Below, one piece after another: positions 1 through 64,000 of a stretch of 64,000 bases of DNA. Origin of the DNA: a virus. The stretch is from the IMG/VR virus record IMGVR_UViG_3300010389_000001, positions 168,534 to 232,533 of that record; one strand, written 5' to 3'. Numbering within the stretch: position 1 is the stretch's first letter; the number at the start of each line of letters is the position of its first letter. Under the pieces are notes generated by a model. It did not search any database. It saw nothing but the letters and a program-made list of their open reading frames with translations, and was not told the origin of the DNA. The position numbers and the translations under genes are program-made.

Positions 1-1
1 A

Positions 2-220
2 ATGTTGACTTTTGCTTTTATGTCTTTTTCTGTTGTAACAATAAATATACTTCTTTCTACATTTGGAAGAATTGCTTTTAATGGATTTGAGATAGGCTTT
101 GCCTCCATGGAAGCTTCCGCTATGACAGCTTACCTTGGCGCTACATTTACAGCTTATGTAACACGAAGGTGGACTGATGCGAAGCACAACCCGCTCGAAG
201 AAGAGGGCAAAGAGGAGTAG
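2..220 (+). CDS. Small holin-like membrane protein, possibly 5'-truncated
   Basis: The 72-residue product has a hydrophobic first segment (about residues 2-22), a second weakly hydrophobic segment (about 36-54, ending AYVTRRW) and a charged, glutamate-rich C-terminal tail. Small size, two possible membrane passes and a charged tail are typical of phage holins, which time lysis by permeabilising the inner membrane, but no family motif proves this. The ATG lies at base 2 of the window, so the true start may be upstream and the protein longer. The next gene starts 2 bases after the stop and also encodes a membrane protein, which fits a lysis or membrane cassette. It could equally be an unrelated small virion or membrane protein. 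Confidence 0.45.
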   Translation: MLTFAFMSFSVVTINILLSTFGRIAFNGFEIGFASMEASAMTAYLGATFTAYVTRRWTDAKHNPLEEEGKEE

Positions 221-222
221 GC

Positions 223-561
223 ATGCTTGAATGGATAAAAGAAACTTGGAAAAATTTTAGCTTAAAAATTAAGTTTATTTTTGCCGCAGCACTTGGGCTA
301 TTTGGATTTTTTACCTTTATATTTGTAAGCAAAAAAGTTAATGCAAAACAAATACTAACTTTAGAGCTAAAGAATTTGGAAGAAAGAATAAATATAAAAA
401 AGACTGAAGGGGATATAGCCGAAAACAATAAAGAGTTAATCGAGCTAGAGAAAAAAGCCAGTATAATAAAGGAACAAATAGAAAATATTGATGCTGGAAA
501 AAGCTCTGAACTTGTTACAAAAGAAGAGCTATTTAATTTTTTTGATAGCAGAGGATTTTAA
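223..561 (+). CDS. Membrane-anchored coiled-coil protein, inner-spanin-like
   Basis: The 112-residue product has one strong transmembrane segment near the N-terminus (about residues 16-38, rich in F, A, L and I) followed by a charged heptad-like helix (about 42-95, many E, K, I and L). An N-terminal anchor plus a periplasmic coiled coil is the architecture of phage inner-membrane spanins (Rz type), which act with an outer-membrane partner in the last step of lysis of Gram-negative hosts. I see no sequence motif that proves it, and the outer partner is not obvious. It sits directly behind the holin-like gene, and its stop overlaps the ATG of the next gene by one base, so the genes are probably co-translated. 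Confidence 0.4.
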   Translation: MLEWIKETWKNFSLKIKFIFAAALGLFGFFTFIFVSKKVNAKQILTLELKNLEERINIKKTEGDIAENNKELIELEKKASIIKEQIENIDAGKSSELVTKEELFNFFDSRGF

Positions 562-764
562 TGTTAGATAAAATAAATAATTTAATTAATTATATCGATA
601 ATGAAGATTCTGTTTTTCATAAAAAACTTATTGTAATTGCAAAAAGATTATCAGATCCAATTCATCATATTGAGATTGACGTTAAAACTCTTAGGTCAAT
701 GGTAAAGCCGGAATTGGCAGATACAGATATAGAGATCCCAAGAGTAGAGATTCCAATAGGGTAG
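561..764 (+). CDS. Small protein of unknown function
   Basis: This encodes 67 residues with no membrane segment or signal peptide. It is mostly helix-forming at the start and ends in a short stretch with repeated E-I-P (about residues 57-66). The ATG shares one base with the stop of the upstream gene, which supports a real, translationally coupled gene. I do not recognise the family. It sits between two membrane-anchored coiled-coil proteins and may belong to the same functional group, but nothing in the sequence states a role. Confidence 0.55.
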   Translation: MLDKINNLINYIDNEDSVFHKKLIVIAKRLSDPIHHIEIDVKTLRSMVKPELADTDIEIPRVEIPIG

Positions 765-772
765 GCCGATAT

Positions 773-1207
773 ATGATTTGCTTTTTTAAACACCTTTTTT
801 CTTCTCTCATCTGTTTAAACCTATTGATAGCTCCAACTGCATATGCCGGAAAAATTTTGCCAGCAGGCAGTAAGCTTTCTGAAGAATCTTATGTTTTTAC
901 TATTGACGAGGCGACTTCTTTAATGGAAAGGCTAAAAGAGCTTGAAGAAAAAGAAAAAGAACTTGTAAAGCTTAGGGAGCTTGAGCAAATTAGAATAAAG
1001 CAAATTGACTTATTTAAATTAAACGAAGAATATTATAGCCTTCAAATTGACAGGTATAAGGAATTAGATTTAAATAATCAAAAGATTATAAATAAGTATC
1101 AAAAAAGAAATCAGTTTAGCGAACTTGAAAGGGCTGGAACTTTTATTCTGGGCTTTGGCCTTGCCTTTGGGTCCATATATGCCGCAGATAAGCTTAACTC
1201 AAATTAA
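773..1207 (+). CDS. Exported coiled-coil protein with C-terminal membrane segment
   Basis: The 144-residue product begins with a clear signal peptide: a lysine/histidine n-region, a hydrophobic core (about residues 8-20) and an A-Y-A cleavage site near residue 25. A long charged coiled coil follows (about 45-115). A hydrophobic, glycine-rich segment near the C-terminus (about 122-140, TFILGFGLAFGSIYA) could be a membrane anchor. No lipobox cysteine is visible, so it is not a classical outer-membrane spanin lipoprotein. The topology suggests a periplasmic rod anchored in the inner membrane, compatible with a lysis-related or envelope-spanning role next to the spanin-like gene at 223. Function remains unproven. 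Confidence 0.5.
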   Translation: MICFFKHLFSSLICLNLLIAPTAYAGKILPAGSKLSEESYVFTIDEATSLMERLKELEEKEKELVKLRELEQIRIKQIDLFKLNEEYYSLQIDRYKELDLNNQKIINKYQKRNQFSELERAGTFILGFGLAFGSIYAADKLNSN

Positions 1208-1257
1208 AATTAATCTTTTGCTAATTTTTAGTTATAGTTAAATAATTGGAATTTTAA

Positions 1258-4200
1258 ATGGCTAAGTCAAATTACCCGGATAAGTTAGATACATCGATTG
1301 AGATACCAGCAGTTAGAGACAACATAGTTGAGGTAGGTTCTGATGTTATCAATAGCTTAAGGGCTGCAATATTTCAAATAGAAAGAACTCTAGGAATAAA
1401 TCCGCAGGGTGCCACTGGTAATACTGTAGCCAGCCGTATCGGAAAATCATTAGATTCTAATGGAAATATATTAAAAGAGGCGCTAGACTCTGCCGGCTTG
1501 CTATCCGGTCCCGTATCAGACAAGGATATATCAAAAACTGCTGCAATCAATGAATCAAAGCTAAATCTTGATTACCCAACAACTCTGCTTCAGGACGAAA
1601 TTTCACAAATAACAAGTCAGCTCGATCTTATCGAGTCTGCCGTAAACGACCTTTCGACGACTTTGGCCATCCATATCAATCCTCTTGCTACAGGAAGGCA
1701 TAGTGGTATTGCGATTAATATAGATGCTATATCCAGCACCGGCTCTGGGGACGGAATTACCTCATTGGAAGCAACGACTTCTCAGGGCGCCTTTGAAAGC
1801 TTGTTCTCATCTCATATCAATTATGATGGAACTAATATATCTGCAGATAATCGCTCGCATTTATCTAGCCAGATCTTCTTTGATAACAACAATGTATCAA
1901 CTTACATTCCCTCATCAGACACCCAAGGCGCAATAGAGGACCTCGTAGACACCATAATTGGTCAGGCAGATGTTCATCAGAACTTATTCCATTCAAATTC
2001 AATTGAAAGATCATCACTTTTGGTTGATCCCAATAATCCAGCTCGCGGAACTCAAATTATATCTAATGAAGCAGCAACTTATCCTGCATCTGTAGCCTCT
2101 TCTGATCTAGGAGTTTCTAGGATTTTTCTCACGGACACCCCGAGCAGCCCTGAAGAAGCGATTGATATATCCGATATACTTGTAGTAACAAACATTGATG
2201 AAGAAACTGAATATCAGGTATTTCAGGCAAATTATTCTTCAGACGGGTTAAAGCTAGAATCGCTAGATGTTTATGGAAGATTTCCCGAGGCATCGCCAGC
2301 GGGAATAACCGTAAGTTTATATCGCAACAAAAATAGAGAATCAAGTAGCGCTGGCTTGCTTATTGGTGTTAGAGAATATGATTCATTAGATGGAACATCT
2401 TATACAAATGCTGATATTATTCAGATTTCAAACCCGAGTGCTACGAATATAGTTACAAAAAAAATAAAGCCTCAGGAAATTACAGATCTAAATAGATACA
2501 TAGAAATTTCAATTGATGACACTCCGCCTGTTGAGCTAGATCTATACGATCCTTCTCTGTCACTGACCGGGATTAGTCAAAATATAAACTCTATTGTAAA
2601 AAGATTAAATGAGCAATTTACTGCGAATAGGCTAAGCGCATCTGCCTATAGAGTTGACTATGATGATTCTAACTCTAGCGAGATTGCAATTGTTCACTCC
2701 ATAGGCAATTCAACCACCTCAGAGCATACGATTAAGATCTCAAGGGGCTCGGATGATGCAATTGACTCACTTGGCCTATCTGAGATAGATGACAAAACTA
2801 TTGTTGGAACAGTAGGTAATAGCTTTTATATTCAAGGAAAGGGATATAATGATCTTGCTATTCTTCTTGATGAAACCGGATTAATTCTAACGGGCGGTAC
2901 ATCCGAGATATTCTTGGGCAACATTAATCCAATTGAGTTGGGCGTAAAGGTTGGGGATGTTATTTCCATTTTTGGCTCAACTGCCGATGATGGAACTTAT
3001 GTAATTACGTCTATTTCAAGCAATACCATTATTGTAAATCGGGAGCAGCTGCCCGGCAGACAGTGGGCCTCCCTGGCCGGAGAAGATGCAAGATTTGTCG
3101 TATACTCTAGAGCCGCGTCCCTTAATGGAATGGCTTTCAAAGGCACACTTGGCGGATCCTCTATTTTATCTATAATTGAATTATTTTTAGATAAGAATAG
3201 AATATTAAACTATAATGAACTGCTAACTTATGGGCAGGAGTCATACCTTGGTTCGGAAAATTTAGTTTCTCCATGTAATGTATTTGGAAAAACGGAGAAT
3301 TATACCGAAGATAATCCTGGAACTTTGCTAATAGAAAAAGCTTTGCCGGATCCGGCTAACGAAGAAGTTTTGATATCACTAGATGGCGGAGAAAAAGTTA
3401 GTATCTATAAAGCCAAGAGCAATTATGTTACGGTATACTCTGGAAAATATGATTTATCTTTAACCCTATTTATTGCAGATTCAGGACTAATTAATACAAA
3501 GCTGGTTGCAGATGGAAGTTCATTTGAGATTAGCTTATTTGGCTATAAGTCTGTAAATAAAGAAGAAAATATTATTCTAGGAAAAGTCCTTTACGAATCA
3601 GGTGTATCTAGGATATCAGGATTTGGCAGAAGCTACCCAAGAGTCTTCAGGGATCTGAGAAAAGGCGTGACTGGAACAAAAGATCTTGGAAGCGATGTAA
3701 GAAAAGATATTTTAATACAGCCTCATTTAGATAAGCGATCAAATGGAGTAGTAAGAGGTCTGGAAGTCTTTGATGTTGTTGATAACGGAGATACTTATAC
3801 TCTTAGTATTGCTTCCGGAACTTGCTATGTAAGGGGCAAGAGGTTTGAAGTAAGCGAGTACGAAGGATATATAACGGACATAGTAACGGCAGGCTCACCA
3901 CCGTCTGTCGATAAATTCTTTGTTGCTATAGACGAATGGGGGCAGATCGTATTTTCTCCGGCAGACCCAGTAAGTTGCGGCTGCATGCTTGATCCAGCTT
4001 ATTACTGTATACTAGCATCTGTAGAAAATAACCTTAGCACAATCAATGCTATAGATCTCAGGTTGTTTATTGACGATCTTGATCTTAAGATTCTAAACTC
4101 CATAACCGTCAGTCCGCAGGATGGAATGGCACATTTTTCAGAAATCCCAAAGGCTCTAAGGTACGCCAAAAGATTCTCTGAAATCTTCCCTAACGCTGGC

Positions 4201-5817
4201 ACTCCAACTATACATCTGAAGTCTGGCACTCACAGGGTCGTTGTTGATCACGGCGTAGATCTAGCGGATGCCGACGCAAGCATAAAAGCTCAAGAAAGAT
4301 ATAACCAAGGAATGTGGATTAACTTCCCCGTAAACATAATTGGTGAAGGCGAGTCGACCATTCTGGACATGATATATGCATACAACGACCTGCCGGAAGG
4401 TTCGGATAACAGAACCTCTCCTGGCACAGATATGCTTGGAGAAATCACAATAGCAGGACCCGGCTTTACAGAAACTCCGTCTGGAGCATCCGATGTAGTC
4501 AATTCCGGATATGTAAGCCTATCCAATTTTAAAGTCAGACTTGGTTCAATAAAAGTATTTGATGCTTTAATATCTGATGCAGGTCCTATCGATTTCGGCG
4601 TTAATATGAGCGAAGTAATATTCGATTTCTCAGAAAAAGAAAGCTTTGAATTTCAGAATGCCGGTGTGATAATAAGAAATCAAAGCCTAACTGCGACCGA
4701 CCCCGCTGGAAATATAAATATTAATGACTGCATTTTTATAAATAGCAATATAACAATAGGCGGAATTCAAACAGAATATTTCTTTAACTCAATTATATCT
4801 AATAATGTATTTAAATCTCAAGAAACTCCTCCGACCGAAGGCGCTACAAACTACGCTATACGCTGCACGGCATCTGGAAATATATTTAGCTTTGATGATT
4901 GTCCTTCAGAAAATAATGTAAACATTATTGGAAATATTATCGGAGACAACTTTATCCCCAATAGGGATAGTGGTGGACCTACGATTGATCATGACGGAGA
5001 TTATCCCTGGGGAGAAAGATTCAGCAGAGATGTCAATATTGGTTCCAAGCTAAGCGTTGTAAAGAATGCGGTAATTGACGGATCTACATCAGTCGGTGTT
5101 GACTTAGAGGTAGGTAATGACGCCTCAATTGCAGGAGCGCTTTCTGTAGGCACCACTATAGAGGCTGCGTCATCTGTGACTGCGCAAGAATACCTATACG
5201 GAGTTACCACAAAGAAGATTAACACCAAGTTCTTTGCGGAGGATATCGGGTGGACCGCTGTTAATGATCAGTACAGAGCTTATTATGAGCCTGGAAGCTC
5301 TTTCACAGGATCTACTACAGTCTTCTGCAGAGAGGCTGAAATATATCGCACCACTGGTGCAGCACCAGAAGAATTCGGCTTACCTGTTCGATATTTTGAA
5401 ATACCTGATAATTCATTTAGAACTTCATTTAGAATAAAACTTACTCCTGGCTCAAAAATAGAGCGCATCGGAATTGGAGCCCTTGTCAATAAGGGCGGCG
5501 GACCAACGGCCCCAAGCACACTGACTCCGGGAACGGAAGTAACACTAAGCTTGTATAAGCTAGATGCAGATGGAGATCTTTTATCAAATCCGTTAATACT
5601 TGTTGGATCAGAAATTTTTGAAACAAGCCTAAATTTAACTGACTTTTTTGAAGAATATACTTTTAACTTTTCTTCGTATAATGAAACTGTTGATATAACA
5701 GATAATCATTATCTAGTATCCATAAGCCATGATGATCCGTCTAATGATCTAAGCGTTGCATACCTAAGGGTCAGGACTGAAATAAGCTCGGTAGAAGAAG
5801 GAATTGGAGCCTCGTAA
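1258..5817 (+). CDS. Large fibre-like structural protein with beta-helix (paralogue 1)
   Basis: The product has 1519 residues. The first ~130 residues are closely similar to the start of the next gene (shared SNYPxKLDTS, ERTLGINPQG and LDYPTTLLQDEIS), so the two are paralogues sharing an attachment domain. A conserved middle block (about 825-950, with RSNGVVRGLEVFD) and the following region (about 955-1240) also align with the paralogue. The latter resembles pectin-lyase-type beta-helices, with short repeated N, I and G turns. Unlike its paralogue it continues with a repeated V/I-x-G stretch (about 1259-1311) and a C-terminal beta-rich domain (about 1322-1519) that may bind receptor. It is probably a tail or head fibre; no catalytic motif was recognised. 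The stop overlaps the next ATG (TAATG). Confidence 0.65.
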   Translation: MAKSNYPDKLDTSIEIPAVRDNIVEVGSDVINSLRAAIFQIERTLGINPQGATGNTVASRIGKSLDSNGNILKEALDSAGLLSGPVSDKDISKTAAINESKLNLDYPTTLLQDEISQITSQLDLIESAVNDLSTTLAIHINPLATGRHSGIAINIDAISSTGSGDGITSLEATTSQGAFESLFSSHINYDGTNISADNRSHLSSQIFFDNNNVSTYIPSSDTQGAIEDLVDTIIGQADVHQNLFHSNSIERSSLLVDPNNPARGTQIISNEAATYPASVASSDLGVSRIFLTDTPSSPEEAIDISDILVVTNIDEETEYQVFQANYSSDGLKLESLDVYGRFPEASPAGITVSLYRNKNRESSSAGLLIGVREYDSLDGTSYTNADIIQISNPSATNIVTKKIKPQEITDLNRYIEISIDDTPPVELDLYDPSLSLTGISQNINSIVKRLNEQFTANRLSASAYRVDYDDSNSSEIAIVHSIGNSTTSEHTIKISRGSDDAIDSLGLSEIDDKTIVGTVGNSFYIQGKGYNDLAILLDETGLILTGGTSEIFLGNINPIELGVKVGDVISIFGSTADDGTYVITSISSNTIIVNREQLPGRQWASLAGEDARFVVYSRAASLNGMAFKGTLGGSSILSIIELFLDKNRILNYNELLTYGQESYLGSENLVSPCNVFGKTENYTEDNPGTLLIEKALPDPANEEVLISLDGGEKVSIYKAKSNYVTVYSGKYDLSLTLFIADSGLINTKLVADGSSFEISLFGYKSVNKEENIILGKVLYESGVSRISGFGRSYPRVFRDLRKGVTGTKDLGSDVRKDILIQPHLDKRSNGVVRGLEVFDVVDNGDTYTLSIASGTCYVRGKRFEVSEYEGYITDIVTAGSPPSVDKFFVAIDEWGQIVFSPADPVSCGCMLDPAYYCILASVENNLSTINAIDLRLFIDDLDLKILNSITVSPQDGMAHFSEIPKALRYAKRFSEIFPNAGTPTIHLKSGTHRVVVDHGVDLADADASIKAQERYNQGMWINFPVNIIGEGESTILDMIYAYNDLPEGSDNRTSPGTDMLGEITIAGPGFTETPSGASDVVNSGYVSLSNFKVRLGSIKVFDALISDAGPIDFGVNMSEVIFDFSEKESFEFQNAGVIIRNQSLTATDPAGNININDCIFINSNITIGGIQTEYFFNSIISNNVFKSQETPPTEGATNYAIRCTASGNIFSFDDCPSENNVNIIGNIIGDNFIPNRDSGGPTIDHDGDYPWGERFSRDVNIGSKLSVVKNAVIDGSTSVGVDLEVGNDASIAGALSVGTTIEAASSVTAQEYLYGVTTKKINTKFFAEDIGWTAVNDQYRAYYEPGSSFTGSTTVFCREAEIYRTTGAAPEEFGLPVRYFEIPDNSFRTSFRIKLTPGSKIERIGIGALVNKGGGPTAPSTLTPGTEVTLSLYKLDADGDLLSNPLILVGSEIFETSLNLTDFFEEYTFNFSSYNETVDITDNHYLVSISHDDPSNDLSVAYLRVRTEISSVEEGIGAS

Positions 5818-8800
5818 TGTCTAAGTCAAATTATCCGGAAAAATTAGACACATCTGTTGAGATTCCTGCCGTAAGAGACAATGTTACGGAAATTGGATCG
5901 GATGTTCTCAACAGCCTTCGTTCGGCCATATTTAATATCGAAAGAACACTTGGCATCAATCCCCAGGGAGTTGCCGGAAATACTCTGGCCTCTAGGCTGG
6001 CAAACTTAATAGATGAAAATGGAAATCTAAAAGACGAAGCCCTAGTTAAAGCTGGCATTTTATCTGGCCCAATATCTGATAAAGATGTTTCAAAGACTGC
6101 TGCAATAAAAGAATTTAAGTTAGATTTGGATTATCCTACGACTCTTCTTCAGGATGAGATATCTATTTTAGATTCAAAAATCCAGCAATTTGTCGAAGCA
6201 ATAAATGAATTAAATGCAATTGTTTCAACACATGTTAACCAAAATGCAATAAATCGCCATCTTGCAAAAGCCATAACTGTAGAAGAAGCTGATATTGTGC
6301 CATCTGATGTAGGATTGAATTCAATAGAAGCGCAGGGCCTGCAGGAGTTTATTCAAGCTCTTTTTAACTCCCACATATCATACACTGGCACTAATATATC
6401 AGAGGCCAATAATTCTCATAAAGCTGACCAGATTTTTTACGATAACTCAGAGAATAGCGATATCATATTATCCAATAGCGTTCAGGGCGCAATAGACGAT
6501 CTTGCGGATATCGAAGGAGTTGGACTAAGGAGTTCCATATTACAGCTAAACTCTAACGGAAGAATAAGAACTGGCTCCCAAATAGATGCATTTGAGGGGA
6601 ATGATTCTGGAAGCCTTATAGTCGATCTAACGGAAATTACTTATGCAGATTACTCCGGCGCATCAACGACTGAGATTTCTTTCAGCGAATCTCCAAGCCT
6701 CCTGCTTGATATAAATAAATTTGATATTCTAGAAATCTCAGAATCTTTAAATGAAGATGATAATGGCGAATATGTAATAGCCTCTTTTCAGACCAATGTA
6801 GATGATACCTTGAGTTCTGTAACTATATTCGGTGGACCAAAGAGCAGCTTTACTAGCGGCACTCTTGCTAGAGTTAAGAAGAATACTTATCAGGTCCATA
6901 ACAGGAACGGCCTAAATTGCTCCGTCAGGCCCAGGGCAGGCTTCACAAATACTCCGTCGATTCAGGCGGCTATGCCAAACTCCGCAACAGTTATATCTTC
7001 TAGAGCTGACTTTTCAAGGCTAGAGAGTGGTGTTTACGAAAATCTATCATTAGAAATAGATGGAGGCGCTGCTATAGACATTCCTGTGTATAGCTCTGAT
7101 TATTCAATCCATAATGTAGATATTGCGGTTTCTAATATAAACAGATATTGTGTTCAAAATAATCTGAATATATTTGCTTATAAACTAAGAACAAATAGCT
7201 GCTATGAACTTGCTATATCGCATAACATTCCAAATCACTCTGCGGATACAAAGGTTAGATCATTAAAAGTTGTTCAATCTGGCTCCTTGGATGCATCAGG
7301 CATTCTTGGTTTTGAAGATTTAGTAGACAAAGAGATTCGAGGATCATTTGGAAACTCCTTCCACATCAACGGGCTAATACTAAATGAATTCGGCTCGGTA
7401 AAAACTTATACAGGGTCAACAATTACAATTGGGTCTGGAACAACAACTCTTGAAACATTAGAGTTAAACTTCCTGGAGCTTGGAATAAGGGTTGGCGATC
7501 TTTGCGTAATAGATGGATCATCTGTAGATTCAGATAATGGTACTTACACAGTAAATGCTGTTGAAAGCGATAGAGTAACGCTAGACTACACAACAAGCTT
7601 GTTTAGCGGCGAAGCAGATGAAAGTTCTTTATTTACATTTATAAGATGCACTGCACCCATATCTGAGCTAAACTTTATTGATATTAATGGATCGATGCTT
7701 CTTGATATTTTTGCCGATGAGAATCTTAATATTCATCATAACAGAAGAGCAGATATAGTAGGCTCCTTTAACTCGTCGAATTTCTTCTTGGTTGTAACAG
7801 ACATATCTAAAAACTTTATAACCGAAGAAGATCAGTATACGTTAAGGGTTAAAAATGATGGCTTGGCGTCGATCAAGCTTTCTTCTGGCGGCAGCTATGG
7901 CGAAGAGGTGTTCGTAGGAAGCACTGGAGACTACATAATTCCTTTCTCGGACGGTATGGAGTTTATCAAGGTAAAGGTATTCGTTCCGAATGAGGCCTCT
8001 CCAATATTTGTGCCATCATCTTTAACAATAGATATAATTGGATATTCAGAAATACCAGATAGCGTTCTTCATCTTTCTCGCTGTCTTTTCTCCCCAGAAT
8101 TTGGCACAGTAATAGAGGATATAAACGCTGGGCTTGGAGAGACGGGTGCTGTAGGTCTAATTGACAAAAGAATTTCAGGAACAGTCGATGATACCATTAT
8201 ATCCGAACCATTTTTAGAGAGATATATTCAGGGGCCAAGAAATGAGCTTAGATCAAATGGAATCATAAGAGGTCTTGAGATTTTAAATCTAAGCTTATCT
8301 TCCGGAGTTGCTACGTTCGATGTAACACCAGGAATAGTCGTTGTTAATGGTCTAAGAGTCGAATTCTTAGGAAAAGAAGGATTTACATTTGACTATTCAA
8401 CGGGGGCAACTGACAGCTTTTACATAGCCATAGACAACGAGGGGTGCATAAAAGCTTTAAGCGAAGTAGATAAAACTGGAGGAACAGATTATAGTTCTGC
8501 ATTTTCTCCAGAGACAAATTTACACATAGCATATTATGATTCTAATTTATCTGAGCTATATGATTTAAGATTCTTTATAGACAGAATTGATTACAAGATA
8601 CTAAACCAGTTAATTGTTTCTCCCGAAAAACACTTTGGACAATTTAGTAGTTTGGATAGCGCTGTAAAATATTGCAGAGTTTTTTCAAAAATATTTAAAG
8701 ACCAAAGCAAGCCAAAGATCACTCTTGCTCCGGGTACACACATTGTTAATAATGAAATTTTTATAGACTTTGACTTAGAGATAGAGGGAGCGGGACCAGA

Positions 8801-9440
8801 GAGTATTATTCAAAGAGGCCCGGATTACCTGCTACAGTTCCTCGGACCGCTCGATAATAATAGACCTGTTTTTCAGATTGGCACACAAGGCGTCGACAAA
8901 GATAATCGTGGAGTAAATAATTTTACGTATGGTGTTAAGCTATCTAACTTTACTTATAAAGGTGTTGATGGAAGCGAGGCGCTAGGAAATATAAAGCCAG
9001 AGTGCTTTATAATATTTAGCCATGATGTTGCAGAGCCACTAAATTCCAAGTCTGCGTCATTTCATATGAATAACATAATATTATCGACGGAGAACTATGG
9101 CCCAGGCCAAGGAAATGATTGGAGAGAGATCATAGCTATAGGCGCACCAGCAAGCGCATCCTTGATCGAGGGAGCGGAATTTCAAAATGTTTTAATTACA
9201 AACTGCTTCTTTAGAAGCTTTGGGACTTACCAGAACCCTACAGCAAGTGGAGTTGTAACTCTAACAAACTCGTACGGGCTAGGTGATAACCCAGTATACT
9301 CTAACATCGTCCTAACAAACTGTATTAGAGACCTTACGGCTTACGACTCGTTAGCGTTCACTCCAGCTTTTATTGCCGCTCCTAGCACAAATGTAGATAC
9401 GGTTAACGTTATAGAGGTAAATAATGTCTCAATTGAGTGA
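5817..9440 (+). CDS. Large fibre-like structural protein with beta-helix (paralogue 2)
   Basis: The product has 1207 residues and is the tandem paralogue of the preceding gene. The first ~130 residues are nearly colinear with it. The central RSNGIIRGLEILN block (about 811-830) and the LNQLIVSPEK junction (about 930) match the equivalent block upstream, and the last ~250 residues look like a beta-helix. It stops after the beta-helix and lacks the extra repeat and C-terminal domain of its neighbour. The conserved N-terminus suggests both proteins dock on the same virion site, with different distal ends. The stop lies 17 bases inside the next gene. No enzymatic motif is visible, and a fibre or appendage role is inferred from architecture. 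Confidence 0.65.
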   Translation: MSKSNYPEKLDTSVEIPAVRDNVTEIGSDVLNSLRSAIFNIERTLGINPQGVAGNTLASRLANLIDENGNLKDEALVKAGILSGPISDKDVSKTAAIKEFKLDLDYPTTLLQDEISILDSKIQQFVEAINELNAIVSTHVNQNAINRHLAKAITVEEADIVPSDVGLNSIEAQGLQEFIQALFNSHISYTGTNISEANNSHKADQIFYDNSENSDIILSNSVQGAIDDLADIEGVGLRSSILQLNSNGRIRTGSQIDAFEGNDSGSLIVDLTEITYADYSGASTTEISFSESPSLLLDINKFDILEISESLNEDDNGEYVIASFQTNVDDTLSSVTIFGGPKSSFTSGTLARVKKNTYQVHNRNGLNCSVRPRAGFTNTPSIQAAMPNSATVISSRADFSRLESGVYENLSLEIDGGAAIDIPVYSSDYSIHNVDIAVSNINRYCVQNNLNIFAYKLRTNSCYELAISHNIPNHSADTKVRSLKVVQSGSLDASGILGFEDLVDKEIRGSFGNSFHINGLILNEFGSVKTYTGSTITIGSGTTTLETLELNFLELGIRVGDLCVIDGSSVDSDNGTYTVNAVESDRVTLDYTTSLFSGEADESSLFTFIRCTAPISELNFIDINGSMLLDIFADENLNIHHNRRADIVGSFNSSNFFLVVTDISKNFITEEDQYTLRVKNDGLASIKLSSGGSYGEEVFVGSTGDYIIPFSDGMEFIKVKVFVPNEASPIFVPSSLTIDIIGYSEIPDSVLHLSRCLFSPEFGTVIEDINAGLGETGAVGLIDKRISGTVDDTIISEPFLERYIQGPRNELRSNGIIRGLEILNLSLSSGVATFDVTPGIVVVNGLRVEFLGKEGFTFDYSTGATDSFYIAIDNEGCIKALSEVDKTGGTDYSSAFSPETNLHIAYYDSNLSELYDLRFFIDRIDYKILNQLIVSPEKHFGQFSSLDSAVKYCRVFSKIFKDQSKPKITLAPGTHIVNNEIFIDFDLEIEGAGPESIIQRGPDYLLQFLGPLDNNRPVFQIGTQGVDKDNRGVNNFTYGVKLSNFTYKGVDGSEALGNIKPECFIIFSHDVAEPLNSKSASFHMNNIILSTENYGPGQGNDWREIIAIGAPASASLIEGAEFQNVLITNCFFRSFGTYQNPTASGVVTLTNSYGLGDNPVYSNIVLTNCIRDLTAYDSLAFTPAFIAAPSTNVDTVNVIEVNNVSIE

Positions 9441-9882
9441 TAGAGAAAAGTCTGCCATAGACGCTATATACGATATGGAGAACAGGCTGAAGGAAATGGA
9501 GAAAAAGCTTAAAGCCAGTGAAGGAAAGCTTGACCTAGTTCTTGCTAAGCTTGATAAACTTAGTAAGCAATCCCCTGTTGTTAAGATAAATAGCCCGCCC
9601 AAATCTGTTAGTCAACAAAAAGTTGAAAAATTATTATTGGGAGCAGTTAAAGTCTTTGGACACATAGTTAATAAATCACAGACACCATTGGTTGGCGTTC
9701 AAGTAAAGATCTATGATGACAAGAATGAACTTGTTAAAGATTTAAAAACAGATGACAATGGCTATTGGGAGGCTAGACTGCCTGGTGGCAGGTACGGCGT
9801 AGAATATCTGCACAAAAATTTTAAGCCAGTAAATAAGACTATAGAATTTAAGAAGGAAGACAAGTCTTATGAAGTGAGGTAG
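9424..9882 (+). CDS. Coiled-coil plus CarboxypepD_reg/Cna-B-like beta-sandwich protein
   Basis: The product has 152 residues. The N-terminal ~55 residues form a charged heptad helix (about 8-50). After a short linker with K and P residues, residues ~78-150 have the pattern of a carboxypeptidase-regulatory/transthyretin-like or Cna-B beta-sandwich: V-x-G-x-I, T-P-L-x-G-V-x-V, D-x-x-G-x-W and L-P-x-G-x-Y. Such domains commonly decorate phage virion proteins. The start codon lies inside the end of the upstream fibre gene and is preceded by GAGG, so translation is coupled. A small trimeric structural or connector protein is plausible, but the exact location in the virion is unknown. Confidence 0.55.
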   Translation: MSQLSDREKSAIDAIYDMENRLKEMEKKLKASEGKLDLVLAKLDKLSKQSPVVKINSPPKSVSQQKVEKLLLGAVKVFGHIVNKSQTPLVGVQVKIYDDKNELVKDLKTDDNGYWEARLPGGRYGVEYLHKNFKPVNKTIEFKKEDKSYEVR

Positions 9883-9885
9883 AGG

Positions 9886-10248
9886 TTGTTCGTAGTAAGG
9901 TTTTATAACAGAAATTTTAAAGATAATGAAGTCCTAAATAAGACTATAGCAAAATTATCATCTTTAGTAAAAAGCAAAAGAAAGTCAAAAACTAGAATAA
10001 TAAAAGATTCAAGTTGTGTCGAAATTATTTCTGGTAATTTAAATGCTTCTAATATAGAAGATGAAGTTATAGTTGAGCTTACTACGAAAAAGATTTTGAG
10101 GATCTCAAAAGAGCAGCTACAATCAAAGCATGAGTTAGACAGGTTTATTAGAGAGATCGAAAGCTTTTGCAATCAAGCGTCAGAAAGTGAAGAAGTTAAG
10201 TATTTGCCCTTAAACTTTAGGGAATTCAGGGATAAAAAAACAGATTAA
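9886..10248 (+). CDS. Unknown 120-residue protein with TTG start
   Basis: The only workable start is TTG at 9886: an in-frame stop lies 6 bases upstream and the product has no internal methionine. A GAGG ribosome binding site at 9876-9879, six bases upstream, supports this start. The product is basic near the N-terminus (KSKRKSKTR around residues 29-37), then mixed helix and strand, with no membrane segment. I do not recognise the family. It sits immediately before the tail-terminator-like gene, a position often held by neck or tail-completion proteins, but this is only positional. Confidence 0.55.
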   Translation: MFVVRFYNRNFKDNEVLNKTIAKLSSLVKSKRKSKTRIIKDSSCVEIISGNLNASNIEDEVIVELTTKKILRISKEQLQSKHELDRFIREIESFCNQASESEEVKYLPLNFREFRDKKTD

Positions 10249-10265
10249 AGTAATCAGGGCTTGAA

Positions 10266-11072
10266 ATGATAGACGAACAAAATCTGCCGGGAACAGCGCT
10301 CAACGGCGATCACATTGTTTATTCAAGCTTTTTTGCTGATAATTTCGTAGTACAGCAGAGCGCAATAGTTCATCCAAAGGCGCTACTCATCGACGGTCTG
10401 AGAAAGATATTCCAAAATGACTCTGTCTTTACCTATCGCGATGACGAATTCGGGTATCCGCTAACGCCCGATCTAACTGGCCTGGATGTCGACTCAGAGC
10501 TAACAACAAAGATCCTCATATCTGATACGTTCAGGTATGAGGTAAAGTTTTTTCCTGCGATCCTGGTAAAGTCAAATGGCGGATCTTATAAGCCGCTCTC
10601 TTTCAATCAAAATATGACTTATAAGTATAGGACCGATGTGATAGAGAATGAGTATGGTGCCAGAAAAGTTTTCAGCACTCCAACTCATAGGGTCTATGCG
10701 GGAAGATGGGAGATGAGATTTGATGTTCAGATCTACTCCGAAAGTCAGGCCGAGCTTCAAGAGTTGACAGACATAGTTTCTCTCGCCTTGCAGTACTCTC
10801 TTTGGAATGAGCTTAGAGCAAATGGCCTTTTCATAAGCAGTCTATCAATCGGCGGCGAATCTGCCGAGCCATATGCTAATGATTATGTTTATAACAACAC
10901 AATATCATTGACGACATTATCCGAATGGAGAGTCGAAATTCCAATAGAAAATATTGTTGAAAAAATAGCATTTACACTAGAGCCAACCTGGACTCCAATA
11001 CCGGGCGTAAAAACGAATGGCGACTCATTATCGAGAAGGTTTAGTGAAATAGTTGATTTGACCGAAATTTAA
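10266..11072 (+). CDS. Putative tail terminator or tail-completion protein
   Basis: The product has 268 residues. The first ~60 are helical and polar. The second half has an alternating strand pattern with RWEMRFDVQIYSES (about 149-162), followed by a helix carrying leucines (ELQELTDIVSLALQYSL) and further strands. A strand that reports a distance measure followed by a helix resembles tail-terminator folds, which cap the tail tube and join it to the neck. Its place directly upstream of the sheath gene agrees with this. I did not see a diagnostic motif, so this is a structural guess supported by synteny. The upstream ribosome binding site is weak. Confidence 0.4.
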   Translation: MIDEQNLPGTALNGDHIVYSSFFADNFVVQQSAIVHPKALLIDGLRKIFQNDSVFTYRDDEFGYPLTPDLTGLDVDSELTTKILISDTFRYEVKFFPAILVKSNGGSYKPLSFNQNMTYKYRTDVIENEYGARKVFSTPTHRVYAGRWEMRFDVQIYSESQAELQELTDIVSLALQYSLWNELRANGLFISSLSIGGESAEPYANDYVYNNTISLTTLSEWRVEIPIENIVEKIAFTLEPTWTPIPGVKTNGDSLSRRFSEIVDLTEI

Positions 11073-11106
11073 AATGAAACTACTAATAATAAACAATTTG
11101 ATGACA

Positions 11107-11112
11107 TATAAT
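11107..11112 (+). promoter_or_regulatory. Candidate -10 element (TATAAT) upstream of the sheath gene
   Basis: A perfect TATAAT stands in the 58-base gap before the sheath gene, with its end 18 bases from the ATG. No convincing -35 hexamer is present at 16-19 bases upstream, so it would be a -10-only type of promoter such as phage late promoters use. GGAGG at 11119-11123 is the strong ribosome binding site of the sheath gene. In AT-rich DNA such hexamers arise by chance, so support is modest. Confidence 0.35.
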
Positions 11113-11130
11113 ATATGCGGAGGATTTTAA

Positions 11131-14100
11131 ATGGCTAACATACCTGGAGTATCAGGATTTATACAGCCCGGAGCTTTTGCCAGAGATAGAGTTATCTCCA
11201 GGGGCGTGTCTATTCCTGGTGGAATTAGAATAGTTTGTATTATGGGTGAAGGCCTTAGAGAAGAGACCATCATTGAGTCAGCCGCTGGCTTGGGTCAGGA
11301 TGGAAGCGCTGATTGCAGCCCTACCGGCTCCGCTGATGGAAGGTTCTTTAGACTCCAGAATTGGCCGGTTGTAAGCGGCAGAACAGAGCTTAGGCTAAAT
11401 GGAACTCTTCTTTTTGGAAAAGAGGAGGAGATCGATGCCTCTGGTTTAGCTTCTCCGTTTGACTTTAGACTTGATCCAGAGACTGGCTGCATAGAGCTTA
11501 GAGGAGCTTCTATAGGCGACCAGGATGGAAAGGGCTTCTCTGCTTCCTCTTCAAATATCGGAACAGGAATTATCGTTGAGAATGATGACTGTGATCCGCT
11601 TGTTACACTCGATATCTTGGATGACTCCGCGCCAAGTGAGAGATGGACAATCAAGTGCGTATCTGTAGTCAGAGATTCTAACGGCGACCCCATTCCTGGC
11701 CTGTCAACTTTCACGGCAACGGGCTCTGTCTCCGGCCAGATCTACGACGACTCAGGCGCTCCAATAACATTCACGAGCGGTTACTTCACTAGTAACGCTG
11801 GTGCGGTATCTGGAAATGTATCAGAGTGCGATGACGGCTTTACGGTCGCCTATGGTGACATCTCAGGCTCAGCCTTCCCACAGGGCCTCGTCAAGATTAG
11901 AGAGGGCGATACCTCTCTTGATACATCAAATACATTTATTGTCCCTGGAGCAGATCTTGTTTCACAGGGTCAGGCTCTTCCTGGCGATTTCCTTTGTCTC
12001 GATGGCTATGCGGGTCATGAGATCGAGTCAATTGACTATGACGGCAGCGACACCACTATCACGGTTATAAGCGACAGCCTTGGTCCTGCAGATCCTGCAT
12101 GGGGTGAGGAGCCTGACGACGCTCTCGATTGGACGATTAAGGCTACAAACATCTTAATCGATGACGACTCAGTAGCTCATGATGAGATTACTGGCGAGCC
12201 TGCATCAGAGGGAAGCTTCTCTTCCGGCGATATCGGCAAGACGGTTCTAATTTGCCCCGGCGGAGCTTTCGGCGGTGGCAGATTTGTTATAACGGATGTA
12301 ACTTCAACAAGAAGAGTTCGCTTAGTATCACTAGAGGATGATAGCGTATCATTTGAAGACCTAGAGGGTCTGGGCGCTACCGGCCTTGGTGCTACTGGCC
12401 TTACATTCCATCTGCTTCAGAACAACGGCCTGCTTCTTCTTGGAATTCAAGAGGGCGGAACAGCCTTTGAGGTTGGCGATAAGTTCTTTGTTGATGTAAG
12501 CTCAAGAGCATTAGCTCAGGGCGACAATCTGGTTGCCAAGTATATCTACGAGTTGGACCTAAATGATCCTCAGTTCTTTACTGAGGCAAACGATCTATTC
12601 CTAAAGCACGGACTTGTATCAGAGGAGAACACACTATCCCTGGGTGCTCAGCTGGCGCTTGAGAACGGAGCGCCTGGCGTGCTAGCAGTACAGTGTAAGC
12701 CGGCCGTTCCAAGAAGAACGTCCGTAACCCTCCTAGAAGAAAGAGATTCTCTCGGAAATGGTGGATTCTCTGCATGTTATGATGCCGGCACTGAGTCAGC
12801 AGATGCATGTGAGGTCGATGATCTCAGATTCGTTATCCCGAGACCAACGGAGGGCCTTAGAAACGGCCGTCCCGATCCGGATTCCAGAGTCAACATTTTT
12901 GTTGTAAGAGATGGAGCAGAAACTCAGGTATTCCCTAACAAGGTTGCTTTCTATAACTCCCAGCTTGAGACAGATATCCAGCAGGGTCAGTGGATTGCAA
13001 GCTCTGACAATGCATTCTCTTACACAATTGTAAATTCAGAGACAGATATTCTTGCGAGCGGCGATAACGGAACACTCGATGTCGAGTCTGGCAGAGAATA
13101 CTTTACAACTCCAGAGATTGATTTCGACGGAGCAAATGTCGGCGACGTAATTGTCATAACGAGCATGGAAGATGCCTCTGGAACAGTATACACTTCAGTC
13201 GAAGAAATATCTGAGCAGCTATTCGGAGTAGCTCTCCTAGTGCCTTCAGTCGAGCTTCTGATTGATTCAGTTCAGGATGACTCATTGGTTTACGTTTCAG
13301 CAGAGAATGGCGAAACGCTAAATCTATTAAGCTCTTACTCAGACATCCAGTTCTTTGTAAAGGACCCTGCAAATACCAACGCAGACGATGCCTCACTCCT
13401 TCTGCACCGCGACCTAGTATCCAGCGGAGTAATCAGAGAGGGTGATGGAATCAGAATCTCCTATGTAGATGAGAACGATGCAGACTTCTTCGATACAAAT
13501 TGGTTTGAGGCACTTGAAGCACTTGAGGCTTCAGAGGCACAGATTGTTGTACCGCTTCCGAACCAGGCTATTTCATCAATCTTTAGAGCTACTGTAAACC
13601 ACTGTGAAAACATGAGTTCTATTGTAAATAGAAAGGAAAGAGTTGCATTTATTGGAGCCCAGAGAGGAGTTACTCCGGCCGCATTGATTGGAACTGAAGA
13701 AGTTGCTGTTGAAGATATCGGTATAATTGAGGGAATTCAGGGAGATGATCCGGAAGAGGTTCTCGCAGGAAATACCGAAGACCTAGTCAACTTTAAGTTA
13801 AGCGATAATTACACCAGCAACAGATGCGTCTATCTCTACCCAGATGAGATCGTAAGAAATGTAAATGGAACAAATGTTTCTCTGCATGGATTCTACGCAG
13901 CTGCAGCTGCCGCAGGATATCTTTCTGCAAGACAGAATGTTGCAATACCTCTGACGAACAAGGTTCTTTCTGGATTCTCACTAACCAGAGATAAGATCTT
14001 TAGACCGATTATACAGAATCAGCTTGGCGCCGTTGGAGCTACCCTGCTTCAGCCTGTAGCGGGCGGCGGAAGAGTTCTCGCAGGAAGAACTACCAGCCAG

Positions 14101-14406
14101 TCAGGGTTCGTAGAGGACGAGGAGATCTCAATTATATTCATCAGGGATTTCGTAAAGAGAGCGTTGAGAAACTCTCTTGCAGGCTTTATCGGCGGAGTCC
14201 AGAACCCCGACGTAAATCTTCTTATATCACAGAGAACAAGATCAATTATGTCAGGGCTGGTAAGCCAGGGCCTCGTAACCGTCTTTGACAACATTAAGGT
14301 TGAGCAAGATAAGGTTGACCCAAGGCAGATAAATGTGTTCCTCCGATTTACACCGGCGTACCCCATTAACTACGTATTCATCGACATTGAGGTCGGCATA
14401 ATCTAA
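11131..14406 (+). CDS. Contractile tail sheath protein, enlarged
   Basis: The sheath polymer surrounds the tail tube and contracts to drive it through the host envelope. The N-terminus (about residues 4-41, IPGVSGFIQPGAFARDR then a glycine-rich strand) and especially the C-terminal domain (about 1000-1091, with IRDFVKRALRNSLAGFIGG and the closing beta strands) match the conserved sheath core. At 1091 residues it is far longer than many sheath proteins (roughly 400-700). The extra ~700 residues (about 50-800) are acidic, beta-rich and probably form domains exposed on the outer tail surface. The upstream GGAGG ribosome binding site is strong. A terminator hairpin directly follows, which suits a highly expressed transcript. 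Confidence 0.9.
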   Translation: MANIPGVSGFIQPGAFARDRVISRGVSIPGGIRIVCIMGEGLREETIIESAAGLGQDGSADCSPTGSADGRFFRLQNWPVVSGRTELRLNGTLLFGKEEEIDASGLASPFDFRLDPETGCIELRGASIGDQDGKGFSASSSNIGTGIIVENDDCDPLVTLDILDDSAPSERWTIKCVSVVRDSNGDPIPGLSTFTATGSVSGQIYDDSGAPITFTSGYFTSNAGAVSGNVSECDDGFTVAYGDISGSAFPQGLVKIREGDTSLDTSNTFIVPGADLVSQGQALPGDFLCLDGYAGHEIESIDYDGSDTTITVISDSLGPADPAWGEEPDDALDWTIKATNILIDDDSVAHDEITGEPASEGSFSSGDIGKTVLICPGGAFGGGRFVITDVTSTRRVRLVSLEDDSVSFEDLEGLGATGLGATGLTFHLLQNNGLLLLGIQEGGTAFEVGDKFFVDVSSRALAQGDNLVAKYIYELDLNDPQFFTEANDLFLKHGLVSEENTLSLGAQLALENGAPGVLAVQCKPAVPRRTSVTLLEERDSLGNGGFSACYDAGTESADACEVDDLRFVIPRPTEGLRNGRPDPDSRVNIFVVRDGAETQVFPNKVAFYNSQLETDIQQGQWIASSDNAFSYTIVNSETDILASGDNGTLDVESGREYFTTPEIDFDGANVGDVIVITSMEDASGTVYTSVEEISEQLFGVALLVPSVELLIDSVQDDSLVYVSAENGETLNLLSSYSDIQFFVKDPANTNADDASLLLHRDLVSSGVIREGDGIRISYVDENDADFFDTNWFEALEALEASEAQIVVPLPNQAISSIFRATVNHCENMSSIVNRKERVAFIGAQRGVTPAALIGTEEVAVEDIGIIEGIQGDDPEEVLAGNTEDLVNFKLSDNYTSNRCVYLYPDEIVRNVNGTNVSLHGFYAAAAAAGYLSARQNVAIPLTNKVLSGFSLTRDKIFRPIIQNQLGAVGATLLQPVAGGGRVLAGRTTSQSGFVEDEEISIIFIRDFVKRALRNSLAGFIGGVQNPDVNLLISQRTRSIMSGLVSQGLVTVFDNIKVEQDKVDPRQINVFLRFTPAYPINYVFIDIEVGII

Positions 14407-14429
14407 AAAAACATTCCATATTTTTGGAT

Positions 14430-14462
14430 CCCCCCGGTACAATAGTGCCAGGGGGTTTTTTT
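14430..14462 (+). terminator. Rho-independent terminator after the sheath gene
   Basis: A run of Cs (14430-14435) pairs with GGGGG (14451-14455), with A14450 bulged. An inner stem GGTAC (14436-14440) pairs with GTGCC (14445-14449), with one G-T wobble and a four-base AATA loop. Seven Ts follow (14456-14462). This is a classic intrinsic terminator. Its right arm and T-tract overlap the ribosome binding site and start codon of the next gene. Confidence 0.85.
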
Positions 14463-16206
14463 GTTTTACGCAAAATGTTACGAATGCAATTCCAAGATGG
14501 AATATGCAAGAAAAAACGCTGCAGCTAGAGCTGAAAAAAACAAGATAGTATGCAAGACCTGTAAGAAAAGAAAAAAGGAAGCAAGAGAGAGGGCTTGCCC
14601 ATCTTGTAGTTGCCCTATAATATACAAGACATATGCCGGCTTTAAAAAGGGCGAGGAAAGTGATGCGCTATGCCCTTCTTGTGCAAAGCTTACACAATAT
14701 GAAGCTAGGCATTCAATTAAATGCTCAGAGTGTTCGGGGACACACTTTGTAAAGAGAGAAGAAACTTTAAAGAAAATGAGCAAAATGAGTCAGCCTTTTA
14801 TCTGCGGAAGCTGCAAGAAAAAGGCCAGACTAAGCATTGTTTACTCTAGAGATTGCGTAACTTGCGGTAAAAGCATAACTTATAAGAACAAATATAATTA
14901 TAATGCATCAATTAAAAGAAGCAAAAAAGCAAGGTGCGCTTCCTGCGCTCGCACGAATGGCTTCGTACTTCCCATGGAAAGGCCATGTCCAAAATGTAAT
15001 AAGATTATTCATTATAAAACAAAAGATAGCTGCGCGAGAGCCAATAAGCATGACTCGTTCTGCAAGTCCTGCGCACTGTCCGGAAGAATGCCTTCCGATC
15101 GAGCAATTGAGGCTGCGAGAAAAGCAAGGATCGGCAGAGTTGCCTCTCCTGAGGAGCTTAAAAGAAAGGAGGCAACTCTTCTTGAGAAATATGGGGCAAA
15201 AAGCTACCTTGGAACTGACGCTCACAGAAGGATGATGGTTGATTCTGGAGCGTGGAAAGACTATGACGGAAAAACAATAAAGCAAATAGCTAATGAAAAT
15301 GGTCTTCCAGAAAGCGTTCATTCTTCTCTATACAAATGGGTTGCAAGCTCTGATGAAATAAGCTATGATGATATAGCAGAATATTGCAGCAGTTATGAGA
15401 AGAAAATAAGCAACCTAGAAAATCTGGCGTCATTAGCCCTTGGCATCGATCATTTTAATAAAAAAATAAGTGAAGAATTGCCCTATAGGCCAGACTTTAA
15501 GATAAGTGATAAAATATTTTTAAATGTCGATGGCCTTTACTGGCATTCGGAACTTCACTCCGATAGGAAATATCATTTTGATATGAGGAAGAGTTATGAG
15601 GAAGCTGGCCTTAGGATAATTCAGTTCAGAGAAGACGAAGTTAATAAAAAAATGCATATTATCAAATCTATGATAGATAATGCTAGCGGACTTATTAAGA
15701 GTAAGATAGGCGCCAGAAAGTGTAAGATCGCCAAGCCTACGACCGATGAGGCAGAGTCTTTTCTGAGAGAGAACCACATCAAGGGCTACATTACATCGAG
15801 GCATTTGGGCTTATATTATAATGATCAGCTTGTTTCGCTAATGTCGTATAAGCTAAGAAAATCATATGTAAAAATAGACAGATTCTGCTCTAAGGCCGGC
15901 TGGTCTGTGCAGGGAGGGTTCTCTAGATTATTCAAAGAGGTTGAGAGGCAAAATGATCAAGATCTGCCGATTCATTATTGGGTTGATCTCAGATATGGCA
16001 CTGGAGACTTTCTTTTAAGCCAAGGCTTTAAACTTGAAAAAGAAACCCTTGGATGGGAATGGACCGACTTTAAAAAGACTCATAATAGGCTTAAGTGCAG
16101 GGCAAATATGGATGATAGATGCCTCTCTCAGTCGGAGCATGCAAAAGAGCTGGGATTATTTAAAATATATGATGCAGGCCAAAGACTTTACATCAAAAAT
16201 AAATAA
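14461..16206 (+). CDS. Free-standing homing endonuclease (zinc-ribbon array plus Vsr-like nuclease)
   Basis: The product has 581 residues. Five tandem four-cysteine zinc ribbons occupy residues 6-204: C6/C9/C31/C34, 46/49/71/74, 88/91/115/118, 132/135/159/162 and 176/179/201/204, presumably for DNA binding. A nuclease domain of the Vsr-like/EDxHD type follows (about 330-395): PDF at 344-346, DGLYWHSE with D357 and H362, H372, and E391/E393. A C-terminal domain (about 425-570) carries HYWVDLRYGTGDF and is common in phage endonucleases of this kind. The gene sits between sheath and tube genes that are normally adjacent, as expected for an intruding homing gene. The TTG start is the only codon before C6 and follows an in-frame stop at 14443. 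Confidence 0.8.
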   Translation: MFYAKCYECNSKMEYARKNAAARAEKNKIVCKTCKKRKKEARERACPSCSCPIIYKTYAGFKKGEESDALCPSCAKLTQYEARHSIKCSECSGTHFVKREETLKKMSKMSQPFICGSCKKKARLSIVYSRDCVTCGKSITYKNKYNYNASIKRSKKARCASCARTNGFVLPMERPCPKCNKIIHYKTKDSCARANKHDSFCKSCALSGRMPSDRAIEAARKARIGRVASPEELKRKEATLLEKYGAKSYLGTDAHRRMMVDSGAWKDYDGKTIKQIANENGLPESVHSSLYKWVASSDEISYDDIAEYCSSYEKKISNLENLASLALGIDHFNKKISEELPYRPDFKISDKIFLNVDGLYWHSELHSDRKYHFDMRKSYEEAGLRIIQFREDEVNKKMHIIKSMIDNASGLIKSKIGARKCKIAKPTTDEAESFLRENHIKGYITSRHLGLYYNDQLVSLMSYKLRKSYVKIDRFCSKAGWSVQGGFSRLFKEVERQNDQDLPIHYWVDLRYGTGDFLLSQGFKLEKETLGWEWTDFKKTHNRLKCRANMDDRCLSQSEHAKELGLFKIYDAGQRLYIKNK

Positions 16207-16250
16207 TTTATATGAATATATTTTTGATGTAACAAATATCATTTTCTATT

Positions 16251-16256
16251 TATAAT
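16251..16256 (+). promoter_or_regulatory. Candidate -10 element (TATAAT) upstream of the tail tube gene
   Basis: The 101-base gap between the homing endonuclease gene and the tube gene contains TATAAT about 51 bases before the tube ATG. TTGATG at 16224-16229 is too far away (21-base spacer) to be a good -35. The gap is very AT-rich, so chance occurrence is likely. A promoter here would let the tube be expressed independently of the terminator at 14430-14462. Confidence 0.25.
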
Positions 16257-16307
16257 TATTTTATAGTAGATAAGCCTAGTTTCATCAACCTTAATTAGGA
16301 GAATATA

Positions 16308-16937
16308 ATGGCCGAATATCCAAATACAGGCACCATTTTTGATAATCCAGATAATGGCAGTAAAACAAGAACTGGCCTATCTACTCAGATTGTCGTCTAT
16401 GTAGAGGGCGAGCCGGTTGGTGCGATACAGTCCTTTAACGAAAGTCAGAACCGAAGCGTAAAGCCTATTTCTGAGGTCGGAACGGATGGCGTTATTGAGC
16501 TGGTGCCTAACCAGCCTGCAAAGATATCGCTTACCATCAACCGAATCGTGTTCGATGGCCTTTCTCTTCCGGAGGCTTTCTCAAGAGGATATCGCAACAT
16601 CCACGCTCAGAGAATACCTTTTGACATCGTTGTAATAGATAAATTTACTGGAGACGGAGATAACGCCGTAGTTACAACTTACCATAACTGCTTCTTTACG
16701 CAGCTTGGAAAGAACTACACTGTAAATGATTATACGATTCAAGAGAACGCAAGCGTTACAGCAGAGTTTATGTCATCCACGAGAGCTGGGGGCCCCGTTG
16801 CCGATAGCCAGGGCGTATCTGGCGCCAGAGAGATTCCTGGAAGACAGACAGATTCAGTGGAGCAGTCTGCAGATACCGGCGTAAGACGCGGCCCGCTTGA
16901 CTTCTCAGGGCTAATCTCCGCTGCATACGGCAGCTAA
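16308..16937 (+). CDS. Tail tube protein
   Basis: The product has 209 residues. The tube polymer is the inner channel through which DNA passes. Identification rests on position (second structural gene after the sheath, before the frameshifted chaperone and tape measure), size close to the usual 140-210, and a beta-rich pattern typical of tube proteins: an early strand TQIVVYVEGEPVGAIQSF (about 25-42), a middle strand pair around KISLTINRIVF, and later NCFFTQLGKNYTVNDYTI (about 127-144). The C-terminal ~45 residues are polar and probably flexible. AGGAG upstream gives a strong ribosome binding site, and a strong terminator follows the stop. Confidence in the role is high, though I see no family-defining signature. 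Confidence 0.8.
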   Translation: MAEYPNTGTIFDNPDNGSKTRTGLSTQIVVYVEGEPVGAIQSFNESQNRSVKPISEVGTDGVIELVPNQPAKISLTINRIVFDGLSLPEAFSRGYRNIHAQRIPFDIVVIDKFTGDGDNAVVTTYHNCFFTQLGKNYTVNDYTIQENASVTAEFMSSTRAGGPVADSQGVSGAREIPGRQTDSVEQSADTGVRRGPLDFSGLISAAYGS

Positions 16938-16960
16938 TTTTAGCAATAAATATTTACTGA

Positions 16961-16988
16961 AAAGCACCATCTTAGCATGGTGCTTTTT
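16961..16988 (+). terminator. Rho-independent terminator after the tail tube gene
   Basis: AAAGCACCAT (16961-16970) is perfectly complementary to ATGGTGCTTT (16977-16986), with a six-base loop and a T-tract at 16984-16988. It lies 24 bases after the tube stop and before the chaperone gene, and would raise tube mRNA relative to the downstream chaperone and tape measure genes. Confidence 0.9.
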
Positions 16989-16998
16989 CTTTATGCGG

Positions 16999-17004
16999 TA
17001 TAAT
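16999..17004 (+). promoter_or_regulatory. Candidate -10 element (TATAAT) upstream of the tail chaperone gene
   Basis: A perfect TATAAT sits just after the terminator and 19 bases before the ATG, a spacing almost the same as upstream of the sheath gene. No clear -35 is seen, since that region is occupied by the terminator stem. AGGAG at 17014-17018 is the ribosome binding site. Re-initiation right after a terminator would be logical. Confidence 0.4.
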
Positions 17005-17023
17005 ATCCTAAATAGGAGTAACT

Positions 17024-17509
17024 ATGCCAAAGGTTAGAGCCAGTTTGTCTGATGGTAACCGCATGGAAGAAATGCAGGAGCTTTTATCACCAGAGGCTAA
17101 CGCCGAAGAGGATAGCGGTGATGTGGATCCCGCCAAAATTTCTGACCTAAAGAACCTGATTCTTCTAGGCAAATTAACAGAGACTGTAAGGATTGGTGGG
17201 TTTAGCTTTGAGCTATCAACTTTATCTGCAAATGAGCAAGCAGAAGTAATGAAGACTCTAATGAAGGCAGAAGAAATGGATAGGGTTCTGCATTCAAAGT
17301 CTATTGCAATCTCCTATTGTATAAAGAAAATAAACTCTGTACCCCTCTCTGAGCTTGCCGCTGAGCACCCCGGCGATAGCGAGGATGAAAGAAGAGTTGC
17401 CTTTGTACTGGATATGCAGACCACTTTGGTTGAGAAGATATTTACAGAGTATGAAGCTCTAGTCGCAAGGTCAGGACAAGAAGTAGGTTTTGATTCTGTA
17501 AAAAAATAG
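17024..17509 (+). CDS. Tail assembly chaperone, zero-frame product (G-like)
   Basis: This 161-residue product is made when ribosomes do not shift. It begins with an acidic disordered region (about residues 15-40) and continues with a helical domain (about 45-160). Its position between the tube and tape measure genes is that of the gpG/gpE-type chaperones that coat the tape measure protein during tail assembly. The reading frame ends in GTA AAA AAA TAG, a slippery site directly on the stop, and an uninterrupted -1 frame follows. This short form should be the major product. Confidence 0.8.
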   Translation: MPKVRASLSDGNRMEEMQELLSPEANAEEDSGDVDPAKISDLKNLILLGKLTETVRIGGFSFELSTLSANEQAEVMKTLMKAEEMDRVLHSKSIAISYCIKKINSVPLSELAAEHPGDSEDERRVAFVLDMQTTLVEKIFTEYEALVARSGQEVGFDSVKK

Positions 17510-17943
17510 CAGCGGAGCCATACCACAGGCTCCGCTGGAAGTTATGCAAAATATGGGGCTGCAAAGTTGATGATCCAATCTTTAATGATATCAACAATGC
17601 CCAGTGGGCTTGGTACGCAAGCATGGTTGCTGCAGATCAGAAGGAAACTTATGATCTTTATCTAGACTTCTCTGAATATTTGGCTTCTTTCTGGAATGCA
17701 GAGGCTGTGCAAAAGATTAAGAGTTCAAGAGTAAGGCCCGAAGATCAAGGGTTCGCATCCGATGAGGAATTCGAAGAACAGGTGCTAACAGGAGCATTTA
17801 AGGAAAATGATATTGTTAAGGCTATAAAAGATAAGTATAAAAATACTAATTTAGCTGATAATAATATGGGCTCCAAGGAAAGAACGAGAAGACTGCCGAA
17901 GGACCTATCTGGGATCAGGGATTTATTCGGAGATAGCGACTAA
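17024..17943 (+). CDS. Tail assembly chaperone, -1 frameshift fusion product (GT-like)
   Basis: A -1 shift on seven adenines (17500-17506) joins the 161-residue first frame to the -1 frame from 17506 to the stop at 17941-17943, giving about 306 residues. The joined part reads IAAEPYHRLRWKLCKIWG and continues without a stop through 17623. That position would otherwise look like an independent ATG start, but it has no ribosome binding site. The extension (about 145 residues) has aromatic-rich helices (NNAQWAWYAS) and a basic, acidic-ended tail. In other phages the G and GT proteins together chaperone the tape measure, whose gene follows here with a TAATG overlap. The ratio of the two products is expected to be set by the slip site and hairpin. 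Confidence 0.85.
17500..17537 (+). promoter_or_regulatory. Programmed -1 ribosomal frameshift signal
   Basis: The heptamer A AAA AAA (17500-17506) is in the exact X-XXY-YYZ phase with the zero frame and is followed at once by the TAG stop. A ten-base-pair perfect hairpin starts three bases later: CAGCGGAGCC (17510-17519) pairs with GGCTCCGCTG (17528-17537), with an 8-base loop. No T-tract follows, so the hairpin is not a terminator. The -1 frame is open across the whole junction. Confidence 0.9.
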
Positions 17944-19862
17944 TGGCATTGGATAAAGAAAATCTGAAAGCATTAGGCCAAGGGTTAGATGCATTTACAA
18001 ATTCTGTAAAAACTGCCGAAAAAGCTTTGGGGGATTTTTTCGCCCTAGGCTCCAGAACCCCCAACAGCCTTGGGCCTGCGACTCCTGCTTTAAATGATCT
18101 GAAAAAAGCAATTCAGGGTGTGGGGCAAATCGCAACCGGTACTGCCGGCGCCATCGACGCAATGATTGACGGGCTGGGTTCTGGAGGCTCTGCTATTGGA
18201 GGCTTTTCTGGTGCCCTAGTCGACCTTACGTCGGGACTGGTAAATACGCTTCCTGAGGCTATAGTCGGTATGGCGGAGGTTGTCGCCGGAGCGTTTGATG
18301 GCCCAACGAAAGATCTAAGAGCTTTTGATGCGAGCATATTCGAGGTGGGCAAGAGATTCGGTGATCCAATTCAGTCATCAAAAGATTTTGCTGATGCAAT
18401 AAAAGCTATACCGGCGTCGGAATTTGGGCAGGCACTGTCATTAACAAGAGATGAGTTAAGTAAATTTTATAGCAGAGCGGCTCAATATAATTTGACTCAG
18501 GAGATGTTAAACGAAACTGTGTCAACAGGCATTGGGGAAACAAACCTTCTTGCTGCGGCTTATGCTTTTGGAGAGTCTGCAGCGATGGGTGCCGGTGAAA
18601 CAATGCGCCTGTTAGATACAATCATAAATAAACAGGGTGTATCGGCTGGTGAGGCGGCAGAGATGCTTGGCGTTTACTCAGGAGTCGCAAAAGAAGTTGG
18701 CATAGCGATAGACGATGTTGCTTCAACGCTTAATTCGGCAGTATCCCAGTTCTCTAAGCTTGGAATATCTGCAGATTTTGGTGCGCCAATCCTAGAGGGG
18801 TTCGGAAGAGTCGTCAAAGATATGGGGCTTGGTATAGATGAGGCAACCTCCTTGACCCAGGGGCTTGCCAGCGCACTTGGAGGGCTCACAACTGATTATG
18901 CGAATGCTTATGTCATGTTTCAAAGGGGAGGGCTAGATATCGGAGCGGGTGGGGGCGCCCTTGGGGCTTCTATAGGGCTTCAGGCAGAGCTGCTTAGGGC
19001 TGAGCAGACCGGTGATCAGGCGGCGATAGGTGCTCAGCTCGTCGGAGCGATGAAGGATACTCTGGCATCGTTTGGCGGAGGAAACATAGTTACTGTTTCT
19101 GAGGCCGCAGAGAGCCCGGAGCTACAAACTCAATTTTATACCCAGCAGCAGCTTCTTATGAATCAGTTTGGGATAAGGGATCAAGCTTCTGCGACGAGAA
19201 CTCTCGAACTCTTGGCCGAGATTGATGATGCAACACGATCAGGCAATATGGAGGCCAAAGAAGAGCTTCAGAAACAACTTGAAAATGAGGTAGAAGGAAG
19301 AGATAAGACTCTGGATGTTTTGGAGCAAATAAACAGAGAGATTGCGGCTCAAAGTAATCTGCTGGCTATTGCTGCCAGAGAGGACCTTGAAGCCTTATCA
19401 AATCTTGGTTTTGATATAGCAAAAGAATTTGCTTCGCCAAAAATTGCGGAGGCCGGATCGGCTGGAGTGGGGGCCATAGAGTCGGGAGGGGATTCGTTCC
19501 AGAGAGTTTTAGATTCAATAAGGAGCTTCTTTAGCTCCGAAGGTGCAGAGGGCAAGCTGGTGCAGGAGGTCGAAAAAAGGGGTGCGATTGCAAAGGCGGC
19601 TCAGGAATCAACTCCCGATGTAAATCTTACGAATAAGGAATTATCCGCCATATCGGCGAGAGTTGCCTTGGCGGACAAGCAGATAAGCAAGGAAGAATTT
19701 AAGGCTATTTTTAAAGAGGCTATTATAGAGGGCATTGCTTCTGGCGACAGGGACTTGTCAAATCTAAATGTTACAATTGATTTTGCAAACGAAGAAATGA
19801 GGAAGGTATTTAAGGGCGTTGGAGCTGCCGTTAAAGAAATTAGTGAAGTTGGGGGTCCATAA
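17943..19862 (+). CDS. Tape measure protein
   Basis: The product has 639 residues. It follows the frameshifted chaperone gene, the usual place of the tape measure that sets tail length. It is rich in glycine and alanine with long helical stretches. A hydrophobic G/A-rich region at about residues 58-120 could insert into the host membrane during DNA entry, and a charged helix around 425-480 (EEIDDATRSGNMEAKEELQKQ-type) resembles coiled coil. If the usual 1.5 angstrom per residue rule for tape measures holds, the tail would be about 95 nm, modest for a phage with such large baseplate proteins. The start codon overlaps the upstream stop, and the stop overlaps the next ATG (both TAATG). Confidence 0.8.
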   Translation: MALDKENLKALGQGLDAFTNSVKTAEKALGDFFALGSRTPNSLGPATPALNDLKKAIQGVGQIATGTAGAIDAMIDGLGSGGSAIGGFSGALVDLTSGLVNTLPEAIVGMAEVVAGAFDGPTKDLRAFDASIFEVGKRFGDPIQSSKDFADAIKAIPASEFGQALSLTRDELSKFYSRAAQYNLTQEMLNETVSTGIGETNLLAAAYAFGESAAMGAGETMRLLDTIINKQGVSAGEAAEMLGVYSGVAKEVGIAIDDVASTLNSAVSQFSKLGISADFGAPILEGFGRVVKDMGLGIDEATSLTQGLASALGGLTTDYANAYVMFQRGGLDIGAGGGALGASIGLQAELLRAEQTGDQAAIGAQLVGAMKDTLASFGGGNIVTVSEAAESPELQTQFYTQQQLLMNQFGIRDQASATRTLELLAEIDDATRSGNMEAKEELQKQLENEVEGRDKTLDVLEQINREIAAQSNLLAIAAREDLEALSNLGFDIAKEFASPKIAEAGSAGVGAIESGGDSFQRVLDSIRSFFSSEGAEGKLVQEVEKRGAIAKAAQESTPDVNLTNKELSAISARVALADKQISKEEFKAIFKEAIIEGIASGDRDLSNLNVTIDFANEEMRKVFKGVGAAVKEISEVGGP

Positions 19863-20821
19863 TGGAAGGAATAGGTAGACAGACAATAATTTTCTTTTTG
19901 CCAAATGATATGGACGCTTTTTTGAGCGATCAGAGTCCAAGCACAAATTCAAGCAGCTTAAGAGATGAGAATGTTGGGTGGTTTAAGACTCAGCTTTATA
20001 TGAACCCTCAGAGCTTTGATATTAATGAAAAGAAATTTATTAAATCAGATCTAACAAAGGGCGGATTCGTAACCCAGTATTGGGGAGAGGATCTAACCAG
20101 AATAAGCATTGCTGGTACAACAGGTTCTTCTGGAATAGAGGGGATCAATGTTTTGCGCTCTATTTATCGTCATGAGCAGGGACAGTATAGAAAGCTGCTA
20201 GAAGATAGAAGAAATAAGCTGGCAGAAGAAGCCGCCACCATACAGGCGCAAGCAATAGCAGAGGCTCAGTCAAGAGAAGGCATCGGAGGATTCTTTGTTA
20301 ACGCTGCAGACTTGCTTACAGGAGGAGCTTTTACTCAGACGGTAGACGGTCTTCAAAATTCAGTTGAGCTAATAAGCAATGCTATAAATGGAGAATCTCA
20401 GATAGAAGGAAATACGTTTAGATCAATACCCACTCTTGCTGCACTTGCAACAAATGTAGATATGTATTATCAGGGCGAGTTTTTTAGGGGATATTTTGAG
20501 TTTTTTAACGTAAGAGAAAACTCTAATGAGCCGGGACATTTTAATTACAGCACAAGCTTTGTTGTTACGAGAAGAACGGGAAGAAGAAGTAACTTTATGC
20601 CATGGCATAGAAATCCTTTGGATGCTAGCGGAGTAGCACAAATGAGCAAGGGAGTTACGGAGGCAAAGGGAGATCCCCTGACGGGCGGTGATAACTTCTC
20701 CTTCCCCATTGGCGGATATGAGGAGGAAAATGCAAGACCGGAAGTTTCTATCACTCAGGATGTAGAAGCAGAAATAGATTTAGAAATATCCCTGCCGCAA
20801 AATAGGCCCGGCCAAGGCTAA
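19862..20821 (+). CDS. Putative tail-tip or baseplate hub-adjacent protein
   Basis: The product has 319 residues. The N-terminal half contains MNPQSFDINEKKF and GGFVTQYWGEDLTRISIAGTTG (about residues 43-85 together), a pattern of phage tail proteins at the tube-baseplate boundary in which an NP-x-S strand is followed by a W-G-x-x-L-x-x-I-x-I-x-G-x-T motif. A charged alanine-rich helix follows (about 97-140). A later FxGYFxFF/TSFVVTRR region (about 200-240) repeats the strand character. It lies between the tape measure and the hub gene, where such proteins connect the tube to the baseplate hub. I cannot assign a precise homologue. Confidence 0.5.
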   Translation: MEGIGRQTIIFFLPNDMDAFLSDQSPSTNSSSLRDENVGWFKTQLYMNPQSFDINEKKFIKSDLTKGGFVTQYWGEDLTRISIAGTTGSSGIEGINVLRSIYRHEQGQYRKLLEDRRNKLAEEAATIQAQAIAEAQSREGIGGFFVNAADLLTGGAFTQTVDGLQNSVELISNAINGESQIEGNTFRSIPTLAALATNVDMYYQGEFFRGYFEFFNVRENSNEPGHFNYSTSFVVTRRTGRRSNFMPWHRNPLDASGVAQMSKGVTEAKGDPLTGGDNFSFPIGGYEEENARPEVSITQDVEAEIDLEISLPQNRPGQG

Positions 20822-20851
20822 AATAATACAAAAGGTTAAGTAAAATACAAT

Positions 20852-23800
20852 ATGTCCTATGAATTGTCAAAAAGAATATATCAGACATGGCAACAAGCTA
20901 AATCTAATATAATAAACGGAGTTAGCCCGGCTTATCTCGATGTAAATTCTCATCCGCTAATTAACACTGGGGCTTCAATATTTTTTAATCAAGATCAATC
21001 TGTATCTGTAACTCCAGATACAAGAAATCACATTGCTATGTCTCCCGAGGCAACTGTTCTGATTAAAAAGAAGGTATTCTCGACCCTTAAAGGATCCAAC
21101 GATTTAAGGTTCATGGACAAAACCGAGAAGATGCTATTGAGGGCTACGAAGGCTCTTTTTGCCTACAAGGTTCAGCAGATCAGGGCTTATGAAAGTCTAA
21201 CAAAGTTTGACAGCTTTTTTCAAAATAATAACTCTTATAGCCTTTCTTTGCTCTCATCTTTTATAAATGAGTCAAGCGCGATATTAAATGCAGATGAAAA
21301 CTTAAAGCAAAATTTAGCAGAAGAAGGCACGGGATTCTTTGATGACTTAGCGAACATCCTATCTTCGAGTAGCTCTGTTGAAAATTTAACCGCAGTCAAC
21401 GATGATATTATATCTATCCTGAAAAGAAATGCATTCTCAGAGGATGCTGGATTGACCACTTGGATTGTAGATCCTGAGAATCCCGAGAATTACATAATAG
21501 GTCCTGGAACTGGCGTTATAGAGCTAACTATGTTTCGTGGATTCAGAACATCGGTAGGCAATGACTCATCTCCTTCTTCTGCAAGTTTGAATATAACTTA
21601 TCCGTATAGAATTGGAAATGTGTCCGAAGAAGATATTGAGATTGCAATTCAGGAGGCTCTAAAAGGCACGCTTGGGCTATTCAATGAGCTGCTGAACGGA
21701 GGAATATCAAGCCAATCGCTTGCCGGCCAGACAGCTTATGTAGATGGAGCCTCTATTATTTCTTCTGCATTTGAGCTTTCAAACGAAAGTTTATTTAATA
21801 CTGCAATAGACACTGGATACATAAGAGAAAGACTTAGAACGTTCTATCTGGGGAAGCCATTTATTAGCGCTTCTGATATAGTTCATTTTTACATAAAGGG
21901 AAATAGAACTTTTACTGATTTCTCTTCTGAAAATTCAACTTATTCTGAGGAAACAACCGAATCTCCATTTGACGAAGAGTACATGGAGATAGATGAGACC
22001 ATCCTAAAGGCTGAGCATCAGCTTTACACCGCTGGCGCCATAGATTATGAGAAATATAAAAAACTCAGAAGAAGGCAAGATAATTCTTTTGGAATGATTC
22101 ATGTGTATGCGGGTTTAGTCACAAATACTTCCGAATCCTTCTCGGGTGGTTTCTGGGATCTATCGGTAAGCATAACAGACAATATGTCTTGGTTAAAGTG
22201 GAGTAGATTTCAAACTGAGCCGCCGATATCTGACCCCAAGAATGTTCTTGAAGACCCACTTACTCCATTTGAGTTTGAGAAAGATCCACAGGGAAAAATT
22301 ATTAGCTCAAGCAGAGATCTTCTTTATGAAAACAAGCAGCTGCTTCAGTCTGGCTTATTGAGCTATGATTCCGGACTGCTTGCCGGCCAAAATGCTTCGG
22401 AAGGAAACCTTATTCAGGGGCAATACAATGGAATAGGATCGCTGCGCGGCAAAAAGGTAATGCAGCATCCAAGCGGTTTTGTTTATAGATGGAAGACAGG
22501 CATAATCACTGCTACTGCAGGTTTTGCTGCGACTGATCCTTCAGAGCAAAATAGAAGCCAATCTAATATTTGGGGGCAGAACTATCAATTGACAGTAACA
22601 AATACTGTCTTAAACAACCTGGATATTCCAAATATACTAAGCATATTAATTGTTGGACAGCCTTATAATATAGAGACTTTTATTGAACAAGCTTATACTG
22701 CTCACAATATTTCAGACAGATCAACTCGATTACAGAATAGGGACGCTCTGACTGGAGTTTTGGATGTTATCCGAAAGCAAAATGTTTACTATGGCAATTT
22801 TCATCCATATAGAATGCTAAGCATGAGTGTTGCTACAACCCAAAGAATGCTAAACAATGCTGGTAACAGAGATGATGCAAATAATAATATTGAAGTCCTC
22901 CAGAGAAAGAAAAGGGAAATCCGCAGTAGGATAAGAGCCTTGGAGGGAGGGCAGTCTGTAACTCCGATTATTGAGTCACTTAATAGGGAGATTGAGACAA
23001 TCGATGCCGCTCTTAGGGAGCAGGTAAAAGTTGCGGTTAATTCGGAGAGGGCATTAACATCAGAGGATAGGGTGGGGATACAAATAAGTCTTGGGGGCTC
23101 CACAAACTTACCTCTATACGATAACGAAGACGAAAATAACGACGTAACTAGAGCGATGATGCTTGTAGGTGCTCAAAGAAGAATCGAAGATGTAAGATTA
23201 AATAGGGATAGGAATTTATTTGTTGTTTCGGATCAGTATGACTCTGCTGATATACGCCCATTCGTTTTAAATCTAAATAAAAGTGGATGGAGATTATTTG
23301 AGGGCAAATATCAGGATGTTTGGCAGATGTGCAACCAGGCATCTAACTATTTGGAACTAGAATTTTTTGCGAATTCGCAGGGCCACCTTGAGTTTAGACC
23401 TCCGCTTTGGAATAGAATTCCTCTAACAATTTTAAAAGAAGCGATAATAAAGCAAGAATCTGAAGATGTAGAGGTTATTCCAAGATTTATTACAGACTTA
23501 TTCAATACTCGAATCGAAGCACTATATCTTCAAGTACATACTCAAAATGTAAAGATTGTATTGGCAGCCCTGATGCTTGGAAGGTATCCTGACAATACCC
23601 TTATACCGAATGTTAAGTCAACTGGAGCGAGATCTTTAACATTCTTTGGCGTAGAGCTTAATGACCAAAAGGGCGTTAATAAAGCTGTAAATAATGTTGG
23701 CAATTCCTTATCTGGCCTTCCGGAGGACTCCGCCCTTAGATTAAGGCAGACAAACTTTGAGACCAGCGCCAATACAAAGCTTGGCCAGGCATTTGGAGAA

Positions 23801-25726
23801 AACCTTGATCTTGGAGTTTCATTTCAGGAGAAGGGGGACGTTTTAAAGGGTGATACTGAAACTATTTTGGGTAATTTCGATTCAGTAATTCAAGAGCAAG
23901 CTTCTTTGTTAAATGATATTGAGAATGTTATTGAAGATACAAGCGGTACAGTTAAGCCTGCCGCACAATACACTGCAGATGACTTAAATAACATCCGAGA
24001 TACCTTTAGAAAACAATTCGGAAAAGACCCAGCATCGGGGCTGCCTCTATCGGACAGGCAAGGTCAGGGTTTCACCAATAAAGATTTAGTTTATTCAATA
24101 AGCGATAAGGAAAAAATTGATCAAGCAATAGGCAATGCAGATCAAATAGCAAGAGCATTAAAGAAGGCTATTTCGGATAGAGACAGCTATGTAACAATGC
24201 TTCAGGCTAACCTTCTAAAATCAAAGGAGCTTGAGGAGATAAAGGAGCTTTTGCTTACAGGCGGCAACGAAGACTTTGAGGGATCTCAAAATAGTATATC
24301 TCCATTTTTATCGGATACAGCAGATTTCCTGGCAAAATCGGCAAACGGTCTTCAGACTGCGTCTGATATAATAACTGGGAAGCTAGCAGAGGGAACTGTT
24401 TATGATCACCTGATTGAAGATGATACAAGAAATCTTCTTGGCTATGGATCCGGAAAGAGATTTATCCTAAAAGATGAGCATATAAAGGCAATAACCTTCA
24501 ACGAGAAGCCTCCAGGATTTACAAGACTCGACATTCTTGGCGGCGCACCACTGGGATTCGATCAGGCCTTAAACAGGTCATTTGATGGCCTTTATTTCTG
24601 GGCCGGCGCAACAGATTTTGATTTATGGAGGCAGTACGGATATAAGTCGACGAGCGTATCTCTTCCGTTCGTATCTGATCCAGAGGGCCAAGGGAAGCCT
24701 TATGCTTACCTGAAGCTTGCAATGGAAAAGCTAAATATAAATACCGCAAGCGCGACTGTTGTGGGTAATGAATTTTACCAGCCAGGAGATACGATTTACA
24801 TACCATCGAAGGGCCTGCTTTATTATGTTCAATCTGTAAATCACAGCTTTGATTATGGGTCAAAGAATTTTACAACGACACTAGACTTGCAGTATGGACA
24901 TCCTGCTGGGAATTACATACCAAGCCCTCTTGATGTAATTGGGCAGCAATTGGTTTCAAACATATTGGAAGATCCCGCAATTATTTACAGATCAGATGAA
25001 TCTGACGACAATTACTCTCCTCTCCGCCCCGACTCTTCTCTCGTGTTTCCTACGGGCGGAGCTGGGCCTGCTGAACTGCTGGCCTTCTCTGATAATCAGG
25101 TGAGATTCACAAATATGATGATTGATATAATGGCGAGGATCGCTGGCAGCAATTATCTTCTAATTCGAGGGTTCGTAACTGATGAAAACGCAGATACTAA
25201 AGATACTTTGGAGAAAATGGCTATCGTAAGGTATCTTTTTGAAAATCCAAGTCAGCTAACTCAATCCAATCAGTTTAGCCTGGGGGATGATCTGATAGAG
25301 CCTTTTGCCTCGCTAGGAACAACGACAAGCTCAGTTTTTGGAGGCGGCTCCGTTGGAACGACAAAGACGCTGGCGCCAATGAGGCTGCCGAATAACCTTC
25401 CGGTAACTCCTATAAGTCCTAGGAAAATTATAGAACAGGTATCCTATTTTAAGAGAAGAGATAGGGATACCCTGGGAGAGATAAGATGCCTTGATAGAGA
25501 TTTGGTTACAGCTATGCAGATTGATGCAGGGCAGTTTGAATCAGTATCATCGGATATTGTAAATGGGATCTTTCCGAAGGGAGGCCCCCGCCAGTCCAGC
25601 TGGCTTGACCTAAGAGATGAGGTTTCTGGTTTTAACTTTACATCTTCATTTAAGTCAAACGTAATAGAAGTCGGTGTATTAAAGATACCAAGCAGCCTTT
25701 TAGCTAAGGCTAGCTCAACAGAGTAA
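20852..25726 (+). CDS. Baseplate hub protein, very large (gp27/gpD-like C-terminal part)
   Basis: The product has 1624 residues. Its recognisable signature is a strand pair near residues 1312-1349, where GDTIYIPSKGLLYYVQSV is followed by the NHSF turn and a TTTLDLQYG strand. This is the typical YYVxxVxHSF...TTLxLxYG ending of the gp27/late-control-D hub fold that grips the spike. Upstream sequence (residues 1-900) contains several regions of mixed helix and strand and a coiled coil (about 665-720, REIRSRIRAL). A further ~270 residues follow the hub core. The family usually has 300-500 residues, so extra domains are present. The following gene encodes the spike, the expected hub partner. Confidence 0.7.
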   Translation: MSYELSKRIYQTWQQAKSNIINGVSPAYLDVNSHPLINTGASIFFNQDQSVSVTPDTRNHIAMSPEATVLIKKKVFSTLKGSNDLRFMDKTEKMLLRATKALFAYKVQQIRAYESLTKFDSFFQNNNSYSLSLLSSFINESSAILNADENLKQNLAEEGTGFFDDLANILSSSSSVENLTAVNDDIISILKRNAFSEDAGLTTWIVDPENPENYIIGPGTGVIELTMFRGFRTSVGNDSSPSSASLNITYPYRIGNVSEEDIEIAIQEALKGTLGLFNELLNGGISSQSLAGQTAYVDGASIISSAFELSNESLFNTAIDTGYIRERLRTFYLGKPFISASDIVHFYIKGNRTFTDFSSENSTYSEETTESPFDEEYMEIDETILKAEHQLYTAGAIDYEKYKKLRRRQDNSFGMIHVYAGLVTNTSESFSGGFWDLSVSITDNMSWLKWSRFQTEPPISDPKNVLEDPLTPFEFEKDPQGKIISSSRDLLYENKQLLQSGLLSYDSGLLAGQNASEGNLIQGQYNGIGSLRGKKVMQHPSGFVYRWKTGIITATAGFAATDPSEQNRSQSNIWGQNYQLTVTNTVLNNLDIPNILSILIVGQPYNIETFIEQAYTAHNISDRSTRLQNRDALTGVLDVIRKQNVYYGNFHPYRMLSMSVATTQRMLNNAGNRDDANNNIEVLQRKKREIRSRIRALEGGQSVTPIIESLNREIETIDAALREQVKVAVNSERALTSEDRVGIQISLGGSTNLPLYDNEDENNDVTRAMMLVGAQRRIEDVRLNRDRNLFVVSDQYDSADIRPFVLNLNKSGWRLFEGKYQDVWQMCNQASNYLELEFFANSQGHLEFRPPLWNRIPLTILKEAIIKQESEDVEVIPRFITDLFNTRIEALYLQVHTQNVKIVLAALMLGRYPDNTLIPNVKSTGARSLTFFGVELNDQKGVNKAVNNVGNSLSGLPEDSALRLRQTNFETSANTKLGQAFGENLDLGVSFQEKGDVLKGDTETILGNFDSVIQEQASLLNDIENVIEDTSGTVKPAAQYTADDLNNIRDTFRKQFGKDPASGLPLSDRQGQGFTNKDLVYSISDKEKIDQAIGNADQIARALKKAISDRDSYVTMLQANLLKSKELEEIKELLLTGGNEDFEGSQNSISPFLSDTADFLAKSANGLQTASDIITGKLAEGTVYDHLIEDDTRNLLGYGSGKRFILKDEHIKAITFNEKPPGFTRLDILGGAPLGFDQALNRSFDGLYFWAGATDFDLWRQYGYKSTSVSLPFVSDPEGQGKPYAYLKLAMEKLNINTASATVVGNEFYQPGDTIYIPSKGLLYYVQSVNHSFDYGSKNFTTTLDLQYGHPAGNYIPSPLDVIGQQLVSNILEDPAIIYRSDESDDNYSPLRPDSSLVFPTGGAGPAELLAFSDNQVRFTNMMIDIMARIAGSNYLLIRGFVTDENADTKDTLEKMAIVRYLFENPSQLTQSNQFSLGDDLIEPFASLGTTTSSVFGGGSVGTTKTLAPMRLPNNLPVTPISPRKIIEQVSYFKRRDRDTLGEIRCLDRDLVTAMQIDAGQFESVSSDIVNGIFPKGGPRQSSWLDLRDEVSGFNFTSSFKSNVIEVGVLKIPSSLLAKASSTE

Positions 25727-25736
25727 CGGAGAGCGC

Positions 25737-28100
25737 ATGTCTGCTGAAGAAATACAAGGTGCCTTGAGCAATCTAAAGATATTTGAGGCTATAGTCGATC
25801 GCGTTGACCCTGATACTGGCAATATTTATATAAAGGCATCTAGTTCATCAGATATAACTGATCCGGATATCATCCCGCCCATTTACTACGGCGGTTTAGA
25901 TGGAACAGGCCTATTTATGCACCCCCGACCGGGTGATGTAGTTATTTGCGCAAGAGTTTTTCCTGGAGGCAAGGGCATAACTCAGGGAATTAGAGTTATT
26001 CCGAAGACATCATTAACCGCCGATAACGAGAATATAGTAAGGAGCGACTCCGAAAACCTCGGCGCGGGAATGCCGGAGTATCCAGCGGTAAAACAGGGAG
26101 AGGTAAAAATAAGAGGCCTCTCTGGCAAGGTGGACATTACGGGAGATGGAGAGCGGGGAGGAGGAGTTTCTGTAGGCACCTTATCTGGCGATGGCTTACA
26201 CGTAAAGGAAAATGCCTCTACAAACTCAGCAGTTACTATAGTTGGAAATTCTTTAAAAGTTACAAATGATGCAACAAGAGTTAGCTCAAGAAATATATAT
26301 AGATATAAGAAAAATGATCCAGAGTCTTCAAATAAAGTATCTGCAAATAGCTATTTTCAAATAGAAGATATTGATAGAGGAAAAAAGAGAGGAACATTTC
26401 CCGGTCTTGAGGCTTCTGAGTCTGCATTATTAAGCGGCTTTAGAAACCCCGGATTATCAGAGTATAGATTTGTTGCAAATGAGTTTTCTGAAACAGATTA
26501 TTTCGAAGGCTGGGATAATGAGTCTGGCAAAAGAGATTCTGAAAATATAAAGAAATTTGCTACCAATAAGCTGATGAGATCTCTTTCTTTTGAGAATGCC
26601 CTTCATCTTGCTCCGCACCAGCTTGTTGAAGTTGTTATTGGCAATGTTGTAAACTCAAGAGGCGAAGCTTTAGATATCAATTATGGCTCAGTAGTTTTGG
26701 GCAACGCGCTTGGACTGCCGGTTGGAGATGGCTCAATATCCCAAGTATATGAGGATGCTAGGCTAAAGTCAAGAAGAAGTATTGGTTATCATTTTCAGCT
26801 GTCCACGAATAGTCTTTCTGCTGAAATATCTAACGATATGGACAATTTTGTTTTTGCCGTAGACAAAGAGGGCGTGCTAAAGGCCAATATTCCAGCGTCA
26901 TCTAACACTGGAAATGTGCTTTATCCAACGGCTGCGGAATTCTACCAGGAAGATTCTGGCAAGGTAAAGACAGAGTATGCGTTTGACAAGAAAAGAGAGA
27001 AGATTCCAATAACTCTTGCGAAAAGGGCTAAGGGCGAAACTGCTATTCTGTATCCGTCTATAATAACGGAAGATAATGAGATCCCCGAAAGATACACTGG
27101 AGTTAGGTTTTCTAACGAAAATAACTATTTTAAAGGATTCTCTGATACTGCAGATCCGCTGGATGCCCAGACTGTAAGGGTTAATCCGACCAAGCATCAT
27201 AATATGTATGCTGCAGCGGAGATGCTAATCGCAAATAAGGTTGTGAGAGTAAACGTTCCGGTCACAAGCGCAGAATGCACAGGCTATATTGCAGGGACTT
27301 CCATAAGGTCAAGCTTTGAAATAAGGGCGGATAGTAAAGACGGAAAATATACATACCCAAATTATATGTCGACTGTAACTATCGCCCCAGATAAGCCAGC
27401 CATAGGGACAGGCGGCGGCACAGTTGTAGCCGGATTAGATTATTCTAAAGAAATAAAATTTGCAAATAGCTTTACGCTTTCCGAGGGAGAGGCCGGGATA
27501 TCTGCAAGGAACATAAGCAAAGATGGTGAAGAAAGAAGCAGCCCGGGTGGAAAGAGCGCGAACATAAATCTGGAAGGTTCCCTTGAGCTTTCGGTCGGAA
27601 AAGACAATTTTGATCAAAAGTCAATTCTTTTAGATACGGCCGGAGGCATGGTTGCATGGTTTGGGAAAGATAAAAATGGTCGATCTATTGTGGCTCAAAC
27701 AGATGGATCAGTCCTGCTGAATGTCGGTGGAATGAATGGAGATACTTTTAATAAGGGCAGCTTTGACTTAAGGGTAAACGTATCAAACAAGGGGTGGGTT
27801 GGAGATGAGCGAGAGGGCATAAATGACTCAGATTATCTTATATCAATAAGCGAGAACGGCCTAGTAATTGCTGGCATGAAAAAGAATGCTCCTATGATCA
27901 TAAGAAATGATGGAGATCTTATGATTGAAAGTTCAACAAAGCTTATTCTTAGCGGCATGTCGGTAGCAGTAAGGGAAGGCTGTAGACCTGAAAGGAAGAC
28001 TCACATAGGCCCTGAGTCTGCTGATACTCCAGAGGCAAATGAAAAGGGAATTCTAGAAATAGGAAGCTGCTACGTTGAAGCTTTTGGCGAAGACTCATAG
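25737..28100 (+). CDS. Baseplate spike protein (gp5/gpV-like, OB fold plus beta-prism)
   Basis: The product has 787 residues. Residues ~17-85 form an OB-fold-like domain: VDRVDPDTGNIYIK, PPIYYGGLDGTGLFMHPRPGD (split here as PPIYYGG and MHPRPGD) and a final strand ending in RVIPK. The middle is a long beta-rich region, and the last ~150 residues (about 630-745) show short-repeat strands such as GGMVAWFGKDKNGRSIV and DYLISISENGLVIAG typical of trimeric spike helices. The spike is pushed through the envelope at contraction. I see no lysozyme domain and no HxH iron-binding tip motif. GGAGAG just upstream gives the ribosome binding site, ten bases after the hub stop. Confidence 0.75.
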   Translation: MSAEEIQGALSNLKIFEAIVDRVDPDTGNIYIKASSSSDITDPDIIPPIYYGGLDGTGLFMHPRPGDVVICARVFPGGKGITQGIRVIPKTSLTADNENIVRSDSENLGAGMPEYPAVKQGEVKIRGLSGKVDITGDGERGGGVSVGTLSGDGLHVKENASTNSAVTIVGNSLKVTNDATRVSSRNIYRYKKNDPESSNKVSANSYFQIEDIDRGKKRGTFPGLEASESALLSGFRNPGLSEYRFVANEFSETDYFEGWDNESGKRDSENIKKFATNKLMRSLSFENALHLAPHQLVEVVIGNVVNSRGEALDINYGSVVLGNALGLPVGDGSISQVYEDARLKSRRSIGYHFQLSTNSLSAEISNDMDNFVFAVDKEGVLKANIPASSNTGNVLYPTAAEFYQEDSGKVKTEYAFDKKREKIPITLAKRAKGETAILYPSIITEDNEIPERYTGVRFSNENNYFKGFSDTADPLDAQTVRVNPTKHHNMYAAAEMLIANKVVRVNVPVTSAECTGYIAGTSIRSSFEIRADSKDGKYTYPNYMSTVTIAPDKPAIGTGGGTVVAGLDYSKEIKFANSFTLSEGEAGISARNISKDGEERSSPGGKSANINLEGSLELSVGKDNFDQKSILLDTAGGMVAWFGKDKNGRSIVAQTDGSVLLNVGGMNGDTFNKGSFDLRVNVSNKGWVGDEREGINDSDYLISISENGLVIAGMKKNAPMIIRNDGDLMIESSTKLILSGMSVAVREGCRPERKTHIGPESADTPEANEKGILEIGSCYVEAFGEDS

Positions 28101-28123
28101 TAATATTCTTTTAATATTTTAAG

Positions 28124-28129
28124 TATAAT
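28124..28129 (+). promoter_or_regulatory. Candidate -10 element (TATAAT) upstream of the 2614-residue gene
   Basis: TATAAT sits in the 53-base gap after the spike gene, 24 bases before the ATG of the giant gene. No -35 is recognisable in the AT-rich upstream bases. Only the position, in one of the few real gaps, argues for function. Confidence 0.3.
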
Positions 28130-28153
28130 TTAAGCTGGAAAAGTAGGTAATCA

Positions 28154-31100
28154 ATGGCAAGCATTTTAGAGTTAATAGTCGGAGCTATTAATGAGAAAGA
28201 AGATTATACTTCTGTTGAAATAAACTGTGAGGATAAAGGCGGATCCGGCAAAAGCCTTTTCCCGCCAAAAGCGCTGGAGGTTTTATTCCCTGATCAGGGC
28301 AGCGAGAACATTGTGCCTCTTAATGGCGGCTCTGTTGTAAAGATACAGCTGGGTAGAGATATCGATCCCGAGTCATATGCCGGAGTTACCTCGAAGATAA
28401 GCAGCAAGCTCACAGGCATTGGAAGCCTAACTAACTTCGTAAGCAATAAAAGCACTCTAGCAGAAAGTGGATCAAGTCTGGCCGAACTTTATGTAAAGAT
28501 TAACAGCTTTCTTGAAAAGACTGGCTTTTTTCAAAAAAGCCTCAGGTCACTTGGCGTTCCTACTCTTGCCTTATCTTCTGTAATTTCCGAAGATATAGTT
28601 GACTTTGAGGATCTAGAATCAGAAATAGAAAGAACGAGATTACTTGGCGTGCGAAGCAATGAGTTATCTGTAATTGGTTCTTTTAAATTTATACCATTTG
28701 AAACTATTAAGCAAATTTATAAAATAGCAAAAGAGGGCTATGGATATAATGTATCCATATCAGGAAATACATTTTTTGAGATTGCAGAAAAGCTAGATTC
28801 AAATCCTGAAGATGAAGATATTTCAAAAGCAATTTTAAATATATTTCCAATACTCAGAATTGATGATGACTTTATTTTCGGCGATGATATTCAGCAGTTA
28901 ATTGGATACTACACTATATATAAAGATTCAATATACGTAAAAACTCCAGACTTAAGCGCTAGGGATTCTTCCGGTTATTCGATCAACCCATACGACATCG
29001 GCGTAGACAATGTGCAGGATTATGTTAACTTTGCCTTTGAAATGATCACGAGCGAGACAATAACTAGCTCTGGTTATGACGCAATAGCTTTTGATTACTT
29101 AGCTCCACCAAGCATAGAGGTTTTGGATCAAGATTACGAATTCCCGGCGATTAAGGAGAATGGAAGCATCTCTGTGGAGATTAGCGCTAGCGGAGCTGTA
29201 GATGGCGCCTCCTATTATCTTTCGCCAATAGATAAGGCAACTACTGCAAAAATACAGGGCGTTAAAAATGTAAGAAAAGTATCTGATGCCGTAGAATTTT
29301 TTACTGCGCCGAATCTAGCTGTTCCTTATTATTCAGATTCAGAGGGTTTGAAGCCAGTATTCGTTATGGACGACTCATTTACGTCGGATGATTTCGGAAC
29401 GAAGATTAACTACAGCTATACCAACGATGATATAAAAAAGCTTGGAGACCAAATCATTGTATCTCTTGCATCATCTAATATATTTGTTTCATCAACAGAA
29501 ACAGATATTGACAATTATGAAATTGAAATAAACAAAGAAACTATAGGCTTAAGCCAACTGGGCGTACCACTTTTTGTTAGCGAGGGAACCATAGGTGTAA
29601 CAAGCTCTCAATATTGCGGAATTGCAAACAGGCCTGATATATTTCTGGGAAGCAGAGAAGAAGATGCATCTTACAGGAGAAATGATAGAAAGTATTTAAG
29701 CGATAAAATTTACGCCTCGAAAGAGTTCTTTATGTCGCTAACTCCAAATATAGCCAGAGAAGAGCAAATACCAAAACTTTGGATAAAAGCTAAGGGCGGC
29801 CCTAGCAATGCGGATTCGAATGGGCGAAGATTTATAGAATTTGGTGAAGCACAAAATGGCTTCCTGGCCCTGGATGATTTTGGTAGCCCAAATGGAAATA
29901 CAGATGTAGAGTTTGCGTTATATGCTGTCGATAAGCTTGGGCAGATATCAAGAGCTTATGGGCCAAATATTGTCGTAACTAAAAATGAGGTGTTGACTCT
30001 TGGGGTAAGTCCCGATGGATTCAAGGATGATGGAGTTATTATTCAGGTAGGCTCTGCAATGCCCACCCTAACTATAGAGCTTGAAGAGTCAACCAAATTT
30101 GAATCTCTAGTTGCATGGAGCCAAAAGTCTGGTGGAATCAAGTTGTTTGAGATAAATCCATCGGAAGTAGATATAGTAAACACATCTAGTGGATTTACTA
30201 TATCATTTAATGGTATAAGCGTAGAAGAAGTAGTCGGAACAGCCAATGGAGTAGTTTGGCTTGAGATAAATGGATCTGAAAACCGTATTCAGCTCTTTAT
30301 TGCAGATCCGGACGTAACCTCTATTGACCAGCTCCCTGGTCCGCTAACAGAAAAAGTAGAGTTTATTGATCCTAATGGGCTAAAGGCAAAGAGATTTGGA
30401 AAAACAATTGACTCAATACCGATACTCCTAGATGGATCAAACGCTGAAATAACATTAAAGTATAAAAAGAAAATATTTAAGCAAGGCTCAGAAATTTATG
30501 CTTATTTTGCTTTCTGCAAAAATAAGGATGAGGAAAACTACAAAATACTATCCGAAGATGTATCACCTTTGACGGGGACTTCTGGAGGTATTTGCGAAGT
30601 CTTTCTAGATGGCCTTGGGTATTGGGTGCCAACAAATATAGAGTACAAGTTTGGCTCTAGTTATTTCAGCAGAATATCCAACAAGAAGGCTTTGTTGAAG
30701 TTTCCTGGTCCAGCCGGAAATATAAATATAAGTAGATTTGGAAGGTTTACTGGAAATAGTTTGCAGTCGCCAGCATGCATAATCCTGACAAATAGTAAGC
30801 TTAGCCCGGCGCAGGATGGATCATTTATATCATTAATCTCTGCAGATAATGAATATGCAAAAATATCCATAGGATCGAATACTAGTGTTGGCGAAGAAGA
30901 CAGAAAACCAGCATTCATAAATCCTCCCCATATCCTTGGGATGGTTGCCGGTATACCGGACTCTGATCAATTTGCCTCATCGTCTAAGGTTATGGGTGAT
31001 TATTTTCAAGATATAAGAGGCGTTAGTAATGCCGCCCAGATAAGTAATGAAGATGTGGTTGGGCCTATAATTACTTCTGATCGCCTAGATCGATTGGCCC

Positions 31101-34100
31101 TAATTTTCACTGGCTCAAACAATGAAAGAAGAGTATCGAAAGCTTACACTGCATATATAGGGTCAACAAGGGTAAGGAGAAGGCAGCGAGCAGGAAAGAT
31201 AAAAAGGATTTCCAGTGATGAAAACCTTCTCTTAATGAATCTAAAAAAGATAAAAGATGTAAGAGACGTAGGCTGGACCAATATCCGAATAGAGAAAGAA
31301 GATAAAAGATTTAATGTTAATTACGACTCTACCGTGTATAACGTATCGACGGTAAAGTTCTCATGCACTGGAGAAAATCCGGACCCAAACTGCTCAGAAG
31401 ATGAGGCTGACCCTGGAATAACAAAAACCGAAGGAAGTGGCAAGAACGCCATATCTGTACTAAGAAAAGAGAATAAATTTATTCTAGCGAATGATGGAGA
31501 AAATAAGCTCATATGCTCTGAGTCAGCAAATATATTCCCAGATGTAAATAACGGCGGGTTATCACCGTTGCCTTACTATCCCCAGTTTGATGGCACAAGA
31601 TCATTTAGCCTAGGAAGTTGCTCTGGAGGTGGCCTCCAAATATTTGATAAAGGGTCATCTTATGCTTACTTTAGAAATCCGATAAAAATATTTCCAGATA
31701 CAGATCTGCTTCTGAATTTATTTCTTACTGATACTGATACGGTTAACAATCCGTCAGGAGAGATGACCACTGTAAGAAAAAATGGGTCTATAACCGTTAG
31801 TAATAATCTTGACGAGCTAAAAGAAACTTATAACAAAATATCAGGGCAAGCAGATGAGGCGAACGCAAAGCTTGATGAGGCCAGTGCTAAGCTCGAAGAA
31901 GAAAGTCAGAATAGAGATCCCGACGGTCTAAGTCGAACAGAAGAGGAGATAAATCAGGATAAAGAAGATATTCAAAAGTCTAAGGAAATTTACACTGAGT
32001 CTGATGAAAGTGCGCAAGAAGGAATTAGCGCTGTTGAGAAAGCTGAGGCGGAGGAGGCGGCCGCACAACAGGTCCGAGATTCACTGGATCCAAATTCTCC
32101 AGAGGATATAGTGGCTAGCGCAGATGCTGCACTCAAAGATGCGCAAGATGCAGCAAATAAAGCTTTGAACGCAGCAAATGAGGCTGTAGACGGACTTAAC
32201 AACGCCCTCAATGTGCTTGAAAATCTGAATGATGAGCTATCAAGAAAGCTTATGATAGCAAACGGACTAATTAATGAAGCGGAAGATGCGCTAACGGTAT
32301 CAAGGTCCGATAGCTTCTATGGAGTTAGAATAGCTGATATGGCAATAAGCAAGACCGCCGCCATATCGACTGGCAACATTGATTCTTCAAATAAAAATGA
32401 GATATGGCTAAATATCAAAACAAGATTTGATCAGACTGCAGCAATAAAGTTTAACTCACCTGAGATTCTTTCAATAACAACTGATGGAAAAGATTTTCTT
32501 CCAGGTAAGTTCTCTGAGATAAAACTCGGTGATGGAAGAAATATACTTCTGCTTACAACGGTCGGAACAGACAGGAATACGAAATTAGAAATAAATAAAA
32601 TAAGAACAGACTTTACGATACAAAATGAGTTAGGCATACTTAAGGACTTATCTGTAATAATCGAGTCAAAAAATGAGTTCTTATTATCTGGATCAAAACC
32701 ATGTCTTGAGATTGCGCTAACAAATTCAAATCAAGAAAGGCTGCTTTTGTCGAATCTAGACAATAATTTGGCAATTGACCTTCAATCGACATATGAACGC
32801 TTTCTTATAGGCGGAGATAGAGTCAAGAAGGGCGTTCCGAGCACTCTAAAGGACACTCTAGCGGATAATCCTCTTAAGTTTATAAACGTTAGCTTGGAAA
32901 AGGCAAATATTCCAAAAGAATTTATGCAGAGCTTCTGCGATATGTCCTTCCATCTGACAGCGGAACTATCTCTTCAGCTTAGAAATTTTAGAGTTCTTCT
33001 TGTGCCAATCAAAGTAATCCTATGTATAGTTGATGTAATCTGTGCCTTACTTCACCCTATCCGGCTTGCATTCGCAATAATAAGACTATTCCTTTGCCTG
33101 TATGATTTAATCCTACTCTTGCCACAGCTTTCTGTGCCCGCCATGCTAATAAATCTGCTGCTGCATATTCTTGAGTTGTTACTTTGCGTAATTGTAAAAA
33201 TGCTAAGCATCGTTAACGCAATAAACGAAATAATATCAGCATTTGACGTTGCAATCAGGGATAAAAATTATCCGGCAATTATCGCTCTGGAGGAAACACT
33301 AAATGAGCATTTAGCCAGCTTGGAAGCAGATCTGGAGGTGCTTGAGCCTATCCTAACGATACTTGGATTATTCCTTGAGCTTTTGCAGCTTGTTTTCGCA
33401 TTCCCATGCCAGGTTGGATCAGATGAGGATGCGCCCTCCTGCATTGACCCCTCAATGATTGCCGGGATAATACTGAGCAAAGTTGCTCCATCTGGACGAA
33501 TAGAGCCAGACGCCCTACTTCCGATGGCTCAGACTTACACCACGCTTGACCCGGCAGATGGGACAAATGGAAATACTCCAAGCTCGGATAATGATAACGA
33601 CGAGGACAGATTTGGTAGAGTAGACGTTCTGAAAGAAGCCAAAGAAAATGTAGGAGCGACAGTTGTTCCTGATAATTCAGGCTATGGAGGAAGGGAGCTT
33701 ACAGGCCTAACGGATTCCCTGACCGGTGAGCCAAAAGTTATTGGAGAAGGAGGCTTCTTCTCCGGGGATAACGATGAGGATGGAAGGCACGATAACGTTG
33801 ATTATACGACACTTAGATTTGATGAAGGCGGAGATAACTTCCAGGCAACATTTGGTGTGTCATTTACAAAGTCGATAAAGAAGTTTAATCTTTTCACTGG
33901 ACCAGACCCAAGGCTTGTAACTTTCCAATTTAACGAAAGAGGCTTAACTAATCCATTGGCCTTTAACTGGTTCTTAGCAGCTTTCTTTAGAAAAAAGAAT
34001 ATAGACTTGTTCCAGACTCTGGATTCACCGCCGGGCTTTGTAATTCCAGATGGCAACTCCTTAATCGTCAACAGCGATCAAGTAGGCTTTACGTCACCAG

Positions 34101-35998
34101 TTGATGGTTCTTCTGACTTTACAAACGGAGGATTTACTGGATTCTACCTAGAAGAGAGAGCTGGAGGGACTTATCAGCCTAAGCTTTTGACGGCAACAAT
34201 TGAGGTTGAAGTAAGAGGGGTCGATGAAAATGGACAAGAGACGGTGGAGATCGTAGAGGAGACGCAGGATATAGGTCAGATTCCTATGATAGCTCTTGTT
34301 GACGATGAGTTTAACGTTTATTACGTAGAGGAAGGCGATGGCGGAACTGGAGGCATTATCGTTGAGGATATCGACGGAGTTCAGTGCATAACCTCTATTA
34401 GTGCAAAAATGATAAATTATCCAACTGCACCAAAGAAGAAGTTCTCAAGAGAGGATCGCGAAGTCTACAGGTCCGCTGAGGAGCTAAAGCCAAAGAGCGT
34501 TAGGGGCGAGGAGCTTAAAGACGGGAAAACTCTGACCGGCCCAAGAGATGACCCGGCTGTTCCGACGCCACCAATACCTGTTGTTGTGGGCGGACCTGGA
34601 GATATAGATCTCGGGCAGATACTAGTTTATGAGCAAGCCAATGCAAACTGGTTATCTGGAGAGTTTGATCCAGATGAAGGCCTGGAATATGGCAGTGAAT
34701 TCTTTACGAGCGAAGCTGATGGCCAAATATTTAAGCCAACTAAGTTTAATAAAGATTTTGGCTCATTTACCGCGCAGTATATACAAGAAGAAATGGCAGA
34801 GGGAAGAAGTGTTAAGGGGGTGCTAATTGATAATATTTCAGCTCCGCCATTCCCAGAATATGGAGTATATGATTGGGCCAATGGATCAAAGAAAGAGCAG
34901 AATGATTTCGGAGACTCCATTGATTCAATTAAGGTATTTGACTTTCCAACACTTCACTTTGTAGATATGCGCCATCTAAAAGATGATATTCTGGCAGCTT
35001 GCTTTGGGCGGCCTGACTCGCTTCTGCTGGATAATGATGTATTTACCGACGAGGGAATCGGAGATCTAGAGGATCTTATCGAGGAGACACAAGATTGCGT
35101 TCAGTCATTCCTAGACTTCTTCCTATCGGACAAAGAAGTATCTCCAGGGACTCCAGAGGGTGTGGTTCCGAGGATTAGGGCACAGCTTGAGCAGGGCATT
35201 GTTCCGGAGCCAGTTGTTGTAGACAATGTTATTTCAAAATATAATGAGACAAGAGAGTGTATACAGGATAAGGTTGACAGAGCATGCAAGTTTGTTTTGA
35301 ATCCTTTGAACACATCCTTTAAGCTGCTTAATGACATAGACGAATCTCCTCTAACAAATTACATCAATCCAGAGCAGGAAGATCTTGCGAATCTAATTAA
35401 CTATGACTTAGTAGATGAGCTTGAGCTTGACTCAGAGCTTCAAGGGTTCCCGAAAATTACAGGCGCAATGGAATATGCTTCCGGAATAGGCGATTCTGCG
35501 GCAGTTAGAGTTGGCGAAAAGGCAGTAATAAGGATAATCCCAAGAGATTGTTATGACGATACGCTGCCTTCTAATTTGGATCTAACTGATTCTATTAAAA
35601 TACAGATATTAGAAGACGGAACTGGCGGAGCAGCTTTAGTTGCCCCAGGTGAAGGACCCGAGTTATTTGTTAAAAATGAAGGAGAATATACGGCGGCAAT
35701 ATCATCAGACTCTCCTGGAGTGGTTAAGATAAAGGCGACCGTTTGCTCAGTTACTGTTCAGGCGGTCACAGATCAGTCTATTCGCTCTTCAGTTTCTTCT
35801 GCTGAGGTAGACTGCGTTGATGACGATGGCGTAGATCCAGATGACGTTGGCTCGTTTGCCCCGGGAGCTTTAACGAAGGTCGATAGAATTTTAACTATAC
35901 TATTTACTTCTGCTCCGGTAACAATGGCTGCAGAGGGCGATGCCGGAAGGCTCGCGACACCAAGGGACCAGGTATTCGGTACTAATCTGGAGAATTAA
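28154..35998 (+). CDS. Giant virion-type protein with hydrophobic segments and coiled coil
   Basis: The product has 2614 residues. The N-terminal ~1200 residues are beta-rich with several Ig-like segments. Residues ~1221-1378 form an alanine- and glutamate-rich coiled coil. Residues ~1615-1750 are strikingly hydrophobic, with successive runs of L, I, V, F and C (LLVPIKVILCIVDVICALL, for example), enough for several membrane-spanning helices. An acidic, low-complexity stretch (GNTPSSDNDNDEDRF) follows at about residue 1806. An Ig-like region lies near 2434-2560. It sits between the spike and the gp25-like wedge, so a baseplate or tip role is likely. It could form a membrane channel or be ejected, but I recognise no family. 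Confidence 0.6.
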   Translation: MASILELIVGAINEKEDYTSVEINCEDKGGSGKSLFPPKALEVLFPDQGSENIVPLNGGSVVKIQLGRDIDPESYAGVTSKISSKLTGIGSLTNFVSNKSTLAESGSSLAELYVKINSFLEKTGFFQKSLRSLGVPTLALSSVISEDIVDFEDLESEIERTRLLGVRSNELSVIGSFKFIPFETIKQIYKIAKEGYGYNVSISGNTFFEIAEKLDSNPEDEDISKAILNIFPILRIDDDFIFGDDIQQLIGYYTIYKDSIYVKTPDLSARDSSGYSINPYDIGVDNVQDYVNFAFEMITSETITSSGYDAIAFDYLAPPSIEVLDQDYEFPAIKENGSISVEISASGAVDGASYYLSPIDKATTAKIQGVKNVRKVSDAVEFFTAPNLAVPYYSDSEGLKPVFVMDDSFTSDDFGTKINYSYTNDDIKKLGDQIIVSLASSNIFVSSTETDIDNYEIEINKETIGLSQLGVPLFVSEGTIGVTSSQYCGIANRPDIFLGSREEDASYRRNDRKYLSDKIYASKEFFMSLTPNIAREEQIPKLWIKAKGGPSNADSNGRRFIEFGEAQNGFLALDDFGSPNGNTDVEFALYAVDKLGQISRAYGPNIVVTKNEVLTLGVSPDGFKDDGVIIQVGSAMPTLTIELEESTKFESLVAWSQKSGGIKLFEINPSEVDIVNTSSGFTISFNGISVEEVVGTANGVVWLEINGSENRIQLFIADPDVTSIDQLPGPLTEKVEFIDPNGLKAKRFGKTIDSIPILLDGSNAEITLKYKKKIFKQGSEIYAYFAFCKNKDEENYKILSEDVSPLTGTSGGICEVFLDGLGYWVPTNIEYKFGSSYFSRISNKKALLKFPGPAGNINISRFGRFTGNSLQSPACIILTNSKLSPAQDGSFISLISADNEYAKISIGSNTSVGEEDRKPAFINPPHILGMVAGIPDSDQFASSSKVMGDYFQDIRGVSNAAQISNEDVVGPIITSDRLDRLALIFTGSNNERRVSKAYTAYIGSTRVRRRQRAGKIKRISSDENLLLMNLKKIKDVRDVGWTNIRIEKEDKRFNVNYDSTVYNVSTVKFSCTGENPDPNCSEDEADPGITKTEGSGKNAISVLRKENKFILANDGENKLICSESANIFPDVNNGGLSPLPYYPQFDGTRSFSLGSCSGGGLQIFDKGSSYAYFRNPIKIFPDTDLLLNLFLTDTDTVNNPSGEMTTVRKNGSITVSNNLDELKETYNKISGQADEANAKLDEASAKLEEESQNRDPDGLSRTEEEINQDKEDIQKSKEIYTESDESAQEGISAVEKAEAEEAAAQQVRDSLDPNSPEDIVASADAALKDAQDAANKALNAANEAVDGLNNALNVLENLNDELSRKLMIANGLINEAEDALTVSRSDSFYGVRIADMAISKTAAISTGNIDSSNKNEIWLNIKTRFDQTAAIKFNSPEILSITTDGKDFLPGKFSEIKLGDGRNILLLTTVGTDRNTKLEINKIRTDFTIQNELGILKDLSVIIESKNEFLLSGSKPCLEIALTNSNQERLLLSNLDNNLAIDLQSTYERFLIGGDRVKKGVPSTLKDTLADNPLKFINVSLEKANIPKEFMQSFCDMSFHLTAELSLQLRNFRVLLVPIKVILCIVDVICALLHPIRLAFAIIRLFLCLYDLILLLPQLSVPAMLINLLLHILELLLCVIVKMLSIVNAINEIISAFDVAIRDKNYPAIIALEETLNEHLASLEADLEVLEPILTILGLFLELLQLVFAFPCQVGSDEDAPSCIDPSMIAGIILSKVAPSGRIEPDALLPMAQTYTTLDPADGTNGNTPSSDNDNDEDRFGRVDVLKEAKENVGATVVPDNSGYGGRELTGLTDSLTGEPKVIGEGGFFSGDNDEDGRHDNVDYTTLRFDEGGDNFQATFGVSFTKSIKKFNLFTGPDPRLVTFQFNERGLTNPLAFNWFLAAFFRKKNIDLFQTLDSPPGFVIPDGNSLIVNSDQVGFTSPVDGSSDFTNGGFTGFYLEERAGGTYQPKLLTATIEVEVRGVDENGQETVEIVEETQDIGQIPMIALVDDEFNVYYVEEGDGGTGGIIVEDIDGVQCITSISAKMINYPTAPKKKFSREDREVYRSAEELKPKSVRGEELKDGKTLTGPRDDPAVPTPPIPVVVGGPGDIDLGQILVYEQANANWLSGEFDPDEGLEYGSEFFTSEADGQIFKPTKFNKDFGSFTAQYIQEEMAEGRSVKGVLIDNISAPPFPEYGVYDWANGSKKEQNDFGDSIDSIKVFDFPTLHFVDMRHLKDDILAACFGRPDSLLLDNDVFTDEGIGDLEDLIEETQDCVQSFLDFFLSDKEVSPGTPEGVVPRIRAQLEQGIVPEPVVVDNVISKYNETRECIQDKVDRACKFVLNPLNTSFKLLNDIDESPLTNYINPEQEDLANLINYDLVDELELDSELQGFPKITGAMEYASGIGDSAAVRVGEKAVIRIIPRDCYDDTLPSNLDLTDSIKIQILEDGTGGAALVAPGEGPELFVKNEGEYTAAISSDSPGVVKIKATVCSVTVQAVTDQSIRSSVSSAEVDCVDDDGVDPDDVGSFAPGALTKVDRILTILFTSAPVTMAAEGDAGRLATPRDQVFGTNLEN

Positions 35999-36000
35999 TA

Positions 36001-38037
36001 ATGGCTAATGAAGAGCTTATTGAAAGACTGTCTAGAACCAGTGTAGCTGGATCAAATTACTTAAAAGAAGCACTGTCTAAAGCTTTGGGTGTTTTAGCAG
36101 ATGAGGGAACTGGCGATAATCAAGAAATAGTTCAGGGAATTGAGGCGCCTAACAATAAAGATAGTATAGAGCAGTATAAAAAAATCTTTTCTGAGATATC
36201 AGAAGAATTCAATGGTTTATTTCAAAGCCTTGAAAGTATAAGGTCTTCTTATTTGCCTTATAGCTTTGTTGCTGATGCTATTAACCAAAACAGTGGTCAA
36301 ACAGAGTCTCTGATAGAAATCTCCAGTCAGGAGTCCTTAAAGGAATCCTATGAGAATGCGTTCTTTAGAATGCTTGGCCTGCCCTCTACAGCCGATTTGG
36401 AAGATGATGTCGAATTAATCTGCGTAGATACAAGGGGAAATATAGAGCGACTGAAAAAGGATGAGTATACGCGGAGCATTCTTGACGCTAGGCAAGTTGA
36501 GGTTGGAGACAGAGATACCTCTGTTTCTATCGAGGTTTATAATTTAATTCAAAATCCAGATCCTATTCAAGTATTGGTCGAGAGTGGATATGACGAAAAT
36601 CGAGGAGAAGATCTCGATAAGCCTAGTGACCGTCTCGTCAAAACTCTTGAGATATTAAAAGAGCTTTATGATCTCGGTACTACGAGGGGGGAGAAGGCTC
36701 AGCAGCTTGCACAAGGCAAGTTATCAGCATCTATAGTCAAAGTCCCTGATGCGGAATTAAATGAGCCAGGTAGAGTTAGGCAGAATAAATTGCAAGAAGA
36801 TATCTTTAACTTTACATCTAATTTTAAAGAAGAAAATGATGGAGATGAGAATCCTAATTTTAGCAGCAGTTTTAAGCAAATTATAACCAGTATAGTCGGA
36901 GCTACTGAGCCAACTTATCCTGAGATTGGAGTGGAGCTAAGGGATGCCATATTTGCTCGGTATATATTAGGAATCGAGAGTAATACAATTGGAACGCTCG
37001 ATCAAAGTCCAAACTTTTGGAGATACTGCAGCCTATTATTTCCCCCTGTCCAAGATGGAAGAATTGCCAAATGTATCAATGAGCCGGAAGCAATTGTTGC
37101 AGAGCCGTTTCTGCCAGAAACAATGAGGAAGGTAAATTCAAAGAAGATGAGATCCAGCTTGCTTGAGGCTATAATTAGAATAAGGCTCGATATTGTAACA
37201 GGCACATCGAACCTTCGTCTATCAGATTTCTCTAGACCAGCCTTCTCTTTTGGCAGCGACAATCCTAATGGAGTAAGGTACAATGACATTGCGGAAAATT
37301 ATGGCATATTGGAAGCTTATTTGATTGCAAGATTATTTAACTCATTTTCAGGGATAGCTTCATTCACAAAAGAAAATATAAAGCAAATGCTTATACAGCA
37401 GTCAAATACCGGCCTCGTGCCGGCCCAGGAAGGCAGAAGAGCCAAACAAAATGATGGTTCTGCGGGAGAGGCCAAGAAGAAGGAGGATAGCCCTGAAGTC
37501 AAAAGGCTAAAGGCAACCAAGGCAATAGATGATTCGATGCTTCTTTTGTTAGGGGAAAATAATCTAAATAAAGCTCTAGACTTACAGGAAAATGTAGCAA
37601 GATCTTCTAGTGTTCATGATGCGCATCTTATGGAAATAGTAACTGCGGCAGTCACCTATCCCTCTAAGTGGACAGATAAAAAACTAAAAGAGATTGAAGA
37701 AAGAAATCTTGCTGACGCAAGAACCAAGCTCGATAAAAATAGATCCAAGATAGATAAGACGATGGGCAGATCCAAGGGAGTCGGGGTAATAGATATAATG
37801 TCATATGTTATTGCAATGTTTTCTGTAGAAGAAAAAGTACTACTTAGCCTTCTTAATGAAAGACAATTTTCATATCTAAAGAAGGAATTTCCTAAAGACT
37901 TTTTCAACGATACAGATAGAATAGAGATATCTTCTGCAGTAAATCTATTATCTTCAGCAGCATACGATGCATACGAGCTTTTTAGATCGATTTTATCTGA
38001 TAAACAAGTGGGCGGTTTATTTATTTACGATGACTAA
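36001..38037 (+). CDS. Unknown 678-residue protein, helical, in the baseplate cluster
   Basis: The product is mostly helical and charged, without membrane segments or signal peptide. A lysine-rich, low-complexity linker (about residues 480-500) joins two helical halves. Another basic helix region lies around 560-590 (RTKLDKNRSKIDKTMGRS). It follows the giant protein by two bases, with a good upstream GGAG ribosome binding site, and precedes the gp25-like gene by 59 bases. The position suggests a baseplate or wedge accessory role, or a chaperone for the giant protein, but I see no recognisable domain. Confidence 0.55.
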   Translation: MANEELIERLSRTSVAGSNYLKEALSKALGVLADEGTGDNQEIVQGIEAPNNKDSIEQYKKIFSEISEEFNGLFQSLESIRSSYLPYSFVADAINQNSGQTESLIEISSQESLKESYENAFFRMLGLPSTADLEDDVELICVDTRGNIERLKKDEYTRSILDARQVEVGDRDTSVSIEVYNLIQNPDPIQVLVESGYDENRGEDLDKPSDRLVKTLEILKELYDLGTTRGEKAQQLAQGKLSASIVKVPDAELNEPGRVRQNKLQEDIFNFTSNFKEENDGDENPNFSSSFKQIITSIVGATEPTYPEIGVELRDAIFARYILGIESNTIGTLDQSPNFWRYCSLLFPPVQDGRIAKCINEPEAIVAEPFLPETMRKVNSKKMRSSLLEAIIRIRLDIVTGTSNLRLSDFSRPAFSFGSDNPNGVRYNDIAENYGILEAYLIARLFNSFSGIASFTKENIKQMLIQQSNTGLVPAQEGRRAKQNDGSAGEAKKKEDSPEVKRLKATKAIDDSMLLLLGENNLNKALDLQENVARSSSVHDAHLMEIVTAAVTYPSKWTDKKLKEIEERNLADARTKLDKNRSKIDKTMGRSKGVGVIDIMSYVIAMFSVEEKVLLSLLNERQFSYLKKEFPKDFFNDTDRIEISSAVNLLSSAAYDAYELFRSILSDKQVGGLFIYDD

Positions 38038-38096
38038 TCGAGTCTCATAGTCTTTCTATTATTTTTATAGTAAAAAAGAGAACTTAGGAATAATAG

Positions 38097-38528
38097 ATGT
38101 CTTTTGATTTAAAAATAAAGAATGGCGATATATCTCTTAATAATGATGGGTCTTTAACTACTGTAGTTGGCAACAATAAGCTTCGTCAGGATATTCTAAA
38201 GATACTCTTAACAGATTTCGGCAGCAATAAGTACCATAAAAGATATGGGAGTTATATTGGGCGCTTAAATATCGGAGATGTTGCCGATAGTCAAATAATA
38301 AGCTTGGATTTAGAGCGTTCAGCTAGAAATGCCGTAAAGAATCTAATGGCGCTCCAGAGGGCTCAGTCTGCAAGGCAAGGTCTGAGTCCAGGTGAAATAA
38401 TCGTTGATATAAACAGCGTTACAGTAGAGCGGGACGAGTTAGATCCAAGACTGTATAATGTAAGTGTATCGGTACTTACAAGAGAGCTGACAGACTTAAC
38501 AACATCATTATCGGTAAGGATTGCTTAG
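38097..38528 (+). CDS. Baseplate wedge protein, gp25-like
   Basis: The product has 143 residues, in the usual range (110-150). It shows the family pattern DLKIKNGDISLNNDGSLTTV at the start, then the QDILKILLTDFGSNKYHKRYGS segment (about residues 30-55, described by its Q-D-I-x-x-x-L-T-D-x-G and Y-G-S residues), followed by a helix and strands. In T4 and related machines gp25 forms the wedge core that contacts the sheath and the J/gp6 protein. The J-like gene follows by eight bases, and AGGAG overlaps the end of this gene. Confidence 0.85.
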   Translation: MSFDLKIKNGDISLNNDGSLTTVVGNNKLRQDILKILLTDFGSNKYHKRYGSYIGRLNIGDVADSQIISLDLERSARNAVKNLMALQRAQSARQGLSPGEIIVDINSVTVERDELDPRLYNVSVSVLTRELTDLTTSLSVRIA

Positions 38529-38536
38529 GAGTTATA

Positions 38537-41500
38537 ATGGCAAATTTTAGATCATTCAGCGAAATCGTTTCCTCGATGATACAGAGGCTTGGCTTATCAC
38601 AGCCTAATCTGGATACAAAGCCGGGCACTGTTTCTAGGGATGTTTTCATTGACCCTGTTGCCGATCAAATATCGAGACTCTATTCAACCTTATCTGTTGT
38701 TTCCGAAAAGCAATCTCTTGCGACAACTTCTGGTGCAGATTTAGATCGGTTGGCATCAAACTTTGGCGTAACAAGAAATACAGGCTCATCTGCAAACGGA
38801 CTTGTTATTTTTGCAACAAATAACTTGGCATCCGATATATCCATACCAAATGGCACTGTGGTTACCGCAAGAAATGGTGCGAGCTTTAGAACCATTGGAA
38901 ACTTTGTAATGGCATCTGCAGATAAAAATAGATACGCTGCGAATGCAACGAGGCTGAGAAGAGCGCTAAATATTGCGGGTTTAAATAGCACTTATGTAAT
39001 TGAAGTTCCGATACAGGCAGAAAGACCGGGAACTACAGGAAATGTTTCTTCGCTGCAAATTGTGAGAACAAATCTTCAGGCGACTTTATCTGTAATCAAC
39101 CTTGTTGCAACTACGGGCGGAATAAACCGCGAAACAGACGCTTCTTTTAGAGCAAGAATTCTATCTGTATTTAGTGGGGCAAATATAGGGACTTCTCTGG
39201 GGTATCGAAATGCCCTGCTTGGAGTGGACGGTGTCGTTGACGCGCTAGTCGTTGAACCGGGCAACTCTCTAATGCTCAGAGACGGAACAGAGACGATAGC
39301 CCTAGAGGATGGAACCAGCAGAATTCTGAATTCAGGGACGGGCGGAAAAGTTGATATATACGTTCTCGGAAGAAAGGTGGAGCCGGTAACTGAATCTTAT
39401 ATATTTACCGATTTCTCTGGAACCGGAGATATTAGCGATGAAAGAAATGATTTTATACTTGGTCAGGGAAATCAGGATAAGACGAGGACATCAGAGGAGA
39501 GAAGAGTTATAGCCTTTAGGGACGGAACTCTTCCGGCGCAACCAATAGACTCTATTGTTTCACTAGTAGGAAGTCAATCTGGCCCATTGACAGAAGCCTT
39601 TGTTGATGAGAATGGAGTTAAAAGAGGTAACTTCGAGTTAAAAAAAGACTTTAATGAAGACACGGGAGGCAGCCCGTTCGGCTTTGATAAGATTAGTTAT
39701 ATATCGAACATAAAGAAAGTAAGAGCAGAGCCTATAATTAAGGGAGAAAGATTCTCTCTAGACATACCAAGTTTTACCGACATTGATGTCCTTAACGGAG
39801 TCTATCTGGATAGAGTAGAGTCTGGAGAAAATGCCGATGTTAGCTCCGCTGGATCTAACTTCATTAAGCTAAAGCACGTTCCGGTAGTCAAGGTTACAAG
39901 CGTTCAGAACAAGACTACTGGTGAGATCTACTCTGTAGTTAATCAGAATTTAGAGAATGGACTTAACTACACGGGGCTGATAGAAATAAGCGGAAGATCA
40001 CTGCCTAATGCTTCGAACATTCTGAGTGTAAATTATACTTGGCGACAATTCTACGATAAGAATATTGATTTTTCCGGCGGAGATGACTATCAGTTTAAAG
40101 ATCCTAATGCTGGAGATGTTATAGATTGGAGTCAGACCGGAGGTATATTTGAAGAGGAGTCCGTAATATCAAGAACGGCTGACGATATAGACTATGAAGT
40201 AGAGCTTGATTACGATGTAAATAGAATTATATCTATCTATACAAAGGATATTGCCCAAGCAACGATCGAGTCCATCACAAGGCCTGACGGAACGACTGGA
40301 GTTGGAGCAAGATTGTCCCTAGACGATGAGGCTGTCACAAACATAATATCAATCAGAAGGGTTTCCGACGCCCTAGAGTTATATAATACGGAAAAGGCCG
40401 ATGGAGAATTTTCGTCTAGAGATATTTATCTTCCGTCTGACTCACAGGGCCTGATTGGTGATGAGATAGTAGTTGATTATAATAAGGTGGAGATATTTGA
40501 CTTAGACGGTACAGACGGATCATATTACGGAAATGTAGCGGTCCTACCATCCGAGGGCATCCTTGAGGCGGAGGGTCTTACCGAGCTGGTAGATTCAACG
40601 TTCTTGTCCGAAGACCCCGTGTACGTAACTTACGTTTATGATTCATCTTCAGTCTATCCTGCAACTCAGCTAACTGACCTCCCAATAACTGGTGACGACA
40701 ATTCTGATACCCTCTCTAGTGCCTCTGGGTCTGGGGCTGCCGGCTCCAATCAGCCTATATTCTTTGATCGCACTTCTGATTTTTCAGCAAATCCAATAAA
40801 TAGATTTGGCCCGACTTATCTATCTGTTTCGGTATCCGGAACAACGTCACCTGGTAAGATCAAAATTTTGGGCACATCCCTAAATGTGTATACACTAGAT
40901 ATAGTTGCAGGAGTAAGCATATCTGGCAGCAAGGTTGACTTGGAAACGGAAATAAAAAATGCACTTGGATTAAATGAGCTAAATGAAGACATCGGTATAG
41001 CCAGGATATTCTCAGTTTCAAAGCTTGATGGCAATGGTGATCCCAGCGATTTATTTAGCAAAGTTGGACACGGCCTATCTTCGATCGAGTTTACGGTTGG
41101 CACGGCAAGCTTGGATCAGACGCTTAACAATTATGAGTTTACGATACCGTCCAACGAGGTCAATCGCAACATCACTCTGTCATCATCAGATAGGGTTAGA
41201 GTAGAGCTTTGTGTTTATAATAGAAACGAGTCTGAAGAGCTTTTCTTTAGCGCTCCATCGGAGAGGACCACATCTAATCGTTACGGAAGAATCGCCAGCA
41301 TATCGGTATCATCAGGTTTTCGGGATAACATCGGCGGATTGACTGGCTCAGTATCTATTGCTTCATTAAATCAGCCACTATTGTCTAGCCAGTATCAAAT
41401 AGATTACGATTTTGTTTCTCCAAAAGAAGGCGAAAGAATTACGGTATCATACAATATAAATAAGCTTATACTTGATGCCACGAGGGAAATCGAAAGAGTC

Positions 41501-41857
41501 AGGCCGATTACTGCAGATGTCCTTGTGAAAGAAGCCGAGGAGATTCAGGTAGATGTTGCCGGTACAATTTTGATAAATGATGATGCACTAATCAATACGG
41601 ATAGTATTCTGGAAAGTGTATCGAATGCAGTAACAAACCTTCTTTCAACCTCTTCTCTCGGTGGCACAGTCGATTATTCAGATGTTATCGCTACCGCCGC
41701 AGCACAAAATGGTGTTGACTCAGTAAATATATCAATATTTAACGAAACAGAGCTTTCCGGAAGAAGGCCATTTATAAGAGCGCTTGATAATCAATATATT
41801 TCTCCAGGAGTAATATCTTTTGAGGCAGTGTCAAGAAATAAATTTAGAATCAACTAG
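38537..41857 (+). CDS. Baseplate wedge J-like protein (gp6 family)
   Basis: The product has 1106 residues. The N-terminal ~260 residues match the baseplate-J pattern: an initial helix, PGTVSRDVFIDPVADQI (about 27-43), a T-S-G-A-D-L-D-R-L-A-S-N-F-G block, an IPNGTVVTARNG strand, GTTGNVSS, and TDASFRARIL preceding a GTSLGYRNALLGVDGV segment. In T4 gp6 this protein forms the wedge ring. C-terminal strands at about 950-1100 also resemble the family, while the middle ~500 residues are an insertion unusual in smaller homologues. It follows the gp25-like gene, the typical pair order. Confidence 0.85.
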   Translation: MANFRSFSEIVSSMIQRLGLSQPNLDTKPGTVSRDVFIDPVADQISRLYSTLSVVSEKQSLATTSGADLDRLASNFGVTRNTGSSANGLVIFATNNLASDISIPNGTVVTARNGASFRTIGNFVMASADKNRYAANATRLRRALNIAGLNSTYVIEVPIQAERPGTTGNVSSLQIVRTNLQATLSVINLVATTGGINRETDASFRARILSVFSGANIGTSLGYRNALLGVDGVVDALVVEPGNSLMLRDGTETIALEDGTSRILNSGTGGKVDIYVLGRKVEPVTESYIFTDFSGTGDISDERNDFILGQGNQDKTRTSEERRVIAFRDGTLPAQPIDSIVSLVGSQSGPLTEAFVDENGVKRGNFELKKDFNEDTGGSPFGFDKISYISNIKKVRAEPIIKGERFSLDIPSFTDIDVLNGVYLDRVESGENADVSSAGSNFIKLKHVPVVKVTSVQNKTTGEIYSVVNQNLENGLNYTGLIEISGRSLPNASNILSVNYTWRQFYDKNIDFSGGDDYQFKDPNAGDVIDWSQTGGIFEEESVISRTADDIDYEVELDYDVNRIISIYTKDIAQATIESITRPDGTTGVGARLSLDDEAVTNIISIRRVSDALELYNTEKADGEFSSRDIYLPSDSQGLIGDEIVVDYNKVEIFDLDGTDGSYYGNVAVLPSEGILEAEGLTELVDSTFLSEDPVYVTYVYDSSSVYPATQLTDLPITGDDNSDTLSSASGSGAAGSNQPIFFDRTSDFSANPINRFGPTYLSVSVSGTTSPGKIKILGTSLNVYTLDIVAGVSISGSKVDLETEIKNALGLNELNEDIGIARIFSVSKLDGNGDPSDLFSKVGHGLSSIEFTVGTASLDQTLNNYEFTIPSNEVNRNITLSSSDRVRVELCVYNRNESEELFFSAPSERTTSNRYGRIASISVSSGFRDNIGGLTGSVSIASLNQPLLSSQYQIDYDFVSPKEGERITVSYNINKLILDATREIERVRPITADVLVKEAEEIQVDVAGTILINDDALINTDSILESVSNAVTNLLSTSSLGGTVDYSDVIATAAAQNGVDSVNISIFNETELSGRRPFIRALDNQYISPGVISFEAVSRNKFRIN

Positions 41858-41865
41858 GAATAGCA

Positions 41866-44800
41866 ATGCTTAGACCTGTATCATTTTCTGCAATTTCAAG
41901 CACTGAGCTTAAAATTGTTTTTAACAAAAAGTTAAGCCAATTAATTACCAAAGATAACTTTCTAATAACGTCAATCGACGGTAACACAGAGGGACTGGAA
42001 ATATCTGGCGTTACCGTGGATGACAACGTAGTTGTCTTAAAGACTAGACCTCAGACTTCTGGCAATTATTATCTACTAAGCCTGCTAGATCTAGATGATA
42101 TTAAGTTTAAATCAGAAAATGGCATCGGCCTAATAAACGATGATGTTTCAAGGCAGCTTTACTTTGTAGGTATAAGCAATAGAAATCCGATTAAAGATAG
42201 CATATATCAGGTTCTACCAGATATATATTCACTACAGAACTCGAACATATCTAATATAGTAGACGCTCAAGCAGAGCAGATTTACAAAGCTCAGAAAAGT
42301 GTCGGCGAAGTTCTTTCTGATAACTATATAAAGCAAACTGTTGTAGATGAGCTGCGCACAAGAGCGCCTGGAGCTACAGATAGGCTGGCCAACGAGAACG
42401 CTTACGCTGTAGATAGGGTGTCTAAGGAGCCTACCGGGGATTTGCTGAGGTTCAAATCGCTTCAGTATAATGAGGATTCTGCTGTACCTGGAAATAACTC
42501 TTTTCCAAATTACCCAGTGTCTCTTCAGGAAGAATATGTAGAGCTTGAGGAGGTTTCTTTATTTTCAGAAAACAATTCATTTAAAAACTTTACTCTGTCT
42601 CTTTCAAACAAGAATGTCATATCTGTCAAAGAGATTATTTACATAAAGCCAGATGATACTGAGGACTGTGATGGGAATCTTGGCACGAGATATCGGCTGG
42701 ATATTTATAAGTACTCCTTAGCAGAAAATAAGTACGATCCGAATTTTGCATTTAAAAATATAAATCTAGAATCAAATCAGGTCCAAATATCCGAGTTTGG
42801 AAATATTCAGAGACCAGGCTTTAATGATAAATTTTTAGTTTCTTATGTTTATAAGGATTTGTCGACTAATGTTGATGAAGAAACTCTGCAGGTCTTTAAT
42901 ATAGTCGATGTGCCGAGCGAGAGCGTGCCTTCAAGCTCTACTAGATTCTTTATTAAGAATGCCCCCATTGTTGATTTTGAGGGCGAGACTGGCGATCTTG
43001 GCGATATTGTCTTTTCTACAAATGAGAATGCTATCGAATCAGGCAATCCTTTTCGCAAGGAAATTGCATTTAATTCATCCAAATTGCCTTCTGAGATTGG
43101 CGAATATACGGTAAATTACGCTACTGGCGAAGTGATTGTAGCTGGAGCGAATTTTGTTGGAGAGGGTACCGGAAGGGTCGCCTATACCGCTGCATATTCT
43201 TACAAAAATAGCTTTACGAGAAATCTAGATTACTACGTAAAGGATAATGATATAGTTGCCACTCCGAACAGGTCGCTGGCCGAGAGCGAAGTTGAGCTAG
43301 AGTTTGGCTACGAGAAGATTCTGGTAAAAGATATTGACTATAAAGCCGACTGCCATGTAGAAGTAATAAATGAGCAGGTAAAAAATGACATAGTCTCATC
43401 ATTTGTTATTCGAACAAAAAAGCATCCAATTACAAATGTTTTTAAGATCTTCAACCAGACTACCGGTGAGATTTATCAGCCAGTTTACTACTCGAATACT
43501 GATATCCAGTTTTCTGGCAGAAGATCTCCAGAAATAAGGGAAGCTTATGAGGTTGCAAGTTTTGCGCAATCAGACAGGGAAGACCTTATTCCGTCTGGCT
43601 CATTTGTAATCCCGGCCTTCTCTGTCTCAATTGACGCAATTCCGTCTAATGCAAACATAAGAATATCTCCCGGAATTCCCAGCGAGCTTATAAGCGCAGG
43701 AACAACGACCTACTTTATAAGAAGCTTCGGACTAAATGGCACTGATGCTGTCGAAGATATAGAGATAAAGTTTTTTGGAGAGCCTGATTCAAACGGGTTA
43801 ATAAATAGTATCGGCATTTTAAGTACAGCTCAGCCACCATCCTTGTTTGAAGAGGTTACTATAGGCCCCGCTGGATATGCGTTTGATTTATCTAATGCGA
43901 TGATTATTTCTGATACAGATAGCTACATTGGATCATTTTTAAATACTTCTGCTGACTTTTCTGATAAAGATCTTTTCGGGGCAGAGAAATTTTATGAGCC
44001 CCTATCTCTTGCTCCGGAGCTAAAGAGGGTTAATTCAGAAAGCTTTTTATCAACCATAGAGTACGATAGCTATGATGGGTTTATCGACAATATTTCAAGA
44101 TTAAGAATATCTGGAGATTACTCTGTAGACTATGAAAACGGAAGAGTATATGTTGCGACTAATAACTTTAATGTCGAAGGCTTTGGCGTTATAACCTACA
44201 GGTACAATTCGGCCTTGACCAGAAGCAAGAATGTTATAGCGGTAACTGAAGCCTCAAGAAAGATTAATGAATCAAATTCCGTCTTTGATTCGGCTAAAAA
44301 CTATGACAATATTTCAAATGATTTTGAGTCTATATCTGTGCTTGATCTGGAAAGTTCTACGACTTTGTGGGCAAACTCTTTTGCCTTAGACTTAGATAAT
44401 AATTCAAGAGAAACAAATGTTATTCTCGATGACTACACAGTCGTGCTGCAGAATAACATAAAGTCCATAAGATCAGTTGTAGATTACAAATATATTTATG
44501 GAGAAAATTTAAACTATACCGATCCGGACAGCAGAGTCTCCGAGCTTTCTTCTGGCGAGCTAATCGGCAATAATGATTATAACCTTTACGTTCCAGGTGT
44601 AACAAGCTTCGAAAAAAATGTATTAGATTTAAAGCGTTATTACTCAACTAAAGTTTTCTCAAATGAAGATAACTTTATAATAAGGGTAAATGACCCTATG
44701 GCGTCCGGAGTTTACAGGGCGATCTATAACCCTACGGGCGAAGAAATTTTTGATGAAAAGCTAAATGTAACAAAAATTTCTGATATGCTTATCGTTGCAA

Positions 44801-47800
44801 CTGGCACTGATGGCACCGGGCTCTATGCTGAAATAAAGTCTGGTCCGAATCTATCGCTTATAGATACTGATGGCGATTTCTTGCTTGATCTAAACGGTTC
44901 AAGGTTTGTAATCACTGGCGTTGATGAGCTTCTTTCGAGAATTTACATAGACTCTCCGGCTGCCAATGCATCCGATAAATTTGAGCCAGAACTCGGAGCG
45001 GCAGAAGTTATAAACAAAGTAACGATAGAATACAATGATGCCGGAATAGTCATATCCATTCCGACTGACTCATTCCTTTCTAATGGGGACTCTGTTACTG
45101 TCGAATACATTACGGAAAATATTCCGACTATAGGTACGAGGCTCGCTGTAGATTATAATTACGGATCACTTTACCTATCCTATAGCTTCCTTTACGATGA
45201 TCTTTATGTCTCTTATGAATATGGCGATAACGAAATTGATTGGTCAATCAGCGATTCAATCGAAGAAGGCGAAGAGTACTATGTAAGCTACAGATATGGC
45301 GCGCTAAGAGACGCTCTACGAAATAACTTTGGCATATTGACAAAGATTCCTTTCTTTCAAAACTTTGACCTTACTACCGACCGAGAAGTTTATCGAGATG
45401 CCCTGAGCGGAACGATAGAGTCTTTCGCCACAGGCCCGACGCTGCCTTCTTTCGAAAATCTAATAGAATCCTTTACTGACATGACGCCGGAAATATCCGA
45501 AACGGCATTCAGTACCTGGGTGTTGGGAAGAAATTATCTCGATCCAGAAAAGGTTGTTGCCGATGGTAATCTTGAATTTTTGCCATCCAAATTTAATGAT
45601 GGACTCTTGATTAAAGATGGCATAACTGTTACTACACCATCTCTTTCAAATATAAATTTAACAGAGGGCACAGTTTCTGCTTGGCTAACTCCAAACTGGA
45701 ATGGTATCGATAATGATGCTGAAATAGAAATTGAAATTGATAACCTTGGCGAAAAAGTTTATTCTTATATGAATGGTCAAAATCCATTCGATTTTGAATC
45801 GAATTTCAGACTATTTTCAGAAAAAGATAACTTTAGCATTATTGATAGCTCAAGAGGCGGAATAACAGCAAATAACAAAAGAGTTTATTTAGATGGCGAA
45901 GATGAGAAGATCGAGTTTTCCAGCTACCTACTAAGTAAAGAAGATGCTCTTCTAAACAGAATCTCTAGATCCAAGCTGGAAGTAGAACTTTCTTTTAATT
46001 ATTTCTTTAAAAATGGACTCTATGATTTTGGTAAATCTTTTGATGAATTATCAGGCGGCTTTGGTGATTACGGATCCAATGTAAATGCGGCAGCCCTATC
46101 AGAGTTCATAGCAGGAAGCTTAATCGTAGACGATAGCAATAAAAGTATAGTAACACTATTTTCATTAAAGCCATTGCTTGTAAACAATTATGAGCTTGCA
46201 GTGTTTGCTATCGACGAATTTGATATAACTAAAAATGATTTTGATAAATATGATCGATATCATAAAACATCACTTTGCTCATGCGCAATAAAAGATACGG
46301 TTGATACCTTATCCTTATTTAGGGATAAAGACTTTAATGCTGTAACCGTTACTTTTGATGCTGCCGTTAGTACTCAGCTAATGCTTGATACCGATGTTGT
46401 GACTGATAGTGGAGCTAATGCCTTTGTCTTTATAGACTCAAGCGAAAATATCTTTAAGGTTATGGCATTCTTAAACTCTGATTTGGAAGAAGTAACTGGA
46501 TCCATACCTGAAGAGATATTTGGAGTAGTTGTAAGCAGAATTCCGATTAATAAGCCTGAGATATCAGCCATGGGATCTGACGCTATAAACTCAACTTATC
46601 CATCTGGAGCATGTGTATTGGCCTATGGTACGGCGACAATATTAACTGATAGCAATACCGCCTCTAATAAGATTTTTGGATATGAAGAAAAGAGCTTTGT
46701 TCTTGATCTGATGAGCGATATTTCAATAACAGTAGATAGAAGGCCTGTAGAAAATACTGTAAATATACTCTTAAATGCAGAGTCTATAGATCTGTTTTAT
46801 ACTGATGTAATTGATTCGAGCGATAGCTCATTTTACTCAGTCTTTGGCTTAGATGAGCTGGCAGGAGATCCTACCACTTCTGAGTATGGATCATTATCCA
46901 TAGGTTCTTTGCAGTCAGAGATTAACTCCGAAATAAATATAACAAAGTTTGTTTATACTCTAAATAATCGCTTTAATTTAAACGATATATTTATCGGTAA
47001 GAACGGACTATCTCCTAAAACAAACCCATTTAAGATATCAAAAGAAAGCTTCTACCCGATTGGTTCTTCTCCGTATAACTTGCAGGATGATGAAGGAATA
47101 TTTATTTGGTATGACGAACTTTGCAGCTCAGAGCTGTCGAGCGATGCAGGCCAGTGGATATTTAGAAGCCGTATAGCAGAGGATGCGAATGTACCTGTTG
47201 ATGTTGTAGTAACTGGTGAAGACTATTTCTTTGTTTATGACCTAGTTCCGCTGAATTACAACCTAACCGGAAGGCTAATTACGGATGGTGAATTTTCATC
47301 AGTCAACAGGTCGCATAGAAAAGAGGATTCTAGCTGCGCCGATGGAGTTATTTGCTCTTCCTCGTTTAGGTATTGTGGTGATGGCAAGCTTGAGGATTCT
47401 GGCTGGCTAAAAATAAATGAGACTAATTCAGATATAATTAATGCAATTATTGGGGGCTCTCAAAACGACAGAGGGCATTGGGCTAAGACTGTGGACTTTG
47501 GTACATCCAACTCATCTGGAATTTACACCATTGGACCATCTATATTTGATGAAAACTCAGATGGAAACAACTCTGTTTACACTCCAATGCCATGTCCCGG
47601 TGGCAATTATTCTGTGTCAGTTAACTTCAGGGTAGATAGTTATGAAGAAACTGAGCTAAGTACATTTAGCGGAGATATCTCCGGCAAATCTGTGGGTATA
47701 GCGCCAATCCATGTATTCGATGGAGAAATAAACATCAAGCTGATGCTTGGAGTCACAAATGCCGGTCAGAGCGTCATACTGGTTATCGATGCACATGCCC

Positions 47801-50800
47801 TTGAAATCGTTGATATAGCTTACTTTGAATGGCAGAATAGCAGCTTTAACAAGATCGTCCTAAGAAAGGCTGACGATCAAATATTTGTAGAGACAGAAAC
47901 AGAGATCATATCTAGGCTTTCTACTTATGATTTTGAGACAGCTCAATATGACAGTTGCGATATAATGTCTGAACCATTTTTCGCAATAAACCTTTTTGAT
48001 TCAGCATCATTAAACGCACAGGCGTTCCATCAGTCATTCCCTGGAAATGTGATGTCTATTTCCCTAATTGAATTCGATGGCATTCATACTGATGGCCAAG
48101 ACCTTCTGGATGACAAAGATACTTATATCTCAACCGATAAAAAGATCGAATTCTCATTCTTCGCGGAGAAGCTTGTTGATGGATATGAAGATGGATATAT
48201 TGACGACTACCTTGACGGTTATGTTGACGGATATGGTGATGAGGTATCATTTGATGTCGATGAGCTTCGCTTTACATCCGACAAGTTAAGATATCTTTTT
48301 GACTCAGGAGAGTCTGACAGCAAGAATCGTATATCAATATTTAAGGATGGCAAGGGCTTCTTGAACTTCAGGGTTTATGACAATGGGTTTACAACCAATG
48401 GTTATCCTGCAATGTACAATATTGCAAAAAATATAAAGAACTTTAAAGCAGGAGAGATTCATCACATTGCTGCAAGCTGGAGGTTAAATACCTTATATGA
48501 AAAAGATGAGATGCATCTTTTTGTTGACGGACAAGAGGCTCCAAATATATTTAGATTCGGCGGCCCAATTAAGGCAAAGATAAATGATAAGTTCTCTGGA
48601 ATAGAGAAGGAAACATTGCAGGATTTTATAACAGATCTAATTACCTACTATCCGGTTATTAGTGATGGTACAATTTTAGCAGGTTCTGCTACACTATCAT
48701 CTTCGCTATTTGAGTTCACCCCTGAGATGTATGGTAGAGCGATAATATTTAGTTCATCTGAAGATGCCAGCATATACGTTGGAGGGAAATACATTATCGG
48801 CCAGAAGGTTGGCAATGGCGTTACGATACTTGATCCAGATACCCTTCTTCCCGTCATCTTTAATGTTTCCGCGAATGATATCAACTTCTCTCTTGCCCCC
48901 TCGGCAGGTATAAAGAGCGCTATAAATACCGATCTTGTTAATTCATCATTCTCAATCTATATAACGAAATGTGATCAGAGCGAGGAAGAGATCGGCGGAA
49001 CTAAGTATAGTGTAAAAAATGGGCAGATAACAATCGAAAATGAAGGATCCGTCATTAGCCCCAAGTATCGGACAAACGCGCAGTCTGGCATAATAGAGTT
49101 TGTTGGCCTAGACAAAGATTGCAATTGGAATACAACCGTAAGCATATCCGACCTAGATATTCACATAAAAACTTTTGGATTGCTATTTAGGGGAGTTAAC
49201 GAAAGAGTTCACCTATCTAGTTCGTCATATCTTCCCGGCTCTTCTTACCTTGAGCCTGTGAAGCATACGGGCCAAAGCTACCTAAAGACGCTTGGCGGCA
49301 AGAGCGTATTTATGGCCCATGCAGTTGAGCCCATATCTCTATCATCAGTAAGCATAACGAGAATCGTAAAAGAAAGATATATACCAGAGTGTACAATAAC
49401 TCCTGGATTCGAAAACTACTCTGCAACTTTTCTTACAGATATAAGCGATTCAAAGCTATCATCAGAGTATGAAAGAGTTTCAAAGACTAACTTTGGAAGA
49501 TATTTAACCTTAAATGTTGATTCAGACAATATTATCTTCTGCGAAGAAATGGTAGATGGTTATTCGGAGGAAGAAAATATACTGATTATCAGAGGAGAAA
49601 CTGTAGACGGCTCAAACTTTGAGGAATTTGAAGTAAGAGGAAACGGAGATATAGTTGGCGAAAAACTATTCCTTACCGTTGACTCAATTGAGGGCAGCTT
49701 AACTTTGGCCGACCCATATTATGAGCCGCTTGTCATTGAGCTAAAAGAGCGAGATCCAATAACTGTTCAAAATAGCAGTGGGGAATACGCAGAAATATTC
49801 AAATATTACAATGGAAGCTTTATAATAAGCTCGTATGGAACAGACGGCGCTATACCATTTGAGCTTGTATCTGGAGATTATATCGTAAAGTATCCGGCAT
49901 TCTTAAATGTAAAGATTCCCAATGTTGGGCACGACTTATTCTTTGGAACAGATTTCGAGGGGAGCAATTCAATAAATGGAATCATTGACGATCTAAAGAT
50001 CATAACAGAAATGTCATCAGATACAAGAGTTTATGAGAAGTTTACAAGTGGAACCAGAAGTATAACGAGAGACTTTGTCTCGCCTAATCCAGCTTGCTAC
50101 GATGATCAAACTCTACTATTAGTTAATTTTGATAATCCAATTGATCTGCAGTCAAGAAGGCTGAGACAGAAAGAGTTTTTGAATAAAGAATTTAACTATA
50201 AGTTTAAGTTAGACTTGGATGACAGAGAAAGGCTGCTTGAGGTCATAAATAACCAGGCAGAATTTGAGTCTCGTATGATAAGGCTTGGTTTTGATGCAGA
50301 TGTTGCAAGACAAACCTTTATTGAGTGTAATCAGGCGGAAGGCGGTCCTCTATTTAATGATGCAAGGTATGTCCGAAATGACAAAATGCTTGTTAGCTCG
50401 ATGAGCGTTAATGATAACTTTGGATTATCTGGCATTTTTGCCGGCAGACGCCCAGTAACACTAAATAATGATCTTTCTATATTCAGAAAGAATGGTGGTA
50501 CGATTGAATTCTGGGTTAGCCCAATTCTAGATACACTAAATGACTCAACTTTAAGGTATTATGTGGATATATCTTCGGTAAATACAAAGAGGGTTCAGTC
50601 TACATCTCCCATCGAGATTGAGCTGCCGAGCCCTGCCGGCAAGATACTTAGCGTAAAACTTCTAGATCGGAGCAAGAGGTTTGCAAAATTCTATAATAAG
50701 GATGAAGAAGATAGCATCCTCTTTGATGAAATTGAAAGAAGCAACCTCTCCGGACTTCTAGATGGCGGTACGGGCGTTTCAAAGGATTTCTCAAGAGGAT

Positions 50801-51603
50801 CAGCCTTATCTCCAAATGGCCGAACCATAAGGCTGAAGGAGGCGCTACCAGGGTTTAATGTTGATGTGATCGTAACTTACATTCCGCTTGGCTTAAATGG
50901 CGAAAGAGTATCGGTTTACAAGACCGAAGAAAGCGAAGTAGTATTTTCAATCAGCGATGGAGAAAGACAAATACTAACTGGAATCGATGTAGATTGGAAG
51001 AGAAATACATGGCATAGAGTAAAGTGTGTTTGGAAGGCTAACTCAAGCGATGACTTTATAAAGATATTCGTTGATGGGGCTGCTGCAACATCAATTAGAT
51101 ATGGAGATCCTGGTCTTAAATATGGTGGAGGAAGTGTATACGGAGAAAGCCCGAATTCCACAAATAATTCAAATAAGAGAAGAAAAATCTCGCTCACAGA
51201 TGACTTTAGAGTTATATCAATTGGCGGAAGCGTGTTGGATAACAAGACCGCACTTGCTAGAATTGATAATCTTCGAATGAGCAATAAGCCTCGGGATAAT
51301 ACAAGATCTCCAAGTGGAGAAAGCATCGATCTTGATTACTCAGAAAACTTGGGCACAGTACTTCCTGTAACCAAGGATGATGCAACAACGTTCTTGCTTG
51401 ATCTCAACTTCGATGAGAATCCAGAATACGCTCAAGTCACTGACCCAGTTAGGGGAATCTTTAATTTCGATATAGAAATCTTTGACGAATTTGAAAAAAT
51501 TAATACAGAAGAAATAGAAGATTTAATCGTAGAATTAGTTAACAGATTGAAGCCTTCTCATACTAATGCTTTGGTTAAATTTCCGAGAAATTTATGCAAA
51601 TAA
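41866..51603 (+). CDS. Giant distal structural protein with LamG-like domains
   Basis: The product has 3245 residues, the largest here. The start has an Ig-like beta domain (about 1-75) and a helical block (about 105-180). Beta-rich segments with many Y-S-Y, D-Y and G-x-V-x-Y patterns follow. At least three concanavalin/LamG-like blocks are visible: GTVSAWLTPNWNG near 1267, IHHIAASWR and LFVDGQEAP near 2198-2228, and GTIEFWVSP near 2878 with HRVKCVW and IKIFVDGAA near 3050-3075. Such domains bind glycans. A tetrapeptide repeat at about 2105-2123 reads DGYx. It follows the J-like gene, where tail-fibre-associated genes usually start. Host-surface binding is likely but unproven. Confidence 0.6.
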   Translation: MLRPVSFSAISSTELKIVFNKKLSQLITKDNFLITSIDGNTEGLEISGVTVDDNVVVLKTRPQTSGNYYLLSLLDLDDIKFKSENGIGLINDDVSRQLYFVGISNRNPIKDSIYQVLPDIYSLQNSNISNIVDAQAEQIYKAQKSVGEVLSDNYIKQTVVDELRTRAPGATDRLANENAYAVDRVSKEPTGDLLRFKSLQYNEDSAVPGNNSFPNYPVSLQEEYVELEEVSLFSENNSFKNFTLSLSNKNVISVKEIIYIKPDDTEDCDGNLGTRYRLDIYKYSLAENKYDPNFAFKNINLESNQVQISEFGNIQRPGFNDKFLVSYVYKDLSTNVDEETLQVFNIVDVPSESVPSSSTRFFIKNAPIVDFEGETGDLGDIVFSTNENAIESGNPFRKEIAFNSSKLPSEIGEYTVNYATGEVIVAGANFVGEGTGRVAYTAAYSYKNSFTRNLDYYVKDNDIVATPNRSLAESEVELEFGYEKILVKDIDYKADCHVEVINEQVKNDIVSSFVIRTKKHPITNVFKIFNQTTGEIYQPVYYSNTDIQFSGRRSPEIREAYEVASFAQSDREDLIPSGSFVIPAFSVSIDAIPSNANIRISPGIPSELISAGTTTYFIRSFGLNGTDAVEDIEIKFFGEPDSNGLINSIGILSTAQPPSLFEEVTIGPAGYAFDLSNAMIISDTDSYIGSFLNTSADFSDKDLFGAEKFYEPLSLAPELKRVNSESFLSTIEYDSYDGFIDNISRLRISGDYSVDYENGRVYVATNNFNVEGFGVITYRYNSALTRSKNVIAVTEASRKINESNSVFDSAKNYDNISNDFESISVLDLESSTTLWANSFALDLDNNSRETNVILDDYTVVLQNNIKSIRSVVDYKYIYGENLNYTDPDSRVSELSSGELIGNNDYNLYVPGVTSFEKNVLDLKRYYSTKVFSNEDNFIIRVNDPMASGVYRAIYNPTGEEIFDEKLNVTKISDMLIVATGTDGTGLYAEIKSGPNLSLIDTDGDFLLDLNGSRFVITGVDELLSRIYIDSPAANASDKFEPELGAAEVINKVTIEYNDAGIVISIPTDSFLSNGDSVTVEYITENIPTIGTRLAVDYNYGSLYLSYSFLYDDLYVSYEYGDNEIDWSISDSIEEGEEYYVSYRYGALRDALRNNFGILTKIPFFQNFDLTTDREVYRDALSGTIESFATGPTLPSFENLIESFTDMTPEISETAFSTWVLGRNYLDPEKVVADGNLEFLPSKFNDGLLIKDGITVTTPSLSNINLTEGTVSAWLTPNWNGIDNDAEIEIEIDNLGEKVYSYMNGQNPFDFESNFRLFSEKDNFSIIDSSRGGITANNKRVYLDGEDEKIEFSSYLLSKEDALLNRISRSKLEVELSFNYFFKNGLYDFGKSFDELSGGFGDYGSNVNAAALSEFIAGSLIVDDSNKSIVTLFSLKPLLVNNYELAVFAIDEFDITKNDFDKYDRYHKTSLCSCAIKDTVDTLSLFRDKDFNAVTVTFDAAVSTQLMLDTDVVTDSGANAFVFIDSSENIFKVMAFLNSDLEEVTGSIPEEIFGVVVSRIPINKPEISAMGSDAINSTYPSGACVLAYGTATILTDSNTASNKIFGYEEKSFVLDLMSDISITVDRRPVENTVNILLNAESIDLFYTDVIDSSDSSFYSVFGLDELAGDPTTSEYGSLSIGSLQSEINSEINITKFVYTLNNRFNLNDIFIGKNGLSPKTNPFKISKESFYPIGSSPYNLQDDEGIFIWYDELCSSELSSDAGQWIFRSRIAEDANVPVDVVVTGEDYFFVYDLVPLNYNLTGRLITDGEFSSVNRSHRKEDSSCADGVICSSSFRYCGDGKLEDSGWLKINETNSDIINAIIGGSQNDRGHWAKTVDFGTSNSSGIYTIGPSIFDENSDGNNSVYTPMPCPGGNYSVSVNFRVDSYEETELSTFSGDISGKSVGIAPIHVFDGEINIKLMLGVTNAGQSVILVIDAHALEIVDIAYFEWQNSSFNKIVLRKADDQIFVETETEIISRLSTYDFETAQYDSCDIMSEPFFAINLFDSASLNAQAFHQSFPGNVMSISLIEFDGIHTDGQDLLDDKDTYISTDKKIEFSFFAEKLVDGYEDGYIDDYLDGYVDGYGDEVSFDVDELRFTSDKLRYLFDSGESDSKNRISIFKDGKGFLNFRVYDNGFTTNGYPAMYNIAKNIKNFKAGEIHHIAASWRLNTLYEKDEMHLFVDGQEAPNIFRFGGPIKAKINDKFSGIEKETLQDFITDLITYYPVISDGTILAGSATLSSSLFEFTPEMYGRAIIFSSSEDASIYVGGKYIIGQKVGNGVTILDPDTLLPVIFNVSANDINFSLAPSAGIKSAINTDLVNSSFSIYITKCDQSEEEIGGTKYSVKNGQITIENEGSVISPKYRTNAQSGIIEFVGLDKDCNWNTTVSISDLDIHIKTFGLLFRGVNERVHLSSSSYLPGSSYLEPVKHTGQSYLKTLGGKSVFMAHAVEPISLSSVSITRIVKERYIPECTITPGFENYSATFLTDISDSKLSSEYERVSKTNFGRYLTLNVDSDNIIFCEEMVDGYSEEENILIIRGETVDGSNFEEFEVRGNGDIVGEKLFLTVDSIEGSLTLADPYYEPLVIELKERDPITVQNSSGEYAEIFKYYNGSFIISSYGTDGAIPFELVSGDYIVKYPAFLNVKIPNVGHDLFFGTDFEGSNSINGIIDDLKIITEMSSDTRVYEKFTSGTRSITRDFVSPNPACYDDQTLLLVNFDNPIDLQSRRLRQKEFLNKEFNYKFKLDLDDRERLLEVINNQAEFESRMIRLGFDADVARQTFIECNQAEGGPLFNDARYVRNDKMLVSSMSVNDNFGLSGIFAGRRPVTLNNDLSIFRKNGGTIEFWVSPILDTLNDSTLRYYVDISSVNTKRVQSTSPIEIELPSPAGKILSVKLLDRSKRFAKFYNKDEEDSILFDEIERSNLSGLLDGGTGVSKDFSRGSALSPNGRTIRLKEALPGFNVDVIVTYIPLGLNGERVSVYKTEESEVVFSISDGERQILTGIDVDWKRNTWHRVKCVWKANSSDDFIKIFVDGAAATSIRYGDPGLKYGGGSVYGESPNSTNNSNKRRKISLTDDFRVISIGGSVLDNKTALARIDNLRMSNKPRDNTRSPSGESIDLDYSENLGTVLPVTKDDATTFLLDLNFDENPEYAQVTDPVRGIFNFDIEIFDEFEKINTEEIEDLIVELVNRLKPSHTNALVKFPRNLCK
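48175..48245 (+). repeat. Tandem DGYx tetrapeptide repeat inside the 3245-residue protein
   Basis: At residues 2104-2123 the reading frame shows five tandem four-residue units starting DGYE and DGYI, then DDYL, DGYV and DGYG. The codons differ between copies (gat/gac, gga/ggt, tat/tac), so the repeat is maintained at the protein level. Acidic, aromatic units may form a metal-binding or linker element. A shorter DGY pair occurs in the next gene around 54676. Confidence 0.7.
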
Positions 51604-51654
51604 TCTCTATTAATAATAAAAGCTTTATCGAGAATAAAAGATTAGGAGCAATTG

Positions 51655-54600
51655 ATGTCAAAGAACAGTAGGGAAAATCTGCCTAGGGTTAATTTTTTTG
51701 ACGGACAAAAGGTTACTGAGTCAGATCTTGACACCGAGCAGATTCATCATAGAAATTTGGCTTCAAATATCATCTTGGACTTTCACCAAAATGGTGTAGT
51801 CAGGGATAGCATTTTTGAGAGCAGAGTTCTTTTTGACACGGCATCTCCTGGTGATTTTTCCGCTGAACCAAATGAATCAGAGGTAAAAATCGGTGCTGGC
51901 AAGTTCGACGGTTCTGCAATTTATTTTGATCGCCAGCCGAGCGATACAACCTATGGAAATAGACTTGAGGTAACGGCATCAAACCTTAGCGTAGGAGGAA
52001 GGCTTAAGGCTAAGGTGCTTATTCTCGGATTGAGGTATAGCTCAACCAAGACTCAGGGGGAGCTTGTAACGGAGTTGATTGAGTTTGATTCAAACGGCAC
52101 CAGAATAACTAACAACTACTACACTAGAGTAATCTCTGTCTTTTTCAATAACTTCTCTGGAGGAACAGGCAAGAGCGAGTACGCCGCTATGGCAGAAAGC
52201 GTCCAGACGAATGCAGCCGATGGAAAAATTGTTTTTAGGGAGTCCGAGCCGCTAAGAGTATTTCCAAAGACAGATACCTTCTCTCAGGTTGAATCGCCAA
52301 ACTACGGTCTTGCGTCATTTGTTACATCTTCAACTAGCAGATCAATTGAGGATGAAATAAGGACGGCTCTTGGTACAACATACAACTTTAACGAACTTTA
52401 TTTTGAGCTAGAAGCTTCCAGCAACTTTTTGTTCGAGCCTGATGCAGATCAAACCATCCAGTACGGCCAGAAGTTTCTATCTAAGACAAACAATCTTCAA
52501 AGAATTGATCTACTCTTTTACGTTCAAAGAGACGATTCTGCGCCAGTCGGAAGCGAGTACGATTTCTCCGGTGAGATCGTTGTGTCGGTTCACAAGCTGC
52601 TTGATAACATATCCTGCATAACTGATCCCAACCCCGAGAATCTACTGGACTTTGATCCAAATCCATCCCCGCTAATAGAGGTTGCTTATTCTCAAGAGGA
52701 TTTTGCTGAAATTGGCGTAAAGCTAGACGAAAATCCGCAGATTGTTAGTATCGATCTATCAACTACGCTGATTGCAGATCCAAACATAGAGCCGTCCCTG
52801 GAAGAGGATAAGTTCTATGCCGTACTTGTATCAAGAAGGGGAAATAACAGCCGTGGAACACTCGGAATTCCCGCAGGATATTATAAGCCCTCTAGAAAGA
52901 CCGATAATGGCCAAGATTTAAATCCGCAAGAAAGATTTGGAAGACAAGACTATAGACTTATAGAATACGATCCAACTAACTCATCTTATGTTGACTATCC
53001 AGATTTATCTATGTGGATTGTTGTCCACTCTGATTCCATAGAAATAACTGATGGGCAAGCTTATACGACTGACGGTTTCCCAGTATCAGTACCAAAGACG
53101 GTAGAGTACGTTGGTTCGACCAGAATACCATTCTTTATAAGAAATATTCCCTTAGCCTCTGTTGCAGAGGGAGAGAAGAATTATGTAGTGCTTTACCGTG
53201 AGGATGAATTTGTTGATCCGGCTACTCACCCAAGAACCGGCAACTTTGTTTACACGAATATTAAAGATGCGCCATCAATTGGCGTCCTAACTGAGTCAGA
53301 GCTTGATGAGCAGCTCGATGATTCTCCCCTCATTTTGAGCAGAGTTACTGACAAAAATGCAAGAGATGCACAAGATATAAGCGGAACTGCCGATAAGCCG
53401 GGACTTATAGGTCGAGATTATGCACTATTTATAGATCCGGGATCAGACGTTCTGATACAAAACTTGGTAGGAAGAATTTTCACTCCAGATCTAGATTGCG
53501 AATGCAATTCAAGATACCGAATTACAAGCGTTGAATGCAGCGCCCTCAGACTTGGCGATTTAAACAACGACGGAGAATACACATCCGATGATATCAGCAT
53601 TCTTTTGGATGTCGTTGGCAACACGCTTGGTGCGCAAACAACGGATCGCAGAATTCTGGGTGGAGAACTCGATATCGTAGAGTTTCTGCAATCAGATCTA
53701 AATAATGATGGTACAGTAGACGGCGAAGATATAGAGCTTCTAGAAGATGCGGTCGATGGATATGTAAACTTTGAGGCGGAAGAAGTTATCAAGGTTCTAA
53801 AGGTATCTTTAGAAAACATAACAGATGATAGCAACTTCCCAACTTTATTCAACTCTGCCGATGAAGTTTCTTCGAGCTTATCTGCAAGCACAGATCTTGG
53901 AACAAATACAATAAGCTTTACCGTAAGCAAAGAGCAAGAGGGTCTTGCAATAAGGGCTGGAGACAAAGTCATCGTTCCTGCCACTTCTGTTGACAGTGGT
54001 GAATATTTTGTTGCAACAAAGACCTTTGATGTAGACACCCTAGAGGTAATCCTGACAGTCAAAGATGCTGGCGGAGGAGAGCCCACCTTTGATGGGTCAT
54101 CCGGGTTTGACGTAGTGGTAGTTAGTGGGACTGCAGTAAACATGTTTGCAGATAATTTAAACCTGCTAAAAACTCCATATGCAGAGAAAAACTGGTCTAT
54201 ATCTTATTCCGGAGTTCTTCATCTAGAATCTCAGATAGAAGCTTGCGATCTCAGAAGATTTGTGGAGACAAACCTAATCGAAGAAGTGGCAGGATCATGT
54301 GTCTGCGAAACAGAAGAGTGTATTCAGCCGGATGCATGCAGCCCCATCCTCAGAAATCAAAAGATCCTTCCAAATGACCTCTACATCCCCAATGGCGAAA
54401 TCTATAGCGAGCCTGGCGTTCCCTATCATGGAGATATTGAGTATTCAACAATCTCTATAGCTATGCCGCCAGGAACGATTGAAGATTGTCAAATTGATCT
54501 TTACAATAACTTTATAAAATCCGATGCCGGTGGTTGCAAGACTGCCTCCGGCTATCCCGCTATGGTCTTTTCCGATGGTACCTACGTCGGCTGCGAAGAC

Positions 54601-56217
54601 TCGGGCGGAGAAACCGATCTAACAAAGGGTAGAGTAAAGATAACGCAATGTATAGCCAGCCTTCACGTCGATGCTCTCGTTGACGGCTACGCTGTTGATG
54701 GCTATGCCGATGAAGAAGCAAACAACTTAATTGATGAGATTATAAGCGAAACGTTTGTTGATTATAGCTATCCTACATCAGTTGGCTTCTCTGATTGGAC
54801 GGTGACGGACCCATCTGGAGGAACTTATTTCGTAATAACAACAGATCCTTTCGCAAATACTCCAGCTACCTTCCTGCTGGAAACCACCAGCGCACCAGAA
54901 AGAACTGCAATAATCGATTATCCTGCCGCTCTCGATCCAATTTCCGGCGACTTTGTAATAGATTTTGTAGCATCAAGATCAACGTGGTCAGACTCTGGCT
55001 TAATCGCTGGAAAGGTCAGCTTTTTCGGTGAGGTAGAAATTGTTAATGGTGACGGAACAACCTGTAACCTAAAGATTGGCTGGAGAGTCTCTGCCGGAGA
55101 TTCAACCGAGATGTTCTACTCCGGAACTCTATCTGATACTTCCACGGGAACCGTTCTAAACGACTTTGATAGAGCCATTGTCGCCAAAGATGACCTTGGG
55201 GACGAGATTACATTTAGATTAAGAAGAACAAGCGAAGCTGTTTTCGGAATGTACTATGACGAGACACTTCTAGACGAGGACAGCATTGATGGAAAATTCA
55301 GCAAAATTGGTTCGACGCCAAGCTTCTCACCGGGAGCTGGGGATGCATCCTTGGCCTTTAAGCTATCCCAGCAGCTTACTCCAAATGCCGGCCAGGTATT
55401 CTTTGCAAAGATTCATAGTACAGCGGTCAGGTATAACCTGACGAGCCTTGATAATACTGGTAATAACTTTGTTGAAATCTCCAGAGACTCATCAACAAAT
55501 ATCATTAACAGAGCAACTGTTGGGTTCCCAATTTCTCTAAACCGGAGAACAAACATTGTATCTGCAAGCATGAAGTTTACATTATCTGATGCTTATCCAG
55601 GAGGGGATACTTTTAACCTTATACCCTTAGAAGTTATAAACGCAGATAATCTTGGAACTATAATCGATTATCCTCAAACAATCAACGAGTCACTGATATC
55701 TTCATTTACACCCGGCCCACTTGCCGCTGGGTCTGACATTACAGTTGATGTTACCGGTATGGCTGTATATTTCCTTTCCAGAACCGGGCATCTGCCAGGC
55801 TTCTCTAAGGCGATCGTAGTAGAGCCATCTTCTGGTGCAAACTCAGCTCTTTATATAGATGGAGATATAAGCTTTGACATTGCTTATGAGGATATTACGT
55901 CGGGAGTAATCTTTAAGATTGGAGCTAGCATAGATCCTTCGACTGGGATTGTATCGTTTAGCACAAGAAATATTCTATATGATGCATTAAATAAGGCTAA
56001 TAGAACCGTACTTTCTTTTGGCATTCACCTAAAGAAGTCTGGATTTAGGAATGATGATATTTACATTGGCATTAAGGACCTTGAGAAGCTCGGCATAGGC
56101 ACCTGCAAAGATGAGACTGCTATTGCCGATGAAGATCTTTGCTTCTTTATCACCGGAGATACTGCCACGGGCACCTTTGTTGAGGGCCCGTTCCCCTGTA
56201 ACTTCCATCTCCCATAG
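51655..56217 (+). CDS. Large tail protein with dockerin-like EF-hand pair
   Basis: The product has 1520 residues. The start ATG at 51655 is chosen over the in-frame TTG three bases upstream because AGGAG at 51644-51648 sits six bases before it. The N-terminus (PRVNFFDGQKVTESDLD) is typical of phage tail or baseplate-associated proteins. Residues 634-698 contain two calcium-loop motifs, GDLNNDGEYTSDDISILLD and SDLNNDGTVDGEDIELLED, as in type I dockerin repeats. A cysteine-rich stretch (CVCETEECIQPDACSP) lies near 882-898. The rest is beta-rich, with a jelly-roll-like C-terminal half. It ends the structural region, so it is likely a fibre or adhesin, but no direct family match is recognised. 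Confidence 0.6.
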   Translation: MSKNSRENLPRVNFFDGQKVTESDLDTEQIHHRNLASNIILDFHQNGVVRDSIFESRVLFDTASPGDFSAEPNESEVKIGAGKFDGSAIYFDRQPSDTTYGNRLEVTASNLSVGGRLKAKVLILGLRYSSTKTQGELVTELIEFDSNGTRITNNYYTRVISVFFNNFSGGTGKSEYAAMAESVQTNAADGKIVFRESEPLRVFPKTDTFSQVESPNYGLASFVTSSTSRSIEDEIRTALGTTYNFNELYFELEASSNFLFEPDADQTIQYGQKFLSKTNNLQRIDLLFYVQRDDSAPVGSEYDFSGEIVVSVHKLLDNISCITDPNPENLLDFDPNPSPLIEVAYSQEDFAEIGVKLDENPQIVSIDLSTTLIADPNIEPSLEEDKFYAVLVSRRGNNSRGTLGIPAGYYKPSRKTDNGQDLNPQERFGRQDYRLIEYDPTNSSYVDYPDLSMWIVVHSDSIEITDGQAYTTDGFPVSVPKTVEYVGSTRIPFFIRNIPLASVAEGEKNYVVLYREDEFVDPATHPRTGNFVYTNIKDAPSIGVLTESELDEQLDDSPLILSRVTDKNARDAQDISGTADKPGLIGRDYALFIDPGSDVLIQNLVGRIFTPDLDCECNSRYRITSVECSALRLGDLNNDGEYTSDDISILLDVVGNTLGAQTTDRRILGGELDIVEFLQSDLNNDGTVDGEDIELLEDAVDGYVNFEAEEVIKVLKVSLENITDDSNFPTLFNSADEVSSSLSASTDLGTNTISFTVSKEQEGLAIRAGDKVIVPATSVDSGEYFVATKTFDVDTLEVILTVKDAGGGEPTFDGSSGFDVVVVSGTAVNMFADNLNLLKTPYAEKNWSISYSGVLHLESQIEACDLRRFVETNLIEEVAGSCVCETEECIQPDACSPILRNQKILPNDLYIPNGEIYSEPGVPYHGDIEYSTISIAMPPGTIEDCQIDLYNNFIKSDAGGCKTASGYPAMVFSDGTYVGCEDSGGETDLTKGRVKITQCIASLHVDALVDGYAVDGYADEEANNLIDEIISETFVDYSYPTSVGFSDWTVTDPSGGTYFVITTDPFANTPATFLLETTSAPERTAIIDYPAALDPISGDFVIDFVASRSTWSDSGLIAGKVSFFGEVEIVNGDGTTCNLKIGWRVSAGDSTEMFYSGTLSDTSTGTVLNDFDRAIVAKDDLGDEITFRLRRTSEAVFGMYYDETLLDEDSIDGKFSKIGSTPSFSPGAGDASLAFKLSQQLTPNAGQVFFAKIHSTAVRYNLTSLDNTGNNFVEISRDSSTNIINRATVGFPISLNRRTNIVSASMKFTLSDAYPGGDTFNLIPLEVINADNLGTIIDYPQTINESLISSFTPGPLAAGSDITVDVTGMAVYFLSRTGHLPGFSKAIVVEPSSGANSALYIDGDISFDIAYEDITSGVIFKIGASIDPSTGIVSFSTRNILYDALNKANRTVLSFGIHLKKSGFRNDDIYIGIKDLEKLGIGTCKDETAIADEDLCFFITGDTATGTFVEGPFPCNFHLP
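53554..53748 (+). other. Dockerin-like pair of calcium-binding loops (protein domain)
   Basis: Within the 1520-residue protein, two segments with the D-x-N-x-D-G pattern followed by an acidic residue and a hydrophobic helix lie 46 residues apart (D635 and D681). This duplicated F-hand layout is that of type I dockerins, which bind cohesin modules. The linker here is longer than the usual dockerin spacing. It may instead simply be two calcium-binding EF-hand-like loops. Confidence 0.55.
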
Positions 56218-56241
56218 ATGCAGCCCTGATTAGAGATTGAA

Positions 56242-56598
56242 ATGAATAGACTTAATAGATTAGCGCGCATATTAAAAATTGCTCAGATGTCTGATGCTGG
56301 TTCCGAAGATCATAAGATCAGACAAACCGAGGAGCGCGCAGGCATGACTCTAGAAGAATTCGAGAATAAGGTAGCTCGACTAATTTTGAAAGAAAGAATT
56401 AGATCAGAAGAGACAGAAGAGATAGGCATCGAGATGGATATGAGTGAACTAGAAATTGATGGCCCTACAATGGTCAGGGCGCTCTTAGACGGTGCCGATA
56501 AAGTGGCTGATCCTGCGTTCTTCCCATACACATTCTTGAGCGAAAGAAAGACTCCTGAAGATTATTTTAATTTTCTGAAGCAGAATGGCGTTATCTAA
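56242..56598 (+). CDS. Small acidic protein of unknown function
   Basis: The product has 118 residues. Basic and helical at the N-terminus (MNRLNRLARILKIA), it becomes acidic in the middle (ERIRSEETEEIGIEMDMSE, about 51-69) and ends in a short hydrophobic-aromatic region (PAFFPYTF at about 91-98, later DYFNFLKQNGVI). It is soluble with no signal. It separates the adhesin-like giant genes from the glycosyltransferase block and may belong to either. The ribosome binding site is weak (GAG about ten bases upstream). I do not recognise it. Confidence 0.5.
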   Translation: MNRLNRLARILKIAQMSDAGSEDHKIRQTEERAGMTLEEFENKVARLILKERIRSEETEEIGIEMDMSELEIDGPTMVRALLDGADKVADPAFFPYTFLSERKTPEDYFNFLKQNGVI

Positions 56599-56628
56599 GG
56601 CTGTTCAGAAAATAAGTCCAATATTTAG

Positions 56629-56634
56629 TACAAT
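56629..56634 (+). promoter_or_regulatory. Candidate -10 element (TACAAT) directly before the glycosyltransferase block
   Basis: In the 42-base gap, TACAAT ends six bases before the ATG at 56641, and no ribosome binding site is visible between them. A weak TTCAGA at 56604-56609 lies 19 bases upstream. If used, the transcript would start at or next to the ATG, giving a leaderless mRNA. Evidence is only positional. Confidence 0.3.
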
Positions 56635-56640
56635 ATCTGC

Positions 56641-57723
56641 ATGAAAAATGTAAATATTCGCTGCGAGTCTATGCTTGGAACAAGCCATAGCTGGGCTGTT
56701 ACTATGCGGAATCTTTTGGGCAGTCTACATGACCTTGGCTGCGACCTTCATCTGAAAAGCATCAATGGAACCTCACTTTTGCCGGCAAAATTGAGTCGGC
56801 TTATCCGAGATGTAAGTGATCCTGATATAGATATCGCTTATACGCTTCCGAGAAATTTCGAGCATAGGTTTAAGAAGAATGCAAAGCTTAAGTTGGCCAT
56901 CTATAACTATGAAACAAGTATCATGCCCCAGGTCTGGAGAGATTCTATAAAGCATATTGATTATGCCCTGCCCTCTTCACACTTTTCTAAAAAAGTTTTT
57001 GTAGACTCAGGTTGGCCAGAAGATAAATGCATAGTAGTTCCTCACGGAATTAATTTATCTGACTTTAGTAACAAGAAAAAAATAAAGCTAACTAATGATA
57101 GTAGATTTAGATTTTTAAACGTTTCTATACCTCATTATAGAAAAAATTTAGATCGTCTTATTGATGCTTATTACACTGCTTTCACAAATAAAGATGACGT
57201 ATGCCTGGTGCTAAAGACAAGCTTAAAGGCGCCAAAAAATTATTTTGAGTGTGACGTAAAAAAGCAGCTGATGATTGTTCAAAATAAGCATAGAAAGAGA
57301 ACCGATCTGCCCATGATCGAAATTGTTCAAAAAAGGTACGAAAGCATAGTGCCCCTATATAACGCTTGTGATGCCCTTGTGAGCGCCACATCCGCCGAAG
57401 GCTTCGGGCTACCCCTACTAGAGGGTCTGGCGGCAGGAATGATCGTTGTAGCCCCTCGCTTCTCTGGTCATCTTGATTTTCTTACGGACAAGAACTCTGT
57501 TCTTTACGATTATAAGATCGTTGATGCAGAAAAGCGGTATCAATATTGGCGGCCAACGCCGGGGGCTACAACGAGCCTGCCCGATATAAAGGCTCTCGCA
57601 GAGTCGATGCACAAAGTATATCGCAATCACGCTTCTCTCAAGGCTAAGTTTAGAAAAAATGCTCTAGAGACTGCAAAAAGATTTACTTGGGAGAATGCCG
57701 CAAAAAGCATTTTGGAAATATAA
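56641..57723 (+). CDS. GT4-family glycosyltransferase
   Basis: The product has 360 residues with GT-B architecture. An N-terminal half binds acceptor. The C-terminal half carries the nucleotide-sugar site, including IVVPHGINLSDF at about residue 137, a RFLNVSIPHYRKNLDRLI segment at about 158-175, and the E-x7-E motif at E253 and E261 within SAEGFGLPLLEGLA. Members transfer a sugar from an activated donor, keeping the anomeric configuration. Acceptor and donor cannot be predicted. It opens a run of consecutive glycosyltransferase genes and overlaps the next by one base (TAATG). No ribosome binding site is obvious upstream. Confidence 0.85.
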   Translation: MKNVNIRCESMLGTSHSWAVTMRNLLGSLHDLGCDLHLKSINGTSLLPAKLSRLIRDVSDPDIDIAYTLPRNFEHRFKKNAKLKLAIYNYETSIMPQVWRDSIKHIDYALPSSHFSKKVFVDSGWPEDKCIVVPHGINLSDFSNKKKIKLTNDSRFRFLNVSIPHYRKNLDRLIDAYYTAFTNKDDVCLVLKTSLKAPKNYFECDVKKQLMIVQNKHRKRTDLPMIEIVQKRYESIVPLYNACDALVSATSAEGFGLPLLEGLAAGMIVVAPRFSGHLDFLTDKNSVLYDYKIVDAEKRYQYWRPTPGATTSLPDIKALAESMHKVYRNHASLKAKFRKNALETAKRFTWENAAKSILEI

Positions 57724-59213
57724 TGATTGTTCTAGATTTAAAAAATAAAAAAGACTGGAATATGAATGGCGTAAACTGTGAATCTAGCGTAAAAATGAAT
57801 AATAAAGGTTATTTTTATTCATTTATTGATAAGCCTGGTGAATACGAGTTTCGTATATTATCAAAAAATATTTCAGGTAATGGTCTTTTTTATTTAAGGG
57901 TAGTTAGCGAAAAAGATAAAATATTGTTCAATAAAAAGATAAAGTTTACATCAAAAAGCTGGAATGAATCAATCTTTAAAATAAGCTTAAAAGACTTTGG
58001 CAAAAAAGCAAAAGTCCTGATAACAAGAGAGCTTGACGGAATTGGCAGGATAGAAATCGGAAGACTTACCGTTAAGATTTCGGAAGAAGTTCTTCCGAAG
58101 GAATCTAAAAGACAAAAATCTATAGCGGACAATAAGCTTATAAGATGCGAGTCTGCAGTTCGCGCTGCAGTCATTATTCCATATGCAATATACGGCGGAG
58201 CAGAAGTTTATTTAAGAAATTTATTCTGCCACAGACCTGCTGGACTAGAGGTAGATTTTTTATTTTTAAAACCAAATAAGTTATCAGATTATCTAAAAGA
58301 ATATGACTGCTTTAATCTTGGAAGCTTAAGCAAATTGAAGCATCAGCTGATAAAAGAAAATTATGATAAAATTATTTACTACAACAGCAAAAGTGTATAT
58401 TCTTTTATTTTAAATTTAAAGCAGAATAATCTTATTTGCTCCGATTTAATAGAAATATATCATAGCAATTTTAAGTGGTCTGATTCATTATCTTCGCTAA
58501 ACTCAAGGAGCGGCATATCCAAGATAATTAGAGTTGCTGATAATCTGTGCAATGATATTTCCGGAGACTTTAGCCTAAAAACAATACCTGTAAGCATAGA
58601 TGTTGAAAAATATAAGCCGAAAGACTCCCCGATCAAAGAGCTTATTGGGGAAGGAGAAGGGGGCATGCTCTTTGGGATGGTTGCTCGCCTGTCTCCCGAA
58701 AAGAATATATCGTATGCTATCGATTTATTTAAGCGATTGAGCAATCATAGGCTGATTGTAATCGGAGATGGCCCGTTGCGCAATAGTCTCAAAGAAAAAA
58801 TAGTCAAAGAAAAAATTGATAATGTAAAGCTTATTGGTTACAAAGAAAATGTTTATGAATATTATAATTTATTAGATGTTTTTTTGCTTACCTCAAAGTT
58901 TGAAGGAACGCCAATATCTATAATTGAAGCTATGTCGTATAATCTTCCTATATTTACAACGGATGTCGGAGAAATAAGAGCTTCTCTATCTTATGTAGAA
59001 GGAATAGGTTATCTAACCGGGGAGTTGGATGAGGATGCGAAAATGATAAGTGATTTTAAATTTGATGAATCTATAAATTGTAGAGAGTGGGTCCTAAAAA
59101 ATAATAATTCACTTATTAATTCGAGCATGTTCTTTGGCGAGATAATTGGAAATTCTCTAACTTACTCAGAGTTAGATTTATCTTTGCCAATTTTAAGCGG
59201 AGCTTATTTTTAA
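57723..59213 (+). CDS. Two-domain GT4-family glycosyltransferase with N-terminal beta domain
   Basis: The product has 496 residues from the ATG at 57723. I reject the upstream in-frame TTG at 57687, which lies inside the previous gene. Residues 1-130 form a beta-sandwich-like domain (short strands with YFYSFIDKPGEYEFRIL) not seen in the neighbours, perhaps binding the acceptor. The glycosyltransferase part starts at about residue 145 (AVIIPYAIYGGAEVYLRNLF), with GMVARLSPEKNISYAI at about 318-333 and the E-x7-E motif at E394/E402 in SKFEGTPISIIEAM. The base composition looks more AT-rich than the sheath gene, by eye. Start and stop overlap both neighbours. Confidence 0.85.
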   Translation: MIVLDLKNKKDWNMNGVNCESSVKMNNKGYFYSFIDKPGEYEFRILSKNISGNGLFYLRVVSEKDKILFNKKIKFTSKSWNESIFKISLKDFGKKAKVLITRELDGIGRIEIGRLTVKISEEVLPKESKRQKSIADNKLIRCESAVRAAVIIPYAIYGGAEVYLRNLFCHRPAGLEVDFLFLKPNKLSDYLKEYDCFNLGSLSKLKHQLIKENYDKIIYYNSKSVYSFILNLKQNNLICSDLIEIYHSNFKWSDSLSSLNSRSGISKIIRVADNLCNDISGDFSLKTIPVSIDVEKYKPKDSPIKELIGEGEGGMLFGMVARLSPEKNISYAIDLFKRLSNHRLIVIGDGPLRNSLKEKIVKEKIDNVKLIGYKENVYEYYNLLDVFLLTSKFEGTPISIIEAMSYNLPIFTTDVGEIRASLSYVEGIGYLTGELDEDAKMISDFKFDESINCREWVLKNNNSLINSSMFFGEIIGNSLTYSELDLSLPILSGAYF

Positions 59214-60310
59214 TGACCCAGAGATCAATAAGATTATTCGGTAATCCCCAGGATTTTACAGGATATGGAAACGCCACTCAGGCTATATCCATGGCCCTTG
59301 ATTTATCCGGGATACCGACAAAGTATGTCTTCTCTGGGCCAAATAAGCATTTCTCAAAAAAGCTTCGTCAACATAACTGTAAACCTGATGTTGATTTATA
59401 CATACAAACTCCCCCATTTTCTAGGCACAGGTCTCTGAATTATAGAATTGGGTATTTTTACTGGGAAACGGATAAACTACCGAACTTGTGGGCTAAAGAC
59501 ATAAAGACAAGTCTGGATGAGATATGGGCTCCATGCCAACTTGTAAAAGATGTTTGCTTAAAGGCCGGCTTCAAGGGTCCAATTAAAATAATTCCTACGC
59601 CAGCTCTGAGCCCCACGTCAAGCTCTAAAATACAAATTCCATCTAAATTTAAAAATTTAGTTTTAGATGAAAGCGTATTTAAATTTTATTCAATTTTTCA
59701 ATGGAATGAGCGAAAAGGATATCATAAGTTAATAAAAAGTTATTATGAAGAATTTTCATCTAAAGATAATGTGATCTTGATCCTAAAGGTTAATCCAATT
59801 AACCATAAGCTTCACGGAATGCAAAAAATAAAAGATGATATTTTAAAAATAAGATCGCTAGTTAAGAGGTCAAAAAAAGATTTACCAAAAATCTTCTTGT
59901 CCACAGATCATATCGATCGCCATCTTTTAGACGCTCTACATCATACTTGTGATGCGTTCGTTCTCCCTCACCATGGAGAGGGGTGGGGTATGCCAATACA
60001 TGATGCAATCAACCATAATAATTTTATAATTACAACGAAGTATGGAGGAGTAACTGAATGGCTAAATAATGAGAACTCCTTTATAATAAAGCATTCTATG
60101 ACAGCCGCAAAGTCCATGAATTGGAATCCATGGTATGAGCCAAGTCAAAGGTGGGCAAATCCAAGTGCCAATAGCTTAAAGAGGCAGATGAGAAGCTGCT
60201 ATGAAGACAGAAATAACTTTGATTATAAGAAGGAAAATCTAAATCAAATTACTAATTTATTTACTATAGATAAGTGCGCTCTTAATATTAAGAAAGCATT
60301 AGAAGCGTAG
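59213..60310 (+). CDS. GT4-family glycosyltransferase, E-x7-D variant
   Basis: The product has 365 residues. The N-terminal domain has the GNPQDFTGYGNATQAIS glycine loop that binds the donor phosphate (about 10-26), then a YFYWETDKLP segment (about 82-91). The C-terminal domain has FQWNERKGYHKLI (about 163-175) and HHGEGWGMPIHDAI (about 253-266). In that motif the second acidic residue is D264 instead of the usual E, eight residues after E256. This variation is seen in some families and is probably still functional. The start overlaps the upstream stop by one base. Confidence 0.85.
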   Translation: MTQRSIRLFGNPQDFTGYGNATQAISMALDLSGIPTKYVFSGPNKHFSKKLRQHNCKPDVDLYIQTPPFSRHRSLNYRIGYFYWETDKLPNLWAKDIKTSLDEIWAPCQLVKDVCLKAGFKGPIKIIPTPALSPTSSSKIQIPSKFKNLVLDESVFKFYSIFQWNERKGYHKLIKSYYEEFSSKDNVILILKVNPINHKLHGMQKIKDDILKIRSLVKRSKKDLPKIFLSTDHIDRHLLDALHHTCDAFVLPHHGEGWGMPIHDAINHNNFIITTKYGGVTEWLNNENSFIIKHSMTAAKSMNWNPWYEPSQRWANPSANSLKRQMRSCYEDRNNFDYKKENLNQITNLFTIDKCALNIKKALEA

Positions 60311-60316
60311 TTCGTT

Positions 60317-61252
60317 ATGTCAAAAAGATATATTATAGCAGATTGGCTAGTGCATGGCGGTCATCAATATGAGTTTTTTAAAACTGGGCATGACTTCTTC
60401 TGCGCTAACCCGGATGGCTCCGCGCCTGATCCAAAGTCATTGGGCCGACCGATAAATGAAAATGTGAAGTATGTAAAACAAAGCGCTCTTCAGGAAAAGA
60501 GGGTTTCCATTATAATGGTAAGAAGCCCTATTAAGGCAGAAAAGTACAATCGCCTTAGAGGAAAGTACGCCTTTAATAAGCCTCCTGGTATTGCGGTAGT
60601 GCAGACAACAAATCCTTTTGTTCCACCAAGATGGGTGCGATGCGTTGTGTGGAACTCTGAGCATTGTATGAAGTTACATTCTAAAGCAATCGGTTGGGCA
60701 AAGCACTTCTATATTCCGCACGGCTTTGATCCGAATGAATTTAGCAACCTGGGGCTGCAGAGAAATGGCAAAATGCTCGGCGCAGGAAGCCTGTATAGGC
60801 AAAGAGACAATCTATTGGGTTATCGCGAATGGAGGTGGGTTGCAGATCGTCTAAAGGATCGCTGCGCCCTCATAGGGCACGGAAATGACGACCCAGAGTC
60901 AATAGGCAGCCACTCTCTCGATCGCTTGGTAAAGATATATAATGAGCATTCCGTATTTCTAAATACAACAAAACATAGTGCTATGCCGAGAACCAGAGCG
61001 GAGGCCATGATGTGCGGCATGCCGCTTGTTTCTACCGCAAATTATGGTATAGAAAAATATCTTATAAACGGAAAAAATTGTATTATAGCAAATGGCAAGC
61101 AGGATATGCTAGAGGGAGTGAAAAAGATATTGGACTCGCCTTCGATGCAGGAAGATTTTTCTTCGGCCTCAAGAGAAACTGCTTTAAAATACTTTCATAT
61201 AAATGAGTATCTTAATAGATGGAAACAAGTTTTTGAAGAGGCTTTAAAATGA
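60317..61252 (+). CDS. Glycosyltransferase, GT-B type
   Basis: The product has 311 residues and is shorter than its neighbours. The N-terminus has LVHGGHQYEFFKTG, a glycine-containing donor loop. A histidine-containing strand FYIPHGFDPNEF (about 130-141) aligns with the PHG-x-D motif of GT4 enzymes. The C-terminal motif is RTRAEAMMCGMPLVSTANYG (about 218-237); only the second of the two acidic residues of the family motif is obvious. The stop overlaps the next ATG (ATGA). Six bases separate it from the upstream gene, without a clear ribosome binding site. The acceptor is unknown. Confidence 0.75.
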   Translation: MSKRYIIADWLVHGGHQYEFFKTGHDFFCANPDGSAPDPKSLGRPINENVKYVKQSALQEKRVSIIMVRSPIKAEKYNRLRGKYAFNKPPGIAVVQTTNPFVPPRWVRCVVWNSEHCMKLHSKAIGWAKHFYIPHGFDPNEFSNLGLQRNGKMLGAGSLYRQRDNLLGYREWRWVADRLKDRCALIGHGNDDPESIGSHSLDRLVKIYNEHSVFLNTTKHSAMPRTRAEAMMCGMPLVSTANYGIEKYLINGKNCIIANGKQDMLEGVKKILDSPSMQEDFSSASRETALKYFHINEYLNRWKQVFEEALK

Positions 61253-62115
61253 AAAAAATACTGCTTTTAACTGACTCTTATAATTGGGCTACTTATTTTA
61301 GAGCAGTAAATCTTAAGCATAATTTAAAAAACTATGATTTTACAATTCTATCCTTCGAAGATAAGCACAAAGTAGATTTTAATGATTTTGATATTGTTTA
61401 CATAACAAATTGGCCAATATACGGATACGTTCGAGATAAAATTTCTAGCAGAAGAGGCTACAAGCTCGTTACCGGAGTATCAAGTCATATAGGCAGGAAA
61501 AGCGCGCGTGAAATGAGAACATTTTTTTCCTCTTTTGACGCTATAGGTCTTTCAAATAACTTTTTAATGAAAGAATTCGCTAGTGCAAAATTTAAAAAGC
61601 TTGTTTATACGCCATTTGGTGTAAATCATAATATCTTTAATAAAAAAACAAATCCGGCGGACTACAAACACGTATTTGGATGGGTTGGCAATAAAGATAG
61701 GCCGGTAAAGCGATATTCCGAAATAAAAGAAGCAATACAAAGCTTGGGCACAACATATGAGCTGAGAACCGTTGGAAGCTCTAACAATTTTTCCAGGGAA
61801 AAGATGGCAAAATTTTACAACTCTATAGGTACCCTTATTTGCTTCAGCGAATCAGAGGGCACTCCGAATCCAGTATTGGAGGCCGCCATGTGTGGGAGGG
61901 CCATAATTTCTACAAATGTAGGCAATGTTCCTCAGCTGATGTCTAAGGTAAGGGAGTTTACTCCAATAGACTCTAGAAAATCTCTTATAGATCAAATTTT
62001 TGAATATAAGAATAAGAAAGACCTTGCATCTTTCGGGTCAGATATAGAGGCGATTGCGAAAAGGGAGTGGACCTGGGAGAGGCAATCAAAAAGATTCGTA
62101 AAATTATTCGAGTAA
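61249..62115 (+). CDS. GT4-family glycosyltransferase, compact
   Basis: The product has 288 residues, small for the fold. N-terminal strands (KILLLTDSYNWATYFRA) are followed by a C-terminal donor-binding half with FGWVGNKDRPVKRYSEI (about 143-159) and the motif SESEGTPNPVLEAAMCG (about 200-216), where E203 and E211 are eight residues apart. The start overlaps the upstream stop as ATGA, and the next gene follows after three bases. The reduced size suggests a shortened N-terminal domain. It is a retaining GT-B enzyme by inference from the motif. Confidence 0.8.
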   Translation: MKKILLLTDSYNWATYFRAVNLKHNLKNYDFTILSFEDKHKVDFNDFDIVYITNWPIYGYVRDKISSRRGYKLVTGVSSHIGRKSAREMRTFFSSFDAIGLSNNFLMKEFASAKFKKLVYTPFGVNHNIFNKKTNPADYKHVFGWVGNKDRPVKRYSEIKEAIQSLGTTYELRTVGSSNNFSREKMAKFYNSIGTLICFSESEGTPNPVLEAAMCGRAIISTNVGNVPQLMSKVREFTPIDSRKSLIDQIFEYKNKKDLASFGSDIEAIAKREWTWERQSKRFVKLFE

Positions 62116-62118
62116 ATC

Positions 62119-63141
62119 ATGCAAAGAATTTTAATTACAAGTACTCAATACCCCTATTATGGCGGTGCGGCAACAAACGCATATGCTTTAATAAAGCATT
62201 TTAGAAAGCTAGGCATAAAAGTATGTGGTACATTTTTCGAAGAGAAAAGCGTAAATGCTGATCCAGACTCTATTGGAGGAGTATTTCTTGCCTCAAAGAA
62301 AGATGTGCAAAGTTGTAAAAAAAAGATAAATCAGTATCTAAAAGGAGAGCCCGATGTTGTGCTTTGCAAAAATTACGTTGCGCCAGTCTTGTCCAGGAAG
62401 ATTTATCCAAATTCAAAAATATTTTACTTAGCTTCTGGCTGTCCCCACATGATGGAGCTATCATCAAAAGATATATCTGCAATTAAATACTTAAAATCAT
62501 CTAGGTCTATAGAATTTGCTGCTGAAAAAAGCGCGATAAAATCTTCTGACTTTATTGTTCCAAATAGCGAAATTGGAAGAAGATTGCTGCAAAAACATTA
62601 TGGCAATTCAAAGAAAATTTTAAACTCATTCAATACATCGCTTGAAATAAATAGAAAGCCCAGATCCATTGAGTTTGATCGTAGAAATTATGACATAGGC
62701 TTTATATGCTCTAATTTTAATAGAACAGTAAAGAACTCAAGATTAGCTTTATCTATTTTTAGTAATTTTAAATCAAATAAAAAAATTGCCATAGGAAATA
62801 ACTCATCTGCTTTTAAATCAGTAGACAGAACTACAGTTATGAACTCTAAAGATAATGACTTTATCATAAGGACTCTTTCACAAACAAAATTGATTATCTG
62901 CCCATCTTATTACGATGCATCACCAAATATCGTGCGAGAAGCTATTTTATGCGGATGCAATGTTTTGGTTTCAAAAAACTGCGGATGGAGTGAGGCTTAC
63001 CCAAGAACAAGCGTGTGTGAAGATATCTATGATAAAAAAGAGTGGGTCGCTAAGGCGAAATTTTTAGTTAAACGAAATGTAAAATATGACTACAAATATA
63101 ATGCAGATATAGTCAGATATCTTGAGGGTGCATTAAAATGA
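62119..63141 (+). CDS. Glycosyltransferase, GT-B type
   Basis: The product has 340 residues. A glycine-rich loop near the start (TQYPYYGGAATNAYALIK, about 9-26) and a C-terminal region CPSYYDASPNIVREAILCG (about 257-275) mark the GT-B fold. The first acidic residue of the usual E-x7-E pair appears to be an aspartate, in DASPNIVREA, with E nearby. The last strand carries VLVSKNCGWSEAYPR. The stop overlaps the start of the next gene as ATGA. This is the sixth gene of the block. Confidence 0.75.
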   Translation: MQRILITSTQYPYYGGAATNAYALIKHFRKLGIKVCGTFFEEKSVNADPDSIGGVFLASKKDVQSCKKKINQYLKGEPDVVLCKNYVAPVLSRKIYPNSKIFYLASGCPHMMELSSKDISAIKYLKSSRSIEFAAEKSAIKSSDFIVPNSEIGRRLLQKHYGNSKKILNSFNTSLEINRKPRSIEFDRRNYDIGFICSNFNRTVKNSRLALSIFSNFKSNKKIAIGNNSSAFKSVDRTTVMNSKDNDFIIRTLSQTKLIICPSYYDASPNIVREAILCGCNVLVSKNCGWSEAYPRTSVCEDIYDKKEWVAKAKFLVKRNVKYDYKYNADIVRYLEGALK

Positions 63142-63952
63142 AAAGAGTTTTATTTATAGTTGATAAGCCGGGCTGGGCCTATGATGATGCAGCTCAAAAT
63201 TGGAAAAGACTACTTTGCAAAGAATATAAAATAGATATTCTACATCTGGCTGAATATGATGGCGTTCGCCCAGATCATAGATTTTACGGACTAATTAAAG
63301 AATATCAAGATTGTGCAATAAATAATCAATCTGCAGATTTAAAAGATTTAATATCAGAAAAAAATTTGTTTTTATGCAAAGGAATTAAGGCAGAGCCAGT
63401 TTTTGATCATAATAATTATGATATAATTTATTTATTTTATCACAGAGCACTATGTGATTCAAGGCTTCTTGCTACACCAATCCCACTTGAAAAAGTTGTA
63501 ATTGCTATAAATAATGAAAAGTGGACAGATCTTGGCGCAAAAAAAGAATATGATACATATATGAAGGGAGTGGGCGGCATTTCTGTATGCAACTCTTTTG
63601 TTGAAAAATCTTTCAGTGGATTAAACCCAAATATTTTTAGAGTCTCTCAATCTATTAACAAAGATGTATTTTTCAAAATAAAAGATAATGCCAAAAGTAA
63701 TCGTTTTATAGCCGGCTGGTCTGGCAATTATAAAAATCCTTTAAAAAATTTTGAACTAATAAAAGAAGCTATTTCAAATACTAAAGCTAGATTTACCTAT
63801 GCGAATAACCTTTCCAGAAAAGAGCTTAACGTATGGTATAATAACATAAACTGCGTGGTATGCGCTAGTGTGTCTGAGGGCGGCCCCCTTATGCTCTTGG
63901 AAGCCGGAGCAGTGGGGCTTCCTGTGATAACCTCTAAAGTTGGGTTGGCTAG
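63138..63952 (+). CDS. Partial glycosyltransferase, 3' end lost in adapter
   Basis: This reading frame starts with ATG overlapping the previous stop (ATGA). About 271 residues of real sequence remain. It begins MKRVLFIVDKPGWAYDDA and contains a GWSGNYKNPLKNFELIK strand (about 194-210) and an E-x7-E motif at E247/E255 within VSEGGPLMLLEAGAVG. The frame does not stop before base 63953, where non-biological adapter begins; its translation ends in CLLYTSPSPRD, an adapter peptide. True length is therefore unknown. It would be the seventh glycosyltransferase. Confidence 0.75.
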
Positions 63953-64000
63953 CTGTCTCTTATACACATCTCCGAGCCCACGAGACGTAGAGGAATCTCG
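63953..64000 (+). other. Illumina Nextera adapter sequence (artefact)
   Basis: The last 48 bases begin with the transposase mosaic end CTGTCTCTTATACACATCT, followed by CCGAGCCCACGAGAC, then GTAGAGGA (matching the Nextera i7 index read N712 as I remember it) and ATCTCG, the start of the flow-cell sequence. This is not phage DNA. The genuine sequence ends at 63952. Confidence 0.97.

Follow-up and report, generated by a model that had tools for sequence, protein, structure and literature searches.

Frameshifting in the tail assembly chaperone genes of phages is well established (PMC5009743; PMC10885494), and it has been described in other myoviruses as well (PMC12846349). In lambda, a single gene lying immediately ahead of the tape measure gene yields both a short chaperone, gpG, and a rare -1 fusion, gpGT (PMC5009743). 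Nearer to the locus described here is Bacillus phage G, in which gp181/gp182 (NC_023719, JN638751) are entered as a joined CDS pair noted "tail assembly chaperone"; this annotation rests on a lambda-like (G/GT-type) frameshift, and when phage G proteins were examined by mass spectrometry, gp181/gp182 went undetected (PMC8570332).

The stretch of DNA analysed here (the window; 64,000 nucleotides) comes from a 232.5-kb virus record and carries contractile-tail genes for the sheath, the probable tube, the chaperone, the probable tape measure protein, and the baseplate. Comparison of the chaperone locus with its relatives makes programmed -1 frameshifting at this junction very likely. The features concerned are collected in Table 1.

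Table 1. Coordinates of the chaperone locus and its flanking genes within the window
Feature	Position	Strand	Remarks
Probable tail tube gene	16308..16937	+	28% identity to phage G gp180, E 2e-16; PHROG 985 virion structural protein
Zero-frame ORF, putative short tail assembly chaperone (G/TAC-N-like), 161 aa	17024..17509	+	Ends AAA AAA TAG
Slippery heptamer A_AAA_AAA, X_XXY_YYZ phase	17500..17506	+	Last two codons before TAG; homologous heptamer in 59/60 junctions
-1 frame extension (T/TAC-C-like domain), 145 aa	17506..17943	+	Would be read only after the slip
Zero-frame stop TAG	17507..17509	+	Forms the 3-nt spacer to the hairpin
Hairpin, probable slip stimulator	17510..17537	+	10 bp, 8-nt loop; covariation and codon-preserving nulls
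Probable tape measure gene, 639 aa	17943..19862	+	Position; weak TMP_3 Pfam match; same place and similar size in relatives

Reading frames, neighbours, and protein identity

The sequence-only reading had described seven adenines in X_XXY_YYZ phase on the last two sense codons before TAG, and the run was found in exactly that phase and place. It had also proposed a fusion of about 306 residues from a -1 frame open from 17506; the product of a -1 slip computes to 161 + 145 = 306 residues, beside the 161-residue protein, and the frame is in fact open already from 17494, behind a TGA at 17491-17493, as far as 17943. The stop of this frame and the start of the tape measure gene overlap by one base. 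The chaperone locus lies between the tail tube and tape measure genes, and the same order is seen in relatives. The position claimed for it was confirmed by the upstream homologue of gp180, the tube candidate of phage G (PMC8570332), by the position and weak TMP_3 match of the downstream gene, and by synteny.

Two other elements were noted in this region. A homing-endonuclease-like ORF (14461-16206; PHROG 3339, E 1e-38; TTG start) sits between the sheath and tube genes, and among the fetched relatives it has a clear homologue in L075 only, at 43% identity. The tube/chaperone intergenic region contains a perfect 11-bp inverted repeat (16960-16987) followed by T-rich sequence, which is terminator-like in form and which the consensus terminator scan does not list.

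Neither protein of the window's chaperone locus had a match in PHROGs or Pfam. Among 22 homologues of the short domain, 10 matched PHROG 2792 and 9 matched PHROG 2992, both of which are tail assembly chaperones (best E 1.6e-5). The window's short protein, modelled with AlphaFold (pLDDT 77), had its best PDB match in the HK97 chaperone 2ob9, both by Foldseek (E 0.018) and by VIA-align (Z 8.0, rmsd 5.5 over 99 residues); this Z is borderline, at the edge of the range reached by unrelated models, and the next fold match was YqbN (3klu; Z 6.9). A search of the short-domain sequence against the PDB gave no match, and the -1 extension had neither a significant PDB fold match nor a solid database family match. 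Taken together, the Z score, the synteny, and the PHROG matches of the homologues make a convincing case for the short protein as a tail assembly chaperone with a predicted chaperone-like fold, tail assembly chaperone being the identity first assigned to it.

Selection on the -1 frame and a relative with separate genes

When the window was compared with three close relatives, the segment 17506-17622 showed 0.52-0.62 changes per synonymous site of the -1 frame against 0.09-0.17 per nonsynonymous site, and the same bases read in either of the other two frames were without this synonymous excess. Judged by these substitutions, purifying selection acts on the -1 frame beginning at the slip site, ahead of any usable start codon. 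Since no start codon of this frame occurs until the segment has ended, only ribosomes that enter from upstream translate it. The -1 direction first proposed holds as well. Furthermore, the alignment of homologous -1 proteins begins at the slip site, from the first residue, in all members, down to 23% identity.

These data bear on the alternative that the locus holds two genes, the second frame starting alone at ATG 17623 or by re-initiation. An ATG-initiated ORF of 106 aa does exist, and in one relative, L096, each part is a gene of its own and the second has an ATG start. However, protein-level selection in the window reaches upstream of 17623 to the slip site, the most conserved block of the extension (RLRW.LCKIW) lies 5' of any start codon, and the -1 frame contains no ATG, GTG, or TTG from 17494 to 17622, which together leave two independently started genes exceedingly improbable. 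Readthrough of the TAG was also considered and rejected: beyond the stop, the zero frame bears no mark of protein-level selection, many relatives use TAA, and TAG ends 7 of the 27 window ORFs examined, with no tRNA gene found in the window.

In L096 (2454-3316), no slip site stands at the end of the short protein (2454-2828), and the extension begins at ATG 2891. Homologues of the tube, chaperone, and tape measure genes flank the junction, and the locus is therefore an authentic syntenic one. Between the two parts, at 2833-2873, is a 13-bp perfect inverted repeat with a 15-nt loop, followed by a T run; we call it terminator-like from its look, because the terminator scan lists no site there, the 15-nt loop falling outside the pattern of the scan. 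This hairpin may set the ratio of the two products at the level of transcription. A search for close relatives of L096 returned only its own contig at high identity, leaving a single example. L096 demonstrates that separate genes can supply the two domains, and it shows an apparent lineage-specific switch. Separate genes without a slip site had been named beforehand as the arrangement that would speak against frameshifting; it was looked for and found in L096 only, a lone distant outlier that does not refute a slip in the window. T4-like phages have been proposed to use a non-frameshifting mechanism, according to the title of a 2022 Virology paper cited in PMC12846349.

Slip site and hairpin among relatives

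The A7 heptamer alone is weak evidence, because 87 in-phase A/T heptamers of the X_XXY_YYZ form are spread over 26 genes of the window, one other of them adjoining a stop; its significance comes from its conservation. (At 61243-61252, an in-phase U_UUA_AAA stands directly before TGA, at the ATGA overlap of two glycosyltransferase-like genes; a -1 slip there would fuse the two, and the heptamer is probably a chance occurrence.) Relatives were gathered by three IMG/VR scans, which yielded many homologues, and 60 distinct junctions were compared. A tandem slippery heptamer, in phase and 0 or 3 nt 5' of the zero-frame stop, is present in 59 of these 60, a count taken over kin that does not equal the number of independent events. 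By class, the 59 divide into 31 with A_AAA_AAA, 11 with A_AAA_AAC, 2 with A_AAA_AAG, and 15 with U_UUA_AAA. All 15 junctions without an A-type heptamer carry U_UUA_AAA three bases upstream, then a sense codon, and then the stop; over the whole set, the stop adjoins the heptamer in 40/59 and a sense codon intervenes in 19/59. Slipperiness is thus kept while the letters change, the pattern expected from selection for frameshifting. No phage relative other than phage G was found among 50,697 phage records, and a genome scan returned no bacterial or prophage relatives. Synonymous recoding of the 59 junctions gave no signal of an upstream Shine-Dalgarno-like stimulator (mean z -0.29).

The heptamer classes also bear on whether the fusion could come from transcriptional slippage, in which RNA polymerase would gain or lose an A within the A7 run so that a minority mRNA encodes the fusion. 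A homopolymeric A run is present in the window and in about half of the relatives. A run of seven is short for slippage by bacterial RNA polymerase, however, and 15 junctions have U_UUA_AAA with no homopolymer, while 13 heptamers end in C or G. Both the X_XXY_YYZ phase and a covarying RNA stem would be needless under such a mechanism, which we regard as very improbable.

Another alternative is a stop-dependent slippage, in which the P-site tRNA-Lys alone would slip while TAG awaits release factor, with no tandem slip. The stop adjoins the heptamer here as in the 40 junctions above, A_AAA re-pairs perfectly, and an identical product would be expected. Against this, a sense codon separates heptamer and stop in the other 19 junctions, a tRNA-Asn in the P site of the A_AAA_AAC class could not re-pair well, and the whole X_XXY_YYZ pattern is conserved, beyond its last four bases; single-tRNA slippage is on balance unlikely. 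The sequence-only reading had suggested that termination itself may add to the pause. The stop does adjoin the slip site; as a contributor to pausing it is not needed in the family, in which a stop in the A site is, from the junctions compared, probably not required, and in the window it may contribute.

The perfect ten-base-pair hairpin proposed three bases past the slip site was recovered in full, with the arms CAGCGGAGCC (17510-17519) and GGCTCCGCTG (17528-17537) forming 10 of 10 pairs. Its 3-nt spacer, the TAG itself, is shorter than the usual 5-9 nt between slip site and structure (PMC5009743), as had been remarked; the same stem position lies 6 nt away in the U_UUA_AAA relatives. Of 2,567 coding intervals across the window's first 28 kb, the 44 nt following the slip site fold with the lowest energy. 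Relative to synonymous recodings of the -1 frame, their folding has a z of -4.8, with none of 1,000 recodings folding as well, and all 10 stem pairs occur together in 0.03% of recodings. In a 23-row alignment, 80% of stem cells are paired, 5 pairs are changed on both sides (compensated stems include CAACGGAGCC/GGCTCCGTTG and CATCGGAGCC/GGCTCCGATG), and the covariation score is 0.289 versus 0.191 when shuffled, the stem outscoring all slid registers. Two extra pairs in L008 and L011 shrink the loop to 4 nt, which counts against loop pairing (a pseudoknot) in those two.

For the window and five close relatives, codon-preserving folding z values lie between -3.9 and -5.3, and they are moderate in many others; in L029-L035, phage G, and some mid-distance relatives the hairpin does not rise above the codon-preserving null. 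L101-type junctions have no significant stem either. Because the hairpin stands at the null level in these distant and mid-distance relatives, its role is not universal. Related phages had been expected to share the heptamer and to show compensatory stem changes: the first expectation held in 59/60 junctions, phage G included, and the second in close relatives only. From this distribution, the slip site is best read as an ancient core and the hairpin as a lineage-specific addition, a probable stimulator within this lineage set atop the older slip site.

The hairpin could instead be an intrinsic terminator of the minus strand (the stem and then CTATTTTTTT), unrelated to decoding. It has the textbook shape and is the strongest terminator-like match in 14300-20900. 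The gene-like ORFs of the region, however, are all on the plus strand, the U_UUA_AAA relatives have lost the T run while most of them keep a hairpin, and stem and loop are coding and under joint constraint. We consider a minus-strand terminator highly unlikely and retain the reading of the hairpin as a probable stimulator of the slip.

Proposed mechanism and comparison with known systems

Ribosomes starting at 17024 would arrive at A_AAA_AAA with a tRNA-Lys paired to each AAA codon, and the GC-rich hairpin just ahead would slow them; its lowest pairs are probably melted at the moment of the slip. In some ribosomes both tRNAs would re-pair one base upstream, the TAG would be skipped, and reading would resume at ATA (17506) and continue to 17943. 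We infer both the slip itself and a rate at which much 161-residue protein and little 306-residue fusion would be made. By analogy with lambda gpG/gpGT, the short domain may coat the tape measure protein while the extension recruits tube subunits. That programmed -1 frameshifting makes the chaperone fusion in this manner is, from the comparative evidence, highly probable. A further proposal, which we regard as speculative and rather doubtful, is that a compact element of slip site, adjoining stop, and close hairpin sets the short:long ratio through release-factor competition together with the hairpin, and that the L096 lineage swapped this decoding switch for two genes separated by a terminator-like hairpin.

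The locus provides a correct gene model, a 306-aa fusion, for large uncultivated phages of a group in which family libraries often miss the chaperone genes, the window's own included. It also provides a natural series in which the same protein junction occurs with four heptamers, with and without the stem, and with and without an adjoining stop, and which lends itself to disentangling the effects of slip site, stem, and stop codon.

Among known systems, lambda is a siphophage with a different heptamer, G_GGA_AAG, and is likened to the window by arrangement. The HK97 chaperone (2ob9) and B. subtilis YqbN (3klu) are the best fold matches of the short domain, but at only 12% and 5% aligned identity. 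The TAC-N/TAC-NC pairs of Vandenendeviridae (phage Adele) and Andersonviridae are, like the locus described here, myovirus chaperones with a -1 programmed frameshift, although they use a conserved GTTTTT slip motif in place of the A/U-A heptamers (PMC12846349). Phage G differs in having no significant hairpin, only about 25% identity, and a much larger tape measure gene; its gp181/gp182 are nonetheless homologous in both domains, lie between tube candidates and the tape measure gene, and carry the slip site A_AAA_AAC directly before TAG. The mechanism is well known in phages, and the junction described here is a clean additional example of it and no surprise.

Follow-up and report, generated by a model that had tools for sequence, protein, structure and literature searches.

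We propose that a lineage of jumbo myoviruses carries a phage-encoded locus for the cytoplasmic assembly of a glycan, with a conserved core and an exchangeable tip, probably placed on a virion protein; judging from sequence, we have moderate confidence in this reading. The locus lies in a window of 64,000 nucleotides (the whole stretch of DNA analysed), which corresponds to bases 168534-232533 of the 232,533-base virus record IMGVR_UViG_3300010389_000001. Since the window runs to the last base of the record, its end is also the end of the contig. At positions 56641-63952, seven open reading frames follow each other head to tail, all on the + strand, and all are GT-B (GT4-type) glycosyltransferases according to Pfam and PHROG profiles.

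Four of these genes form the core of the array: GT1 (56641..57723), GT2 (57723..59213), GT3 (59213..60310) and GT4 (60317..61252). The other three are accessory: GT5 (61249..62115), GT6 (62119..63141) and GT7 (63138..63952), the last being truncated by the contig end. The junctions from GT1 to GT7 measure -1, -1, +6, -4, +3 and -4 bases. Gene calls are longest ORFs; for GT2, alignment of the orthologues makes ATG 57723 the most likely start, while the longest ORF would begin at TTG 57687. A Pfam GT-B model (PF00534, PF13692 or PF13524) was matched by all seven ORFs, with best E-values from 1.7e-24 (GT2) to 1.8e-5 (GT6), and six of the seven passed the curated Pfam cut-off, GT6 falling just under it (24.8 vs 26.4 bits). 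All seven also matched phrog_2170, annotated as glycosyltransferase. In the C-terminal domain, the E-x7-E motif is canonical in four of the seven (GT1, GT2, GT5 and GT7) and in the GT8 fragment described below; GT3 has E-x7-D, and GT4, whose first motif residue is degenerate, and GT6 have D-x7-E. Thus the six complete and one partial GT-B genes in a row, separated by one- to six-base overlaps or gaps and mostly bearing E-x7-E or a variant, that the sequence-only reading had described were all confirmed. Throughout the 232.5-kb contig, all eight PF00534 matches fall in the array or at the contig's opposite end.

The best solved relative of the GT1 profile is the chlorovirus protein B736L (3oy2), a distant one (E 8.6e-7). 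The fold was checked for GT2 only, and the predicted structure is a GT-B double Rossmann fold (pLDDT 80.8) that matches BshA with an E-value of 6.6e-16; the nearest solved folds include BshA, HepE and MshA. GT2 additionally possesses an N-terminal all-beta domain (approximately residues 1-121), which is conserved among the orthologues and received no name from fold searches. In the predicted model, this domain could bind the acceptor or the glycan.

The conserved partner upstream of GT1 is ADH (51652..56217, + strand), a gene for a 1,521-aa adhesin-like virion protein. The term adhesin-like was coined in the sequence-only reading, and the virion role is assigned from position and conservation, not from a profile match. 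That reading had the array follow adhesin-like genes; the upstream adhesin-like gene stands, but an ORF of 118 aa (56242..56598, + strand), with no function assigned and not conserved at that place, intervenes before GT1. The ADH family comprises 13 sequences, the others being 42-82% identical to our ADH, with no relative in the PDB and no match among cultured phages. Dockerin_1 was matched in 7 of the 13 members with weak E-values; such dockerin-like calcium-binding repeats are unusual in a phage virion protein. The same window contains tail sheath, baseplate wedge, Baseplate_J and very large virion-type genes, and their synteny recurs in other phage contigs, in keeping with the earlier placement of the array in a phage structural region. 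Host DNA or a chimeric window, which would have undone that placement, is ruled out, because independent contigs share the synteny of sheath, baseplate, fibre, adhesin and glycosyltransferase genes. Scans for promoters and terminators across the region remained at chance level. An N-terminal motif resembling MNRLxxLxxxLKIA is common to several unrelated small proteins (window position 56242, L009:1386 and L071:4979-5335), and is perhaps a targeting or packaging signal.

A search with the sheath returned 57 related viral contigs, and a search with GT1 returned 18, with ADH directly upstream in every one of them (18/18). The order ADH, GT1, GT2, GT3, GT4 is found in all 14 contigs that reach far enough (13 relatives and our own, at least two pairs of which seem to be the same phage); every record comes from a metagenome and may be incomplete. 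In G023, a 1,099-aa gene is inserted between GT3 and GT4. GT1-GT4 have reciprocal-best orthologues in all seven phages compared, with identities of 51-72% for GT1, 31-52% for GT2, 41-68% for GT3 and 36-60% for GT4, and in a tree of 50 glycosyltransferases each core position forms its own clade. The array is therefore older than the divergence of these phages and not the result of a recent tandem expansion; with its order kept in the relatives, it is not a chance arrangement either. GT1 and GT3 are distant paralogues, as are GT5 and GT7. The accessory genes GT5-GT7 are all present, and in our order, in G016 and L088, and some of them occur in L093, L095 and L098. A scan of genome contigs for bacterial relatives of GT1 confirmed none, hence GT1 offers no clue to the host. 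Cultured phages possess only distant glycosyltransferases, mostly those of Streptomyces phages, and the two phages that were inspected have one or two such genes beside ribonucleotide reductase and endolysin genes, with no arrays.

Both ends of our contig carry sequencing artefacts. Positions 63953..64000 (+ strand) are a Nextera i7-side adapter with its index, not phage DNA, and the first 44 bases of the contig (L009:1-44) are the i5-side Nextera adapter, untrimmed and with index bases; the terminal ORFs at both ends finish in an artefactual peptide (CLLYTSPSPRD...). As GT7 ends at 63952, its apparent tail CLLYTSPSPRDVEES is an artefact. The start adapter is followed by the last 135 residues (C-terminal) of an eighth glycosyltransferase, GT8. 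Four relatives possess a single GT8 orthologue each, in every case downstream of the array. The contig is thus probably a circular map broken inside the locus: the simplest reading of the sequence is that the genome is circular or permuted and that its assembly probably broke in the locus, leaving out the stretch from GT7 to GT8. This interval measures 8 kb in G016, where GT1-GT7 stand in the order seen here. The genes past GT8 differ between our contig and the relatives. We rejected the idea that GT7 and the fragment at the contig start are halves of one gene: both cover the same motif region with different sequences, and they belong to separate clades. Eight of the 18 contigs with GT1 end less than 9 kb downstream of it and none within 9 kb upstream (sign test ~0.004, in reality somewhat weaker since some contigs are near duplicates), and our own contig likewise ends within that distance downstream. 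Such a pattern would be expected of a hypervariable cassette at which assemblies break. Elsewhere on the contig, within bases 4000-13000 (L009), the G+C content jumps from ~0.38 to 0.65 at ~4.05 kb, after a run of short intergenic repeats (ACTGCAAAGCTT, TGTCAAG); small early-type genes occupy the high-GC part, which is possibly a foreign segment or an assembly chimera.

Four relatives were read through to GT8, and behind the core their locus contains nucleotide-sugar synthesis genes, more glycosyltransferases and decoration genes, and then GT8. The cassette of G020 encodes NeuB, two cytidylyltransferases, a DAHP/Kdo8P-synthase-type enzyme, a DegT aminotransferase, an epimerase, an FkbM methyltransferase and a UDP-sugar dehydrogenase. 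In G014 we find a sulfotransferase, a sulfatase-family protein, nucleotidyltransferases, a GSCFA protein, a dehydrogenase and a dehydratase; in G001 a hexapeptide transferase, a GT2-family enzyme, a glutamine amidotransferase/Asn-synthase pair, DegT, an oxidoreductase and a sulfotransferase; and in G016 a pyruvyltransferase, a methyltransferase, a dehydrogenase, an epimerase and a GDP-mannose dehydratase. Dehydrogenase, epimerase and dehydratase are common to all four cassettes, and 89 of the 111 gene families in the locus are confined to one phage. Extending the contig in search of nucleotide-sugar synthesis genes, as had been suggested, was thus achieved via the relatives, whose orthologous arrays continue into such genes. 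Their presence, together with that of sugar-decorating genes, supports the earlier claim that the array implies a multi-sugar glycan, and the many sequential GT-B enzymes combined with donor synthesis and decoration enzymes argue for a branched or long one. Our own contig has no GDP-mannose-dehydratase/epimerase-type gene, so the sugar donors of this phage must be supplied either by the host or by genes on the unassembled piece.

Mobile elements were seen both in the window and in the cassettes. A homing-type HNH endonuclease gene (14461-16206) lies right behind the sheath gene, and a relative of it, 47% identical, adjoins GT8 in G020 (L077:12389-13966), indicating that homing-type elements move within the lineage. 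In G014, a LAGLIDADG domain interrupts a GDP-mannose dehydratase gene (L074:5723-7864). Right behind the last glycosyltransferase of the locus, the relatives encode a tubulin/TubZ-like protein (PF00091, PF22453), located in G016 at L078:709-2118 (- strand), with orthologues in G014 and G020, and in G001 in frame with a glycosyltransferase. This suggests a phage tubulin filament system. A TubZ-family search over the records gave no hits, not even for the domain already detected by hmmscan, so its silence carries no weight.

On which molecule would such a glycan be built? A virion protein is the acceptor that we favour, based on the fixed adjacency of the adhesin and on the failure to find genes for a lipid carrier, a flippase or a polymerase. 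Simple hydropathy gave no clear transmembrane segments in the sugar genes between GT1 and GT8. Four families representing initiation and export, PF02397 (Bac_transf), PF00953 (WecA-type), PF01943 (Wzx-type) and PF04932 (Wzy/WaaL-type), were absent from five records (two of them >330 kb, all possibly incomplete), with positive controls. These five records therefore did not yield the set of initiating phosphosugar transferase, flippase and polymerase or ligase that defines a Wzx/Wzy-type O-antigen or capsule pathway. With no clear membrane enzyme and the four families for initiation, flipping, polymerization and ligation missing, a soluble cytoplasmic acceptor is favoured. The sequence points to the adhesin adjacent to the array, or a fibre, as the most likely one, adjacency of genes being in itself no proof for the adhesin.

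The main rival, and a serious one, is that the array modifies an envelope glycan of the host (LPS core or surface polysaccharide) during infection, leading to superinfection exclusion or preventing re-adsorption of the progeny to debris. The enzymes of the LPS core are soluble and rely on carriers of the host. If the phage enzymes used host-made lipid-linked acceptors, a phage flippase or polymerase would be needless, and the missing membrane genes are compatible with a host acceptor as well, since LPS cores, too, are built by soluble GT-B enzymes that bring no carriers. The cassette enzymes resemble O-antigen and capsule enzymes, the predicted fold of GT2 is like that of LPS and small-molecule GT4 enzymes, and two reports propose this role for comparable clusters in pelagimyophages (PMC7029224) and jumbo cyanophages (PMC7824862). 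However, these published readings rest on no test themselves, and the host-surface explanation has to contend with an array that is linked to one virion adhesin gene in every contig, with a four-enzyme core conserved across phages despite an otherwise variable cassette, and with the lack of any gene of the searched initiating, flippase, polymerase and ligase families. On balance, we consider it the less likely of the two.

Much less probable still is the glycosylation of hypermodified bases in the phage DNA, which would block restriction. Several phages use glycosyltransferases in this way, as the moraphage report states (PMC12619734), and the sequence-only reading had flagged it as possible but unusual. 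Our results disfavour it: the thymidylate-synthase/hydroxymethylase family, expected in a T4-like system, had no member in the five records while its control search was positive, the array is located among tail genes, and a chain of at least seven glycosyltransferases with Neu/Kdo-type sugars, sulfation and pyruvylation exceeds known base modifications. A search for Tet/JBP oxygenases gave no match, with the control likewise silent. Equally improbable is a product with no relation to the virion, whether a glycan (free or secreted), a glycolipid or a small glycoconjugate, by which the host cell or its environment would be altered: enzymes with small or lipid acceptors are among the solved folds nearest to GT2, but no export or lipid-anchor genes were found in the locus, and the adhesin linkage would be left unexplained.

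For the glycosylation of a virion protein, we infer the following scheme. GT1-GT4 would be expressed alongside the late virion genes, and their presumed activity in the host cytoplasm would give a soluble acceptor made by the phage, most likely the neighbouring adhesin or a fibre protein, its conserved oligosaccharide core. Acting after the core enzymes in this putative order, the accessory glycosyltransferases (GT5-GT7 here, others elsewhere) would extend and decorate the core, in the relatives together with nucleotide-sugar synthases and sulfo-, acetyl-, methyl- and pyruvyl-transferases. The result would be a strain-specific glycan tip, exchanged between phages, and a virion with a variable sugar coat of its own making, which may aid attachment or shield the tail against binding or degradation. 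A broader picture, offered tentatively and by analogy, is that this uncultured jumbo-phage lineage may autonomously make a complex glycan, from activated sugars through assembly to sulfation, acetylation and pyruvylation, and mount it on its tail adhesin; the conserved core and exchangeable tips would then produce serotype-like variation of the virion, like that of chlorovirus capsid glycans. We regard this as plausible rather than probable. Sugar clusters of marine phages have mostly been read, without test, as modifiers of host O-antigens. Four glycosyltransferases locked to one virion adhesin gene in all relatives examined, with none of the searched lipid-carrier or export genes, make virion self-glycosylation a concrete and testable alternative. 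If it is true, phages can vary their own sugar coat much as bacteria vary their O-antigens.

Virion glycosylation in mycobacteriophages involves few glycosyltransferases, in contrast to the locus of seven to eleven with donor synthesis in our lineage. The glycans of these phages sit on subunits of the capsid and the tail tube (Freeman et al. 2023, as cited in PMC12619734). Chlorovirus capsid glycosylation (PMC9614988) likewise relies on a virus-encoded sugar-nucleotide and glycosyltransferase pathway with several GT-B enzymes, and it has a conserved core glycan with variable decoration, as we propose here. Unlike our phage, chloroviruses are eukaryotic algal viruses with N-glycans on the capsid protein, and the acceptor of B736L is itself unsettled (PMC9614988). 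The moraphages are jumbo phages of 200-307 kb from aquatic metagenomes, for which variable genomic islands were noted (Perez-Hernandez et al. 2025, PMC12619734). As far as the available text of that report goes, they share with our lineage the jumbo size, the sheath and gp25/gp6 baseplate genes, and four core glycosyltransferase orthogroups, the last likeness being one of number; the array, the adhesin linkage and the sugar cassette are not described there. According to the same text, 27 of 28 moraphage genomes encode a family B DNA polymerase (VOG00275). The corresponding Pfam family (PF00136) had no match in seven records of our lineage, including those of 211, 232, 332 and 335 kb, where a very divergent polymerase could escape. 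This result speaks against moraphage membership, and our lineage, compared by description only, is probably not a moraphage one. The host recognition cluster of pelagimyophages and cyanomyophages is similarly hypervariable and lies beside tail-fibre genes, with glycosyltransferases and nucleotide-sugar genes, and it was attributed to modification of the host O-chain (PMC7029224). In the accessible part of that paper, GT8-family enzymes dominate, as opposed to GT-B (PF00534-type) enzymes in our array, and no fixed, ordered core of four glycosyltransferases behind one adhesin is described. The P-SSM2-type clusters of jumbo cyanophages also contain epimerase/dehydratases, nucleotidyltransferases and several glycosyltransferases, polymorphic among relatives; the accessible text describes them as O-antigen or capsule modification and mentions no syntenic adhesin-GT1-4 core (PMC7824862). 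From these texts, phage sugar clusters beside tail genes were thus already known in cyanophages and pelagimyophages (PMC7824862, PMC7029224), as was a jumbo lineage whose core genome includes four glycosyltransferase orthogroups (PMC12619734). What appears to be new is the combination of an adhesin-GT1-4 core that is fixed, a sugar cassette that is exchangeable, and export genes that went undetected.
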